A stretch of 55,721 bases of DNA from Candidatus Rifleibacteriota bacterium. Lineage in GTDB: Bacteria > Riflebacteria > Ozemobacteria > Ozemobacterales > Ozemobacteraceae. Where the stretch lies: contig JAKQQP010000227.1 in assembly GCA_029564115.1 (NCBI GenBank), positions 1-55,721 on the forward strand, read 5' to 3'. The position numbers and the translations under genes were made by a program. The notes beneath the pieces were generated by a model. It was not told the DNA's origin. It did no database searches and saw only the letters and a list, made by a program, of their open reading frames with translations. Below, piece by piece: positions 1 through 55,721 of this stretch (within the stretch, counting starts at the first letter, position 1; every line of letters starts with the position of its first letter).

Positions 1-2
1 GG

Positions 3-38
3 GAAGAAGTCCGAGAATCACTAGAAAAATTTGCCTAA
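3..38 (+). CDS. possible 3' end of a gene entering from the left
   Basis: The third plus-strand frame reads EEVRESLEKFA and then a TAA stop at 36-38. The composition is like a charged helical C-terminus. Too little is inside the window to identify it, and it could be chance. Confidence 0.25.
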   Translation, partial: EEVRESLEKFA

Positions 39-189
39 GACTTTGTCGTTTTGTGTGCAAAAACAAATAAGAGATTGTTTAAATTGCCGTTGGCAAAAGA
101 AAACCTTTCGAATCCCTTTGGGTGCGCTTTTGTTTTTAGGGCATTCCGGAATTTGTCCTGCGCCGACCGGGTTTTTCTAAGGTGGCTGT

Positions 190-915
190 TCAAACAAAAA
201 ATGATGAACTGGTCAGATAATTCCAGTTTTCGCCTTCTATGGTCAACTTGGTTTTGTAGCTGTAATTGCCGCTGAAAAGATGAGAAAATTCTGCTACGGC
301 GGCTTTCGGGTCGATGGCATATCGTTTTTGGAAGCGCAAGGACTCTTCTGCCATGGCCAACAGATTTTTGGAACTGTTGATTCCGGCATAGAGATTACGC
401 AATTCAGAATTATCGTTGATGTGTTTTTCGATCTTTTCTTTATCGGGGTGATCGTTTTGAACTCTGACCATGCCATCTGAGGCGATGCTCAGTTCTATCG
501 GCGGATTTGTAGAGATGTTTTCTTTGTCTATGAAGCTGCCCAGATGCTTCTGAAAAATATCTGATGCCGCCGAAAGATTGCTTTTTATTTCTGACCCGCT
601 TATGACACCGTTGTTGTCAAGATCCTGCAAAGCCCACATTGATTTTAACAGCGGTTTCAGAGGCTCACCTGGTTGGTGTAGTTCAATTCCGAAGGCCTCT
701 TTGAGGTCACGCTGAATCGCCGCATTGACCTGTGAATGGGCTTTAACGTCTACCTGAGTCTGAATTGTATTTTCAGGGTTGCGATTGATTGCTAAAGTAA
801 GTGATTCGGCAAATTCCCCGGTAAACGGGCTCAGAGAATTCTGTGGTGCGTTTTCCTGACTGACGAGAGGGGATACTGTCGGCAAGGCACCCCTGTTTAT
901 GACAGATGAATACAT
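190..915 (-). CDS. hypothetical protein with one EF-hand-like calcium loop
   Basis: This is a 241-residue protein that I do not recognise as a family. Around residue 100 it carries DLDNNGVISGSE, which fits the twelve-residue EF-hand loop: acidic or Asn side chains at positions 1, 3 and 5, Gly at 6, Ile at 8 and Glu at 12. Only one such loop is visible. The rest is hydrophilic and mostly helical, with no clear signal peptide or membrane segment. The ATG at 915 is used because the conserved-looking sequence runs close to it. The gene stands alone on the minus strand, with about 545 bp before the next gene. A calcium-binding role is inferred from the loop alone. Confidence 0.6.
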   Translation of the reverse strand: MYSSVINRGALPTVSPLVSQENAPQNSLSPFTGEFAESLTLAINRNPENTIQTQVDVKAHSQVNAAIQRDLKEAFGIELHQPGEPLKPLLKSMWALQDLDNNGVISGSEIKSNLSAASDIFQKHLGSFIDKENISTNPPIELSIASDGMVRVQNDHPDKEKIEKHINDNSELRNLYAGINSSKNLLAMAEESLRFQKRYAIDPKAAVAEFSHLFSGNYSYKTKLTIEGENWNYLTSSSFFV

Positions 916-1460
916 GATTTTGTCTCCATGGCTGTCTTCCGTGACAAGAATTTTGACACTACGCCCCGTCTGTAATTATTACATCGGCATTTCGGACTGT
1001 TATCTTTAGCTGAAAATATACTGATCGCAAATTGAGGTTGTTCCGGCTGTCAGAATTTGCGGCAAAACCTCTGAATTTTTGCAGAATATGGCATCCTGGT
1101 ACTCTGAGAAAATCATCTGGTATTTGTAGCAACATTGAGATCGAGCGGGTAATGCGAGTGCGCTGGTTTTTCGCTGCCAGATTTGCTTTATTTATAGAAA
1201 TTGGTTATGCTGGGGGGGTGACCTTTTTCAATCACTCTTTTTTTACTACACCTGACTGGAAAATGCCATGTACACCCCAAGACGAGCTATTGTGTTTTTT
1301 CAGAGACTTCATCTGCGCCGGAAAGCTCTTTCTTTTGTCTTGCATGAGAAATGCCCGCGAATGCATTGTTGATCTTACGCGGGCTAACATAAAACCTCAG
1401 ATTTAATTGCAATATTATGGGTGTGTTTTGCTGCGCCCCGATCAATGAAAGGTTGTTGTC
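916..1460. other. intergenic region between divergent genes
   Basis: No convincing gene is seen here. A plus-strand open frame at 1032-1406 has an un-protein-like composition and no Shine-Dalgarno. An imperfect inverted repeat with CCCGCG and CGCGGG arms lies near 1353-1383 and could be a regulatory hairpin upstream of the YitT gene. Confidence 0.4.
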
Positions 1461-2315
1461 ATGAAAAAGAATGATTTACGCTCTACCCTTAAAAGCCTTG
1501 CTTTGTTGCTGGTTGGCTCATGCATCTGTGCTCTGGCCGTTAACGGTATTCTCGTTCCGAAGCATTTTCTTTCCGGTGGACTTACCGGTGTTACATTGTT
1601 TATCAATCGTCTGATTCCGGCAGCGCCGGTGTCGGGGCTGTATTTTGCGTTCAATATTCCGCTTTTTATTTTTGGTTATCGTCTTCTTGGCGGTCACTTC
1701 TTCATGCTTTCGTTCTTCGGTACTGTTTTTTATACTCTTGCCATTGGCCTTGTCGACTATCGCATTGCCGTGAACGATATGATGTTGTCGGCGATTCTTG
1801 CTGGCCTGATCAACGGCGTCGGTTCAGGGATGATTCTGCGGTCGCGAGGGTCGGCTGGAGGCACCGATATCTTGTCGGTTCTTCTCTCAAGTCGTTTTGG
1901 CATCAAGCTCGGCACGACATTGTTGACCTTCAACGTTATTGTTCTGGCCTGTGTGGTGGTTTTTTTCAGTATCGATGAGGCGCTGTTCACCCTGATTTTT
2001 ATGTTTGTGTCGTCGCGGATGGTCGATCTCGTCATTTATGGCCTCTCGCAGCGAAAAGCGATCACAATTGTGTCAGAGCGCTGGCAGGAAATCAATGCCG
2101 CCATTCTTGAAGAGACACAGCGCGGTACTACGCTGATTGCTGCCAGCGGTGGGTTTTCGCAACACCCGGTGAAGATGATTTATACAGTGGTTACGCGGCG
2201 AGAACTGCATCAGCTCAAAGAGGTGGTGCTGCGCGAAGACCCGCGGGCTTTTATCGTCGTCAACGAGACGAGCGAAGTTGTCGGCAACCGCATTGGCAAC
2301 CAGCCACAATGGTGA
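1461..2315 (+). CDS. YitT family membrane protein (DUF161 + DUF2179)
   Basis: This is a 284-residue member of the YitT family of integral membrane proteins, whose molecular function is still not firmly known. About five hydrophobic segments fill residues 12-190. The family hallmark RGSAGGTDI lies near residue 130, at the start of the second half of the membrane domain. The last 80 residues form the cytoplasmic DUF2179 domain, with the typical stretch ending in FIVVNETSEVVG. Length is normal for the family. The ATG at 1461 follows a purine-rich GAAAGG. The next gene is 118 bp downstream and has its own promoter, so this is probably a single-gene unit. Confidence 0.9.
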   Translation: MKKNDLRSTLKSLALLLVGSCICALAVNGILVPKHFLSGGLTGVTLFINRLIPAAPVSGLYFAFNIPLFIFGYRLLGGHFFMLSFFGTVFYTLAIGLVDYRIAVNDMMLSAILAGLINGVGSGMILRSRGSAGGTDILSVLLSSRFGIKLGTTLLTFNVIVLACVVVFFSIDEALFTLIFMFVSSRMVDLVIYGLSQRKAITIVSERWQEINAAILEETQRGTTLIAASGGFSQHPVKMIYTVVTRRELHQLKEVVLREDPRAFIVVNETSEVVGNRIGNQPQW

Positions 2316-2349
2316 TTTTCCCTGTGGTCTCTTATTGCGACGATTTCGC

Positions 2350-2378
2350 TTGAAATAGGCAATGCGCTGATGTAATAT
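2350..2378 (+). promoter_or_regulatory. sigma-70 type promoter for the SatP-like gene
   Basis: TTGAAA at 2350-2355 and TAATAT at 2373-2378 are separated by 17 bp, and a TG dinucleotide directly precedes the -10 box. The predicted start of transcription near 2385 leaves a leader of about 49 nt before the ATG at 2434. Confidence 0.65.
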
Positions 2379-2433
2379 GCTGCACTGCCCTTTACGCCCC
2401 ACATTCGAACTATTTTGTCACAGGAGTTTTTTT

Positions 2434-3021
2434 ATGAGCACAACCACCCATACGTCTGATCTTACTGCTAATCCCGCGCCGCTCGGCCTTCTGGCCTTTG
2501 GCATGACCACAGTGCTGCTTAACATTCACAATGCTGGTTTTTATGAACTCAATTCGATGATTCTGGCTATGGGGATTTTTTACGGCGGTGTTGCTCAAAT
2601 CGTGGTTGGGCTGCTCGAATGGAAGAAAAACAACACTTTTGGCATGACCGCTTTTGGTTCATACGGGTTTTTCTGGCTCACGCTGGTGGGGCTGCTGGTG
2701 ATGCCAAAACTCGGCCTGGTTGAAGCAACTTCGAAAAATGCCATGATCTGCTATCTCAGCATGTGGGGCATTTTTACGCTGCTGATGTTTGTCGGCACTC
2801 TTAAAATGTCGCGGGCCCTGCAGTTTGTGTTTGGTTCTCTGACCGTATTATTTTTCATGCTCGCGATTGGTGATGCAACCGGCAACGAAGCTTTCAAGCA
2901 GCTTACCGGCTACGAAGGCATCATCTGCGGCGCAGCGGCCATCTATACCGGTATGGCTCAGGTTCTGAACGAAGTCTATGGTCGAACCGTCATGCCTCTG
3001 GGCAACCCGGCTGTCAGCTGA
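2434..3021 (+). CDS. acetate/succinate transporter, GPR1/FUN34/SatP (YaaH) family
   Basis: This is a 195-residue protein with six predicted membrane helices. It carries the family signature NPAPLGL near residue 15, which is typical of bacterial SatP/YaaH acetate-succinate carriers. The helices are short and separated by small loops, as expected for a hexameric channel-like transporter in the inner membrane. I chose the ATG at 2434 because CAGGAG lies about 8 nt upstream and the family motif begins soon after it; an upstream in-frame ATG at 2377 would add 19 atypical residues. The gene has its own promoter and converges on ldhA, which fits uptake or release of fermentation acids. Confidence 0.9.
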
Positions 3022-3038
3022 GTTAACGGTTTTAATTT

Positions 3039-4085
3039 TTAAAAGCAGCGCTTCCGGGATTCTTTGTTAACGCAGGTGCGGTTGCATTGATAACAGATTT
3101 CGTTTGTCATATAGCCGCCAGAGAAGAATTCCCGGAAGTTTTGCAACGTGGTTTCAGCAATGTTGCAAAGAGCTTCTGACGTGAAGAATGCCTGGTGTGA
3201 AGTGACCAGAACATTGGGAAAGGTCAGCAGTCTCGCTAATACATCGTCAGTGATTGGCTCGGCTGATTTGTCTTCGAAAAAGTATTCGCTTTCTTCTTCG
3301 TAGACATCGAGGCCGGCGCTGCCGATGTGGCCGCTTTTCAGGCCATCGATCAAGGCCAGGGTATCTATCAGTTTGCCGCGCCCGGTGTTTATAAGCATTG
3401 CTCCCGGTTTCATCATTTTAATCGTTTTGGCGTTGATCATGTGTGTGGTTTCGGGTGTCAGCGGGCAGTGAAGCGAGATAATATCAGCTGCGGCGAAAAG
3501 CTCAGGCAGTTCAACATAGGTTATTCCACTCTGCGAAGCATATTGATGATCTGGTCTTGGGTCGTAAGCAAGAATTTTCATGCCGAAGCCCTTGAGAATG
3601 GCGATCAAACAGCGGGCGATTTTGCCGGTACCGATGACGCCGGCTGTGCGGCCGAACATGTCGAAGCCCAGAAGGCCGTTAATAGAGAAATTGCCCTCGC
3701 GGGTTCGCAGCCAGGCCTTGTGCGTTTTGCGGTTCAGAGTGAGCATCATCGCTGTTGCATGCTCGGCCACGGCATAGGGTGAATACGCCGGTACTCTGAC
3801 TACGTGAATGCGGCCGTAGGAAGATTTGAAGTCGACATTATTGTAGCCGGCGCAGCGCAGACCAATAATTTTTGTGCCGCCGGTCACGAGTTTGTCGATA
3901 ACCGATCCATTGAGGTCGTCGTTGACGAAGACGCAGACGCCATCGTATCCAGCGGCGAGTTCTGCAGTCTGCGCATTCAGCTTTGTCTCAAAATAACTTA
4001 TGGCAAAACCAAAATTCTGATTCATTTCATTGAATGATTTCTGGTCATAGGGCTTGGCATCGAAAAAGGCTAAGCGTTGTGTCAT
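3039..4085 (-). CDS. ldhA: D-lactate dehydrogenase (2-hydroxyacid dehydrogenase family)
   Basis: This 348-residue enzyme reduces pyruvate to D-lactate with NADH, closing the redox balance of fermentation. It matches E. coli LdhA along its length: ALRCAGYNNVD-like substrate segment (here GLRCAGYNNVDF), RVPAYSPYAVAEHA, the Rossmann motif GVIGTGKIA near residue 152, the catalytic Arg in LINTGRGKLID, the Glu segment GLDVYEEE and the catalytic His in VTSHQAFFTSEA. An AGGAGG lies 10 nt before the ATG at 4085. The C-terminus is unusual: after the normal family end near NEI it adds about 18 residues with four cysteines. The gene is monocistronic and lies downstream of the lipoprotein gene terminators. 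Confidence 0.93.
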   Translation of the reverse strand: MTQRLAFFDAKPYDQKSFNEMNQNFGFAISYFETKLNAQTAELAAGYDGVCVFVNDDLNGSVIDKLVTGGTKIIGLRCAGYNNVDFKSSYGRIHVVRVPAYSPYAVAEHATAMMLTLNRKTHKAWLRTREGNFSINGLLGFDMFGRTAGVIGTGKIARCLIAILKGFGMKILAYDPRPDHQYASQSGITYVELPELFAAADIISLHCPLTPETTHMINAKTIKMMKPGAMLINTGRGKLIDTLALIDGLKSGHIGSAGLDVYEEESEYFFEDKSAEPITDDVLARLLTFPNVLVTSHQAFFTSEALCNIAETTLQNFREFFSGGYMTNEICYQCNRTCVNKESRKRCF

Positions 4086-4188
4086 TATTGTGTCGCCTCC
4101 TGCTTATGCTGTTATGCTTTCAAATAAAATATATGCAAAAAGCTGCAAAGCGCCAGTTATACAAGATGGCGTGTATCTATAAAAAAAC

Positions 4189-4209
4189 TGCCGGGTGAGG
4201 CCCCCGGCA
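4189..4209 (-). terminator. rho-independent terminator, distal of a tandem pair
   Basis: The arms TGCCGGG (4189-4195) and CCCGGCA (4203-4209) form a GC-rich stem. On the minus strand it is followed by seven T residues (complement of 4181-4187). It backs up the terminator at 4238-4262 and insulates ldhA from the lipoprotein gene. Confidence 0.75.
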
Positions 4210-4237
4210 TCTTATAGTATTTTTTGGGTATAAAAAA

Positions 4238-4262
4238 GCTGCCCTGGTAAACCAGGGCAGCC
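4238..4262 (-). terminator. rho-independent terminator of the InlB-repeat lipoprotein gene
   Basis: This is a perfect 11-bp inverted repeat (GCTGCCCTGGT / ACCAGGGCAGC) with a 2-3 nt loop. On the minus strand it is followed by a run of T residues. It starts about 20 bp after the stop codon at 4284. Confidence 0.85.
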
Positions 4263-4283
4263 AGTATGAGTGCAAATGCGCGA

Positions 4284-7200
4284 TTATTTGAGAGTCGGGT
4301 ATTCTCCGTCCTGGATATTCCAGATATTTGAGTCCCACGCTGAGAAGGTTGCTGCAGTCTTCATTTCTGCGGTCGTTTTGCCTGTTCCGCCGCCGGATGT
4401 TGCTGCTCCTGAAACCGTTGTATCCCAGAAACAATTTGTGATTGTGCCAGATCCCCCGCTGAATCCGGCGCCTTTATCGCTGATAACGGTAATAGAATAG
4501 CAATTGGTAACCGTTCCACCCTGTGTGTAAGCAAGGCCGCCGGCCTGAGTGCTGGTGCTATTCACTGTTCCGGCAGAGTGGCTGTTGCTTATTGAACCGT
4601 AATTATGGCCAGCCAATCCTCCGCTGGCAAAAATGCTGGCTGTAACAGTGCAGTTTGTGCTGCATCTTTCAACAGTTCCAAGTATTCCACTGCCGGCGTA
4701 AATTAGGCCTACAAGGCCTCCAACGGCGTTACTTCCCTTAGCATTTCCGCTGACTGAACAATTTTGGATCAGCCCATAATTCATTCCGGTTATGCCACCA
4801 ACCATTTGACCGCCTTCAATGTTTATATTGGTTAATTTCAAATTTTTGACTATGGCGTTTTCCGAAATTGTATAGAAAAGACCAATATACGCCTGGGTGT
4901 CTTTCATGTAGAGATTGGAGACAGTTTTGTTGTTTCCATCATAAACACCTCTGACTCCGCCACCTCGATAAGATGACCAGCCTTTTTCTGAGCTGTACCA
5001 ATCACTGTTGGAAGCATCGGATAAGGTGGCGTGGCTGAGATCGATGTCTGCCACCTGGATGAAATGCTTGCTCCAATATGATGAAGTACCGGTCATATAA
5101 AGCTCGTAAGGTGTTTTTACATGATAGGGATTCTCCGCTGTTCCGTTACCCTCTTCAAAATGTGAGTATATGGCATAGACAGTTGTATTAGCGTTGATGA
5201 TGCTATCGGCGGTAATTACCGTTCCAGTTCCCGATGAATTAGTATTCCAGCTTCTGAAATACATTCTGTTTTTGCTGGGTGAGGCAGGTAGCACGCCAAG
5301 AGCTGTTCCCTGGGCAACTTGTTTCGAGTTGGGAACAGCCTGAGTGTCGCCACTATTATTATTAAATGAAACGGTGTAATAGATAATCCATTTAGCGTAG
5401 AGAGTTACGTTGGCAGTCGAACCCTGCGGAATTTGCGTAATAGCTTCTCCTGAGAAATCAGCGTTGCCATACCAGGCTACGAAATCGGCATTGGCTCTGG
5501 TTGGGTTCAGCAGAGTTATGGTCGGCGTCTCGACGTTGAAGCCTGCTGGGTTGTCGTTGTGGTTGGTGCCTTCGTTGAGGTTGTAAGTGATTGAATAGTT
5601 TATCAGTACCCATTTTGCGTAGAGAGTGACGTTAGCGGTTGAACCCTGGGCGATCTGTGTTATTGCCGCACCGGTCAGACCTTCGTTATTGAACCAGCCC
5701 CCGAATGTGTAACCATTTTTTGTGGGGTTCTGCAGGGTTATGGTTGCTGTCTCGACGTTGAAGCCGGTTGGGTTGTCGTTGTGGTTGGTGCCTTCGTTGA
5801 GGTTGTAGGTGATTGTATAAGCAATGGCAGTCCATTTAGCGTAGAGAGTGACGTTGGCGGCTGAACCCTGGGTAATCTGTGTTATTGCCTCACCGGTCAG
5901 ACCTGCGTTATTGAACCAGCCAGAGAATGTGTAACCAGTTTTTGTCGGACTCTGCAGAGTTATAGTCAGCGTCTCGACGTTGAACCCGGTTGGGTTGTCG
6001 TTGTGGTTGGTGCCTTCGTTGAGGTTGTAAGTAATTGTGTAAGCAATAACAGTCCATTTTGCGTAGAGAGTGACGTTGGCGGTCGAGCCCTGGGCAATCT
6101 GTGTTATCGTTTCACCTGTCAGACCTGCGTTATTGAACCAGCCAGCGAATGTGTAACCAGTTTTTGTCGGGCTCTGCAGGGTTATGGTCGGTGTCTCGAC
6201 GTTGAAGCCTGCTGGGTTGTCGTTGTGGTTGGTGCCTTCGTTGAGGTTGTAGGTGATGGTATAAGCAATTGCTGTCCATTTTGCATAGAGAGTGACGTTG
6301 GCTGTCGACCCCTGAGCAATCTGTGTTATTGCCTCACCGGTCAGACCTTCGTTATTGAACCAGCCAGCGAATGTGTAACTATTTCTTGTGGGGTTGAGCA
6401 GGTTTATGGTTTCGGTTTCGACGTTGAACCCGGTCGGGTTGTCGTTGTGGTTGGTGCCTTCGTTGAGGTTGTAGGTGATTGTATAAGCAATGGCAGTCCA
6501 TTTAGCGTAGAGAGTGACGTTGGCAGTCGACCCCTGGGCGATCTGTGTTACTGCTTCGCCGGTCAGACCTGCGTTATTGAACCAGCCAGCGAATGTGTAA
6601 CTATTTCTTGTGGGGTTGAGCAGGTTTATGGTTTCGGTTTCGACGTTGAACCCGGTTGGGTTGTCGTTGTGGTTGGTGCCTTCGTTGAGGTTGTAAGTAA
6701 TTGTGTAAGCAATGGCAGTCCATTTTGCGTAGAGATTGACGTTGGCAGTCGAACCCTGGGCAATCTGTGTTACTGCTTCGCCGGTCAGACCTTCGTTATT
6801 GAACCAGCCAGCGAATGTGTAACCAGTTTTTGTTGGGCTCTGCAGAGTTATGGTCGGTGTCTCGACGTTGAAGCCTGCTGGGTTGTCGTTGTGGTTTGTG
6901 CCTTCGTTGAGGTTATAGGTGATGGTATAAGCAACAGCTGTCCATTTTGCGTAGAGAGTGACGTTGGCAGTCGACCCATGGGCGATCTGTGTTATTGCCT
7001 CACCGGTCAGACCTTCGTTGTTGAACCAGCCACCGAATGTGTAACCCGTTTTTGTTGGGCTCTGCAGAGTTATAGTCGGCGTCTCGACGTTGAAACCAGT
7101 CGGATTATCGTTATGGTTGGTGCCTTCGTTGAGATTATAGGTGATGGTATAAGCAACAGCAGTCCATTTTGCGTAGAGAGTTACGTTGTCGGTTGACCCC

Positions 7201-9353
7201 TGAGCAATCTGTGTTATTGCCTCACCGGTCAGACCTTCGTTGTTGAACCAGCCAGCGAATGTGTAACCTGTTTTTGTTGGGCTGAGAAGGTTTATGGTTT
7301 CGGTTTCGACGTTGAAGCCTGCTGGGTTGTCGTTGTGGTTGGTGCCTTCGTTGAGGTTATAGGTGATTGAATAGTTTGTCAGTGTCCATTTTGCGTAGAG
7401 AGTGACGTTGGTGGTCGAACCTTGAGCAATCTGTGTTATCGCTTCACCGGTCAGACCTTCGTTGTTGAACCAGCCAGCGAATGTGTAACCAGTTTTTGTG
7501 GGGCTTTGCAGGGTTATAGTCGGTGTCTCGACGTTGAAGCCGGCTGGGTTATCGTTGTGGTTGGTGCCGTCGTTGAGGTTGTAAGTGATGGTATAGGCAA
7601 CAGCTGTCCATTTTGCGTAGAGAGTGACGTTGGCAGTCGAACCCTGAGAGATCTGTGTTATCGCTTCACCGGTCAGACCTACGTTGTTGAACCAGCCAGC
7701 GAATGTGTAACCAGTTTTTGTTGGGCTCTGCAGAGTTATAGTCGGCGTCTCGACGTTGAAGCCTGTTGGGTTGTCGTTGTGGTTGGTGCCTTCGTTGAGG
7801 TTGTAGGTGATGGTATATGAATTGACGGCCCACTGTGCGTAAAGATTGACGTTGCTGTTTGCTATTGTAAAAACAGCGCCAATGGCATAAGCGTCACCGT
7901 TACCATTGGCGCTGGTGTTCCAGCCGGCGAAAGCATAGCCGGTTTTGCTGAGATTTCCGGCATTCTTAACGGTAAAGGTCTCTTCAGATGCGTAAGGTGT
8001 GGTATCGGTCGGAACATCTCCGTCGGCACCGTTGGCATGGTAGGTGACTGTGTATGTTGGCGTCGGGCCGTTGATGATGACTGTAATGCTTTCTGAATTG
8101 GGGGAAGTGTTGTCTGATGCGTCGGTCTGTCTGGCTATAATGACCAGAGTAACGTTTTGCCCGATGCCTGGCAGAGAAATGTTTACCTGAGAATTGTAGG
8201 TTTGCCAGGTTTGGCCGTTATCGAGCGAATATTCAGCTGTTGCGCCGGCTTCAATGCCGGTAAGAGTGAAGCTCTGAGCTGAACTGTGGGTTCCGGCCGT
8301 CAGCCCGACAATCGTGGGTGCAGCAGGAATATCGAAATCGAGAGGCTTCATGTCGATTGGTTTCTGAAGACCTGGGTTTACGGCAATGACTACGCTGCGA
8401 ATTGTTTCGAGCCCTTCAGGATCTGTGGCCTTGAACGAAAAGGTGGCGATGCCGCTTTTGGCTGGAGCAACCCAGGTTGCTGAAAGATTATTTAAAGCAA
8501 TATTCAGGTTTGGGGCACCTTCGGGCTTGATCCAGCTATAAGTGAGTGTTTTGCCTTCGGGGTCAGAAGCGGTAGCGGTGAAAGTTACGGTTTCTCCCGT
8601 TACATAACGAAGTTTGTCAGATTGAAGAATCGCAGTGGGGGGAAGATTTCTGTTGCTGTTAAGATCGCTGGAACTGGGAATCGTTGTTTCGACGAAGGGG
8701 GGATTATCGTTGGGTTCAAAGTCGAAAACGATCGGAGGCAGTTTGAGGTCGATGTTCTGGTAGCCGCCCGAAACGATTTTAAATTCTACAGTGGTTCCCG
8801 GGGGCATAAGCGGGCTTTCAAACATGCCGTTTTCATCGGTGGTTACATCTTCACCCCAGATGCGCACTGTCACTCCTACAAGGGGTGAGCCATCAGGATT
8901 AGTCAGCTTCCCTTTGGCTTTTAAAGTGGCTTCTTTGAGCTCTAGTTCACCGGCGTTGTTATCATTTACCGGAGCGGCATCGACAAAACTGGAAATTTCT
9001 TTGTAGGTTTTATTGTCGCTCGAGCGAACCCTTGCAATAACTCTGTAGTTGCCTGGTGGCACCGGTCCGATCAGAAATCCGCCGTTGGCGTCTGATTTAA
9101 CTACCAGATCCGGCATGGTTTCAATAAAAACATCCGCTCCGGATACAGGCAGTTTTGGCCCAGCGACACCGCGCATGCTGGCGGGTGTTAAGCTCAGGGT
9201 ACTGACTACGGTGCCTCTTATAACCGTGGACGCCGGTGAGTTGTCGCCATCGCCGCCAATGCGATAAATCGGGTTGCAGCCGACTGTAAGAAGAAAAATG
9301 GTAAAGATGAAAACAGAAAAAAGTGCGGCATTACGGCGTAAGCGAGGCAACAT
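4284..9353 (-). CDS. large surface lipoprotein with eleven InlB B-repeats and GLUG-type C-terminus
   Basis: This is a 1689-residue secreted protein. The start is the ATG at 9353; an upstream in-frame TTG at 9371 overlaps the GGAG ribosome site. The N-terminus has RLRR, a hydrophobic stretch and LTVGC, a plausible lipobox with Cys26. Domains in order are two carboxypeptidase-regulatory-like beta modules (about 40-110 and 147-205), a PKD/cadherin-like domain (about 237-325), a chitobiase-like beta domain (about 340-425), one divergent InlB B-repeat, eleven near-identical 74-residue B-repeats (about 509-1322, each with ITYNLNEGTNHNDNP and GYTFAGWF), a last divergent repeat, and a C-terminal region with GLUG-like motifs such as GGLVGLI and GGLAGHNYG. 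Family knowledge points to adhesion or cell-surface interaction; the ligand is unknown. Two terminators follow. Confidence 0.85.
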   Translation of the reverse strand: MLPRLRRNAALFSVFIFTIFLLTVGCNPIYRIGGDGDNSPASTVIRGTVVSTLSLTPASMRGVAGPKLPVSGADVFIETMPDLVVKSDANGGFLIGPVPPGNYRVIARVRSSDNKTYKEISSFVDAAPVNDNNAGELELKEATLKAKGKLTNPDGSPLVGVTVRIWGEDVTTDENGMFESPLMPPGTTVEFKIVSGGYQNIDLKLPPIVFDFEPNDNPPFVETTIPSSSDLNSNRNLPPTAILQSDKLRYVTGETVTFTATASDPEGKTLTYSWIKPEGAPNLNIALNNLSATWVAPAKSGIATFSFKATDPEGLETIRSVVIAVNPGLQKPIDMKPLDFDIPAAPTIVGLTAGTHSSAQSFTLTGIEAGATAEYSLDNGQTWQTYNSQVNISLPGIGQNVTLVIIARQTDASDNTSPNSESITVIINGPTPTYTVTYHANGADGDVPTDTTPYASEETFTVKNAGNLSKTGYAFAGWNTSANGNGDAYAIGAVFTIANSNVNLYAQWAVNSYTITYNLNEGTNHNDNPTGFNVETPTITLQSPTKTGYTFAGWFNNVGLTGEAITQISQGSTANVTLYAKWTAVAYTITYNLNDGTNHNDNPAGFNVETPTITLQSPTKTGYTFAGWFNNEGLTGEAITQIAQGSTTNVTLYAKWTLTNYSITYNLNEGTNHNDNPAGFNVETETINLLSPTKTGYTFAGWFNNEGLTGEAITQIAQGSTDNVTLYAKWTAVAYTITYNLNEGTNHNDNPTGFNVETPTITLQSPTKTGYTFGGWFNNEGLTGEAITQIAHGSTANVTLYAKWTAVAYTITYNLNEGTNHNDNPAGFNVETPTITLQSPTKTGYTFAGWFNNEGLTGEAVTQIAQGSTANVNLYAKWTAIAYTITYNLNEGTNHNDNPTGFNVETETINLLNPTRNSYTFAGWFNNAGLTGEAVTQIAQGSTANVTLYAKWTAIAYTITYNLNEGTNHNDNPTGFNVETETINLLNPTRNSYTFAGWFNNEGLTGEAITQIAQGSTANVTLYAKWTAIAYTITYNLNEGTNHNDNPAGFNVETPTITLQSPTKTGYTFAGWFNNAGLTGETITQIAQGSTANVTLYAKWTVIAYTITYNLNEGTNHNDNPTGFNVETLTITLQSPTKTGYTFSGWFNNAGLTGEAITQITQGSAANVTLYAKWTAIAYTITYNLNEGTNHNDNPTGFNVETATITLQNPTKNGYTFGGWFNNEGLTGAAITQIAQGSTANVTLYAKWVLINYSITYNLNEGTNHNDNPAGFNVETPTITLLNPTRANADFVAWYGNADFSGEAITQIPQGSTANVTLYAKWIIYYTVSFNNNSGDTQAVPNSKQVAQGTALGVLPASPSKNRMYFRSWNTNSSGTGTVITADSIINANTTVYAIYSHFEEGNGTAENPYHVKTPYELYMTGTSSYWSKHFIQVADIDLSHATLSDASNSDWYSSEKGWSSYRGGGVRGVYDGNNKTVSNLYMKDTQAYIGLFYTISENAIVKNLKLTNINIEGGQMVGGITGMNYGLIQNCSVSGNAKGSNAVGGLVGLIYAGSGILGTVERCSTNCTVTASIFASGGLAGHNYGSISNSHSAGTVNSTSTQAGGLAYTQGGTVTNCYSITVISDKGAGFSGGSGTITNCFWDTTVSGAATSGGGTGKTTAEMKTAATFSAWDSNIWNIQDGEYPTLK
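5389..7826 (-). repeat. eleven tandem 222-bp coding repeats (InlB B-repeat units)
   Basis: Eleven copies of a 222-bp unit (74 codons) run head to tail inside the lipoprotein gene. They differ only at a few positions, for example a Pro-Thr-Ile-Thr-Leu-Gln-Ser type versus a Glu-Thr-Ile-Asn-Leu-Leu-Asn type insert that occurs in alternating blocks. This pattern suggests recent amplification and gene conversion. The repeats also keep open a long antisense frame, which is an artefact. Confidence 0.95.
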
Positions 9354-9795
9354 TGTGTGATTATTCTCCAATTCGTTGAATAGCTTTTATTTTAATAGAA
9401 TAGGAAAAATACTATTACGGTTGCGACTTAGTTCACAATAAAAATGTGAGAAGTGGCGACATATTTTATTTACAGCAAAGCTCGACAGATATTAAGCGGC
9501 CATGCCAGGAACTGGCAGCGCAGCGATATTCCGGCAGCGAGAAGCCGCTTTGCTGTGCTTGCAGTGACTAATTTTCGATTATCGGGATTTTGTCGGCAAC
9601 AGTTTCTGCTATGGAGTCGCCTGTGGTTTGAACAGTAAAAAAACAGGCAGAGGTTGTGCTGAAAAAACTGTAAATCATGCCTGGTTTTGTTTTTTGGGCA
9701 ACTTAAAATACTCATCGATACAGGATAATTGAAAAATTTTATTTTAGGCATGATTTTTGCTCTGAATCAAAGAAAAATTTCTGGAGGATACAATA
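9354..9795. other. intergenic region between divergent genes, with a possible relic of an intergenic repeat
   Basis: No gene is evident. Positions 9520-9570 contain a stretch resembling the CGAGAA...GCTTTGCT...GCAGTGAC part of the element at 26081-26305, so this may be a third, decayed copy. The upstream part (9354-9440) is AT-rich and should hold the promoter of the minus-strand lipoprotein gene. Confidence 0.35.
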
Positions 9796-10251
9796 ATGAC
9801 CAAAAATAAATCTGCAGTTATAGCTTTTTTCATGGCTTTTTCAGGCGTGGTTATGGCATCTGATGTGCCGGTTCAGAACCATACAGAACTCAAGCCCACT
9901 GTTTCGCGTATTTTTGGCTGGGGCGATAAAGAAAAAGCCGCCAAATTACAGGCCATTCACCCGAAGCTTGTCGTAATCAGCGAAAGTTACGAGCGTGCCG
10001 AAGCAATTCAGGGGGGGCTGTTCGACAGTGGCAAAAAAGAATATATCGAACTTTGCACTACTATGGCCAATGCCATGAAAGAAATAGCACCGCTGATCGA
10101 TGTCTCTTTTCATGCAGAATTAGAAGCTTGCGTTCAGGGTGTCGAGCAGGCAAAATTTATTGCTATCAATGAGAAAACCAGCAAAGCTCATAAGATTTTG
10201 AAAAAAAACAACAGCCAGTTCATCAAACTCTCTCGTCGCTTTTTTAGGTAG
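9796..10251 (+). CDS. small secreted protein of unknown function
   Basis: This is a 151-residue protein. GGAGG at about 9782-9786 precedes the ATG at 9796 by nine nucleotides. The first 22 residues form a clean signal peptide (KNK, a hydrophobic core, then VMAS), so the mature protein is periplasmic or secreted. The remainder is helical with two cysteines (in ELCTTM and EACVQG), which could form a disulphide. I recognise no family. It is a single-gene unit with its own terminator. Confidence 0.7.
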   Translation: MTKNKSAVIAFFMAFSGVVMASDVPVQNHTELKPTVSRIFGWGDKEKAAKLQAIHPKLVVISESYERAEAIQGGLFDSGKKEYIELCTTMANAMKEIAPLIDVSFHAELEACVQGVEQAKFIAINEKTSKAHKILKKNNSQFIKLSRRFFR

Positions 10252-10261
10252 TCTGCCTCTG

Positions 10262-10286
10262 CTTCGGAGACTTTTGGTCTTCGAAG
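10262..10286 (+). terminator. probable rho-independent terminator
   Basis: CTTCGGAGAC (10262-10271) pairs with GTCTTCGAAG (10277-10286) with one G-T wobble and a short T-rich loop. A T-rich stretch follows. It lies 11 bp after the stop of the small secreted protein. Confidence 0.5.
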
Positions 10287-10340
10287 TGGTTTTGAGTTTT
10301 AGAACACTGAGAGAAACGTTGGTGGGAAATACACAATTGC

Positions 10341-10369
10341 TTTACGTTCAGGGGCTGTTCTGCTATATT
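10341..10369 (+). promoter_or_regulatory. promoter of the ACT/PFL operon
   Basis: TTTACG at 10341-10346 and TATATT at 10364-10369 are 17 bp apart, and TGC directly precedes the -10 box (extended -10). Transcription would start near 10376 and give a leader of about 48 nt. Confidence 0.5.
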
Positions 10370-10423
10370 GCATCGTACATTTGTTGCTTGTAATCAATAC
10401 ACCCCGAAGGGGAGGTTTTTGCC

Positions 10424-10708
10424 TTGAACAGGAAAAAGGAACAGGTTGTAATCACGGTATTGGGCGCCAACAAGCCCGGAATTCTTGCCGGCATAACCCG
10501 CGCTATCGCCGATTCGAACGTTAATGTCGAAGATGTCAGCCAGAAAATCATGCAGGACCTCTTTGCCCTGATGATGATGACTGATTTTTCGACGGCCAAC
10601 TGCAGTTTTGAAGACTTTCAAAGCCGTATGCAGACGGTTTCTGAACAGCTGCGTGTTAAAGTTTTTATTCAGCACGAAGACGTTTTTCGCTTCCAGCATC
10701 GGCTGTGA
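10424..10708 (+). CDS. ACT domain protein, UPF0237 family
   Basis: This is a 94-residue protein that is essentially one ACT domain: the beta strand VVITVLGANKPGILAGITRAIADSN-type start, then VEDVSQ and a second half ending near the C-terminus. ACT domains bind small ligands, usually amino acids. It starts with TTG at 10424, which is the only start preceded by a good site (AAGGGGAGG, seven nucleotides upstream). A small CCCC-GAA-GGGG hairpin overlaps that ribosome site. It lies 12 bp before the PFL gene; UPF0237 and UPF0210 genes are conserved neighbours in many bacteria, so it is probably a regulatory partner. Confidence 0.88.
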   Translation: MNRKKEQVVITVLGANKPGILAGITRAIADSNVNVEDVSQKIMQDLFALMMMTDFSTANCSFEDFQSRMQTVSEQLRVKVFIQHEDVFRFQHRL

Positions 10709-10720
10709 CGGAGGTCTGCA

Positions 10721-12082
10721 ATGCTTTTTTCTCTTGAAGAAGTTCTCGAAACCATCAGTGCGGTCGGGGTTGAAACCTTCGACATTCGCACAATTACATG
10801 CGGCATCAACCTGCTGAGCTGCGCTGACTCAGACGTTCACAAATGCGCAGCCAAAGTCTACGAAAAAGTGGTGCGGGTCGCTCACGATGTGGTGCCGGTT
10901 GCCCGTAAACTCGAAAAGAGATACGGGATTCCGATCGTTAACAAGCGCATATCAGTGACCCCGGTGTCGTTTCTTGCCGGCGCATTCACTGAACCTACCG
11001 CTGTGCCGATCGCCGAGGCTCTCGACAAAGCTGCCAAAGAACTCGGAATCGACTATGTTGCCGGGTTTTCTGCGCTGATTCCCAAGGGCATTACCAGAGG
11101 TGATCAGATTCTTCTCAATTCGATTGCCGATGCTCTGTGCTGCACTGAGCGTGTCTGTTCGAGCGTTAACATCGGTAGTTCACAGGCCGGCATCAATATG
11201 GACGGCGTCTACCGCATGGCCGAAATCGTCAAGGAAGCGGCGGAGCGTTCCCGTGACAAGAACGGTCTGGCCTGTGCCAAACTGGTGGTTTTTTGCAATG
11301 CCGTCGAAGACAACCCCTTCATTGCCGGTTCTTTTATGGGCCCGGGCGAAGCCGAAGCCATTCTGAACGTCGGTATTTCAGGCCCCGGTGTCGTCAGAGC
11401 CGCACTGCAAAATGCTCAACATCTCAATTTTGGTGAGCTTTCAGAATTGATCAAAAAGATCAGCTTCAAAATTACCCGCACCGGCGAACTTGTTGGTCGC
11501 GAAGCTTCGCGAATGCTCGGGATTCCGTTTGGAATCATCGATCTTTCGCTGGCGCCGACCCCGGCCGAAGGCGATTCGATCTCTGATATTCTCGAGTTGA
11601 TGGGGCTTGAAAGAACCGGTTGCCATGGCACAACCGCTGCGCTCGCCATGCTCAACGATGCTGTTAAAAAAGGCGGCATCATGGCGGCTACCTACGCTGG
11701 CGGTCTTTCTGGCGCATTCATTCCTCTTACTGAAGACGCCGGGATGTGCCGGGCCGTTGAGGCCGGTGCTCTCAATATTCAAAAACTCGAGGCCATGACC
11801 TGCGTCTGCTCTGTTGGTCTCGATATGGTAGCTATTCCGGGTGATACCCCGGTAGATGTTATTGCCGGCATTATCGCTGATGAAGCGGCTATCGGCATGA
11901 TCAACCATAAAACTACCGCCTGTCGTCTGATTCCTGTTCCTGGTATGGAAGCCGGCGATGTGGTAGATTTTGGTGGGCTTCTTGGTAAAGGGCCGGTAAT
12001 GGAAGTCGGCCGACATTCGCCTTCGGTATTCGTAAGGCGTGGCGGCCGAATACCGGCCCCGGTTCACAGCATGAAGAACTGA
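10721..12082 (+). CDS. PFL family protein (UPF0210/DUF711)
   Basis: This 453-residue protein has the family length. Typical segments include DIRTITCGINLLSCA at the N-terminus, RISVTPVS near residue 85, and ERTGCHGTTAALAMLNDAVKKGG near residue 300. The family is structurally related to pyruvate-formate-lyase-like or glycyl-radical folds by name, but its reaction is not established and no glycyl-radical motif is evident here. GGAGG precedes the ATG at 10721. It forms a two-gene operon with the ACT protein and ends at a strong terminator. Confidence 0.9.
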   Translation: MLFSLEEVLETISAVGVETFDIRTITCGINLLSCADSDVHKCAAKVYEKVVRVAHDVVPVARKLEKRYGIPIVNKRISVTPVSFLAGAFTEPTAVPIAEALDKAAKELGIDYVAGFSALIPKGITRGDQILLNSIADALCCTERVCSSVNIGSSQAGINMDGVYRMAEIVKEAAERSRDKNGLACAKLVVFCNAVEDNPFIAGSFMGPGEAEAILNVGISGPGVVRAALQNAQHLNFGELSELIKKISFKITRTGELVGREASRMLGIPFGIIDLSLAPTPAEGDSISDILELMGLERTGCHGTTAALAMLNDAVKKGGIMAATYAGGLSGAFIPLTEDAGMCRAVEAGALNIQKLEAMTCVCSVGLDMVAIPGDTPVDVIAGIIADEAAIGMINHKTTACRLIPVPGMEAGDVVDFGGLLGKGPVMEVGRHSPSVFVRRGGRIPAPVHSMKN

Positions 12083-12100
12083 TACACTGATGGATTAGAG

Positions 12101-12137
12101 CAGCCCTGAGATAGATTATTTCAGGGCTGTTTTTTTT
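12101..12137 (+). terminator. rho-independent terminator of the ACT/PFL operon
   Basis: CAGCCCTGA (12101-12109) pairs with TCAGGGCTG (12121-12129) and is followed by eight T residues. Confidence 0.9.
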
Positions 12138-12240
12138 ATGGGCCACGGATGAACAGGATAAGACACGAGCCACGGATGAACAGGTAAGACACGAGCCACG
12201 GATGAACACAGATTGACACGGATTGAGAAAGAGAAAGAGA
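12138..12240. repeat. minisatellite with GCCACGGATGAACA units
   Basis: Three tandem units of 26-29 bp begin with GCCACGGATGAACA (near 12142, 12169 and 12195) and are followed by GAGAAA hexamers. The block starts directly after the PFL terminator T-run and lies upstream of the cyclase pair. The same core occurs in inverted orientation at 28361-28640. Confidence 0.85.
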
Positions 12241-12253
12241 AAGAGAAAGAGAA

Positions 12254-12302
12254 GGAAGAAGGAAGAAGGAAGAAGGAAGAAGGAAGAAGGAAGAAGGAAG
12301 AA
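12254..12302 (+). repeat. seven GGAAGAA heptanucleotide repeats in front of a ribosome binding site
   Basis: Seven perfect GGAAGAA copies run from 12254 to 12302. An eighth, altered copy (GGAAGGG, 12303-12309) serves as the Shine-Dalgarno for the ATG at 12316. Reading frames through the tract stay open, giving a spurious Arg/Lys-rich N-terminal extension. Confidence 0.9.
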
Positions 12303-12315
12303 GGAAGGGTGTTTG

Positions 12316-15276
12316 ATGAAACTTTATGGTGATATAAGGCTTCGCATGTTGATTGCAGCGGTTTTTATACTGCTGGTGATGCTGCCGGTTCTGTTTATAG
12401 GCACTGGTTTGCGTCGAGCCTTTGCTGAGGCCTGTCAGATGCGGCTGAATATCGCTGAACACGATTTAAAGAAAGAGGCGAAGTTTTTTCAGGAAGATCT
12501 GATAGCCCGGTTGCACGTCGAAAAGCTGATCAAGAAGGCTGAAAGGCGAGCTGGTTTGAGTTTTCCGACTCTTGAGCGGCCGCGGTTTGCTTCTGGTGTC
12601 GATCCGCAGATTTTCACCGAGCAGACGATTGCTGAGCTGATGGCGCATTATCGGGAACTTGCGGGGGTCGAGCCGCTGATGATGGTGGCTTTCAGTGCTG
12701 ATATTTATAATATCTGGTCATGGTTTGCTGCTGATTTGGATGATATTGAAGAATATGATCGTGAGCGTGTTGCCCGCCTGTTGAGCGTCATTTTTTCAGA
12801 GCAGGTTGAATTTGTTCCGGTTGATGCAACCAGACCAGATGCCAGGCACAGGTTTTACGAAGCCAGAAAGTTGGCTTTGCTTGATTCGGGTGGCCCGGCT
12901 CAGGTTTATTTTCAGCTTATGGGGCGCCTGTTTTCTGATATGATTTATCAGCCCCATTTTCAGGGCAGTTGTTATGAAATAGCGACGCGAAAGCGTGGTG
13001 AACGCAGACTTTTCTTTTATTACCGTCGAGTGAAGGACGGCCCGAAAATTATGGGCGGTTACTGTGTGTTATTTGGTGGCCGTTCTTTTCCACCTGAAAA
13101 ACTGTTGAAAGATTCACTTCGTCCTCAGACTGAAGGTTGTCGGCGCGGTTATCTGCAGCGGTTTCCGGTAGAAGTTGGTCGGGTGATCAGACGCAAGAAT
13201 AGTCTTGAAGTTGAAAGCAATCTGCCGACAGAGCTTATCGGCTACAATTCTCTTTTTAAAAAAAAAATTGCTTTGCCAGGGGCTTTGCTTGCCTCATTCG
13301 ATGTTTCGGCAATAATCTCTGAATCGACTTCTCGCACTCGTCAGGTCGTTTTTATCCAACAGGCGCTGTTCCTGCTTTGTCTGTTCATTTCGACCTATTT
13401 CATTCTTTATGGGTTTCCGGCGGTTATGCGGCTGCGATTGCGTATGTTACTGGCGATCAGTCTCGCGGTTCTGCTGCCTTACACAATTCTCGCTTATATT
13501 TCCCTGAGGCTGCTCGACCGAATAGAGAGCCTCGGGCGTCATGAACTGAGGGCAGACTCAGAGAGCCAGATGCAGCGGTTGCACAGTTATTATAATGACC
13601 AGTGTCAGCAGTATCTTTTGCAGACTTTAAAGATGAAGAACCGCCTGATAGCGGTTGTTGATAAGCCGGAAGAAACAATCATGGGTCTGCCGCCCCAGGC
13701 CATTGTCGGCCAAAATCCGTTTACAGAGGTTTATTTTTTTCGCGACGATGGTGTTGCCAGATCGTTCAAGCCTCGTGAGCCGGCCGATACAGAGCCGCCG
13801 AAGCTGGAAAAACTGCTGTCGGTCAAGTATCTTGAAAATCTGGGTTGCCTCGATAGTTCAATGCCTGCTGTCAAAAAATTACAGCGCATGACCAGCGTTG
13901 CCGACGGAATCATGGATACGGTTCGTCATGAATACTTTGATTACACGGTATTGCGATATGAAGCCAACGAAACCTATGATCTCAACAAGTTCGACGATTT
14001 TTCTCGGATGATCTGGTTTCTGGTGCCGGGCCAAAGCGGAACAGGCCCGGTGCGGGCGATGGCTTCGACCAATGTCAGCAATCTGAATTACGTTATCTAC
14101 AACCCCTGGGAATTCGACCCCGGCATATTTTCGTGTTTTTCAGGCCGTAACCGTCACCACTTCATCATGGGGCAGCGGCGGTATGACGACATGGTGTTGC
14201 GTTGGTGGCCAGACTATATCAGCCCCGATCACAAACTCAAGCTTCTGCTCGACAAGACCGTTGCTGAGCGTATCAGCACTGGTGAGCTCACCGGTGCCGG
14301 CGGTTACTACCGATATGAAAAGCAGCGTTTCAGTGAGCAGGATGCAATGGTATATTCGGGCGTATCGTCGAGTTCGCCTGATCTGCTGGTTGCTTTGCTG
14401 GCGTGGTTGTTTCCGTTTTTGCTGTTGATATTTGCTCTGACTTCGCTGTTGTTGTTTACCGACGCTCTCATGGCACTTTTTATCAGCCCGGTAAAAGGCA
14501 TTGCACAGGCTGCCGCTGCGGTTGCCGGCGGTGATTACCACAATCGCCTGGCTATTGAGAAAACAGACGAGTTTTCTCTGCTTGCCGATGCATTCAACGA
14601 TATGAGCAATGGGTTGGCGCAGCGTGAGAAAATGCGTCGCTTCGTTTCTGAAAACCTTTATGACCGCCTTGGTGCAGCCACTGGTCTTAACGAGATTCGT
14701 TCGGTGCAGTCTTCGCGGGTTACCATGCTTGCCTCGGACATTCGCGGCTTTACAAGCCTCAGTGAGCAATATGACCCGCATCAGATAGTCAGTTTGCTCA
14801 ACGACTATTTCACAGCCATGGAAACAGCTATCAATAGTCAGGGTGGTGTTATCGAGCGCTTTGTCGGCGATGCCGTCATGGCTGTTTTTTATTCTGGCGG
14901 GGAAAAGGCTGCCGAAGTTCGGGCGGCTGCAGCTGCCCTCGAAATGAGGCGTCAGCTGGTTGCTCTCAACCATGATCGTTCAGAACGGGGTCTTTTTACC
15001 ATTGAAAACGGTGTGGGTATTGCAACCGGAGAGGCATCTTCAGGAATCGTCGGACGGGAAGGCGGCCGCATGGTTTTTGCCGTTATCGGCGAAGTGGCTC
15101 ATCGTGCCGAAATTCTTGAGAGTCTGACCAGGAAGGTATCATCTAAAGTGCTCGTCTGTGCCGAAACCAGAAAGCTTATTGATGATCACTTCTTATTAGG
15201 CAGCAGTCTTGAATCTTCGGCGGGCCTGGCTTTTGAGCTTTGTGACCCCGGAACATCCGGAGGTAACAATGGCTGA
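12316..15276 (+). CDS. receptor nucleotidyl cyclase, metal-site half (C1-like)
   Basis: This 986-residue membrane protein ends in a class III cyclase domain (about 800-980). Membrane segments lie near residues 8-30, a pair at about 342-398, and one at about 689-712, leaving two large extracytoplasmic regions of roughly 310 and 290 residues. A HAMP domain spans about 720-780. The domain keeps both metal-binding aspartates, Asp808 in SDIRGF and Asp852 in FVGDAVMAVF. The other catalytic positions are lost: Arg848 replaces the purine-binding Lys, Val920 the specificity Asp, His929 the transition-state Asn and Ile933 the Arg. Alone it should not be active. The ATG at 12316 is chosen for the GGAAGGG six nt upstream. 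Its last eight bases overlap the next gene, so translation is coupled. Confidence 0.9.
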   Translation: MKLYGDIRLRMLIAAVFILLVMLPVLFIGTGLRRAFAEACQMRLNIAEHDLKKEAKFFQEDLIARLHVEKLIKKAERRAGLSFPTLERPRFASGVDPQIFTEQTIAELMAHYRELAGVEPLMMVAFSADIYNIWSWFAADLDDIEEYDRERVARLLSVIFSEQVEFVPVDATRPDARHRFYEARKLALLDSGGPAQVYFQLMGRLFSDMIYQPHFQGSCYEIATRKRGERRLFFYYRRVKDGPKIMGGYCVLFGGRSFPPEKLLKDSLRPQTEGCRRGYLQRFPVEVGRVIRRKNSLEVESNLPTELIGYNSLFKKKIALPGALLASFDVSAIISESTSRTRQVVFIQQALFLLCLFISTYFILYGFPAVMRLRLRMLLAISLAVLLPYTILAYISLRLLDRIESLGRHELRADSESQMQRLHSYYNDQCQQYLLQTLKMKNRLIAVVDKPEETIMGLPPQAIVGQNPFTEVYFFRDDGVARSFKPREPADTEPPKLEKLLSVKYLENLGCLDSSMPAVKKLQRMTSVADGIMDTVRHEYFDYTVLRYEANETYDLNKFDDFSRMIWFLVPGQSGTGPVRAMASTNVSNLNYVIYNPWEFDPGIFSCFSGRNRHHFIMGQRRYDDMVLRWWPDYISPDHKLKLLLDKTVAERISTGELTGAGGYYRYEKQRFSEQDAMVYSGVSSSSPDLLVALLAWLFPFLLLIFALTSLLLFTDALMALFISPVKGIAQAAAAVAGGDYHNRLAIEKTDEFSLLADAFNDMSNGLAQREKMRRFVSENLYDRLGAATGLNEIRSVQSSRVTMLASDIRGFTSLSEQYDPHQIVSLLNDYFTAMETAINSQGGVIERFVGDAVMAVFYSGGEKAAEVRAAAAALEMRRQLVALNHDRSERGLFTIENGVGIATGEASSGIVGREGGRMVFAVIGEVAHRAEILESLTRKVSSKVLVCAETRKLIDDHFLLGSSLESSAGLAFELCDPGTSGGNNG

Positions 15277-18124
15277 AAAAAGCATCAATATAAGCCGCCG
15301 TCTTTCGTTTGTTTCTCTTGGACTCGCCTGGCTCACTGTTTTTGCGATACCGGCAGTTCTGCTGCAAATCAGCCTGGAATATCTTTTTTCTATCACATTG
15401 CAGGCTAACCGCCAGGCGGCGATTGCCGCTCTTCCGGGTGAAATGAACAGTTTCAGACATGATTTGAAGGCCGAAACTTTCATTGAAAGAAAATTGCAGC
15501 GTTTTTTTGCAGACAGCGGTGTTTCTAAATCTGGAGCTTCAGAAATTGCAGAAACGTTGAACAGTGCGACAGGTCTCAAGGCGGCCATTGTTGTGACTCA
15601 TTCGTCTGACGTTGATGATTTGGAAACTTTTGTCGCAGCACACATGCAACAGGAGTTGCCGACTCTGTCGCGAAGTATGTTGCGGCGTTATTTCACCGTT
15701 CTGAACCAGTGGCATGCCGAGACTGCCATAGAACGCCCGCAGTCTCTGAGTCGTTCCCGCAAAGACGCCGATACATTTTTTCGCAGACAATTTGGTCTGA
15801 TTTCTGAAATTCCGCTTGAGCCTGGGCTTGTCTGCCGCACTGTTTCGGCAAAGTTCGGTGGCCCGGTATTTTTCTTCTATTGGTCACCGGCAAGTTCAGA
15901 TACTCTCAATAAGAAGACGGTCGGCGGTTGCCTGGTGATTTTGCGCGGTTTAGACCTGGACCAGAAACGGATCCTCTCTGAAGCTGTCGATGTACAGGCT
16001 CGCGGTATCAGACGCAGTTTCGCTCGTCTCAATATTGCGCTTGACCGCGAACACCACCTGACACGAAGCATTATAACCGATTACTTTGCCGATGAAACCG
16101 GCCAGCACATGATCTCTACTTTTCCTGATTCGGCACTTGTTGATTTGATTCAGGGTGGTGGCCTGGTGCCGCACAATCTAGACAGGGTTCTGGCACGTCT
16201 ACCGTTGTTGCGGGTAACGATGCCCGTTTCTGAATTGCGGCATCCTCTTGCAGAGAGGGCTTCACTCATTTTTGGTCTGGCCCGCCTTATTGTCTGTTTT
16301 GGCGCAGTATTTCTTTTGCGGCTCTATTTTTTTGGCATCGACTTTAAAATGGGAATCAGGCCGAAAGTGTTGTTTGGCACCTCGGCGATGCTGCTTTTGC
16401 CCGTAAGTCTTCTGTTGGCCGGCCTGATAACCTGGAATCAGTTCAACAAGGTTTATGGCTGGTATCAGGCTGAAGAGTTGCAGCGGCTGTATTTTAATGA
16501 GCTGTATGAGGGCTTTTCTCATTATCAGGCTTCTTTACAGAGGCATACTGTAAATGTGGCCGATTCTTTAAAAAAGATGAGAAACGCTGGTGAAGCCGAA
16601 TACCGTCGGATTGTCGAACGCGGGCTCGAAAAATCGGTTGCTTCAGAGCTGTTTTATGATCTTGACAGTGGCAAACGCATATACGCCAGGTCTGGCAGGT
16701 TTTTCAAGCCTTCTTCCAGAGAAGAAGAGTCTGGTCGGCGGCTCGTGGCATCGGCAATTTTAAATGGTTTTGACCGCAGTGGCAATTTTTTTATCAGCCA
16801 GGCTCGTGGCAAGGAAAGGGAACCTGGCACCCTGGATTCGTCATTTGTCAACGAACTCGGCAATCGCTGGGGGCGCCCGTTCAAAATGATGCGCATAAAT
16901 GTCGGAACCAGATTTTCGACGGCTTTCGTGTTCAATGACGACAACTATAGCCTCTATGGTTTGTTGTCTTTTAAATACCACGACGGTGATTTGATTCGAG
17001 ATTACATTCTCAACCATTTCAAACCGTCTGCCGAATTTGCCGGCATCAATGCCAGATTTTTCGAAGTAATTGAAGACGGCGCCGGTTATAGCCTTGCAGA
17101 ACTTGCCTCCGGCAAAACTTTGCCCGCCGGTGGACTGCTCGAAAAGGTCAAGCTTGCCAAAGACGTCGAAAGCTTTGTCTGGCGGGAAAAGGGAAAAAAT
17201 CTGCTGCAGGTTCGCTGGTTCAACGATTATCCGCTGGTAATGCTGGTCAGTTCAGAGGCTCTGACTGCCGAAGCATCGGCTCGGGTCTGGCCCGGCATCC
17301 TTTTAAGCTATGGGATTTTGCTGCTTGTTTTTGTTTATCTTGTATTCGAGTTGATTTATCTGAAGCCTTTGCGTGAATTTATCAGAGTTACCGGCGAAGT
17401 TGAAAGCGGTAATCTGCAGGTTGCTGTGCAGTTGCAGGCAAATGACGAATTTGCTGATTTAAAGGCAGTTTTTTCTGAGATGATTCAAGGACTCGATCAG
17501 CGTCGTAAACTGACGCACTTCGTATCTCAGGATGTTTTAAGCGCTGTCGAAAGTGATTCAGGGGTTGATATGGCTCCGGGCGGTGTCAGGCTCGCTGCTA
17601 CGGTTGTATTTATACAGTTGCTGCCGGCTGCTGCAGATGAGCAGATCGCACCCGAGACGCGCTTTGCCATTCTAGACCGGTTTATCGGCGAGGGCGACCA
17701 GATTGCCAGATCATGCGGCGGTGTTATTGACAAGGTTATTGAGAATACGCTGATGTTGGTATTTCGTGCCGCTACAGCGGGTGAACGACATTCGCTGCAG
17801 GCCTGCCGAGCCACTCTGCTACTGGCCGCCGCCGTGCGGGCTGCTGGTTACGGTGTGTGTGCCGGCGTTGCCAGTGGCAACGTCGTTTCGGGGCGAATCG
17901 GTTCGAGGCTTGGCAAACTTGATTATACCGTAATCGGCGATACGGTCAATCTGGCGGCCAGGCTCAAGACTGAGGCGGCGAAGGCCGGCACGACCGGCAT
18001 CATCGTTGCCCCTTCCACAATCAGGGGTTTAAGGGGCCAGGGCCGCGTCGCCTTCATCGAACGCGTCGAGATCAAAGGCAAAAGTCGCGAGTACCCATTG
18101 TATGAGCTTCTTGAATTGCGCTGA
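15269..18124 (+). CDS. receptor nucleotidyl cyclase, substrate-site half (C2-like)
   Basis: This 951-residue paralogue has the same plan: a membrane segment near 11-39, a pair at about 330-391, one at about 673-700, HAMP about 701-755, cyclase domain about 770-950. It has the opposite losses to its neighbour. The metal aspartates are replaced by Gln783 (in VVFIQLLP) and Asn826 (in KVIENTLM). Lys822, Asp885, Asn894 and Arg898 are kept, in IDKV and DYTVIGDTVNLAARL. Lys plus Asp predicts ATP rather than GTP as substrate. The ATG at 15269 follows GGAGG and overlaps the upstream stop as ATGGCTGA; an upstream TTG at 15209 is less likely. With the first protein it would complete one active site. Confidence 0.9.
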   Translation: MAEKSINISRRLSFVSLGLAWLTVFAIPAVLLQISLEYLFSITLQANRQAAIAALPGEMNSFRHDLKAETFIERKLQRFFADSGVSKSGASEIAETLNSATGLKAAIVVTHSSDVDDLETFVAAHMQQELPTLSRSMLRRYFTVLNQWHAETAIERPQSLSRSRKDADTFFRRQFGLISEIPLEPGLVCRTVSAKFGGPVFFFYWSPASSDTLNKKTVGGCLVILRGLDLDQKRILSEAVDVQARGIRRSFARLNIALDREHHLTRSIITDYFADETGQHMISTFPDSALVDLIQGGGLVPHNLDRVLARLPLLRVTMPVSELRHPLAERASLIFGLARLIVCFGAVFLLRLYFFGIDFKMGIRPKVLFGTSAMLLLPVSLLLAGLITWNQFNKVYGWYQAEELQRLYFNELYEGFSHYQASLQRHTVNVADSLKKMRNAGEAEYRRIVERGLEKSVASELFYDLDSGKRIYARSGRFFKPSSREEESGRRLVASAILNGFDRSGNFFISQARGKEREPGTLDSSFVNELGNRWGRPFKMMRINVGTRFSTAFVFNDDNYSLYGLLSFKYHDGDLIRDYILNHFKPSAEFAGINARFFEVIEDGAGYSLAELASGKTLPAGGLLEKVKLAKDVESFVWREKGKNLLQVRWFNDYPLVMLVSSEALTAEASARVWPGILLSYGILLLVFVYLVFELIYLKPLREFIRVTGEVESGNLQVAVQLQANDEFADLKAVFSEMIQGLDQRRKLTHFVSQDVLSAVESDSGVDMAPGGVRLAATVVFIQLLPAAADEQIAPETRFAILDRFIGEGDQIARSCGGVIDKVIENTLMLVFRAATAGERHSLQACRATLLLAAAVRAAGYGVCAGVASGNVVSGRIGSRLGKLDYTVIGDTVNLAARLKTEAAKAGTTGIIVAPSTIRGLRGQGRVAFIERVEIKGKSREYPLYELLELR

Positions 18125-18183
18125 AGTCAGTTCCCTGAATCTGTTCGGGTAGCATAGTATTGCTTCTGCGTGCTGGCCGTGAA

Positions 18184-18840
18184 CTAATAGGTTGTGGCCT
18201 TGAAGAATTTGTTGTTGTCGTTTTCGAAGGGCATGAAGCGGTAGCGGCGCAACTGAATGAGTTTGCGGTTGAAATTTATTTCGCACTCGGCTATCAGCTG
18301 CGCTGTGAACGTTGCCAGAACAGTTTTTCGATCGTCGGTGTAGTTTAAAAATCGCCCCTGAGATTTGATCAGAAACTTCTGCGGGTCGGTATAAGCGGTT
18401 GAGCTGGCGGCTGGGTAGGAAGTCACCCTGAAGTGGTAAGGCGGGCTCGCCGTCGTCTCGTTAACGAAATAGTTGGTCAGCGATTCGTTCAAAAACAGCC
18501 AGTCAGAAGGGACTGAAGCAACCTGATTGCGTCTGGTGCTGGTCCAGTATGAGTTGATACCTGTCCAGTCGCTGGCGGTCGAGTGAATTACATAGGTGCG
18601 GCTGGCAACTGCAGCGGTACTGTTGATAAAGGTGTTGCGGTTTGTCTGTGAAAGCGCAATGGCGTAATTTACCCCGGAAAAAGCGGCATCTACAGCTCTG
18701 TCTGTGTGGTCAGACATATTTTGGACTTCTATTTCGGTCTGCACCATTTTCATGTAAGCCATAGATACGGTCATCAACAACCCAAAAATGAGCATGACCA
18801 TTATCAGACCGACCTGACCGCTTTTGCTGTGTGAGTTCAT
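18184..18840 (-). CDS. PilX-like minor pilus assembly protein
   Basis: This 218-residue protein has one N-terminal membrane helix (about 9-30) after a short SKSGQVG leader. It then has QTEIEVQNMSDHTDRAVDAAFSG, which resembles the PilX N-terminal region, where a Glu/Gln-rich stretch is followed by an Ala-rich helix. The rest is a globular domain presumed to lie outside the inner membrane. It is the last gene of the minor pilin operon, five bp after its neighbour, and AGGAGG lies about 12 nt before its ATG. The family assignment is by pattern and position, not by strong identity. Confidence 0.65.
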   Translation of the reverse strand: MNSHSKSGQVGLIMVMLIFGLLMTVSMAYMKMVQTEIEVQNMSDHTDRAVDAAFSGVNYAIALSQTNRNTFINSTAAVASRTYVIHSTASDWTGINSYWTSTRRNQVASVPSDWLFLNESLTNYFVNETTASPPYHFRVTSYPAASSTAYTDPQKFLIKSQGRFLNYTDDRKTVLATFTAQLIAECEINFNRKLIQLRRYRFMPFENDNNKFFKATTY

Positions 18841-18845
18841 GCTTC

Positions 18846-19415
18846 TCAGCCTCCTGCGCCCGGCGCTGTCAGAACAATGCTTTCACTGCTGATGATTTCG
18901 CGGTCACTAAAGTCGATGTAGCCGTCGTAATTGACGTCTTCAGTGGCTTCAATATCGCTTCTTATCTGCAGGTATATTTTAATGGTCCAGGTTGATAGCC
19001 GCTCTACCAGAAATAGTCCGGCGTTTCTGGCCAGCCGGGTGTTCCATTGTTTCTGCAGAGTTGTGTCTGTGCCGCCGACCCGGCGTTGAATCGTATTATC
19101 GGCGACTTTACCGATTTTAAATTCAGGAGTCACGCCCGGAAGTGTGTAGCCAAGCGTATTACTGAGAACCGGTGAGCTGGATGCGATTGGGTGTACTATT
19201 TCCGTCGCTTTCAGCAGGTCCTGTTTGATGAGGTCGAAGGTCGTGCGGCTGTAATTTTCGGTGCTGACTTTGGTGTGACCCTTTTGCCAGACGAGCGAGC
19301 CATATTGAATATAGGCGATGACCGAGACCATTATCATGGTCATGACTATAGTCGCCGTGAGTACTTCCACCAGTGAAAAAGCTTTTTTAGGTGCCGATAA
19401 AAAGATTTTTACCAT
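18846..19415 (-). CDS. PilW/GspJ-like minor pseudopilin
   Basis: This 189-residue protein carries a type IV prepilin signal, KKA-FSLVEVL, with Ala at -1, Phe at +1 and Glu at +5, followed by a hydrophobic helix of about 20 residues. The remaining domain has the size of minor pilins such as PilW or GspJ. A DVNYDGYIDFSDRE stretch near residue 160 looks like a calcium-binding or dockerin-like loop. The ATG overlaps the stop of the FimT-like gene by seven bp, which marks an operon. Confidence 0.75.
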   Translation of the reverse strand: MVKIFLSAPKKAFSLVEVLTATIVMTMIMVSVIAYIQYGSLVWQKGHTKVSTENYSRTTFDLIKQDLLKATEIVHPIASSSPVLSNTLGYTLPGVTPEFKIGKVADNTIQRRVGGTDTTLQKQWNTRLARNAGLFLVERLSTWTIKIYLQIRSDIEATEDVNYDGYIDFSDREIISSESIVLTAPGAGG

Positions 19416-20080
19416 AATACGTCCGTGTCCGAGTCGCCGTCATCATCGACAGCGTAAGATTCTGAAGACAATACTCCGACGGCGTTGAGATACACCCTGA
19501 TGCGGGCATTGCCGTATTCGAAGAGTATATGACATTCTGAAAGCAGTTTCCTCAATGTTTCACTTACCCCGGTGCCATCATGGGTAACCAGGTAGCCATC
19601 CGGCCAGAAATAAATGATGCGCGGCTGCAGCCAGGCTTCGCGAACAACTTCCACGCCAGATTCGATAAAGATCTCTTCGAAATCGAGAACGCTTTCCCAG
19701 TTGGCGCTGTCGTAAGAATCATCATTCAATGCCGCATTCAGGTCGGGTGGCGTGTTGCCCTCGAGGTAGCCAGCGTGCATCTGTATTTTGTAAGATTCGC
19801 CGTCAACAGAAAAAATCATGCGGTGCAGAGCCTGTTCTTGCATTGCCCGGTATTTGGCAAACCTGATATTTTGAACCATCAGCTCGGCTTCGGCCTTTAC
19901 CCGCTCTGAAGAATAAAAATTCGCCAGCCCGGGCAGAACGATGCTGCTGACGATCGAAATAATCGCCATGGCCGTCAGCACTTCCATTATTGTAAAGCCG
20001 CATCGGCAGGGAAAATGCCGCCCCGGCTCCGTCGATAAGCGCATATTGCCCGGCGAAAGACGCAGAGTTGAGTCTTTCAT
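19409..20080 (-). CDS. FimT/GspH-like minor pseudopilin
   Basis: This 223-residue protein has the prepilin cleavage motif CRCG-FTIMEVLTAMAII near residue 28, with Gly at -1 and Glu at +5, then a hydrophobic helix and a GspH/FimT-type domain (YKIQMHAG region). I chose the ATG at 20080 because it forms an ATGA overlap with the stop of the giant pilin gene. The leader before the cleavage site is long, and an ATG at 20044 is an alternative. The ATGA junction implies translational coupling. Confidence 0.78.
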   Translation of the reverse strand: MKDSTLRLSPGNMRLSTEPGRHFPCRCGFTIMEVLTAMAIISIVSSIVLPGLANFYSSERVKAEAELMVQNIRFAKYRAMQEQALHRMIFSVDGESYKIQMHAGYLEGNTPPDLNAALNDDSYDSANWESVLDFEEIFIESGVEVVREAWLQPRIIYFWPDGYLVTHDGTGVSETLRKLLSECHILFEYGNARIRVYLNAVGVLSSESYAVDDDGDSDTDVLW

Positions 20081-23000
20081 GGCGTGAACTTCCAGATCGA
20101 GCGGCTCGGGCCAGAAGTACCTGAATCGGAGCCACCTATCAGATAAATTGAAGAACCGCATGAAACGGCGGTCATCGAGTAGGCCGCGGCCTTGGGGACA
20201 TCAGCAATCTGCCTTACCATGTTTGTTTCCGGGTTCCAGGCAAAGGCCGTTTTGATGTTGGCGCCTCCGCTGCGCCCGCCAAAGATAAAGATTTCGTCGC
20301 CGTGCGAGCAGGCGGCGGCTTTATGGCGTCTGATTGCCGAATGCACGGTCATTTGCAGCCATGTATTGGTATCGAAGTTGAATCGTTCATATTCAGACAA
20401 AGCGGTTCCGGCAGCATTGGCACCGCCGACTCGATAAACCATGCCTTTGTGCCAGACAAGACAATGATCCGCTACCGGCTCAACCATATTCGGCAATGAT
20501 CGGCTGATACCGAGCGAAAAATCGTTTGCCGAGTTGTATTCGTGGTAACCGTGCGGCCAGTAAACAAGGCTGGTAGAGGTTGCTGTGGTTCTGGGGTTAT
20601 CGACAACACCGCCGGCAACGACAATACCGTATGGGGTGACGCAGGCGGCGTTTTCTTTGACTTTGACCAGCGACAGATTGTCAGTCATGGTTCTGGTCAT
20701 AAAAGTCTGATTTGTTGCGGGAACAGTTGTCTGGGTCGAGTAGTATTCGATCTCCCATACTTCCAGTTGGTCGCCATACGAGCTGTTGCAGAGCAGGCGA
20801 TAGTATCTGTAATTGCTTGTATTGTTGAAATAAAAGGTGTTCCAGACCCCGTTGCTGGGGTTTTGTGGCGAAACGCCACCGGCGATGCAGGGGATGTCTG
20901 TCCAGCCGCCTGTTGTGTCGGCACCGCTCGAGGACGACAGAGAAGTTGCCCCTTGAAGTTTGAAGTCTTTGATGCCCTTGTCGTTGCCCGGGCCGCAAAT
21001 GATTCTGACAATGTTTATATTGTCGGCGGTGCCAAGATCGATCTGGTGCCATTCTCCACTCGCTGGAACAGCTCTGTCAGTGTCCCATTCGTTAGAGGTG
21101 TTTGCATTGCCGTCAAAGGCTTTCCAGGCAGCGCCGGCACCGGCTGCGCTGGCACTGACAGTTTTGCCGTCTTTGATGTTGCTGGTCATGTTGGAAGGCG
21201 ATATTTTGCGCACTTGACCGGTGATGAGCTGTAACTCTCGCATTCCCCAAAGGCTCGAACTGCCGTGATTAGAGGTAACTGTAAATCTGTAATATCTGTA
21301 TGCCGTAGTGTTCGTAAATTCGCATGGCCAGGCACTGCTGTCTTTGGGTACGTTGCCGCTTTTTTTCAGGTGCCAGGTCGAGGCATCATGTGATCCTTCA
21401 AATTTAAAACCTTGAACGCCGGTATTTGCGAAGGTCTGGTTATTGGTGACAATTAGCTTGTTAACTATTGGGGCTAGAATGTCTGAGCCGAAATCGTATG
21501 TTATGCTGTTGTTGTTGGCAGTTGAAGACCAGCCGACAGAGGTATCGTGATCGAAAGCTTTCCAACCTTCCTGGTATTTGACTGGTAAAAAACCATAAGA
21601 ATGAACCGACCCGGTGTGAGTAACTTTGTATGGTGCCGGAACAGTCGAACCGGTCATTTTGCTTGAAACTCTGAACTCTGTTGTCGCACCGGTGACTGGT
21701 TCCTGGTAGGCGAGAACTTTGCCGGTGCCCGGGTTGAATTTTTGCACCAGGCTGGTTATGGTGCCGATGTTGCCATCAAAGCCATTGAAGGCATATAGCT
21801 CGTTATCGTAGGCAACAACCGTATGCATGTTGATTTTGCGTGGCAGGGTCGCTACCAGTGGCGTAATATTGCCGGTAGGCGAAGCCAGCGGGTTGAAACA
21901 GAAGATGGTATTGGTCGCCGCTGCATTTTCGAGGGTAGAGCCGCCGAGAATATAAATGCCGCCGCTGGCCACAGCTGCGTTGTTCACTCCGCAGATATCG
22001 ATCGACAAGGTCGCGACACATTCGTAGGTGCCTGATCCGGGAGTGGATTTGATTGTGTTGAAGGGCATGTTTGCAAGAACTTTAGGTGCTCCCTGCATTT
22101 TTACCACTCCGGCAATGCTGCCGAAGCCGGTTAAAGCAGATTGATTACGTGTGACACCGTTAAAATTGAATGATTCTGGCTCAGAAATATCGACGATTAT
22201 GGTTTCTTTGTTGGCATCTTCTCTGGCGTAAATGAGCTTTTGCCCGTCCTGGCTGATAAGAAGCTGTTTATCGGTGATGTCAATAGAGGCGAGATTTATT
22301 CTGGTGATTGGCTTGCCTGGCTTCAGACACCAGACAGCATCGTTGGTGCCGTCGAGTATATAAAGAATCGGGTCGGCGATGTCACGCGAGAACTGCATAC
22401 AGGTTAAAATACTGTTACTGGTACCGGTAATTGGGTATGCTCGCAAAAAAGTCGGCTGAAAAGAAAATGGCATTGTCGATGCCGAAGCGATGTTTCGCCA
22501 GCCGGTCATGCTCATAAAGCTGCTTTCAAACGGTGTGGCCACTGTTTTATTGAGTGTGCCGACTGCCTGACCAGCTGTCTGGTGTGTGAACATGCCCATG
22601 TAGCTCGCGCCGCCGGCCTGAATTTCGATGCCACAGATACAGGGGTTGTTAACCGAACCTTTTAAGAGTTTAATTTGCAGCCCATTGCCACCGCTGACAA
22701 CAACGTTGTCATAGACCATTACCAGCGCGATGTTTTTGCCGCCGGCCCGTTGAAAAATGTCGAATTCAGTTTCTCTGGTTACCCCTTCGATGTTGATGTG
22801 AAATTTTCTTGCGTTGGCTGCATCAAAGAAATTTTCGTTGAAATGAAGTTTGACCAGGGCCGGGCCATCAGGAATCCAGTTGAAGTTGTAGTCAAGAGTG
22901 CCGTCGATCCAGCGGTGGGTTTGATAAAGCGCTGCGGGAATGCCGTTCAGATTTGTGACCGGGTCTGATGTTGGACATAAATTTCCCGCTGATGAGATGT

Positions 23001-25953
23001 CAGCATCCCAGCCGGTTACAGCTGTGCCGCAATACATCTGAATTTTTGTGGTCTGCGCCCTGCAGACATCCAGTTGAATCTGGGTCTGACTATTAGCAGG
23101 CAGATTTGGGGCTGTTTCCATTATTGTTTCAGAGTTGGCCGGGTTTTCTGCTATCGGCTCAAAATTCAGAAACAGGCGGCTGAAATCCATCTGGGCGATG
23201 GAGAGCATGTTTGCCGTGTAATCTGGCTTGAAATAGCCAATGAAACGTTTGTTTGCTCTGTTTTTGTTTGCGTGGTTGGTATTGGGCAGCAGAGCATTGC
23301 TATAATCGAAATAATAGTTTGCCGGCGAAGTCTGGTGACTGACCCACGAATCGCTTGCCGTGGTGCTGTTCTGTAATCTGATACCATTCAGCAGAGACGG
23401 ATTGTTCAAAGAGTAGGTGCAGCTGGCCATTACTTTATTGAAGTTCCATGGCTCATGATTTTGTTCGCGATAATCGACAAGCAGCCCGTTGAGCTGGGTT
23501 TGCCAGTTAAAATTGTTGGCGGCAAAATCATAGATACGAATCACATTGGGGCTGCCGGAAGATTCGATGGCCAGATAACGGTCGTCGGCGCTTAACGCAA
23601 TGTTCAAAGAATTGTGCGGCGGAAAATTGTTTTCAGTGCTGTACCAGCGGGCAAAACGTTCGTATTTGCCTTTATATGGGCCGAAACTGTGTTTGCCAAC
23701 CCACTCGAGCATCGAGGCTTTGCTGGTATTGTGGGTGTAAAGAATCAGAAAGCCGCCATTTTTAAGAGCTTCAATGTCATGGCCTCGCCACCCGGTTGGG
23801 ATATCCACGTCATTCGGACTTTTGTAACCGACAGGAAGCGGTGAAGGCAAAGGGATATTCGCCCAGTAGCCGTTGGCCCAGCCGGTTGTGGGGTGGTAGT
23901 CCATACTCATGAACATTTCGGCAGTCGTGTCGATCATAAGGTCTTCGTTCGGGGTTGCAACCCCGTACATCCATTGAGCGCCGTGCGGATAGGCGTTCAG
24001 GGCGGTGCGTGCCCCCCAGGTTTCGAAAATGTCGAGACCGGCACGATTGGGGCCATAACCAACCCGCATCTTCTCGCCGCTGCGGCTGATAGCGATGCAT
24101 ACGGGTGTGGCTGCCAGGTCAATTCGCAGACCTTCTGTCGGTTTTCTTTTGATAGGGTCTGCTTCTGTCATCGAGTTGATATCGACATATTCAATAAAGT
24201 TTTTGCCGCCATCGACGCTGCCCACCAGGACATACTCAGGGGTTCTCACTGTCATGTTGACCTGTGACTTGTCGCTGGGCGCAAAATTGATGGTGCGGTC
24301 ATCGGGTATGCCAGATGTATATGTATTATTTTTCAACCCGGCGAGGTCAACTGCAAACAGAAAGGGTTTTTTCTCTTCGTCGATGACAAAATCACCGCTT
24401 TGCGGCACGAACAGGCAGTATTCGAGCTTTTCTTTTTTGCCGAGGTTATTGGGGTCGGCTTTTTTAAAAATGCTTGTGTTTGTGAGGTTGTAATTTGTGC
24501 TGATAATCGGTTGAGTCTGCAGGTGCATCAGAAAAAAGCCGCCCTTGTCGGCGCCAGAACCGGCATCGACTATGCCGAGATATCGCCCGTCGCCGCTTAG
24601 TTTGATGTCGCTGCAGACCCCGCTTGGCGTTGGTGTTATGGTTGATATGCCGATGCGTTTGCCGGTGTCTGATTTGTGTCGGGTAAGGATGTTATCGGCC
24701 CAGAGAATATAAAATTCCTGGCCATCGGGTGTGGTGTCGAGGGCCAGAATGTTTTTATTGCTGGCGTCAGTGATTTCGTGTGGCGGATTCGCAAAAATTT
24801 TGTCTGAATACATCGGAAAACGGATTGCACGATTACCGTCTTTGGGGCCGATGTACAGCCATCCGTCTTTGCCGGCGTGCAGAACGGTGTTTTTGTCTTT
24901 TGTGGTTTCGAAAGATTGCTGGTTCAAAAGAGCGAGGTTGTTCCAGTTGGTGGTGTTTGAAGCAAGAAAAGCGAAAATTTTCTTTTCGTCGTGCGCGGCA
25001 ACGTAGACGAATTTTCCGTCGGGTCTGAAGGTTATTGCCCGGTCTTCGCCGGCTTTGTTTTTATCGTCTTTATTGACGTCAGCGAGTTTTGGGGCATAAA
25101 CTCCGATATTACCGATTCCGTTGATTGAATATGAGGGCCAGATCACTTTACAGTCGCCGTAGTTGGGGCTGGTTCTGTCTATGTTCAGGGCTTTTATTTT
25201 ATGTTTGCATTGAATGACGATGAACCTCTGGTTCGGGTGAACGGCGATATTCCAGGGGCGGGCACCATCATTGCTGCTGTCGTCTCGAGGCTTGGCAGTG
25301 TTGTCGAGCGGCAGCAGAAAACTGTCGGCTTTGGTGCGTGAAATCGGGTCTATTGCGATAATTTCGACGTTTTTGGGGTTTGAGAGCCAGATGTAGTCAT
25401 CGCTGAAGCTTGGAATATTCAACAATGAAAACAGGCTGATCGATTCAGAGGCCAGATCTGGTGATTGAGGGGCTGTCGCTATTTCGGCAAAAACGGTTAT
25501 GGCTTTGAGGCCGCTCAGACCAACTATGTGTTTTTCGTCGATGGCCAGAGATGTTGTTGCCAGTTTGAGGTTTTCGTCGATTGCTACGCTCACCCGGTAG
25601 CCAAACAGTAAGCTTGAGACTGTGGCAGTATTTTCTGTGAAGCTTGCCGGATCGATGAGAGAGTCTGTTGTCAGCAGCTGAGGCTCGGTTGAATTGTCGT
25701 AGTAGACGTAGTGAAACACCGTTGAAGTGTCGATTGCCGCATGATCGAAAGCTGCCTGAGAAATTTCTTTGTTGAGACGTGATCTGGCGAGAATTCGCAG
25801 TTTTTCGCGGTGGTCGAAACTTTGCGTTTTTTCCATGCCGCTCTGTAGCGTGCCCATAATCGGAAGAATACAGTAGCCGGCGATAATCGTGGCGATTAAA
25901 GCCTCGATCAGCGTAAAACCGCGTTTTTTTAAAAGTGCCCAGAGATTTTTCAT
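20077..25953 (-). CDS. giant pseudopilin fused to propeller, discoidin and Kelch modules (probable pilus-tip adhesin)
   Basis: This is a 1958-residue protein. It begins with a textbook prepilin signal, KKRG-FTLIEALIATIIAGYC, within the first 15 residues, so it should be cleaved by prepilin peptidase and assembled through its N-terminal helix. Ordinary pilins have 130-250 residues. The following 1800 residues are extracellular: about 180-1000 contains repeated blade-like segments (FRPDGKFVYVAAHDEKKIFAFL, LSGDGRYLGIV, LSADDRYLAIES), a Kelch-like stretch lies at about 1317-1417, two F5/8 type C (discoidin) domains at about 1451-1579 and 1588-1741, and Kelch repeats (IFIFGGRSGG, IYLIGGSDSG) at the end. 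An AAGGGG site precedes the ATG at 25953; the upstream TTG at 25959 is too close to it. It heads the minor pilin operon, where PilV would be expected. Confidence 0.85.
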   Translation of the reverse strand: MKNLWALLKKRGFTLIEALIATIIAGYCILPIMGTLQSGMEKTQSFDHREKLRILARSRLNKEISQAAFDHAAIDTSTVFHYVYYDNSTEPQLLTTDSLIDPASFTENTATVSSLLFGYRVSVAIDENLKLATTSLAIDEKHIVGLSGLKAITVFAEIATAPQSPDLASESISLFSLLNIPSFSDDYIWLSNPKNVEIIAIDPISRTKADSFLLPLDNTAKPRDDSSNDGARPWNIAVHPNQRFIVIQCKHKIKALNIDRTSPNYGDCKVIWPSYSINGIGNIGVYAPKLADVNKDDKNKAGEDRAITFRPDGKFVYVAAHDEKKIFAFLASNTTNWNNLALLNQQSFETTKDKNTVLHAGKDGWLYIGPKDGNRAIRFPMYSDKIFANPPHEITDASNKNILALDTTPDGQEFYILWADNILTRHKSDTGKRIGISTITPTPSGVCSDIKLSGDGRYLGIVDAGSGADKGGFFLMHLQTQPIISTNYNLTNTSIFKKADPNNLGKKEKLEYCLFVPQSGDFVIDEEKKPFLFAVDLAGLKNNTYTSGIPDDRTINFAPSDKSQVNMTVRTPEYVLVGSVDGGKNFIEYVDINSMTEADPIKRKPTEGLRIDLAATPVCIAISRSGEKMRVGYGPNRAGLDIFETWGARTALNAYPHGAQWMYGVATPNEDLMIDTTAEMFMSMDYHPTTGWANGYWANIPLPSPLPVGYKSPNDVDIPTGWRGHDIEALKNGGFLILYTHNTSKASMLEWVGKHSFGPYKGKYERFARWYSTENNFPPHNSLNIALSADDRYLAIESSGSPNVIRIYDFAANNFNWQTQLNGLLVDYREQNHEPWNFNKVMASCTYSLNNPSLLNGIRLQNSTTASDSWVSHQTSPANYYFDYSNALLPNTNHANKNRANKRFIGYFKPDYTANMLSIAQMDFSRLFLNFEPIAENPANSETIMETAPNLPANSQTQIQLDVCRAQTTKIQMYCGTAVTGWDADISSAGNLCPTSDPVTNLNGIPAALYQTHRWIDGTLDYNFNWIPDGPALVKLHFNENFFDAANARKFHINIEGVTRETEFDIFQRAGGKNIALVMVYDNVVVSGGNGLQIKLLKGSVNNPCICGIEIQAGGASYMGMFTHQTAGQAVGTLNKTVATPFESSFMSMTGWRNIASASTMPFSFQPTFLRAYPITGTSNSILTCMQFSRDIADPILYILDGTNDAVWCLKPGKPITRINLASIDITDKQLLISQDGQKLIYAREDANKETIIVDISEPESFNFNGVTRNQSALTGFGSIAGVVKMQGAPKVLANMPFNTIKSTPGSGTYECVATLSIDICGVNNAAVASGGIYILGGSTLENAAATNTIFCFNPLASPTGNITPLVATLPRKINMHTVVAYDNELYAFNGFDGNIGTITSLVQKFNPGTGKVLAYQEPVTGATTEFRVSSKMTGSTVPAPYKVTHTGSVHSYGFLPVKYQEGWKAFDHDTSVGWSSTANNNSITYDFGSDILAPIVNKLIVTNNQTFANTGVQGFKFEGSHDASTWHLKKSGNVPKDSSAWPCEFTNTTAYRYYRFTVTSNHGSSSLWGMRELQLITGQVRKISPSNMTSNIKDGKTVSASAAGAGAAWKAFDGNANTSNEWDTDRAVPASGEWHQIDLGTADNINIVRIICGPGNDKGIKDFKLQGATSLSSSSGADTTGGWTDIPCIAGGVSPQNPSNGVWNTFYFNNTSNYRYYRLLCNSSYGDQLEVWEIEYYSTQTTVPATNQTFMTRTMTDNLSLVKVKENAACVTPYGIVVAGGVVDNPRTTATSTSLVYWPHGYHEYNSANDFSLGISRSLPNMVEPVADHCLVWHKGMVYRVGGANAAGTALSEYERFNFDTNTWLQMTVHSAIRRHKAAACSHGDEIFIFGGRSGGANIKTAFAWNPETNMVRQIADVPKAAAYSMTAVSCGSSIYLIGGSDSGTSGPSRSIWKFTP

Positions 25954-26050
25954 GCTCAAAGCCCCTTCTCTGACGGATTCAAAAGAACAGTACCCTGGCT
26001 CGGATGTAGAATTATCGAGTGTTTGTTTTTTGCCGACTGCCCTCTTTTCT

Positions 26051-26067
26051 AATTATACACTATAATT
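26051..26067. promoter_or_regulatory. palindromic element with two opposed TATAAT boxes
   Basis: AATTATA-CAC-TATAATT is a perfect palindrome that reads TATAAT on both strands. On the minus strand it could be the -10 box of the pilin operon, about 95 nt before its ATG, although no good -35 is seen (TTGTAT, 15 bp away, is the best). Confidence 0.4.
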
Positions 26068-26080
26068 GCGCCATACAAAA

Positions 26081-26305
26081 ACTATTTAAGCAGTTTTAAC
26101 CATCCTCTGGTGTATTTGTCGTGAGGATTATTTCAGTGTGATTTTGCAGCGACACGAGAAAGCTTCGCTTTGCTCGCAGTGACAGACGTCTGTGTGTTAT
26201 CACGAGCGTAGCGACATGATCTATGTTGAAAAAATGCTTCGTTTGCCCTGGCAATTGTTTTTCTGGCCTGCTTTCTATCCACTATCCACTATCCACTATC
26301 TACTG
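26081..26305. repeat. dispersed intergenic element, copy 1
   Basis: This stretch shares three blocks, in the same order, with 28193-28330: ACTATTTAAGCAGTTTTAAC, a GCTTCGC...CAGTGACA stretch, and GGCCTGCTTTCTAT. Between 26276 and 26304 the motif CTATCCA is repeated in tandem. It encodes no protein that I can see. Confidence 0.6.
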
Positions 26306-26311
26306 GCATTA

Positions 26312-26340
26312 TTGTTTTGATTCGATGAATGGGCTATAAT
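26312..26340 (+). promoter_or_regulatory. promoter of the lytic transglycosylase gene
   Basis: TTGTTT at 26312-26317 and a perfect TATAAT at 26335-26340 are 17 bp apart. The predicted leader to the ATG at 26385 is about 38 nt. Confidence 0.65.
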
Positions 26341-26384
26341 GTGGCAGAACAGTATTATCGACAGTGCGTATGGAGTAAATTTGC

Positions 26385-27431
26385 ATGAAAAAGCGAACAG
26401 CTGTTTTGGCAGTGTTTTTCTGGTTTATTGTCGTGGCCGGGATGTCGCAGACGCCGTTTGCGGTAGAAAGTGGCGATAGTTCGGCACAGAAGATTATCGC
26501 GGCTGAAGAGGCTGCCGACAATTCTGGCGGCAAAGACAAAGAGATCAAAGGCTTTTTCAGAATAGTCGCTGGTGTGCTCGATATTCTCAAGGCAATTTTT
26601 GAAGGGCTGATTCCATCTGCCAGCGCTGCCACCATTGATGAAATTCAGACTGCTGCAGTGGCAACAGAACCCAAAACACGTTCGACAAGCCGACCCCAGG
26701 CTGCAGAGACCTCAACGGAATCTTCTACTGCTGCGGCAAGACCTGTCGGCTCTTCAGCAGCAGGCGGTGCGACGACTACAAGATCTCCGAGCGCCGTTTC
26801 CCCTGAAACAGCTGCAGGTAAAGCTGTAACTATTGGTTCTGCCAGGTTCAAAGAGTGGTTCAAGGCTGCAACCGACGCGCACTGTTCAGACTGGAAATTC
26901 CCTGATGTCACCAACAAATATGGCGAAAAAATCAGTCGCGAAGATTATATGCGTGCCATCATCTGGATCGAAAGTCGCGGTATACACCAGAATCCACGTG
27001 GAGCCCTTACGAAGAGCTGGGCCGGTGCCATGGGGTTCATGCAGTTGATGCCGAACACGGCGCGTGGGCTGAAGGTCGATGCCAAAGATCCGGCTCAGAA
27101 CCTCAAAGGCGGCGCCAAATATCTCACCGAAATTTTCAACAGCGGTGCGGTTGGCAAAAAAGACGGTGCCGAAAAGTTGATTATGGGAGCCTGCGCTTAC
27201 AACCTCGGGCCTTTCTCGAAAAGCATGAAAATGACCTGGAACGAGTTGAAGGGCAATAAAAAAGTGCCGGCCGAAACCCGTGGTTACGGCCTCAAACTCA
27301 AAATGTGCCTCGGTCTCGAACTGACTGCCGACGAACGCGATCTGGTTCAGAAACTTCTGGTTGGCCCGGGGCAGACGGTTGACAGTCTCATCGAAGAAAA
27401 CTACGCAAACACCAAGGGCATTGCCCGCTGA
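26385..27431 (+). CDS. secreted lytic transglycosylase (SLT domain)
   Basis: This 348-residue protein should cleave the glycan strands of peptidoglycan. It has a signal peptide (MKKR plus hydrophobic core, cleavage near residue 20) and a low-complexity Thr/Ser/Ala linker around residues 85-140. The SLT domain occupies about 150-300, with catalytic Glu196 in WIESRG, then GAMGFMQLMPNTA and the AYNLGP motif. GGAG lies nine nt before the ATG. The next gene follows after 10 bp, so the two are probably co-transcribed. Confidence 0.9.
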   Translation: MKKRTAVLAVFFWFIVVAGMSQTPFAVESGDSSAQKIIAAEEAADNSGGKDKEIKGFFRIVAGVLDILKAIFEGLIPSASAATIDEIQTAAVATEPKTRSTSRPQAAETSTESSTAAARPVGSSAAGGATTTRSPSAVSPETAAGKAVTIGSARFKEWFKAATDAHCSDWKFPDVTNKYGEKISREDYMRAIIWIESRGIHQNPRGALTKSWAGAMGFMQLMPNTARGLKVDAKDPAQNLKGGAKYLTEIFNSGAVGKKDGAEKLIMGACAYNLGPFSKSMKMTWNELKGNKKVPAETRGYGLKLKMCLGLELTADERDLVQKLLVGPGQTVDSLIEENYANTKGIAR

Positions 27432-27441
27432 GGAACAAAAA

Positions 27442-27981
27442 ATGAAAAAGTCCATCATAAGTAAATTTGCGGTTTTTTCTCTGCTGTCGGCTATTATTGC
27501 ATTTTCGGTTTCTGATTCTTTGCGGGCGGCGCTTTTTGAGCAAAGTGACATTTCCGCCGGTGAACAGGGGCGTCTTATTCTCGAACGGCGTCAGGCCGAT
27601 GACAGCTTTGCCCGTTTTGACCGGGTTTTGCTGGTAAACGGCAGCGATACCATCGAAGTTTTTGCCTCAGAGGGCCGCGCTATCGAGCAGGTCTTCGAAG
27701 AAGATCTCGACCTCGACGGTAGCAAAGAGATTCTGATTCAGATGGATCTCGGCGGCTCAGGCGGTTTTAAAGAATTTGCTCTGCTGCGGAACATCGACGG
27801 AAACTACACCCCGATCTGGGAAGAATCAGGTTTCTGCGCCGGCAACGCCATTGTCGAAGACCGCGAAGGCTCAGGCCGGCCCAATCTGTATATCGAATAC
27901 GCCGACACCGAAGTCACCCCCGTTCGCGAAAAAACTGCGGTATTCACCCTCGAAAACGGCGAACTCAAAAGAGTCGAATAA
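27442..27981 (+). CDS. small secreted protein with an FG-GAP/VCBS-like segment
   Basis: This 179-residue protein starts with a clear signal peptide (MKKSIISKF, hydrophobic core, LRAA). Around residue 90 the sequence DLDLDGSKEILIQ resembles the calcium-binding loop of FG-GAP or VCBS repeats, and the following part is rich in beta-strand patterns. I do not recognise a named family. The start at 27442 follows GAGGAA and lies 10 bp after the transglycosylase gene; an open upstream extension to 27361 overlaps that gene and is rejected. Confidence 0.65.
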   Translation: MKKSIISKFAVFSLLSAIIAFSVSDSLRAALFEQSDISAGEQGRLILERRQADDSFARFDRVLLVNGSDTIEVFASEGRAIEQVFEEDLDLDGSKEILIQMDLGGSGGFKEFALLRNIDGNYTPIWEESGFCAGNAIVEDREGSGRPNLYIEYADTEVTPVREKTAVFTLENGELKRVE

Positions 27982-28192
27982 AAGAGAGTTTTTGCTTCAG
28001 CAAAAGCCCGATTTGCCTGCAACAAAATTTTTGTTACACTTGAGCTGCGCGTAAAAAATGGTAATTGCGACGATGGTGGTGACGAGCAATCTTTCCAATA
28101 ACGGGCTTACCGCGTTGAAACATTGTTGGCAATGGCAGCGGTTCGTACACTCAGCCCCAGAATCAGCCAAATGATAAAGTTTGGTTCATTCT

Positions 28193-28330
28193 GACTATTT
28201 AAGCAGTTTTAACCGACATCTTGACTTGTTGCCGTCACTATCGCATCGACGTGGCCTGGCAGTAGCACGAACCGCTTCGCCTACAGTGACAATTGCCTTC
28301 CCGGCCTGCTTTCTATGCACTATTCTACCG
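28193..28330. repeat. dispersed intergenic element, copy 2
   Basis: This diverged copy of the element at 26081-26305 keeps the blocks ACTATTTAAGCAGTTTTAAC, CGCTTCGCC...CAGTGACAATTG and GGCCTGCTTTCTATGCAC. No gene is seen between 27982 and 28704 apart from repeats; a TTTTGCT-TC-AGCAAAA hairpin at 27990-28005 is a weak possible terminator. Confidence 0.6.
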
Positions 28331-28360
28331 GTTGCCGGCGTAATGTCCCTTTTCTTTCTT

Positions 28361-28640
<280 letters not shown>

Positions 28641-28704
28641 TGGTGGCTTGTACTGACATCAGTTTCGTGATAAGGTTGACGCGAAACCGCAGGAGGTGGC
28701 CCAC

Positions 28705-29751
28705 ATGGCAGAGGACATCACAAACAACGTTGTAACCCAGCCCGCGCCCGAAAAGAAAATTGACGAAGTCAAAGCGCTGGCTGACATAAAAAACGCTCAC
28801 AAAAAGATTCTTGCCGAGATCAGCAAAGTTTTCATCGGCCAGACAAAAGTAGTCGAAGAAGTTCTCTATGCCATTTTTGCTCAGGGCCACGTTTTGCTGA
28901 TCGGCGTGCCCGGTCTGGGCAAAACTCTTCTGGTCAACAGTCTGGCGCAGCTGCTCGACCTGCAGTTCAAGCGTGTTCAGTTTACGCCTGATCTGATGCC
29001 CACCGACATTATTGGCACTGAAATTATCGAAGAAAACATGAAGACTGGCGAACGCCATTTCCGCTTCGTTAAAGGGCCTTTGTTCACTCAGATTCTACTT
29101 GCCGACGAAATCAACCGTATACCGCCCAAGACGCAGGCGGCACTGCTGCAGGCCATGCAGGAACGCAGGATTACCAGCGGCAGCACTACTTATAAGCTCG
29201 AAGAGCCGTTTTTCGTGCTGGCCACCCAGAACCCGATCGAGCAGGAAGGCACTTACCCGCTTCCTGAAGCGCAGCTTGACCGCTTTATGTTCAACGTGCG
29301 CATGGAATACCCGCCTCTCGAAGAAGAAATTACCATGGTCAGAGCCACTACCGGCGGAGTTGTCGGTAGTTTGAACCCGGTACTCGATGGCGAGCGCATC
29401 AGAGAATTGCAGGAAATCGTCAGACGCGTGCCTGTTTCCGACAGGGTTATTCGTTATGCGGTTTCGATTGCAGAAGCAACCAGGCCGGGCCGCGAAAAGT
29501 CGCTTGATTTCGTGAACGATTACATTACCTGGGGCGCCGGGCCGCGTGCCAGCCAGTATCTGATTCTCGGGGCCAAGTCGAGAGCTGTTCTGCAGGGCCG
29601 ATTTTATGTGGCCTGTGAAGATATCAGAGCGTTGGCTTATGCGGTGTTGCGGCACAGAATTATGCTGAATTTCAGCGCTGAAGCCGAGGGCATTTCTGCT
29701 GATACCATTATTGAAAAATTGCTGAAGGCTGTTCCGGAGCCGGCGGCCTGA
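28705..29751 (+). CDS. MoxR family AAA+ ATPase
   Basis: This 348-residue cytoplasmic ATPase has Walker A GVPGLGKT near residue 67, Walker B LLADEINR near residue 132, and the typical TQNPIEQEGTYPLPEAQLDRF sensor region near residue 175. MoxR proteins act as chaperone-like ATPases that mature or control partner vWA proteins. The ATG at 28705 is eight nt after AGGAGG. It heads a twelve-gene operon whose next three products all carry vWA-type MIDAS motifs, which matches this known partnership. Confidence 0.95.
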   Translation: MAEDITNNVVTQPAPEKKIDEVKALADIKNAHKKILAEISKVFIGQTKVVEEVLYAIFAQGHVLLIGVPGLGKTLLVNSLAQLLDLQFKRVQFTPDLMPTDIIGTEIIEENMKTGERHFRFVKGPLFTQILLADEINRIPPKTQAALLQAMQERRITSGSTTYKLEEPFFVLATQNPIEQEGTYPLPEAQLDRFMFNVRMEYPPLEEEITMVRATTGGVVGSLNPVLDGERIRELQEIVRRVPVSDRVIRYAVSIAEATRPGREKSLDFVNDYITWGAGPRASQYLILGAKSRAVLQGRFYVACEDIRALAYAVLRHRIMLNFSAEAEGISADTIIEKLLKAVPEPAA

Positions 29752-29800
29752 TGAGGCTTTGCAACCAGAAACCGACTGTTACAGGATGAGCTGAAGGCAA

Positions 29801-30715
29801 ATGGATAAAACTCGACGGATTTCAAGATTTCTCGACCCGGAACTGCTTGCTTCGCTTTCTTCGATGGAAATCAAGGCGAGGACTGTCGTCGAGGGCATGG
29901 TTGAAGGTCTGCATAAAAGCCCGTTCAAGGGTTTTAACGTCGAGTTTTCTGAATACCGGCAGTATGTGCCGGGCGACCCGCTCAAAGACATCGACTGGAA
30001 GGTTTATGCCCGCACCGACAAGTTCTACATCAAGGAACACGAAGAAGAAACCAACCTGTCTGGTTATCTGGTTTTAGATACCAGCGGTTCGATGGCTTAC
30101 AAAGGTGCCGGCAGCCTGAGCAAGATAGATTATGCCTCGACTCTGGCAGCCTCACTTGCTTATCTGATGCTGAAACAGCAGGATTCAGTCGGCCTGGTTA
30201 CTTTTGCCGACGGTCTGCGCAAGATGATCAGGCCCCGCACCGGTATGGCTCATCTGAAAGCCGTATGCAACGAGCTTGAAGCTACAAAGGCCTGTGCGAC
30301 AACCGATATCGGTGAAAGTCTCGATATGGTCGGCCAGAGCATGAAAAAGCGCGGCATTTTCATATTGTTTTCAGATCTGATGGACAACGCTGACATTATC
30401 ATCAAAAAGCTGCGACAGTTGCGCAGTCGTCGGCATGAAATCGTGCTTTACCACGTTCTCGATCGCGACGAAATCAGCTTTCCCTTCGACGATACCACGA
30501 TTTTTCAAGATCTCGAAGACCGCAGCGAAATTACTACCGATGCTTTCACTCTGCGCAGCGAATATCTGAAGCGGGTGCGCGGTCTGATGAATACGTTCAG
30601 GTCGGCCTTACGAAAATCAGGCATCGACTATCTGGTTGCTGACACTTCTACGCCTCTCGAGGCCAATCTGCGCAGCTTCTTCACTCGCCGTCAGGCCGTC
30701 AGCGAAAGGCTATAA
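29801..30715 (+). CDS. DUF58 domain protein with vWA-like MIDAS
   Basis: This 304-residue protein has the DUF58 hallmark FSEYRQYVPGDPLKDIDWKVYARTD split over residues 48-75, followed by a vWA-type fold with the MIDAS motif DTSGSM at about residue 93. DUF58 proteins are the usual direct partners of MoxR ATPases. No membrane segment is evident. It is 49 bp after moxR and 3 bp before the next gene. Confidence 0.92.
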   Translation: MDKTRRISRFLDPELLASLSSMEIKARTVVEGMVEGLHKSPFKGFNVEFSEYRQYVPGDPLKDIDWKVYARTDKFYIKEHEEETNLSGYLVLDTSGSMAYKGAGSLSKIDYASTLAASLAYLMLKQQDSVGLVTFADGLRKMIRPRTGMAHLKAVCNELEATKACATTDIGESLDMVGQSMKKRGIFILFSDLMDNADIIIKKLRQLRSRRHEIVLYHVLDRDEISFPFDDTTIFQDLEDRSEITTDAFTLRSEYLKRVRGLMNTFRSALRKSGIDYLVADTSTPLEANLRSFFTRRQAVSERL

Positions 30716-30718
30716 ACC

Positions 30719-32860
30719 ATGAGTTTCATCAGCCCCTGGTTTTTGTTAGGCCTGCTCGGCATCGCGGTGCCGGTGTATCTGCATCTGTATTATCGCAAAA
30801 CACCGGTGCGCAAAGAGTTTCCGAGCTTGCGGCTGATCAAGCTTTCGGTCGAATACGTCGCCCGTCGTCGGAAAATGCGCAATCTGCTGCTGTTGCTGTT
30901 GCGGGTGCTGGCGGTGATTCTGGTGGTTATGGCTCTGGCACGGCCATTCGTCGGGCAAAGTGCCGGCGCTTCGACTGCTTCGACAACACCCGCAGCTTTT
31001 GTCGTTCTGCTCGATAACTCGATGTCGATGGGCAGCAGTCACCAGGGTATTTCGATCTATAACACTGCCCGTTCACGCGCTCTCGAGATTCTCGACCAGA
31101 TGAATGCCGAAGACCGGGCCACCGTCGGCTTGATCAACGACCCGGGCCGACTTATTTTTCCGCAGCTGACCTGGGATACGGAAACTCTGAAAAAGAGCAT
31201 CGCCAACGCGCCGCTCAGCATGGCCGGCACCAATCTGGCATCTTCGATACTGCCGGCCCTGGAAATTCTGGCACCGCTCAAAAATTACCGCCGGGCGATT
31301 TATGTTGTGACAGACATGACAGAATCTGCCTGGCAGCCTTTTATTGAAAAGTATGACCTCGCCAGAGTTGAAGCTGGCATTGACCTGGTAATGGTGCCGG
31401 TTGGCGGTACTGCCCCAGAGAATGTCGCTCTGACCGGCCTGGAAGTGGATGCGCCGGTTATCATGACTGGCCGCAAAGTGCCGTTGCGTGCCAAAGTTGC
31501 CAATTATTCGGGGCGGGCCCGCAAAGTCCGACTCACTGTTTCTCTGAACGGCGAGCGAAAATACGATTCTGAAGTGGAAGTCGAAGCTGGTCAGGAAAAA
31601 GAAACGACTATCGATGTCGTTTTTACGCGCACCGGCATGAACCATCTGATTGCCGCATTGCCAGCCGATGCCATGCCTTATGATGACGAGCGTCATCTGG
31701 CTCTGCGCGTATTCGAGCCGTGCCGCATACTGGTAATCAAGCCCGAAAATCTGCCGGGGCAGCCCGAAAACCGCGAGGATATTTTTGTCAGATTTGCTCT
31801 AAACCCCTTGAATAAAAGCAAAGAAAATAACTTTGTCGTTGAATCCCGTGGCACAAGCGAAGTGAACAATCTTGACCTCAAAAACTACGCGGCTGTGGTA
31901 ATGCTCAACCAGCGCCATCTCGATTTGAATTTCGTGAAGCGCCTCTCTGAATACCTGCTGAGTGGCGGTAATCTGATAACTTTTCTAGGCGACCGTATCG
32001 AGCCCGAATGGTATAACAGACATCTTGTCGATGAGCAGGGCAGCGGCTATCTTCTGCCGGCACGGGTGTTCAAAAGAGTTGGCAATGCAGTCAGCAAGAC
32101 GATCGGTTACCAGCTGACCGATCTTGATGCCGGGCACCCGGCTTTCAGTATTTTTGCGCGTGACGGTAACGGCGACCCTGGCCGAGCGCAGATTTATGAA
32201 TTTTTCCAGGTGCGCCCAAACCCCGGAGCACTGATTTTGAGCCGTATGAGCCATGGTCTGCCGGGTATTGTCGAGGAAAAGCGCGGGCGCGGGCGCTCGA
32301 TGCTCGTGACCTTCTCTGCCGATACTTCCTGGTCGACCTGGCCGGTGCGGCCAACCTGGCTGCCATTTCTGCATCAGACTTTGATCGCGATGATTACCAG
32401 CGGCGATCTGAATATTGGCGGCATCAGGCCGGGCATGCCTGTTTCGGCGACCATAAGTGCAGAAGCCAACGATAAAATTATACTCAAACTGCCCGACGGC
32501 AGCGAAAAAACCGTTTCTACTCAGGCGGCGGCTCAGGGTTTGATTCATTTCAGCAGCCGCGATACCGACCAACCGGGCTATTACGAAATAAGCAGTTCCG
32601 GTGGCCGAAAACTTGTGGGTGCTTTCGCAGTCAACCCACCTCCCGAAGAAAGCCGACTCGAACGTATCAATCTCAGAAAGATTCCGCGTTTTATACCTCT
32701 GGCACACGAAGTGGGGCAGGGCCGAAGTGTCAAAGAAAAAGTGGCGCTGCTGCGTGACGGCTACGATTTGAGCGGTGCCGCTCTGCTGCTTCTGGCACTG
32801 CTTGCCGTTTTTGAAAGCTGGCTTGCCAACCGCCCGGCGGCCAGAAAAGCCGAGGTTTGA
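30719..32860 (+). CDS. BatA-type membrane protein with vWA domain
   Basis: This 713-residue protein begins with the BatA (aerotolerance regulator N-terminal) region: a helix at about 5-25, then FPSLRLIK and a second helix near 57-78. A vWA domain follows with the MIDAS motif DNSMS near residue 100. The middle has a beta-sandwich-like stretch and a GATase-like region (LLSGGNLITFLGDR). A final hydrophobic helix lies near residue 690. The long part between helices should lie in the periplasm. The Bat operon is linked to stress tolerance in Bacteroides and Leptospira, but the role here is not known. Confidence 0.88.
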   Translation: MSFISPWFLLGLLGIAVPVYLHLYYRKTPVRKEFPSLRLIKLSVEYVARRRKMRNLLLLLLRVLAVILVVMALARPFVGQSAGASTASTTPAAFVVLLDNSMSMGSSHQGISIYNTARSRALEILDQMNAEDRATVGLINDPGRLIFPQLTWDTETLKKSIANAPLSMAGTNLASSILPALEILAPLKNYRRAIYVVTDMTESAWQPFIEKYDLARVEAGIDLVMVPVGGTAPENVALTGLEVDAPVIMTGRKVPLRAKVANYSGRARKVRLTVSLNGERKYDSEVEVEAGQEKETTIDVVFTRTGMNHLIAALPADAMPYDDERHLALRVFEPCRILVIKPENLPGQPENREDIFVRFALNPLNKSKENNFVVESRGTSEVNNLDLKNYAAVVMLNQRHLDLNFVKRLSEYLLSGGNLITFLGDRIEPEWYNRHLVDEQGSGYLLPARVFKRVGNAVSKTIGYQLTDLDAGHPAFSIFARDGNGDPGRAQIYEFFQVRPNPGALILSRMSHGLPGIVEEKRGRGRSMLVTFSADTSWSTWPVRPTWLPFLHQTLIAMITSGDLNIGGIRPGMPVSATISAEANDKIILKLPDGSEKTVSTQAAAQGLIHFSSRDTDQPGYYEISSSGGRKLVGAFAVNPPPEESRLERINLRKIPRFIPLAHEVGQGRSVKEKVALLRDGYDLSGAALLLLALLAVFESWLANRPAARKAEV

Positions 32861-32866
32861 TAAAAA

Positions 32867-35131
32867 ATGTTTATTTTAAAATTACTTGGTTTCAATCCTG
32901 GCCCGATTCGCGCCATAGACAAGATCGCAATTCATCTTGGCTGGGGTTGGGCCGGTCTGATTCTGGCTCTGTTGGCAATGCTTCCTTTCGTCTGGTGGTC
33001 ATACCGCTGTGAAGGAAAAAGTGTGCCGGCAAAAATGCGGCGCCGGCTCCTGCTGCTGCGCCTGAGCTGGACAACTCTGCTGGCGATACTTCTTACCGGA
33101 CCGATTCTGGTTATTTCCGGATGGATTCCGCAAAAAAACCGGCTGGCGGTGCTGCTCGACACTTCCAGGAGCATGGGCATAAAATTTCAGGGCGAAAGTC
33201 GTATCGAGCGTGTCAAAAAACTTTTTGCCGGCGGCTTTCTCAATAAAATTGCCGATAAAACCGGCATTTTTCCAGAAGTTTTCAGCTTTGCCGACAACGT
33301 TTCTCCCCTTTCGCGCCAGGAAATTGACCAGTTCAGCATTACAGCCGACGGTAACCAGACCGATATCAGCGGCGCTGTTCGTAACGTCGCGGGCAACCTT
33401 GGTGAAGGCAGCCTGCTTGGCCTGATCATGCTCACCGATGGTGTCAGCACCAGCGGCGAAAACCCGCTCACCGCGTTGAGCAACATGCGAACTCCGGTTT
33501 ATTTTATCGCCCCCGGCGCAGATGGCGAATCCCCCGATCTGGCTCTGCATCTGCCGAGGCCGCCGGCGCTTGGCTACCTGAATTCCAGTGTCAGGGTCAG
33601 GGGCGAAGTCAGTCTGCACAGACTTGCCACGCAGTCTGTAGAAATAAAGGTGCTGCGTGATGGCGAGCCATTCGCTACTGCCGTGGCCACCTTTTCTGAA
33701 GATGCCGGTCGTGCGCCTTTTGCGTTTACCATTCCGTGCGATACCGAAGGTAACTTTCGTTTTGAGCTCAGCATACCGGGAGTCGCCGATGAACTGACCG
33801 CTGACAACAATACCGCCGGGTTTCTGCTGAAAGTGGTGCGCGAAAGACTGAATGTTCTGGCCGTCAGTGGCCACCCCAACTGGGATATGAAATTCATCGG
33901 CAATGCTCTGGCGATAGATCCGAATGCCCACATGGTTCACTGGTTGAGAATTCGCGATGACCGCTGGGTATGTTCTCGTGATCTGCAGCCTGAAAGAGCC
34001 GTCAATGTGCCGCAGTTTGCCGAAGACCTCAAAAATGCCGATGTTCTGGTGCTCAACGGGGTTTCTCACCGGTTTTTGCAGGCGCTTGAAGGCGAAATAA
34101 TCAGAAGGCTGGAAGCCGGCAGTCTTGGTATGCTGGTTTTGCCTGCGAATAGAAGCTTTGCCGAACTTGGCTACACTGGAACAGCTATCGAAGCCAGATT
34201 GCCGGTGGTGCCGGGGCGCGAGCTGTGGCGCGGTAATCCGGGTAACATGGTTCTGCCATCGACCGAAACGCCTTATAACTTTTTGCGGCTGGTCGATGAC
34301 CCGGTGCAGAACGTCGAATTTTTTGCAACTTTGCCTAAATTCGATGGTCTATATGAATATGACAGCATAAAACCGGGTTCTGAAATACTTTTGAATTCGA
34401 CAGTGCGCGGCAGCTCGGATCTCTTGCCGTTTATGTTGCAGTGCCGGGCTGGTCAGGGCCACATCATCATGTTTACCGGTGGGCCCTTGTGGCCAAACGG
34501 TTTCAGGCTCGTGCCCACCGACCGGGGCTTTTCGCCTTTCTCGGCCATGCTGGTGAACATGTTCAAGTGGCTTGCCAACAGACGCGAAGATGCCCAGGTC
34601 AGCATCGATCTGCCTTCATCACGCGGTTATGTCGGCCAGGCAAGCAACATTCGTGTCTGGGTGCTCGACAGCAAAAACCAGCTGCAGGCGAATGCCCAGG
34701 TCATGCTGACCTTACGGGATGAAAAAGGCAGCGCCAGCAGTCTGCCTTGCATCGAAACTTCAGAGCGTGGCTGTTATGAAGCGGCATTTGTGCCAGCTTT
34801 GAGGGGGCTTTACCAGATCGAGGCTGAGGCGCGGTATCAGGGTCGTGAGCTTGGTCGTGCCAGCAGCGAAATGCTTGTCGAAATGCCCACTGCCGAGTTT
34901 GACGACCCGGTCATTAAAGAAGCTTTGATGCGCCAGCTTGCCAGTGAGACCGCCGGGCTGTTTGCAGGCGATAACGAGTCTGATAAAATCATCGCCGCTA
35001 TTGACGCAGTTCCGGGGCAAAAACTTGAAAGTCGTAGCGCCGATCTGCGTGACAGCTGGCTGCTGTTGCTCGTTCTTCTCGTTCTACCCATGATTGAATG
35101 GTATCTGCGGCGCACCGGAGGTCTGAGCTGA
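32867..35131 (+). CDS. membrane protein with vWA and glutamine amidotransferase-like regions
   Basis: This 754-residue protein has two N-terminal helices (about 22-45 and 60-82), a vWA-type MIDAS motif DTSRSM near residue 98, then a region similar to the putative GATase-like domains of this operon type (DVLVLNGVSHRFLQ, LGMLVLPANRSF), and a C-terminal helix (SWLLLLVLLVLPMIEW). It resembles the large vWA/GATase-like proteins that sit between BatA and DUF4159 in planctomycete-type operons. It starts 6 bp after BatA and overlaps the next gene at TGATG. Confidence 0.8.
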   Translation: MFILKLLGFNPGPIRAIDKIAIHLGWGWAGLILALLAMLPFVWWSYRCEGKSVPAKMRRRLLLLRLSWTTLLAILLTGPILVISGWIPQKNRLAVLLDTSRSMGIKFQGESRIERVKKLFAGGFLNKIADKTGIFPEVFSFADNVSPLSRQEIDQFSITADGNQTDISGAVRNVAGNLGEGSLLGLIMLTDGVSTSGENPLTALSNMRTPVYFIAPGADGESPDLALHLPRPPALGYLNSSVRVRGEVSLHRLATQSVEIKVLRDGEPFATAVATFSEDAGRAPFAFTIPCDTEGNFRFELSIPGVADELTADNNTAGFLLKVVRERLNVLAVSGHPNWDMKFIGNALAIDPNAHMVHWLRIRDDRWVCSRDLQPERAVNVPQFAEDLKNADVLVLNGVSHRFLQALEGEIIRRLEAGSLGMLVLPANRSFAELGYTGTAIEARLPVVPGRELWRGNPGNMVLPSTETPYNFLRLVDDPVQNVEFFATLPKFDGLYEYDSIKPGSEILLNSTVRGSSDLLPFMLQCRAGQGHIIMFTGGPLWPNGFRLVPTDRGFSPFSAMLVNMFKWLANRREDAQVSIDLPSSRGYVGQASNIRVWVLDSKNQLQANAQVMLTLRDEKGSASSLPCIETSERGCYEAAFVPALRGLYQIEAEARYQGRELGRASSEMLVEMPTAEFDDPVIKEALMRQLASETAGLFAGDNESDKIIAAIDAVPGQKLESRSADLRDSWLLLLVLLVLPMIEWYLRRTGGLS

Positions 35132-35802
35132 TGTTTAAAAAGCTTGCTTTCTCTGTTGTTGTCGCCCTCTGCTTTTGTTCATCCGCATTGCCGGCTGCTG
35201 AATTCGACCGGCTGGCGATTCCGCGGGTCAAATATGATGGCGGCGGCGACTGGTATGTTGGCCCGACTTCAATGCCGAATCTGTTGAAGCAGGCGGGTGA
35301 ACGGCTCAATATGGCAGTACAGCCCGAAAACATAGCTGTGTCGATTTCTGACCCCGAACTTTTCAGATACCCGATGCTGTTTTTAACGGGGCATGGGCAG
35401 GTGCGCTTCAAAGACCATGATTTGAACACGTTGCTGATTTATCTCGACAATGGTGGCTTTTTGTGGGTTAACGACAGTTATGGCATCGACAAGTTTATCA
35501 GACGCGAGATCAGGCGTCTCTACCCCGACCGTGAACTGGTGCTTCTGCCGCCCGACCACCCCATTTTTGCCATGATGTATGATTTTAAAGACGGGCTGCC
35601 GAAAATTCACGAACACGACGGCAAGCCGCCGGCAGCCTGGGCTCTGTTCGACAAGGGTCGCATGAAGATTCTTTATACTCATGAATCTGACATTGGCGAT
35701 GGTCTCGAAGACGCGGGGGTTCACCCCACCGACACTCCGGAAATCAGGGAAAAAGCCATGCAGATGGCTCTCAATATCCTGGTTTATGCGATGATGCAGT
35801 GA
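35131..35802 (+). CDS. secreted DUF4159 domain protein
   Basis: This 223-residue protein has a signal peptide (FKKLAFSVVVALCFCSSALPAA) followed by a DUF4159 domain with typical segments RVKYDGGGDWYVGP, LFLTGHGQVRF and LDNGGFLWVNDSYG. The domain is thought to have a GATase-like fold without a known reaction. The ATG at 35131 overlaps the previous stop and has GGAGG about nine nt upstream; a longer frame from 35098 is rejected. DUF4159 genes are regular members of MoxR/BatA operons. Confidence 0.88.
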   Translation: MFKKLAFSVVVALCFCSSALPAAEFDRLAIPRVKYDGGGDWYVGPTSMPNLLKQAGERLNMAVQPENIAVSISDPELFRYPMLFLTGHGQVRFKDHDLNTLLIYLDNGGFLWVNDSYGIDKFIRREIRRLYPDRELVLLPPDHPIFAMMYDFKDGLPKIHEHDGKPPAAWALFDKGRMKILYTHESDIGDGLEDAGVHPTDTPEIREKAMQMALNILVYAMMQ

Positions 35803-35811
35803 GGAATCGAG

Positions 35812-38800
35812 ATGCAAAATGACGGCAAACTGAATAATTTTCTGCAAAACTACCAGGCTCTGCGTGAGCGGCTTAACAACACTCTGAAAGCATACCGTTA
35901 CGGCCGGCAGCTGCGGGTGGTCATGAAAAGCGTATTCTGGGCCGGAGTTTCATTTTTTATGGCGTTGCTGGTCTTTCTGCTGGCAGAGCGTACGCCGCTG
36001 CAGTCTGAACACTTCAGAGTTTTCGCCGCGGCAGTTCTTTATTACACGCTTTTCTGGTGGCTGTGGCACGCGTTGACCGCCCTGTTCAACCCGCCGCCCA
36101 CAACCGCTCTGGCAGTAGAAATCGAAAAGTCTACCGGCCGCTTCAATTCGGGGTTGTCCACTGCTGCCGAATTTATCGATACAAGTCGTGCTGCCTCCGA
36201 CGACAGAACTTCTGAGACCATGCGTCGCCTTACAGTGGCTGCGGTAGCCGAAGACCTCGCCGATGACGACGTCAGGGTGTCGCTTAAAATGTTTTCACGG
36301 CGGCAATCGGCTTATGCCACGCTTTTTTTTATTCTGCTGACTGGCGTCTGGTATCTTATTTCTCCCGTCGAAGTTCTTACCGGGGCTCGCAGGTTGATTA
36401 TGCCCTTTGCGGCAATTGCTCCCTGGTCAACACTTGAAATAAAGGTCGAACCCGGGCATGCCCTTGCGGCGATGGGTGATAGCGTCGAAATTGCGGCGAT
36501 ACCCAATCGTCAGGTCAGCGAAGCCGTGATTCTCGAACTTTTTGAACCAGGCTCCAATGAAGGTAATTCGGTTGAGATGTACCCTGATATTGCCGGTGTT
36601 GCTTCAGAAAGCCGCTTTGTCTACACTTTGAATTCTCTGCAGTCGCCCCTCGATTATCAGGTAAAAAGCGAAAAATTCGTTTCACAAAGATTCTCGGTTA
36701 AAGTTGTGCCGCGCCCGCAGATAAGACAGCTGCAGGTCACCCTTTTTCAACCGGCATATGTAGCCACCAGTCCTGTCAGATTGCCGGCCAACACCGGCGA
36801 CGGCGAGGCTCTGACTGATAGTCGCGTCAAAATAGAGGTTGTGGCCGACCAGAAAATTGCTTCTGGCAGTGTTTCGCTGTTGCCTGGCGGGGTGCAGACC
36901 TGCGAAATTCGCAGAGACACCGAATTCAGCCATGATTTTGTGCTTGCTACCGACACCAGTTTTTCGATTTTTATGGCAAACGAAGCTGGTCTGGCAAACG
37001 AAAAGCCCGTTATTTATACACTCAAAGCCAGACATGATGCCTCGCCAACCGTCGAATTGCTCAGGCCGGCTCAGGATATCCCTTTCCCTACCAGTCGCCG
37101 TCTTGATCTCAAAGCTGTTGCCCGTGACGACTATGGGGTCAAAACCATGGTGCTCTATTACAGCGTTGGGGAGCGCAGCTCAATAGTGCCACTAAACATG
37201 AAGTCTGATTTTCGGCCTATGCCGGAATACGAAGTCGAGTTTCCCTGGATGCTCGATACTCTGGCATTGCAGCCAGGCACGCGTGTCAGCTATTTCGTTC
37301 AGGTTGAAGATGCGCGGCAGCCCGCGGCCAACGTCGCTTCGACACCGACATATTTTATCAACATGCCTTCGATGTATGATCTTTATCGCGGGGAAGAAGC
37401 CTCTCACAGCCAGGTCAATGAAGATCTCGAAAAATATCTTGAAAATCAGAAGCTGCGCAAAGAGGCGCTGATGAAGGCCTATGAGCAGGTAAAGCACGAG
37501 GAAAAACTCGATTTCGAAGCTTCACAGGCTATCGAGAAGGCCATCGAGCAAGGCGAAAAGTCGCAACAGGAAGCTCAAAAAATTCTCGAGGATTTCAAAA
37601 AGCTCCAGGAAAGCATGGAGAACAACCCTTTCAGCTCCCCTGAAGCTCTTGAACGCATGCAGAAGGTGAATGAGCTGCTGAACCAGGTGCTCGACGAAGA
37701 AACCAGGCGGATCATGCAGCAGTTGCGTGATTCGCTGCAGGATCTGAAGATCGATCCGAAGGATATCGAAAAATACGAAGAGGCCTTCAAAATGGACGAG
37801 TATCTGAAGGGTCTGGACCGCACCATCGATCTGCTCGAACAGGTTCGTGAACAGCAGAAGTTCAACTCGCTCGCCAACGCTATCGAAGACCTTTTCCGTC
37901 GCCAGCAGCAGATTGCTTCTGAAACCGCCGACCTCAAAGAAAAAATGCAGAACGGCGAATCTGGTGAAGAAGACGAAGCCAGGCTGCAAGATCTGCAGGA
38001 TCAGCAGGAAAAAATCAATCAGGAACTTGAACAGCTGCAGAAACAGGCAGAAGAAATGACGGCCAACCGCAAGAGCGAAGATTACAAGGTCAACCCGATG
38101 CTCGAGGACGTGAAGAATATTCGTGACCGCATGAAGAGCGAAGATTACCAGAAGCAGGGCAATGAAATAAAAGAAGACATGGCGAAAAAGAATCTTGAAT
38201 CGGCTGGAGAAAAGCAGCAGAACATGCTCAAGTTTCTCGAGGCGCTGAAGAAGAATGCCGACCAGATCAGCCAGCAATGCAACAGCTGTGCCGGCAGTCA
38301 GCTCGATTTATCAGCCTATGTGCGCCGGGCTTTGCGGGTGTCGCACGATCAGGAATACCTGCATCGCGAAATCAGCGAAATGCCCGCCCAGTTCATGCGT
38401 GGCCAACAGCCACACATCGAAGGAATTATCGATCAGGTTTCGCTGCTGCAGGTTCTGGTCAAGCAGCAGGGTAATGAGCTTGAATATGATCTTGAAAAGC
38501 TTGTTAAAAGCAGTTTTGCCGTTGATCCAACGGCTGTAGAAGCAATCAAGGGAACGCAGAGGATGTTTGCCGATATCGTTAAAAATCTTGAGGATCGTTC
38601 TCTGGGCCAGGCCTGGGAAGACCAGCAGGAAATTATCAGGCGGTTCAACCGATTGGCGGCAGAGCTGATGCGTGCCCAGGATCAGGCGGGCAACTCGGGT
38701 TCTTCTTCGAACCCTACAGATGCGCTGCAGCAGTTTAAAAACCTTACCAGGCGGCAGCTCAGCCTCTATCAGGAGATGATGAAACGGCAGATGTCGCCAC

Positions 38801-39258
38801 AGAGCGGTCAATCGCTGGAAGAACTAAAGCGCATGGCTATGGAACAACGCCAGGTGCGTGAGGCCCTCGAAAAGTTGATGCGCGAAAGTCGGCAGCAGAT
38901 GAACAGCATGGGGCGTCTCGACGATGTCATCAACGATATGCAGGATGTCGAAACCCAGATTCTCGACCCGGAACTGCGCCAGAAGGTAGCCGAAAAGCAG
39001 AAGTCTATCTATGACCGCATGTTGCGGGCGCAGAAGGCGATAAAAGACCGCGACGAAGAGAGCGAAGAACGCCAGGCTCGCAAGGCTGCAGAGATCACGC
39101 AACAGCAGCCTGATCAGCCGATCGGTGAAATAGGCTCGGAGACGCGTGATTTGAGCAGGGATTTTACCGGCGATCTGAAAGAAGAGTTCCCGCCGGCTTA
39201 TAAGCCAATGCTGAATGACTACTACAAATCTTTGAATATTTACGGGGGCGAAAAATGA
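35812..39258 (+). CDS. DUF4175-like membrane protein with long coiled coil
   Basis: This 1148-residue protein has three N-terminal membrane helices (two at about 40-92, one near 168-190), beta-rich periplasmic domains (about 205-525), then a long, highly charged Glu/Gln/Lys-rich coiled-coil region (about 530-830) and further helices to the end. Size and plan match the DUF4175 proteins that follow DUF4159 in related operons. It could form a scaffold across the periplasm. Its stop overlaps the next start as ATGA. Confidence 0.75.
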   Translation: MQNDGKLNNFLQNYQALRERLNNTLKAYRYGRQLRVVMKSVFWAGVSFFMALLVFLLAERTPLQSEHFRVFAAAVLYYTLFWWLWHALTALFNPPPTTALAVEIEKSTGRFNSGLSTAAEFIDTSRAASDDRTSETMRRLTVAAVAEDLADDDVRVSLKMFSRRQSAYATLFFILLTGVWYLISPVEVLTGARRLIMPFAAIAPWSTLEIKVEPGHALAAMGDSVEIAAIPNRQVSEAVILELFEPGSNEGNSVEMYPDIAGVASESRFVYTLNSLQSPLDYQVKSEKFVSQRFSVKVVPRPQIRQLQVTLFQPAYVATSPVRLPANTGDGEALTDSRVKIEVVADQKIASGSVSLLPGGVQTCEIRRDTEFSHDFVLATDTSFSIFMANEAGLANEKPVIYTLKARHDASPTVELLRPAQDIPFPTSRRLDLKAVARDDYGVKTMVLYYSVGERSSIVPLNMKSDFRPMPEYEVEFPWMLDTLALQPGTRVSYFVQVEDARQPAANVASTPTYFINMPSMYDLYRGEEASHSQVNEDLEKYLENQKLRKEALMKAYEQVKHEEKLDFEASQAIEKAIEQGEKSQQEAQKILEDFKKLQESMENNPFSSPEALERMQKVNELLNQVLDEETRRIMQQLRDSLQDLKIDPKDIEKYEEAFKMDEYLKGLDRTIDLLEQVREQQKFNSLANAIEDLFRRQQQIASETADLKEKMQNGESGEEDEARLQDLQDQQEKINQELEQLQKQAEEMTANRKSEDYKVNPMLEDVKNIRDRMKSEDYQKQGNEIKEDMAKKNLESAGEKQQNMLKFLEALKKNADQISQQCNSCAGSQLDLSAYVRRALRVSHDQEYLHREISEMPAQFMRGQQPHIEGIIDQVSLLQVLVKQQGNELEYDLEKLVKSSFAVDPTAVEAIKGTQRMFADIVKNLEDRSLGQAWEDQQEIIRRFNRLAAELMRAQDQAGNSGSSSNPTDALQQFKNLTRRQLSLYQEMMKRQMSPQSGQSLEELKRMAMEQRQVREALEKLMRESRQQMNSMGRLDDVINDMQDVETQILDPELRQKVAEKQKSIYDRMLRAQKAIKDRDEESEERQARKAAEITQQQPDQPIGEIGSETRDLSRDFTGDLKEEFPPAYKPMLNDYYKSLNIYGGEK

Positions 39259-41660
39259 AAAGTCGCAACTTACCCCGCGTCAGATTGTTGTCATTGATTG
39301 TTTTATGGCTGCTGTGTGCCTCTTTAGCCTATTCTCAGCGGTTGTCGTATTCTCCGGAGGCGGCCGATCTATACCAGAATGCCATCGGGTCATTGCGTCT
39401 GCGGCGTCTTAACCTTGCTCGACAGCAGCTGAAAGAGGTTATCGAGAAATACCCTGAAGACGTGCATGCTTCGCTGGCACGGCGACAGTTGGCATCTGTG
39501 ATGCGTGACCTGAAAGAATTCGATGCCGCCATAGAATTACTCGAGTCGATCATTGCAAACGACAAAGCTGAAGACAACGTCAGAGTTGCCCGCGAAGAGC
39601 TTCTCGACGTGCTTTTCGAACTGCAGCGCTTCAGGCAGGGCATAGAGCTGATCGAAAAATGGCGGCGCGACCGTCCGACTGATGTGCAGTTGGGTAGACA
39701 TCTGGCCAGATTTTATCTGCAGGCCGGTCGTAAAGACGAAGCCTGGCTGCTGCTCGAAAGCTTTGTCGAAACCGGCAATGCTCCAGAAGCCTTCAAAGAT
39801 CTTCTTGAGCTGGCGGTGCGCACTGCCGAAGTCGAAAAACTGTTGCAGACCCTTGAAAGCCGGCGCAGTAGATATCGCAGCAACGTTTTTGCCGATCATG
39901 TCGCCGATTGTTATATTGCTTTGGGGCGCAAAGACAAGGCAATCGAAGCGATTCAGGAAGCCGGTGATCTTCAGGGACATTTTATGCTCTTGAGAAAACT
40001 CGCTGATCTGCAGATAGATACGGGAGCTCTCGACAAGGCCATTGAAACGCTCGAACTGGTGTTGAAAATTCTGCCCGATGACTGGAACACTCTGCGCCGC
40101 ATGGGGCATTGTCATTTTGCTCAGGGTCGCAAACAGGAGGCGCTGGCAGTCTGGCGGCGGCCACTTTCCAGACAGAGCATGGCCGGTCGTGAGTTTTACA
40201 CAGAGTTCACTACTGTTCTGATCGAGCACAAACTTTATGAAGAGGCTTTGCAGGCCTTCGAAGAAGCACGCAGTCTGTTGCATGACGCAACTTTGTTCTC
40301 TGAAGAGAAAGCCACGGTTCTCGACGGCATGGGCCGCAATGAAGAGGCGCTCGAAGAGTATCTGCACGTTCTTGTTGCCGGCATTTACAAACCTGAAATA
40401 TTCGAAAAGCTTTATGATGCCAGGGTCAAAAACTTTTCTCTTGAAGCCAGGCTGATGCAGCTGCACTCTGAAACACATAACCCGGCGATAACCCAGGCTC
40501 TGCTTGAATTTTATTTCAGGCAGTCGCGGCCTGAAGATATCGATAAAATCAACAATATCGTGGTTTCTGCGTCAGGTGGCTATGATTATGTCTTTTATGA
40601 GCGAATCAAGCAGGAAGCCCTGCTGATTCCGACGCCGTTTCACTTCGATCTGGCAGAAGCTGTAATGAAGGCCCGCCCGCACACAACTCTTGAATTGATG
40701 CTTGCTGACCTTCTGTTGCGTATGGCACCCCACGAAGATGCCTGGGAAAAAAGGGCTTATGCCTCTGCTGCGGAGATTTCCCGGCGCCAGCAGGTTGCAG
40801 ACGCAGAGCTCAAGGCTGTTCTTCTGCTCGACCTGGCCAGGTTTGCGCTCGAACAGAATCATGACCCTGCTGCTGCCCACTCTTTCATCGATGGTATTCT
40901 GCAGACGAATCTTTTGCAGGCGGTTCCGGCAACGGCCGTTGCTGCGGCTCTTTTTAAGGCCAGAGTGCTGATCTGCGAAGAAAACTTCACGGCCGCCGTT
41001 TCTTTGTTGTCTGAAACGGGTAAAAATCTCGAAAAAGCCGATTTTGAAAGCATGGAAATGGGCGCGGTGATTCATCAGGATCACATCAGTCTTTATCAGC
41101 TTGAAAGCGCCAGACTGGCCATGCATCAGGGTGATTTTCAGAAGGCTTTGACCGAACTTAAAAAAATAGTCGAAGAGACTGCTGAAGGTGACTTTGTTAA
41201 CGACGGGCTCGAAATGGCTTTGTATATAACCCGCCGTTCGCTGGGTGATTTTGATGTTCTGAAGCGATCTTTGCGGGCCGAGAGACTCACTTTTAGCGGC
41301 AAATACGATGAAGCGGCTCAAGAACTGCGCCAGGCTATCGAAAAAAATGCTTCTGCCACGGTGCTTGTGGCTGAGATGAAGGCAGATCTGCTGCTGCTGC
41401 GCCGTAACGACCCGGATACAGCAACTCTGCTCAAAGATATCGAGGCATACGTCAACGAGAACCCGGAGAGCACAAAAAATGCCGATCTGCTTGAATTGCG
41501 CCTGCGCCTGCTCTCGGCAAAATCAGCGCCGGCTGCTGAAATTATCGAAAGTCTGCAGACTTTCGTTGAGACTTTTCCCTCAGATTTGCGCAGTGGGCGG
41601 TATCGAAAGGTGCTGGCGGCCATGCGCAACGGCAAGACCAATCGGGAGAAAAATAAATGA
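39255..41660 (+). CDS. secreted tetratricopeptide-repeat protein
   Basis: This 801-residue protein starts with a signal peptide (SRNLPRVRLLSLIVLWLLCASLAYSQ) and is then almost all helical, with many TPR-like repeats such as ADLYQNAIGSLRLRRLNLARQQLKEVIEKYPED (in parts) and ALDKAIETLELVLKILPDDW. TPR arrays bind proteins, so it may assemble the complex encoded by this operon on the outer side of the inner membrane. Both ends overlap neighbours as ATGA. Confidence 0.85.
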   Translation: MKSRNLPRVRLLSLIVLWLLCASLAYSQRLSYSPEAADLYQNAIGSLRLRRLNLARQQLKEVIEKYPEDVHASLARRQLASVMRDLKEFDAAIELLESIIANDKAEDNVRVAREELLDVLFELQRFRQGIELIEKWRRDRPTDVQLGRHLARFYLQAGRKDEAWLLLESFVETGNAPEAFKDLLELAVRTAEVEKLLQTLESRRSRYRSNVFADHVADCYIALGRKDKAIEAIQEAGDLQGHFMLLRKLADLQIDTGALDKAIETLELVLKILPDDWNTLRRMGHCHFAQGRKQEALAVWRRPLSRQSMAGREFYTEFTTVLIEHKLYEEALQAFEEARSLLHDATLFSEEKATVLDGMGRNEEALEEYLHVLVAGIYKPEIFEKLYDARVKNFSLEARLMQLHSETHNPAITQALLEFYFRQSRPEDIDKINNIVVSASGGYDYVFYERIKQEALLIPTPFHFDLAEAVMKARPHTTLELMLADLLLRMAPHEDAWEKRAYASAAEISRRQQVADAELKAVLLLDLARFALEQNHDPAAAHSFIDGILQTNLLQAVPATAVAAALFKARVLICEENFTAAVSLLSETGKNLEKADFESMEMGAVIHQDHISLYQLESARLAMHQGDFQKALTELKKIVEETAEGDFVNDGLEMALYITRRSLGDFDVLKRSLRAERLTFSGKYDEAAQELRQAIEKNASATVLVAEMKADLLLLRRNDPDTATLLKDIEAYVNENPESTKNADLLELRLRLLSAKSAPAAEIIESLQTFVETFPSDLRSGRYRKVLAAMRNGKTNREKNK

Positions 41661-42913
41661 AAAAGTTTATCGGCGCCCTGCTCATGGTTTTTCTGCTTTC
41701 GTTGCCGGTTGACGTTATGGGGCAGCACCTGCTGATTCCCATGGATGATACGCAGTCTGACCATTTGCGCAGTTATGGCGTCACTTATTGGGTGCTCGAC
41801 AAGACCGGAACAGACGTTGAGTGGCTGTTGAACTACCGGGGCGGGGCTTTTTTAACCGAAGATCTGCCCGAGATTCGCGATCGGGCGAGAACCGCCGGAG
41901 TTACGCTCGAGGCCGTTTCGGCTGCTCAGGTCAACCAGATTTATGCCTTGATCGAAGAAGAGAACATGGAAAAAGTTCTTCTGGAAAAGGCGCCGAAAGT
42001 GGCTGTTTATTCGCCTGATTATGCCGAGCCATGGGACGATGCCGTCACCCTGGTTTTGAACTATGCCGAGATACCCTTTGAGAGTTTTTACGACGAGAAG
42101 GTTCTTAATGGTGAAATCAGCAAGTATGACTGGATTCACCTGCATCACGAGGATTTTACCGGGCAGTTTGGCAAATTTTACAGTTCGTTCAGATTTGTCG
42201 ACTGGTATCGCAAACAGGTTACCAGAGCGCAGCTCGAAGCTCAAAAGTTTGGTTTCAAGAAAGTGAGTGAGCTTAAACTGGCTGTTGCCCGTGGGATTAA
42301 AAAGTTTGTGCTCGATGGCGGCTTTCTTTTTGCGATGTGTTCGGCTGCCGATACGCTCGATATAGCTCTGGCCGCCAATGGCATCGATATAGTTGCCCGT
42401 GAACTCGATGGTGATGACCCTGACCCCATGGCGCAAAGTAAACTCGATTATGACCAGTGTTTTGCTTTTAAAGATTTCAAGCTGATTGTCGATCCAATGA
42501 TTTACGAATTTTCAGATATCGATGTCTCTAACAATTACACCGGTGACGCCGGAACCATGAGGCTTTTCGAATTTGCTGCCAAGGTAGACCCGATTCCGAC
42601 AATGCTGACGCAGAATCATCGCAATGTTATCGATGGTTTTTTCGGCCAGACAACATCGTTTCGCAAGTCGCTGCTGAAACCTTACGTCGTTGTCATGGGC
42701 GATAACAACGATGGTGTTTCGGTAAAATACATTCGTGGCGATATGGGCAAGGGTTTCTTTTCGTTCTACGGCGGCCATGACCCTGCCGACGTCAGTCATA
42801 TCGTCGGTGAAGGGCCGACAAGGCTCGAGCTGCATAAAAACAGCCCTGGTTATCGGTTGATTCTCAATAATATTCTTTTTCCGGCGGCCAAAAAGAAAGA
42901 AAGAAAAACCTGA
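41657..42913 (+). CDS. conserved secreted protein, related to proteins labelled asparagine synthetase B
   Basis: This 418-residue protein has a signal peptide (KKFIGALLMVFLLSLPVDVMGQ) and then the conserved start LLIPMDDTQSDHLRSYGVTYWVL. Segments such as VEWLLNYRGGAFL, EPWDDAVTLVLNYAEIPFE and DWIHLHHEDFTGQ recur in a Bacteroidetes-type family often annotated as asparagine synthetase B. I see no N-terminal nucleophile Cys and no ATP-binding motif of that enzyme, and export makes that reaction unlikely. A GATase-like fold is possible. It is coupled to the TPR gene by ATGA. Confidence 0.7.
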   Translation: MKKFIGALLMVFLLSLPVDVMGQHLLIPMDDTQSDHLRSYGVTYWVLDKTGTDVEWLLNYRGGAFLTEDLPEIRDRARTAGVTLEAVSAAQVNQIYALIEEENMEKVLLEKAPKVAVYSPDYAEPWDDAVTLVLNYAEIPFESFYDEKVLNGEISKYDWIHLHHEDFTGQFGKFYSSFRFVDWYRKQVTRAQLEAQKFGFKKVSELKLAVARGIKKFVLDGGFLFAMCSAADTLDIALAANGIDIVARELDGDDPDPMAQSKLDYDQCFAFKDFKLIVDPMIYEFSDIDVSNNYTGDAGTMRLFEFAAKVDPIPTMLTQNHRNVIDGFFGQTTSFRKSLLKPYVVVMGDNNDGVSVKYIRGDMGKGFFSFYGGHDPADVSHIVGEGPTRLELHKNSPGYRLILNNILFPAAKKKERKT

Positions 42914-42919
42914 CCGAAA

Positions 42920-44569
42920 ATGATTTCTTTATTTTTACACCTGCTGGCGCTGTCGTACGGCACGGTCAACCTCTGCGGCACTCTTGAATTCATGCCTCTT
43001 GCTTCAGTGGTCGCCTGGTCTGGTCTGACCATTCTCATCATCATGCGATGGTTGCCGGGCTATGTCGATGCCGAGGTTGCTGCCGGTCGAGTGCCGTCGT
43101 TCGTCAAAACCCAGGAAAAATTTTTCTGGGGAATAGTGGCATGGATACTTTTACTGCACGCGACAGCCGACCCTGTTGGCCTGATGCTGCCTGACTACGT
43201 TGGTGTTTTGCCGCAGATACTGCCGATGCTTGTGTCTATCGCGCTTTATCTGGGGCTGGCATACCCGGTAATGTTCGAAATGTATCGGTTGTTCAAGCCG
43301 GTTCTTGACCCGAGGCAGAGCAGCAGAGACTTTTTTCGGGCGAGAATGACCATTCCCATACTGTTTTTCCCGCCAATTATGCTCTGGATGCTTATTGAAG
43401 ATCTCAACGGCGGTGGCATGCCGGCGCTGGTCGAGATTAAGCTGATGGCAGTCGCTCCTGTTTTTTTTATCGCACTTTATCTGATCTCGCCCAAGTTGTT
43501 CAACTTTGCCTGGCGCGCCGAAGACAACCAATACCCCGATCTCGAAGCTGCAATCAAAAAGATCTCTGAACAGGCCGAAGCTCCGGTGTCGGGTCTGAAA
43601 ATCTGGGATACTTTTAATGAACCGGTTGCCAATGCAGCCGTAGCTGGTTTGTCTGCCAGGTTTCGTTATGTCTATATTACCCGTTACCTTTTGAGTCTTT
43701 TTTCGGCTGAACAGGTAGAAGGCGTTGTGGCTCACGAGCTTGGGCATCTGCGTCTCGGGCATGTGACGACTTACATGCTGTATTCAATCGTTCTGATTCT
43801 TGTTTCGGTTTTTTACAAGCTCGGAATCATTGCCTGGTTTCCGCAGTATTACACAGAATCAGCCTGGGTGTCGTTCGCAGAAATGCTTTTTTTTCTGGCG
43901 GTTTTTTCGCTGACTTTCACAGCTCTGGCGAGGTTCAGCGAATATCAGGCTGATGCTTTCGCGGTTACTCTCACCGATCGCCAGAATTTTGCTTCAGGGC
44001 TGGAAACGCTAGAAAGCATGACTCTGCCCCCTCCGGCGGTTATTCCCGGGTGGCTGCTGACACACCCGCTGATCAGCGATAGAATAGAGCGGGCCAGAAA
44101 CGGCCCGGCGCAAACTTTGCCCGAACTGATCAGGCAGGCGGGGCGTACTCGTCTGCTGCTGGTGATTTTTGGCCTGGCAATGCTCGCGGCTGCGTTTTCG
44201 CCGGCGGCTGCGGTGCTGAAAATTTCAGATCTGCACGATGCAGTACAGGCAGGAAACCATCGACTTGCACTGAGTCGATACAATTCCCTGCCTGATTCTC
44301 TCAAAAACCACCCTATGGTGCTTCAGGAAACCGGAAAGCTGGCGTTTGGCTGTGGCAGCCCGCTGCTGGCTACGGCGATTGCAGCTGAAACTTCTTTAGG
44401 GTTGCGGTTTGTCGAGGTTTCAGAGATACTTCATCATGCGGGTGCGCCAGAAGTTGCTCTTGACTTCGAGGTCATGAAGTTTGTTCTGAAGCCTCTTGAC
44501 CTCTGGAGAGTTCATGGCGTATCCCTGTTGGAGAAGTTTTTCGATCATATCAAGACTGCGCTCGGTTAA
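42920..44569 (+). CDS. integral membrane M48 family metalloprotease
   Basis: This 549-residue protein is a zinc-dependent peptidase. Four or more membrane helices precede the catalytic domain. The zinc motif HELGH is His272-Glu273-His276, in GVVAHELGHLRLGH, and the third ligand region SEYQADAFAV follows two further helices, as in HtpX or Ste24 types. The last 110 residues form a TPR-like helical tail. It lies 6 bp after the previous gene. Membrane-protein quality control or maturation of operon products is a reasonable inference. Confidence 0.9.
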   Translation: MISLFLHLLALSYGTVNLCGTLEFMPLASVVAWSGLTILIIMRWLPGYVDAEVAAGRVPSFVKTQEKFFWGIVAWILLLHATADPVGLMLPDYVGVLPQILPMLVSIALYLGLAYPVMFEMYRLFKPVLDPRQSSRDFFRARMTIPILFFPPIMLWMLIEDLNGGGMPALVEIKLMAVAPVFFIALYLISPKLFNFAWRAEDNQYPDLEAAIKKISEQAEAPVSGLKIWDTFNEPVANAAVAGLSARFRYVYITRYLLSLFSAEQVEGVVAHELGHLRLGHVTTYMLYSIVLILVSVFYKLGIIAWFPQYYTESAWVSFAEMLFFLAVFSLTFTALARFSEYQADAFAVTLTDRQNFASGLETLESMTLPPPAVIPGWLLTHPLISDRIERARNGPAQTLPELIRQAGRTRLLLVIFGLAMLAAAFSPAAAVLKISDLHDAVQAGNHRLALSRYNSLPDSLKNHPMVLQETGKLAFGCGSPLLATAIAAETSLGLRFVEVSEILHHAGAPEVALDFEVMKFVLKPLDLWRVHGVSLLEKFFDHIKTALG

Positions 44570-44656
44570 CTCAGAATATTTCTGAATTTGAGCCATGACA
44601 ACTTTTTCATCTTCCGGAGGGGCAATGGAAGAACTTATTGAACGCGTTTCTGACAT
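44420..44656 (-). CDS. possible small antisense gene across an operon junction
   Basis: On the minus strand, a 78-residue frame from the ATG at 44656 encodes a charged, helical, coiled-coil-like protein (AQIQKYSELTERSLDMIEKL). GGAG lies nine nt before the ATG. It overlaps the end of the M48 gene, the 55-bp gap and the start of the next gene. Its codons are in register with those of the M48 gene, a phase in which chance open frames are common, so it may be an artefact. Its composition is more protein-like than most shadows. Confidence 0.3.
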   Translation of the reverse strand: MSETRSISSSIAPPEDEKVVMAQIQKYSELTERSLDMIEKLLQQGYAMNSPEVKRLQNKLHDLEVKSNFWRTRMMKYL

Positions 44657-45737
44657 AGCAGTGTCTCCAGTCATACGTAAAATATGGCAAAGCACTTATC
44701 GGCAGGTACTTATAGTCTGTTTAGTCTGCTGCATGTTTTTTCCCGCAACGGCCTCTGATGCCCAGGAAGACCGCATCAGCCGTTACAATTTTGTTTCTGC
44801 CGTTTATGAACGCGTTTATAATCGCAAACTCACTGAAATTGAAGTGGTTAACAGTGGTCTGATCGACGCTTTCGATGATGGCAGCTTTCATCTCGATTTT
44901 TCCATATCGCGGGGCATGGCTGCTGAAGCATTTTATCGTTTAAGTCTGCAGGCCGGCACCGCTGCCCGCCTGCCCCGCGCCTTTGCCGATATCACCCCTG
45001 ACTCTATCTTCAAGAAGCCTCTGGAAAAGGTCGGCGGTGCTTTTTTGCCCCTGAAACGCGGTCGTTTTGAGCCAAACCATCTGATCAGCCGCCAGACTCT
45101 TTTTCATGCCATAAAGACATTGATCGATAAAGGTGTCTTAAAACAGGAAGATCGCTCAGGAATGAAGGCTCTGCCGGTTTTTGAACCGGTCAGCACTCAG
45201 GCTGGTCAGCCTGTTTCCACACAGCTGAACTCAGATTCAGTAGAACAGCAGCTTGTTGCCATCACCCCCGAACTTGGCTTCAAAGAAAAACGCATGCCGG
45301 ACGCTCAATACCGGGCAGATGCTTTTGCCCGAATCGCCAACGCCGATGCGAGGGTCACCGCGCAGCAGATGAATCCTCAAATGATGGCCAGTATTGAAGA
45401 CGCCAGCAGCGCCATGGCCGATGTCGAAAAACTGTTCAGTCGTCTGGGCGGCTCAGTAATGGAAATGACTTCAACTTACCCTTCTAACCCCGATGACGAA
45501 GCGGTTTTACGCAAGGGACTCGCTCAGATCGAAGCTGTGATAGATACTGTCATGCATCGTTTTGAATATTCCAGACTGCAGTTGTCGACGGTTATGCCGG
45601 TCGACCCCGGTCAGGTAAAAAAATGTGAATTGCTCAATGCGCAGCTTGAAAGTAATATGGAACAGGCACGTTTGCTCAAGAAGCGTATTGCCTCGCGGCT
45701 GGCTGAGCCGCAGAAAGAGTCTGATGATGATGAATAA
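44625..45737 (+). CDS. exported protein with SLH-like modules
   Basis: This 370-residue protein starts at the ATG at 44625, which has GGAGGGG directly upstream. A hydrophobic stretch at about 27-42 (VLIVCLVCCMFFPATASDAQ) looks like a signal peptide preceded by a long n-region. Residues 45-180 contain S-layer-homology-like segments: GLIDAFDDGSFHLDFSISRGMAAEAF and FEPNHLISRQTLFHAI. The C-terminal part is helical. SLH domains often anchor proteins to cell-wall polymers. It ends with DDDE and overlaps the next gene. Confidence 0.6.
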   Translation: MEELIERVSDIAVSPVIRKIWQSTYRQVLIVCLVCCMFFPATASDAQEDRISRYNFVSAVYERVYNRKLTEIEVVNSGLIDAFDDGSFHLDFSISRGMAAEAFYRLSLQAGTAARLPRAFADITPDSIFKKPLEKVGGAFLPLKRGRFEPNHLISRQTLFHAIKTLIDKGVLKQEDRSGMKALPVFEPVSTQAGQPVSTQLNSDSVEQQLVAITPELGFKEKRMPDAQYRADAFARIANADARVTAQQMNPQMMASIEDASSAMADVEKLFSRLGGSVMEMTSTYPSNPDDEAVLRKGLAQIEAVIDTVMHRFEYSRLQLSTVMPVDPGQVKKCELLNAQLESNMEQARLLKKRIASRLAEPQKESDDDE

Positions 45738-46449
45738 TCTCAAGGCCGTCTTGCTGGCTGTTTTGTTGATGCTGGCTCCGTCTTTGGCTGAAGCCGCTAA
45801 CCCTGTTGTCAGGTATTTTTCGCGTTTTCTCGATGAAACCAGGGCCGAAAGAGCCATCGGCGATTTGTTGTTCGACCAGTTCATGCGTGATATGCCCGAA
45901 AGTATAACTGTGACCGATGACACTGTTTTGAGCGAAAGAATGCTCAAACTTGCAGAAAACACTTCGCGGCCCGCTCTTGGCTTTTGCGTTAAAGTCATCG
46001 AAAGCGATGTGGTTGATGAAATTCCGCTGCCGGGCGGAACCCTGCTGCTGACAACCGGGTTGCTCGCCTTTGCAACCACTGATGAGCAGCGTGATTTTAT
46101 TCTGGCCCGCAATGTAATGCATATAGTTCTCAAACATCCGATGCGCCTCATAAAACAGGAAGGGCTTTACCCGACATTGCTGAATCAGCTGAAACTGTCA
46201 GTTGACAAGCGCAGTAACACCCAACTGCGGTCGCTTGCCAGAGACTACCTGAGAAATCTTGGCAAACTGAATCATAAAAAAGCCGATCTGCAGGGCATTC
46301 TGTTGACAGAGTCGCCTGAACGCACCAGAAAATCAGCCATCGAAATGCTCGGAAAGTTTTCTGTGCGTGTCTGGCCGGTTTCTTCCTGGGACACGGGTGA
46401 GTTGCCGGCGCGAATCAGCGAACTTGAGAAATTGAAGCTTCCGGAATAA
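45724..46449 (+). CDS. secreted M48-like protein with destroyed zinc motif (pseudo-protease)
   Basis: This protein of about 241 residues has three possible in-frame ATGs (45724, 45727, 45730) and a signal peptide (NNLKAVLLAVLLMLAPSLAEAA). The core follows periplasmic M48 peptidases: PLPGGTLLLTTGLLAFATTDEQRDFILA, where families have a PGG...TGLL...ELA pattern. But the HEXXH position reads Arg129-Asn130-Val-Met-His133, so the first zinc His and the catalytic Glu are gone, while His133 and the following LKH remain. It should be inactive. It sits two genes after the intact M48 protease and may regulate or scaffold it. Confidence 0.75.
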   Translation: MMMNNLKAVLLAVLLMLAPSLAEAANPVVRYFSRFLDETRAERAIGDLLFDQFMRDMPESITVTDDTVLSERMLKLAENTSRPALGFCVKVIESDVVDEIPLPGGTLLLTTGLLAFATTDEQRDFILARNVMHIVLKHPMRLIKQEGLYPTLLNQLKLSVDKRSNTQLRSLARDYLRNLGKLNHKKADLQGILLTESPERTRKSAIEMLGKFSVRVWPVSSWDTGELPARISELEKLKLPE

Positions 46450-46458
46450 AATCAAAAC

Positions 46459-48819
46459 ATGCTACTAGATCAGCTTCTTAAAAATCCCCGCGAGGTAGTG
46501 CGTGTTCCCGACACATGGACAAGACGCACAGCTCTGGCTGCCATGGCCAGAGAGCCTGTTCCTGCCGACCGGGAAGTCTTTGAAGACATGGTCGACAGCG
46601 AAGACACAACCATCTCGTTGATGGCGTTTCTGGGTTTAAAGAAGCTTTTTCCCTCGTCGTTGGCAGTTAAAAGCGTCTGGCAGGAAATGTTCGGCGAATC
46701 CGTCGACCTGTTGTCGCGGCGCGCCTGCTCTGGCCCAGTTCAATTGCGAATTGCCGCTTTGAAGGCTCTGGCTTTTGCGCCGGAACACCTGAGTTTTGGC
46801 CTGGTTGAACGAGTGCTCGAATCTCTCGACGCCCCTTTGATGCATGACAGTGTTCATGCCGGCCAGTCGCCATCACTGGCGCTGGTGCAGCGTCCCCAGA
46901 ATTTTTTCCTTCCGGAGGGTTTTGCGGTTCTTCTCGCTTCTTTGCCCGGCGGGCATAATCGTGTCAATATTTTGCGCCGCGAACTGGCTTCCAATGACCC
47001 GATGCGTCTGCTGCCGGTGCTTATTGCTCTGCAGCTCAGCCCGGTGGCTGAACTTACCGACCAGGTACTGCTTCTTGCCCGTTCGGCCGAAAAACGGGTG
47101 GCACTCGAAGCGGCCAGGGCTCTGCTTGCCTGTGGCGGCAATAAAGTTTATCTGTTTATACTCTCTCTGCTAAAAGAAGCTTCTGACCCGCAGCGCAAGG
47201 CCTGGTTGCTGCCACTCGCCGCCGGCACCGGCCGCGAAGAAGTCTGGCCAATCATCATAAATTACGTAACGAGCGAAGACAGCAACCTGGCTCAGGCGGC
47301 TCTATATGCTGCTGAGAGTTTTGCGGCGCCGATAGAGGCCCGAGCCGAACTTTACCGTGATGCCATGCGCAGTGAAGACCCTGACGTCGCCTGTCTCGCC
47401 GCTCAGCTGGCCTGGAACACCGGCTCCCTGAAATCCCTGAAATTATTGGAACGTCACCTCATCAGCGATTCAAGGCATCATCGCGCCGCAGCCGCCAGCG
47501 CTCTCGGTAATGTCGCTCCCGAGACCGCCGTTCCCATTCTGGCAGGGCGTTTTGACAGCGAAAAAAGTGGTGACGTGATCAGGCAGATGATCCTGAGTTT
47601 GCGCCGGCTTTTGCCGCAGGTTCGTGGCAACGTGCGGCTGCACGATATGCTTCTGCCGTGGTTTGGGCGATTGCTCAAGTCCACAGATGCTTTTAGACGC
47701 AGTCAATGTGCCGTTCTTTGTGGGCTGGTCGGTCGTGCTGCCGAAGATCTGGTGGTTCATGCCCTCGAAAAAGAGCATCATCCGCATGTCATCGCTTCTC
47801 TGTTGAGCGCTCTCGGCAGTTGTGGCTGTAATCGTCTGCTGGTTTATTCGCGGTTTCATGATCACATCGATTCGAGAGTTCGTGCCAACATGATATCTGC
47901 GATGCTGGTTTGCGGCGGCGAAGCCGTTTCGTATTTTACCAGCGCCCTCAAAGACATGGCGCCGCGTGTTCGTGGTGCTGCCGCTAAAAATCTGTTTTTA
48001 CTCGGGCAGCTCGATATTGTTGCAACTTTGAACCGTATGCTGCTTGTGCCTGAGCCTTTGTCGGTTCTTTCGGGCTGTTACGCCCTCGGTCAGCTGCTGC
48101 GAATTCAGCCGCCGATGCTGAGTTCTGATCACCCGCTGCCGCTGGCGGTGGCCCGCAAAACCAGAATTCAGCAAAAAACCCGGCAGCATGGCCCATCTTT
48201 GCTCAATGTTCCTGAGCTGGCCGGTATTTTAAAAGAAATGGCCATTGTCGGCGGTAATCGCACCAAGCTTATCTGGCTGCTCGAAGAAAAATACCGTCGT
48301 TACCCTGTTTCTTACCCGGTCAGGCGTATGCTCGCCTCGCTGCTTGCCGTTGAGGGTGAGACAGAACGGGCGGCCAGCCTGATCGAGGTCTGTCTGACCG
48401 AAAATCCCGGTGTTCTTGCCGATGTTCTCGATGCTTACCGCCTGGCTCTGAAACTCGGCGATCTCGATCGCGCCACCGATTTTGGCGAACGTGCCAAAAG
48501 CCTTTATGCCGCCCTTCTCGCCGGTTGTATCGATCTTTGCCGGTCACTGCGCGGTTCTGGTGCCGAGCTGATGATGCAGAAACTGCATCATCTCAGCGAA
48601 CCTTCGATGAATCTTTATAATGCCATGATTCAGCTGAAGGTGCTCGAAAATGACAGCGAAACCGTTCTCGACCTGATGTCAGAACTGCTGCTGGCCCGCC
48701 CATTCAACGCTATGGTAGTCAGAAAACTCGCCGCCATGCTGCCAGAATCGTTCTCAGAACTGCGCGGCGCCCTCGAAGTCTACGCCGCCTCGCTTCCCCC
48801 CAGCCACGACCAGCTTTAA
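46459..48819 (+). CDS. HEAT-repeat protein, last gene of the MoxR operon
   Basis: This 786-residue protein lacks a signal peptide and membrane helices. It consists of helical repeats of about 30-35 residues of HEAT/armadillo type, such as RHHRAAAASALGNVAPETAVPILAGRF and VRGNVRLHDMLLPWF, in the middle 500 residues, with a TPR-like C-terminal part (AASLIEVCLTENPGVLADV). It probably acts as a cytoplasmic protein-binding scaffold. It starts nine bp after the pseudo-protease gene, with only a weak ribosome site. The converging zorD remnant begins 60 bp downstream. Confidence 0.85.
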   Translation: MLLDQLLKNPREVVRVPDTWTRRTALAAMAREPVPADREVFEDMVDSEDTTISLMAFLGLKKLFPSSLAVKSVWQEMFGESVDLLSRRACSGPVQLRIAALKALAFAPEHLSFGLVERVLESLDAPLMHDSVHAGQSPSLALVQRPQNFFLPEGFAVLLASLPGGHNRVNILRRELASNDPMRLLPVLIALQLSPVAELTDQVLLLARSAEKRVALEAARALLACGGNKVYLFILSLLKEASDPQRKAWLLPLAAGTGREEVWPIIINYVTSEDSNLAQAALYAAESFAAPIEARAELYRDAMRSEDPDVACLAAQLAWNTGSLKSLKLLERHLISDSRHHRAAAASALGNVAPETAVPILAGRFDSEKSGDVIRQMILSLRRLLPQVRGNVRLHDMLLPWFGRLLKSTDAFRRSQCAVLCGLVGRAAEDLVVHALEKEHHPHVIASLLSALGSCGCNRLLVYSRFHDHIDSRVRANMISAMLVCGGEAVSYFTSALKDMAPRVRGAAAKNLFLLGQLDIVATLNRMLLVPEPLSVLSGCYALGQLLRIQPPMLSSDHPLPLAVARKTRIQQKTRQHGPSLLNVPELAGILKEMAIVGGNRTKLIWLLEEKYRRYPVSYPVRRMLASLLAVEGETERAASLIEVCLTENPGVLADVLDAYRLALKLGDLDRATDFGERAKSLYAALLAGCIDLCRSLRGSGAELMMQKLHHLSEPSMNLYNAMIQLKVLENDSETVLDLMSELLLARPFNAMVVRKLAAMLPESFSELRGALEVYAASLPPSHDQL

Positions 48820-48878
48820 AACCCCGCGCTGTTGCGGCAATATCAAAACTAAGGCTCTTGGTTAGAAATTCAGCTAAT

Positions 48879-51179
48879 TCAAAGATTATCTATTCCAGTT
48901 ACTTTTTTAAACAGGCTTTCTGCTTCATTTTGATTAATTTCTGTTGGAGCTAGGGTTTTCTGGTTTAAAGTTCGTTTTCTTGTAAGCAATTCGTCGAGCA
49001 GACAATCAAAGCTTGAATCATTCAGATCGGGGTGAATAGCTTTGGGGATATAAACGTAAACGGTTTTTTCCTGTCCTATGCGAAAAACTCTGTCTGTGCA
49101 CTGATCTTCCACAGCAGGGTTCCACCAGCGAGTAAGATGAATGACGTGGTTTGCTGCGGTTAGAGTTAAACCGACTCCGCCTGCTTTTGGACTCAAGATC
49201 ATAATGTCAAACCCGGATTTAGACTGAAAAATGTCTACCTTTTTTTTTCTTTCTCTGCCTGGCACTTCTCCATTAATGATAAATGGCAGGTGATCCATGT
49301 GAAAATGTTGCTTGAGCAAGTCAGCGAGAACCCCTTGAATCAACCTTGTTTCGCAAAAAATAAGAGCCTTTTCATCGGCTTTTTTTATCCGGTTCAGAAT
49401 AATCAGTAATTTTGTGAGTCTGGCAGAGTCACAAAAAAAGCATTCGTCAGATGAAATTTCATTTTTTATCAGGTCTGGGTGGAGGGATACGGCTTTGATT
49501 CCTTGAAGAGCTGCCAGAATATTTCCTTTTTCGCCTTTTTGATTTTTGGCCAGTTTTATAATTTTGGAATATTCGGTCGCTTGTTTTTGCTCCATTAATT
49601 GTTCAAGATGCTCTATCTTTTTTTCGGGTAAACCTTTTAGAACATCGCTTTTCATTCTTCTAAGCATTAGTGGCGTATCTTGGTTATGTTTTGTTAATTT
49701 TATGTTTAATTCAAGGAGCTTAGCCTCATTAAGATTTTGGTCGCCTTCATATTCTTGAATAAATTGTTTTAAAGAGCCTAGATAACACGGTTTGATTGTG
49801 TCTATCAGACACCATAGTTCCAACAGTCTATTCTCTACTGGAGTTCCTGTTAATCCAATTATAAAATCTGCTTTTAAAGCTTTTGCAGCATCTGTCATTC
49901 GAGTTTTTGGGTTCTTTATTTTTTGCATTTCATCGAAAACAAGAACTGACCAGTGGACTTTTGCGAAGCTGAACTGAAAGTCACGTATACTTTCGTAGGT
50001 TGTAATTACAATATCGCTATCTCGTAATTTGCTTAAATCCAAGGTTGGAAAACCTGAGTTTGATTCTGCAGATCTGTCGGAGCTTGAATTCATTTTTAAA
50101 GCGGCAAGCCCTTGGCCTGTAGCATTATAAGTTTCTCCGAGTGAGCCTGTCTTGAGATGTTTTTTTATTTCGTCGAACCAGTTTTGAATTAAGCCTGTTG
50201 GTGCAACCACCAAAATTGGTCTTTGTGGCCACAGGCCGTTTTTGATTATTTGTCTTATCCAGCTGAGAAAAGCCAGAGTTTGAAAAGTTTTTCCAAGACC
50301 CATGTCGTCGGCAATAAGTATTCCCGGGCTGCCAGTCTGCCAATGATTCTGTAAAATTCTTATAGCGTCATTCTGGTGAGCCAAGGGCTGATGCTCCAGA
50401 TCTCTAATTTCATAGTTAGCTGCGTCACGGGTTATGCGTTCTGAATATTTGAATTCCTGATTTTCAAGATTTCTGAACACATTTAGAGCTAATCTATTTT
50501 TAACTGTTTCTGTTTCTTTTTGAGAAAGGTTTCCGGACATTTCTGCTTGTTCGCTTTTAAGCGTTTGAATGGTTTGCAGAAGATCGATAGCATTTATGTT
50601 TTGCCCATTAACCTTGTAGGTTGGCTCGCCATTATGTATTGCTTTTTGAAGGTTTTCTTCTAAATCTAGGAGCTTGTCGAGGCTGGTTGACAACTCAATG
50701 TCGCCAATTTTTAAAATAATTTCACTATCGGGGAACCAGTTGCCGGAAATATTTTTTAAAAAAGGGATAATGGGTGGCGACCAGATACCGATTTCCTTTA
50801 CTCTTTCGCTGTAACCTTCGGTTTCTTGAAAAATTTCTTCAAGCTTGTCCGTTTCAATTTTATCTGCCAGAGCTTCGTTAATGAATACTTTCGGGTTTCG
50901 CGCAAAAGCGAGCCTTTCAGCGGGTCTTTTTCTTTGAAATTCTTTGACAACATTGAGAACTTTTTGAAGATCTTTATCGATAACGCAAAAAATTCCATTT
51001 TTGAGCGAGTATATACTTCTGACGCTCTCAAACCGATTAAAAAGATCGTCAAAGTTTGTTTGTACGGCCGGTGGCAGACTATCGCAGTAACTTCGGCTAT
51101 AGCTTTCCTCATCTGAAGAGATAATTTCTTTTCCAAGTCGAAGCAGCTGGGGATTAAAACTGACACCATCCCCCCTGTG
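48879..51179 (-). pseudogene. zorD: zorD-like SNF2 helicase, 3' part cut by an insertion sequence
   Basis: The open frame runs from the IS junction to the stop at 48879, about 766 codons, although the first usable start (TTG) is only at 50693. Upstream of that TTG the frame is clearly coding: ERLAFARNPKVFINEAL and IWSPPIIPFLKNISGNW are typical of large SNF2 proteins. The helicase core has Walker A DDMGLGKT (near 50300), the DEXX box DEMQ (near 49930) and the final motif DRVFRIGQ. The next gene upstream is an EH-signature protein, which fits ZorD, the helicase-nuclease of type I Zorya defence. The three pieces add up to about 987 codons, close to full length. Confidence 0.75.
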
Positions 51180-51248
51180 TTAGGATAGTTGTCGCGTCTC
51201 CTCAGAAAAATTCCAATTAAGTTATGGGTGGCGAGAAAAGGTTCGGAA

Positions 51249-51743
51249 ATGAAGTATTCAAAAGAACGTAAGGAAGCAATTTTAAAGAAGATGTTGCCGC
51301 CAGAGAACAAGTCTCTGCAGGAGATTGCCCAAAGCGAAGGCATCGCTCTCGGCACGCTATATAACTGGCGGAGTGCAGCCAGGCAAAAAGGCCGTCTATT
51401 GCCTGACAGTGAAGCGAACCCTGAGGGTTGGAGTTCTCAGGATAAGTTTGCTGCTGTTCTGGAAACGGCTTCTATGAATGAAGCTGAGCTTGCAGAATAC
51501 TGCCGCAAACACGGTATCTATCCAGCACAGGTTCAAGCCTGGCGTTCGGCTTGTGAACAGGCCAATGACTGGGATAATGCCAGTCGTAAAAAATTGCGTG
51601 ACTCAGTTAAAGATGAACAGAAACGTGCAAAAGCACTTGAACGCGAACTGCACAGAAAAGACAAGGCACTGGCTGAAGCCGCTGCCCTGCTGGTATTAAC
51701 AAAAAAAGCCCAGGCGATCTGGGGGGAAGGCGAGGACGAATGA
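51249..51743 (+). CDS. IS3-family transposase subunit A (DNA-binding)
   Basis: This 164-residue protein has two helix-turn-helix segments, one around residues 12-40 (SLQEIAQSEGIALGTLYNW) and one around 65-95 (ELAEYCRKHGIYPAQVQAW), then a charged coiled-coil tail. GAGAAAAGG precedes the ATG at 51249. Its stop overlaps the start of subunit B as ATGA, so coupling is by reinitiation rather than the usual frameshift. Confidence 0.85.
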   Translation: MKYSKERKEAILKKMLPPENKSLQEIAQSEGIALGTLYNWRSAARQKGRLLPDSEANPEGWSSQDKFAAVLETASMNEAELAEYCRKHGIYPAQVQAWRSACEQANDWDNASRKKLRDSVKDEQKRAKALERELHRKDKALAEAAALLVLTKKAQAIWGEGEDE

Positions 51744-52807
51744 CGACTCCCTCAGATCGCCTGAAAATAGTTGAGATTATCAATGAGGCTTGCTGCTCCG
51801 GCGCACGGAGAGAAAAGGCCTGCGCTGTCCTTCATCTTAGTATCAGAACCTTGCAGAGATGGTCGAAAGATGGCGATGTTCGGTTCGATCAAAGGCCTGT
51901 TGTGAAGAGGAGTGCGCCAGTTAATAAACTTTCAGAGCAAGAACGGTCTGCAATACTTGAGACCTGTCATCAGCCTGTTTACGCAGATTTGCCTCCCAGC
52001 CAGATTGTTCCAAGACTGGCTGATGAAGGCGTTTATCTTGCATCAGAGTCGACTTTTTATTCTGTTCTTCGCGAAGCAAAGGAATTGCGCCATCGCGGTC
52101 GGGCTAAGCCACGGCAGTCACGTAAGCGCCCCACCAGTCATGTTGCCCATGGCCCTTGCGAGGTCTGGACATGGGATATAACATGGCTGCCTGCTCAGAT
52201 AAAAGGCCTGTTCTTTTATTTGTATCTGATCTTGGATCTGCATAGCCGTAAAATTGTTGGCTGGGAGATCTTTGACGCGGAAAGCAGCTCAAATGCAGCT
52301 GTTGTTGTGAAAAAGGCTGTGCTTGCTGAAAACTGCATTGGTAAGCCGCTTGTCCTGCATTCTGACAATGGCAGTCCCATGAAAGGTTCTACTTTAAAGG
52401 AAACCCTCATCAGCCTCGGCATCGAGCCATCATATAGTCGGCCGAGAGTGAGCAATGACAACCCTTATTCAGAATCAGTGTTTCGCACCTGCAAATACCG
52501 CCCGGATTTCCCATACAAAGGCTTTACTTCGCTTCAGGAAGCAAGACAATGGGTTTTATCATTCGTGCATTGGTATAACTTCGTTCACCGGCATAGCGGC
52601 ATAAAATTCGTCACTCCAAATCAGCGGCACACCGGGCAGGATGTCGCAATTCTCGCTGCTCGAAAAGATCTTTATGAAAGCGCCCGGAATCATCATCCAG
52701 AAAGATGGGCTAGAGCAACCAGAAACTGGGCAAAGATTGATGCTGTGCAGCTCAATCCAGATGTTCTTGTATGTAATTTTCGAAAATCATTGAGAAAGGT
52801 TGCATAA
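51740..52807 (+). CDS. IS3-family transposase subunit B (DDE integrase core)
   Basis: This 355-residue protein has an N-terminal HTH-like region and an rve-type integrase core. The catalytic residues are the Asp in VWTWDITWLP, the Asp in VLHSDNGSPM and the Glu in NPYSESVFRT. Length is typical and no stop or frameshift is seen, so the element could still be active. Confidence 0.92.
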   Translation: MTTPSDRLKIVEIINEACCSGARREKACAVLHLSIRTLQRWSKDGDVRFDQRPVVKRSAPVNKLSEQERSAILETCHQPVYADLPPSQIVPRLADEGVYLASESTFYSVLREAKELRHRGRAKPRQSRKRPTSHVAHGPCEVWTWDITWLPAQIKGLFFYLYLILDLHSRKIVGWEIFDAESSSNAAVVVKKAVLAENCIGKPLVLHSDNGSPMKGSTLKETLISLGIEPSYSRPRVSNDNPYSESVFRTCKYRPDFPYKGFTSLQEARQWVLSFVHWYNFVHRHSGIKFVTPNQRHTGQDVAILAARKDLYESARNHHPERWARATRNWAKIDAVQLNPDVLVCNFRKSLRKVA

Positions 52808-52832
52808 GGTGAATGCGACAACTATCTTTACA

Positions 52833-53290
52833 AACACCGCATCTGTAGAATCAACTTTTGGAATCAGAGTAAAAGCATCGGCACGTCTGATTTCAAGTCG
52901 ATGAAGATAATCGTCCTTAATTGCACTTTCGGGCAGTAGTTCCTTCAAGTTAGCCCAGATAATGAATTTTTCGTCATTGTTCATATCTTCGCAGAGGCTA
53001 TTAAATCTATCCATCTGCGTCGTCAGGGAATAAAATGGTTCTGGTAAAGTATATTCTTTTCTTCCGGCTTTCAGAATAATTCCATTTCTTTTCCACCCCG
53101 CAACAGGAGAATAGTCCGGATTGATAAAATCATATTCAAACCGAAAACCAGGGTTGGTAATTGAAGAGTTTCCTCTTACTTCAAAACTAAATGGAATTCT
53201 GTCGGGTATGCCGAGACCTCGTAATGCGTTGTTACTGAGCTGAGCGATCCATTTGCAATCAATCTCTATGCTGTAATGCCCCCCGCCGTC
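52833..53290 (-). pseudogene. zorD: zorD-like gene, middle fragment between two insertion sequences
   Basis: About 152 codons read openly between the two IS elements, with sequence such as HYSIEIDCKWIAQLSNNAL and DDYLHRLEIRRADAFTLIPKVDSTD. Continuing across IS copy A, the frame joins the 3' part (DGVSFNPQLLRLG) without shift. The open frame extends a little into both IS ends, where it would gain a false start and stop. I infer it is the N-terminal region of the same helicase gene. Confidence 0.7.
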
Positions 53291-53335
53291 AAGACATTTT
53301 TTTGAAAAATTTAAGGTGGTTCCTTTCATGATTTT

Positions 53336-54166
53336 TCAAGCGGCCTTTTTAAGGGCGTTTTCAAAGTAGATAGTTGCAGGAGTCTCATAATTGAGCACCT
53401 GGCTTGGTCTTTGATAATTATAGAGCTGCACGTAGCTGTCGATAGCCTTTCGGAGCTCATTCGGGCTGTCAAACTCGTTAATGTACACACAATCGTATTT
53501 CATGGTTCTGAAGAATCGCTCTGTTCTTGCATTATCGGTCGCCCGGCCTTTGCCGTCCATTGAGATCTTAACGGCGTGTGACTTGAGAAGGTCTATGTAA
53601 TCTGCATTTGTGAAGTGGCAACCCTGATCGCTGTTGATGATTTCAGGTTTCCTGCTGGAAAGGGCTCGCTTCAGACAGTTCATGACGAAGGTCTTTTCAA
53701 GAGTCGAAGAAAGCTCATAGTCAACGATGCACCGACTATACCAGTCGATGATCACGAACATATACATAAACCCTTTTCCCATGCGCAAATATGTAATGTC
53801 TACGCCCCAGACATGGTCTGGATGTGTAATTTCCAGTTTTCGCAGCAGATAGGGCATTTTATACTTTGCAAACAGCATTTTGCTGAGATTGGGGCCGGGG
53901 TATATTGCATAGATACCCATCTGGCGCATTAAGCGCCTGACGCGCTTTCGATTAACGACCCAGCCAGCATTTCTCAAAAGGCGGGTAATAAAACGGTAGC
54001 CGTAGGTAGGAAATTCGGTGTGTATGACATCGATTCTGTGCATCAAGACTATGTTTTCTTCAGACTCTTTATGTTCAGCCTCCTTTCGGTAGATTCCAGT
54101 TCTGTTGACGCCAACAAGATCGGCTTGTCGTGTAAGGGCAATATTGTCATTCCCCGGTTCAATCAT
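53336..54166 (-). CDS. IS3-family transposase subunit B (DDE integrase core)
   Basis: This 276-residue protein has an HTH-like start (YGYRFITRLLRNAGWVVNRKRVRRLMR) and an integrase core with Asp in VWGVDITYLR, Asp in IINSDQGCHFTN and Glu in NARTERFFRTMK, ending in the family's YNYQRPSQVLNYETP. It begins one base after the stop of subunit A. It appears intact. Confidence 0.93.
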   Translation of the reverse strand: MIEPGNDNIALTRQADLVGVNRTGIYRKEAEHKESEENIVLMHRIDVIHTEFPTYGYRFITRLLRNAGWVVNRKRVRRLMRQMGIYAIYPGPNLSKMLFAKYKMPYLLRKLEITHPDHVWGVDITYLRMGKGFMYMFVIIDWYSRCIVDYELSSTLEKTFVMNCLKRALSSRKPEIINSDQGCHFTNADYIDLLKSHAVKISMDGKGRATDNARTERFFRTMKYDCVYINEFDSPNELRKAIDSYVQLYNYQRPSQVLNYETPATIYFENALKKAA

Positions 54167-54167
54167 A

Positions 54168-54482
54168 TTAAGCCTTTCCCGTTTTGATGCCGAGTTGTGC
54201 AGATTTTTTTTTCAACCAGTCAACTTCATAGGTTAACTGGCCAACTAACTTCTCTAGCTGCTGACTTCGATCCATTTCTTCTTTCAAGGCCTTCTCTGCA
54301 TCGGTCTGCCCTCGTTTAAAAAGCTCAGGGGCACGCTCAAGGAACTCCTTGTGCCAACGACTGAGCATATTGGGGTGAACTTCAAAACGTTGAGCAATCT
54401 GGCTCAGCGTTTCTTCACCTCGCAGAAGTTCAAGAACAGCTTTCATTTTATATTCCGGAGAATGAGAATTTCGTTTATTCAT
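54168..54482 (-). CDS. IS3-family transposase subunit A (DNA-binding)
   Basis: This 104-residue protein has the common IS3 OrfA plan: YKMKAVLELLRGEETLSQIAQRF, an HTH near residues 24-45 with HPNMLSRWHKEF, then a coiled coil (RSQQLEKLVGQLTYEVDWLKKKS). It starts at the ATG at 54482 and ends one base before subunit B. Confidence 0.92.
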   Translation of the reverse strand: MNKRNSHSPEYKMKAVLELLRGEETLSQIAQRFEVHPNMLSRWHKEFLERAPELFKRGQTDAEKALKEEMDRSQQLEKLVGQLTYEVDWLKKKSAQLGIKTGKA

Positions 54483-54537
54483 AGTAGATTCATTCTACCT
54501 TATTTTTTTTCATTTTTTGTCTCATCATCGGGGAGCA

Positions 54538-54747
54538 TTATATGCTCCCATCAAATCTTTCTATTGCTTTTCCTTCTTCAAGAAGAAGAAAAATTGGTGA
54601 AAATTTGCATAATAAACCATTAGCAAGAAAAATTTTTTCGTCATTGTTCAGCAATGGCAGTAGAGGCGCATTTCCAGCTGAAAAAGCAGCTTTGAAAATG
54701 ATTTTATCGGTTTCGCTACCAGTTTCAATTTCCCATATCAGGTTCAT
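54538..54747 (-). pseudogene. zorD: possible 5' fragment of the zorD-like gene
   Basis: A 69-codon frame begins at the ATG at 54747, 11 bp after the zorC stop, with NLIWEIETGSETDKIIFKAAF. It stops at a TAA about 14 bp before the estimated IS end. Position, strand and total length make it the likely start of the helicase gene. The stop lies in a GGGAGCAT-ATA-ATGCTCCC palindrome, so some extra DNA may separate it from the IS. Confidence 0.5.
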
Positions 54748-54758
54748 GGCTTAATGCT

Positions 54759-55448
54759 TTATTTACCTTTCGCGTATTCAGAAAAAGAAATTGTAATACC
54801 CATTTCTCTTTTTAAAAAGTCGGCAATGCTGCCTTGCCAAGCGAATTTTTCAGAGCCTGAATGAATAAAATCTGCGTAACTTTCAGCTCTCAGACTTGTT
54901 GATAAATAGTCCAGCTGAAAAAACTTTGGGGCATGATTGGAGTTGGATTGCCAAAATCTACATTTCCCTTGATGACTCCATTCAGCGACAACAAATCCGC
55001 CAATTTCCATTAACAGAGCGGACTGATCACTGCTTGCACCATTAAGGCTTCCATAGCTCCGGGCTCTGGATGGTAGATTCGATGCCATATTTCTGGCTTT
55101 TGTGCCCAGTATTACCCATGCGCGTTTAATCACTTTTCTGTTTAAAACTGCTTGCCAGAAATCTTTTCTGTACTGCCACTGATCGCCAGCCGTAATATCT
55201 AGAACGTTGAAAAAATCTTCGAGAGTTTCTTCTGTCAGCCATGACATGATAATAGAATGGGCTTGCGGCCAAACTCTGTTCCATACATCTGTTCGTAAGT
55301 GTGGGTGTCCAAAAATATTGATCAAAAAAGTTGAGATTAACTCTTTCATGTGTGTGTCTGGTGTTCGGTTCACAAAAGGTATCAACAGATTTTCGATTGT
55401 GTCGACTCGAAGAGAATTAAATCTCAGGCTTTCAGTTCCGGAACTCAT
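54759..55448 (-). pseudogene. zorC: zorC-like EH-signature protein, 5'-truncated
   Basis: This 229-codon stretch matches the EH_signature type: DVWNRVWPQAHSIIMSW, FWQAVLNRKVIKRAWVILG, then IGGFVVAEWSHQGKCRFW (with the Glu) and YADFIHSGSEKFAWQGS (with the His). EH_signature is the domain of ZorC, a DNA-binding component of type I Zorya. ZorC proteins are longer (about 500 residues or more). The frame stays open and protein-like upstream to about 55590 (IWFKQGLDKSKFLEETFSALLFKI) with no start codon, so the 5' half has been lost. It is 11 bp before the zorD start. Confidence 0.65.
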
Positions 55449-55603
55449 AAAGTTAAGAAGCTGTTCTAATCTTTCTGATGAGAGGCTGTTTCGTTCAAGA
55501 AGCTGCCGAATTTTAAAAAGAAGAGCTGAAAAGGTTTCTTCCAGAAATTTAGATTTATCGAGGCCCTGTTTAAACCATATACAGGAGTTTACTGGTTGAC
55601 GGT

Positions 55604-55631
55604 ATAAAAGCAGGGAGCTTTTAGCTCCCTG
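55604..55631 (-). terminator. rho-independent terminator
   Basis: CAGGGAGCT (55611-55619) and AGCTCCCTG (55623-55631) are perfect arms around a three-base loop. On the minus strand the stem is followed by CTTTTAT. It ends the partial gene at the right edge and lies within the region where zorC should have its 5' half. Confidence 0.75.
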
Positions 55632-55639
55632 TCTGTGTT

Positions 55640-55721
55640 TTAAGATGGTCTTTTTTGTAAGACCCCCGCCTTATTGATTTCCCACCCGTATGCTTCCAGG
55701 GTCTTTTTCTGGGTCTTATCC
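55640..55721 (-). CDS. 3' end of an unidentified gene at the right edge
   Basis: The last 26 codons read DKTQKKTLEAYGWEINKAGV... and end at a TAA (55640-55642), 9 bp before a terminator. The sequence does not look like the usual OmpA-type end of ZorB. It could be the end of another inserted element that replaced the start of zorC. I cannot identify it. Confidence 0.45.
   Translation of the reverse strand, partial: DKTQKKTLEAYGWEINKAGVLQKRPS

What the first reader, a model, noticed from the sequence alone, without database searches (positions are those of the whole stretch)
12316..18124. Two coupled receptor cyclases with complementary half active sites: a predicted bacterial heterodimeric adenylyl cyclase
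The first protein keeps the two metal aspartates (Asp808, Asp852) but has Arg848, Val920, His929 and Ile933 in place of the Lys, Asp, Asn and Arg needed for base recognition and catalysis. The second has Gln783 and Asn826 in place of the aspartates but keeps Lys822, Asp885, Asn894 and Arg898. Homodimers of either should be dead; a heterodimer has exactly one complete site. This is the arrangement of the C1 and C2 halves of mammalian adenylyl cyclase, where C1 supplies Asp396/Asp440 and C2 supplies Lys938/Asp1018/Asn1025/Arg1029. The genes overlap by eight bp, which would give balanced synthesis, and both proteins have the same receptor layout with HAMP domains, so signalling would require both partners. 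I know of no characterised bacterial receptor pair of this kind.
Basis: partly seen in the sequence, partly recalled or inferred. Interest (0 to 1): 0.92.

Follow-up and report, generated by a model that had tools for sequence, protein, structure and literature searches.

The report
Bacterial two-part receptor adenylyl cyclases
Two neighbouring bacterial receptor genes each encode half of a cAMP-making active site, and relatives across a little-studied bacterial phylum keep the same split, some with both halves fused into one protein as in animal adenylyl cyclases, so bacteria seem to have made this paired design for themselves.

Summary
Two receptor cyclases (986 and 951 aa, 8-bp overlap) have complementary defects: the first (A) keeps both metal aspartates and lacks the base-recognition and catalytic residues; the second (B) is the reverse. 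Relatives lie mainly in Candidatus Riflebacteria, where the split is a family trait. All 62 A relatives examined keep both aspartates; all 73 B relatives lack the first aspartate and 72 keep Lys/Asp/Asn/Arg. In two draft genomes searched whole, every such half has a partner: 36 paired units and no lone half, while 48 of 53 single cyclases are complete (Fisher p 1e-27). Over all units examined, 108 of 114 are strictly complementary. Many units are natural A-B fusions of about 2000 aa, found in 13 genomes, a layout like that of mammalian adenylyl cyclase. A 2022 review states that a fused dimeric class III cyclase is unknown in bacteria (PMC9552081, passages). Best reading: obligate heterodimeric receptor adenylyl cyclases with one composite ATP site, convergent with eukaryotic enzymes. 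The constant core is metal Asp1 against Asn/Arg; other losses vary. No dimer model or assay was possible.

The parts
12316..15276 (+). Half A: receptor cyclase, metal-binding half (986 aa)
   Evidence: D808 and D852 kept, R848/V920/H929/I933 in the other four positions
15269..18124 (+). Half B: receptor cyclase, base-binding and catalytic half (951 aa)
   Evidence: K822/D885/N894/R898 kept, Q783/N826 at the metal positions
15269..15276 (+). 8-bp overlap of the two genes; a GGAGG ribosome-binding-like sequence lies five bases upstream of the B start, inside gene A
   Evidence: 54 readable tandem units have spacings from -173 to +3 bp, most often -4, -11, -8 (these use the first possible start codon, so large overlaps may be start artefacts)
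14707..15183 (+). A cyclase domain (aa 798-956)
14473..14616 (+). A HAMP domain (aa 720-767)
   Evidence: Pfam PF00672 39.7 bits
17732..18088 (+). B cyclase domain, Pfam-matched part (aa 822-940; in the model the domain starts near aa 773)
   Evidence: Pfam PF00211 27.1 bits; model strand from 773
17360..17497 (+). B HAMP-like segment (aa 698-743), below Pfam cut-off
   Evidence: 21.5 bits against 25

Best explanation
Genes A and B encode the two subunits of an obligate heterodimeric membrane receptor adenylyl cyclase. Each subunit has a transmembrane helix, a first extracytoplasmic domain, two transmembrane helices, a second extracytoplasmic domain, a fourth helix, a HAMP-type linker and a class III cyclase domain. 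The cyclase domains pair head to tail; A supplies the two metal aspartates and the triphosphate loop, B supplies the adenine-recognising Lys/Asp and the catalytic Asn/Arg, so the dimer has one working ATP site and one dead pseudosite, while either homodimer has none. Signals sensed by the two extracytoplasmic regions would be combined through the paired HAMP linkers to set cAMP output. Shown: residues, gene pairing, conservation, fusions, co-divergence. Inferred: topology (from models and hydropathy), dimerisation, ATP as substrate, cAMP as product, signal integration.
For: Complementary residues verified. Relatives: D1 and D2 are Asp in 62 of 62 A; D1 is not Asp, and Lys, base-Asp and Asn are kept, in 73 of 73 B, Arg in 72 of 73. 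Census of two draft genomes: 36 paired units, 53 singles of which 48 complete and 5 degenerate, no single A or B. Paired units: 92 of 94 and 16 of 20 strictly complementary. In 93 units the kept positions are invariant (A: D1, D2; B: K, N, R) while the lost ones drift: A's N and R rank 125 and 137 of 177 columns by entropy, B's D1 ranks 87 of 161. Natural fusions A-then-B in one ORF: 39 units in 13 genomes and 34 database relatives, one on a 5.2-Mb contig. A and B are homologous over most of their length (hhalign probability 100, 876 columns). A and B distances track each other over 19 units, r 0.854, p 1e-4. The A profile finds sGC alpha chains and AC5 C1, the metal-donating halves, among solved structures, while the B profile lists no sGC alpha chain but does match the C1 part of AC5 and AC8: only a hint. 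Both modelled chains match solved class III cyclases. Precedent: point mutants D300A and R376A of bacterial Rv1625c, each inactive, restore activity together (PMC4821796, passages). The two censused genomes carry 17 and 19 cNMP-binding domain matches.
Against: No heterodimer model or assay. One fused protein keeps all core residues in its A half (L117 7030-13044; relative P0247), and one distant tandem pair (L208) has one complete half, so strict loss is not universal. D1 is Glu in 4 of 93 B halves and D2 is Asp or Glu in 74 of 93, which might still bind metal. Some class III cyclases work with altered catalytic residues (recalled), so loss of Asn alone does not prove a dead site. Parallel divergence of A and B is also expected if neighbouring genes merely duplicate together. 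In one search, 2 of 19 B halves fall outside the B group. Classes A and B were defined by the same residues that are counted, though no readable unit was dropped.
Confidence: 0.85

Rival explanations
1. The two proteins are pseudo-cyclases: non-catalytic receptors that bind nucleotides or regulate other cyclases, and the complementary losses are by-products of decay.
For: Five single degenerate cyclases exist in the two censused genomes, so pseudo-cyclases do occur there. Both halves have lost essential residues.
Against: Decay does not keep exactly the other half of a site: D1 and D2 are invariant in A and K, N and R in B over 93 units while the lost positions drift; the five degenerate singles do not show the A or B pattern; A-B fusions are common.
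Confidence: 0.08
2. The halves are promiscuous: A and B pair also with halves from other units or with complete cyclases, so the working dimers form a mixed network and are not only the encoded pair. (This can hold together with the best explanation.)
For: 18 paired units and 23 to 25 complete single cyclases share each censused genome, and all halves are homologous.
Against: Every half in the two genomes sits next to or is fused to a complementary partner; fusions hard-wire the partner; A and B diverge in step (which co-duplication alone could also cause).
Confidence: 0.2
3. One subunit is the enzyme and the other only an allosteric regulator; B or A homodimers keep weak activity with substitute residues (Glu at D1, or Asp/Glu at D2).
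For: D2 is Asp or Glu in 74 of 93 B halves and D1 is Glu in 4; one fused A half is complete.
Against: The window's B has Gln and Asn, no carboxylate, and its A lacks Lys, base Asp, Asn and Arg.
Confidence: 0.06

Closest known systems
Mammalian membrane adenylyl cyclases (C1/C2 pseudoheterodimers)
   Same: One composite site: metal aspartates from one half, base-binding and Asn/Arg from the other, and a dead pseudosite; the fused Riflebacteria proteins also repeat membrane part plus cyclase twice in one chain, metal half first.
   Different: Receptor part has about 4 predicted membrane helices with two large extracytoplasmic domains and HAMP, not 6-helix bundles; the window pair is two genes. 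A and B are related to each other over most of their length, receptor part included, so a separate bacterial origin is inferred; no tree with eukaryotic cyclases was made.
Soluble guanylate cyclase alpha/beta
   Same: Two separate homologous subunits, metal Asp486/Asp530 from alpha, rest shared with beta, homodimers inactive (PMC3591389, passages); A profile matches alpha chains.
   Different: Soluble, NO sensing, GTP; here membrane receptors with adenine-type Lys/Asp in B.
Bacterial homodimeric class III cyclases (Rv1625c, CyaB, CyaC, Cya2)
   Same: Same fold; engineered complementary Rv1625c mutants reconstitute activity (PMC4821796, passages).
   Different: These form two equal sites from identical chains; bacterial class III cyclases are described as homodimers (PMC9552081, PMC4821796, passages).
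NeoR/RGC heterodimeric rhodopsin cyclases of chytrid fungi
   Same: Obligate heterodimeric receptor cyclases from separate genes (PMC8815786, passages).
   Different: RGC1 and RGC2 keep all residues known to matter for cyclisation; the need for a heterodimer is ascribed to other regions.

Membership tests
Class III nucleotidyl cyclase domain (Pfam PF00211) | Match above curated cut-off | tested here: met
   A 55.4 bits, B 27.1 bits, cut-off 21.9
Class III nucleotidyl cyclase domain (Pfam PF00211) | Cyclase fold | tested here: met
Homodimeric bacterial class III cyclase | All catalytic residues in one chain | tested here: not met
   A lacks K, base D, N, R; B lacks D1, D2
Heterodimeric class III cyclase (functional type of tmAC and sGC) | One composite set of residues split over two homologous chains | tested here: met
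Heterodimeric class III cyclase (functional type of tmAC and sGC) | Chains form a dimer that is active, homodimers inactive | not testable with these tools
   needs a complex model or assay; structure jobs take single chains and both were used
Eukaryotic membrane adenylyl cyclase family (two six-helix bundles) | Six-helix membrane domain before each cyclase domain | tested here: not met
   Simple hydropathy gives about 4 membrane segments per half in A, B and two fused chains, with large soluble regions between (models)
Adenylyl (not guanylyl) specificity | Lys and Asp at the base-recognition positions (rule recalled) | tested here: met
   Lys/Asp in 73 of 73 B relatives and 88 of 93 B halves; actual substrate untested

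The most novel reading that the evidence does not exclude
Riflebacteria independently invented what was held to be a eukaryotic design: obligate heterodimeric receptor adenylyl cyclases, and their single-chain pseudoheterodimeric fusions with the metal half first, expanded to about 18 units in one genome. The dead second pocket, which in most A halves still keeps Lys and Asp for a base, would serve as an allosteric site like the forskolin site, and two different receptor halves would make each unit a two-input sensor.
Probability: 0.55. Interest if true: 0.93.

Novelty: new variant of a known kind. Interest (0 to 1): 0.88.

Why it matters
A 2022 review says that bacterial class III cyclases homodimerise and that a fused dimeric one is unknown in bacteria (PMC9552081, passages), and a 2016 paper calls homodimerisation a fundamental difference from eukaryotes (PMC4821796, passages). 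Here the split and the fusion both occur in a bacterial phylum, many times per genome, with separate-gene and single-chain forms in the same cell. That makes directly testable the question the review leaves open: what a duplicated and fused cyclase gains over the bacterial form. It also offers bacterial models, without G proteins, for asymmetric activation and for the second-site pocket of human adenylyl and guanylyl cyclases.

Tried and rejected
Considered and rejected: a misread of the active-site positions (checked on an alignment of 242 proteins with motifs printed, and against solved cyclases); a one-off decayed pair; fusions as assembly errors (they occur in 13 genomes, and one database relative lies on a 5.2-Mb contig).

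Led nowhere or limited: no whole genome is held for the window, so its own other cyclases are unknown; within the window only these two cyclase domains were found. The tree without the six catalytic columns (and one neighbour each side) neither proves nor rejects one origin of A and one of B (AU p 0.319 and 0.228). NCBIfam names no family above cut-off for either protein. The second structure comparison of A was filled by the cyclase domain, so the folds of the extracytoplasmic domains are not settled. Foldseek hits for B are a mix of sGC beta and alpha chains, and the B profile also matches C1 parts of AC5 and AC8, so chain preference is only a hint.

Papers: searches on heterodimeric, fused or inactive bacterial cyclases showed no report of such a pair in the listings (capped: 20 of 1,059 papers, 20 of 21, 3 of 3, 15 of 100, 0 in 75, 5 of 5). 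Searches with the organism names showed none on cyclases of these bacteria; the one paper that holds both words uses them for a list of phyla and a two-hybrid assay (passages). The library lacks most subscription papers and preprints. Whether such pairs exist outside this phylum was not tested.

Limits of the counts: the 62 A and 73 B relatives are P0001, P0123-P0183 and P0002-P0074, set as the relatives in the notebook before residues were seen (a few are partial or match only in the C-terminal quarter); the other listed hits (48 and 59 rows, lists capped at 120 of 178 and 120 of 142) are mostly complete cyclases, plus further A- or B-like ones, and were left out of these two counts. The first 47 loci were found with patterns taken from B, so they favour B; the census and the fused regions were chosen by Pfam match and frame length only; the 28 loci were picked for A-like matches, long frames or adjacency. 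Ten of the 47 loci were left out because they lie in the two censused genomes. G011, the one genome with units but no fused one, was not sampled for fused frames. The incomplete unit L005 was dropped before the count of 93. The pairing rule was wider (-800 to +150 bp) than (-250 to +60 bp). The six units that are not strictly complementary: L005 and L192 (cut by an end), L117 7030-13044 (complete A half), L194 (three genes A, A, B in a row, joined A to A by the rule), L199 (second half keeps D1 and lacks D2), L208 (complete half plus D2-lost half). Outside the two censused genomes the loci left 11 single halves (9 B, 1 A, 1 incomplete A): five B (L022, L026, L037, L042, L160) start at the edge of the locus; the L001 A gene is by contig coordinates the paired A of L005; L011 is an adjacent A and B whose A half lacks its end (two of the 11); L028 is a short B; L013 and L038 (126-3068) start near the locus start. 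These were read by eye. One search left 10 domains unpaired: four A in frames cut by an end (L188, L200, L206, L213), one fragment (L191), two complete (L211, L212), the third gene of L194, and an adjacent B and A 189 bp apart (L215), outside the rule.

Full report
What is there. Two genes on the + strand, 12316-15276 and 15269-18124, overlap by 8 bp and encode membrane receptors of 986 (A) and 951 (B) residues that end in HAMP-type and class III cyclase domains. AlphaFold models (mean pLDDT 81.9 and 80.5, with weaker stretches at the HAMP-cyclase junction) show in both a long N-terminal helix, an extracytoplasmic domain, two helices, a second domain, a helix into HAMP, then the cyclase fold; hydropathy gives matching membrane segments.

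Where it comes from. Most named relatives are Candidatus Riflebacteria or Rifleibacterium; the closest named A relative, P0134, bears the name Erysipelotrichia, a label that another record of the same phylum set also bears (L030), so it is probably wrong. No whole genome is held for the window.

The pattern is conserved in relatives. Both metal aspartates are present in 62 of 62 A proteins; Lys, base Asp and Asn are present in 73 of 73 B proteins and Arg in 72 of 73, while B's first metal aspartate is absent in 73 of 73 (rows). A's Asn position is not Asn in any of the 61 rows that can be read there. Not all losses are fixed: B's second metal position is Asp in 28 of 73, A's Arg position is Arg in 7 of 62. 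The constant core of the split is Asp1 against Asn plus, usually, Arg.

It is a large family of pairs. Two draft genomes, HGW-Riflebacteria-1 (G001) and Rifleibacterium amylolyticum (G004), were searched whole with PF00211 (64 and 62 matches at E up to 1), the regions fetched and read (125 domains). They hold 36 paired units (18 each; 26 tandem, 10 fused) and 53 single cyclases. Of the singles 48 have D1, D2, N and R, 5 are degenerate, and none is an A or a B. Of 72 paired domains one is complete. The contrast has Fisher p 1.3e-27.

Over all loci (135 loci from 18 genomes plus the window) there are 94 paired units in 14 genomes and the window: 54 tandem and 38 fused strictly complementary, one fused with a complete A half, one cut by a contig end. 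Order is A then B in 49 of the 54 tandem and in all 39 fused, B then A in 5. A second set of 28 loci from further genomes of the phylum adds 20 units, 16 strictly complementary, and there B then A is common, 11 units. In total 108 of 114; the six exceptions are listed under Tried and rejected.

Kept and lost positions behave as a split site predicts. In 93 readable units A's D1 and D2 and B's K, N and R are invariant; A's N and R positions rank 125 and 137 of 177 columns by entropy, and B's D1 ranks 87 of 161, near the median. The labels A and B rest on these residues, but every readable unit was counted and none needed a third label except the single complete A half.

Fusions. One open frame of about 2000 residues holds both halves, metal half first, in 39 units from 13 of the 14 genomes with units (the fourteenth was not sampled for long frames). 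Database search gave 34 relatives of one such protein, of which 30 show A then B, one has a complete A half, and three lack a readable second half. One lies on a 5.2-Mb contig. Each half of two fused chains checked has its own membrane segments. A fusion of two neighbouring subunits is classic evidence that they act together (established reasoning), and the layout is like that of mammalian membrane cyclases. [quoted passage not shown] a 2016 eLife paper calls homodimerisation a fundamental difference from eukaryotes (PMC4821796, passages).

Origin. A and B are homologous over 876 profile columns, hhalign probability 100, so they stem from one duplicated receptor cyclase. In a tree of 63 domains from G001 and the window, all 19 A halves group together (support 89) and 17 of 19 B halves do (96); the other two B halves, both from B-then-A units, lie outside unresolved. 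Fused A and fused B each form one group (99 and 96). With the six catalytic columns and their neighbours removed, one clade for A or for B is neither shown nor rejected (AU p 0.319, 0.228), and A distances follow B distances over 19 units (r 0.854, p 1e-4). So pairs mostly duplicated as units; the number of origins is open. Distant tandem pairs with only one or two losses, L208 and L209, look like early or separate cases.

How it most likely works. From class III cyclase chemistry (mammalian C1/C2 and soluble guanylate cyclase; sGC passages PMC3591389), A's aspartates hold the two metals, B's Lys/Asp read adenine and B's Asn/Arg stabilise the transition state. The A-B dimer has one such site; its mirror site lacks D1 in B and Asn (and usually Arg) in A. 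In the window pair the mirror site has also lost the base pocket, while most A halves elsewhere keep Lys (74 of 93) and Asp (58 of 93) there, so in those units the dead site could bind a ligand, as the forskolin site does; this is inference. Complementing inactive mutants of a bacterial cyclase restore activity (PMC4821796). The two censused genomes have 17 and 19 cNMP-binding domain matches, so receivers of cAMP are plausible; none was tied to this pair.

Against. No dimer model or activity is available; one fused protein with its relative and one distant pair keep a complete half; D1 is Glu in 4 of 93 B halves; cross-pairing among paralogues is possible. The extracytoplasmic folds and signals are unknown (one search covers the cyclase part only). 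The genomes are draft assemblies whose completeness the tools did not state.

Verdict. It is a new bacterial variant of a known kind, the heterodimeric class III cyclase, with natural single-chain forms.

Noticed in passing
window 12250-12307: Perfect 7-bp tandem repeat AGAAGGA, 8.3 copies, ending 8 bases before the ATG of gene A; it sits where a ribosome-binding site belongs, so copy number could tune or switch translation. A 26-bp repeat (12142-12208) lies just upstream.
   Followed up: partly
genomes G001, G004: More than 60 class III cyclase domains per genome of under 6 Mb, with 17 and 19 cNMP-binding domain matches: a large expansion of cyclic-nucleotide signalling in Riflebacteria.
   Followed up: partly
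L083 2034-3161 and L134 2355-3440; L118 1603-3828 and L154 2406-4670: Degenerate single cyclases that are neither A nor B, with similar motifs in G001 and G004; possible conserved pseudo-cyclases.
   Followed up: no
L194 656-10529: Three cyclase receptor genes in a row, A, A, B; possibly two A subunits sharing a B, or a B upstream of the locus.
   Followed up: no
L208, L209: Distant tandem cyclase pairs of other receptor types with only one or two catalytic losses (complete plus D2-lost; K-for-D1 plus S-for-N), perhaps early stages or separate origins of the split.
   Followed up: no
L024, L030: Records titled Methylomirabilis and Erysipelotrichia carry typical pairs and fall in the phylum set of G001; the titles are probably wrong.
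   Followed up: no
window 4284-9371 (-) and 18184-25959 (-): A 1695-aa protein with many near-identical internal repeats, and genes behind the pair whose N-termini look like type IV pilin or pseudopilin leaders (read by eye).
   Followed up: no
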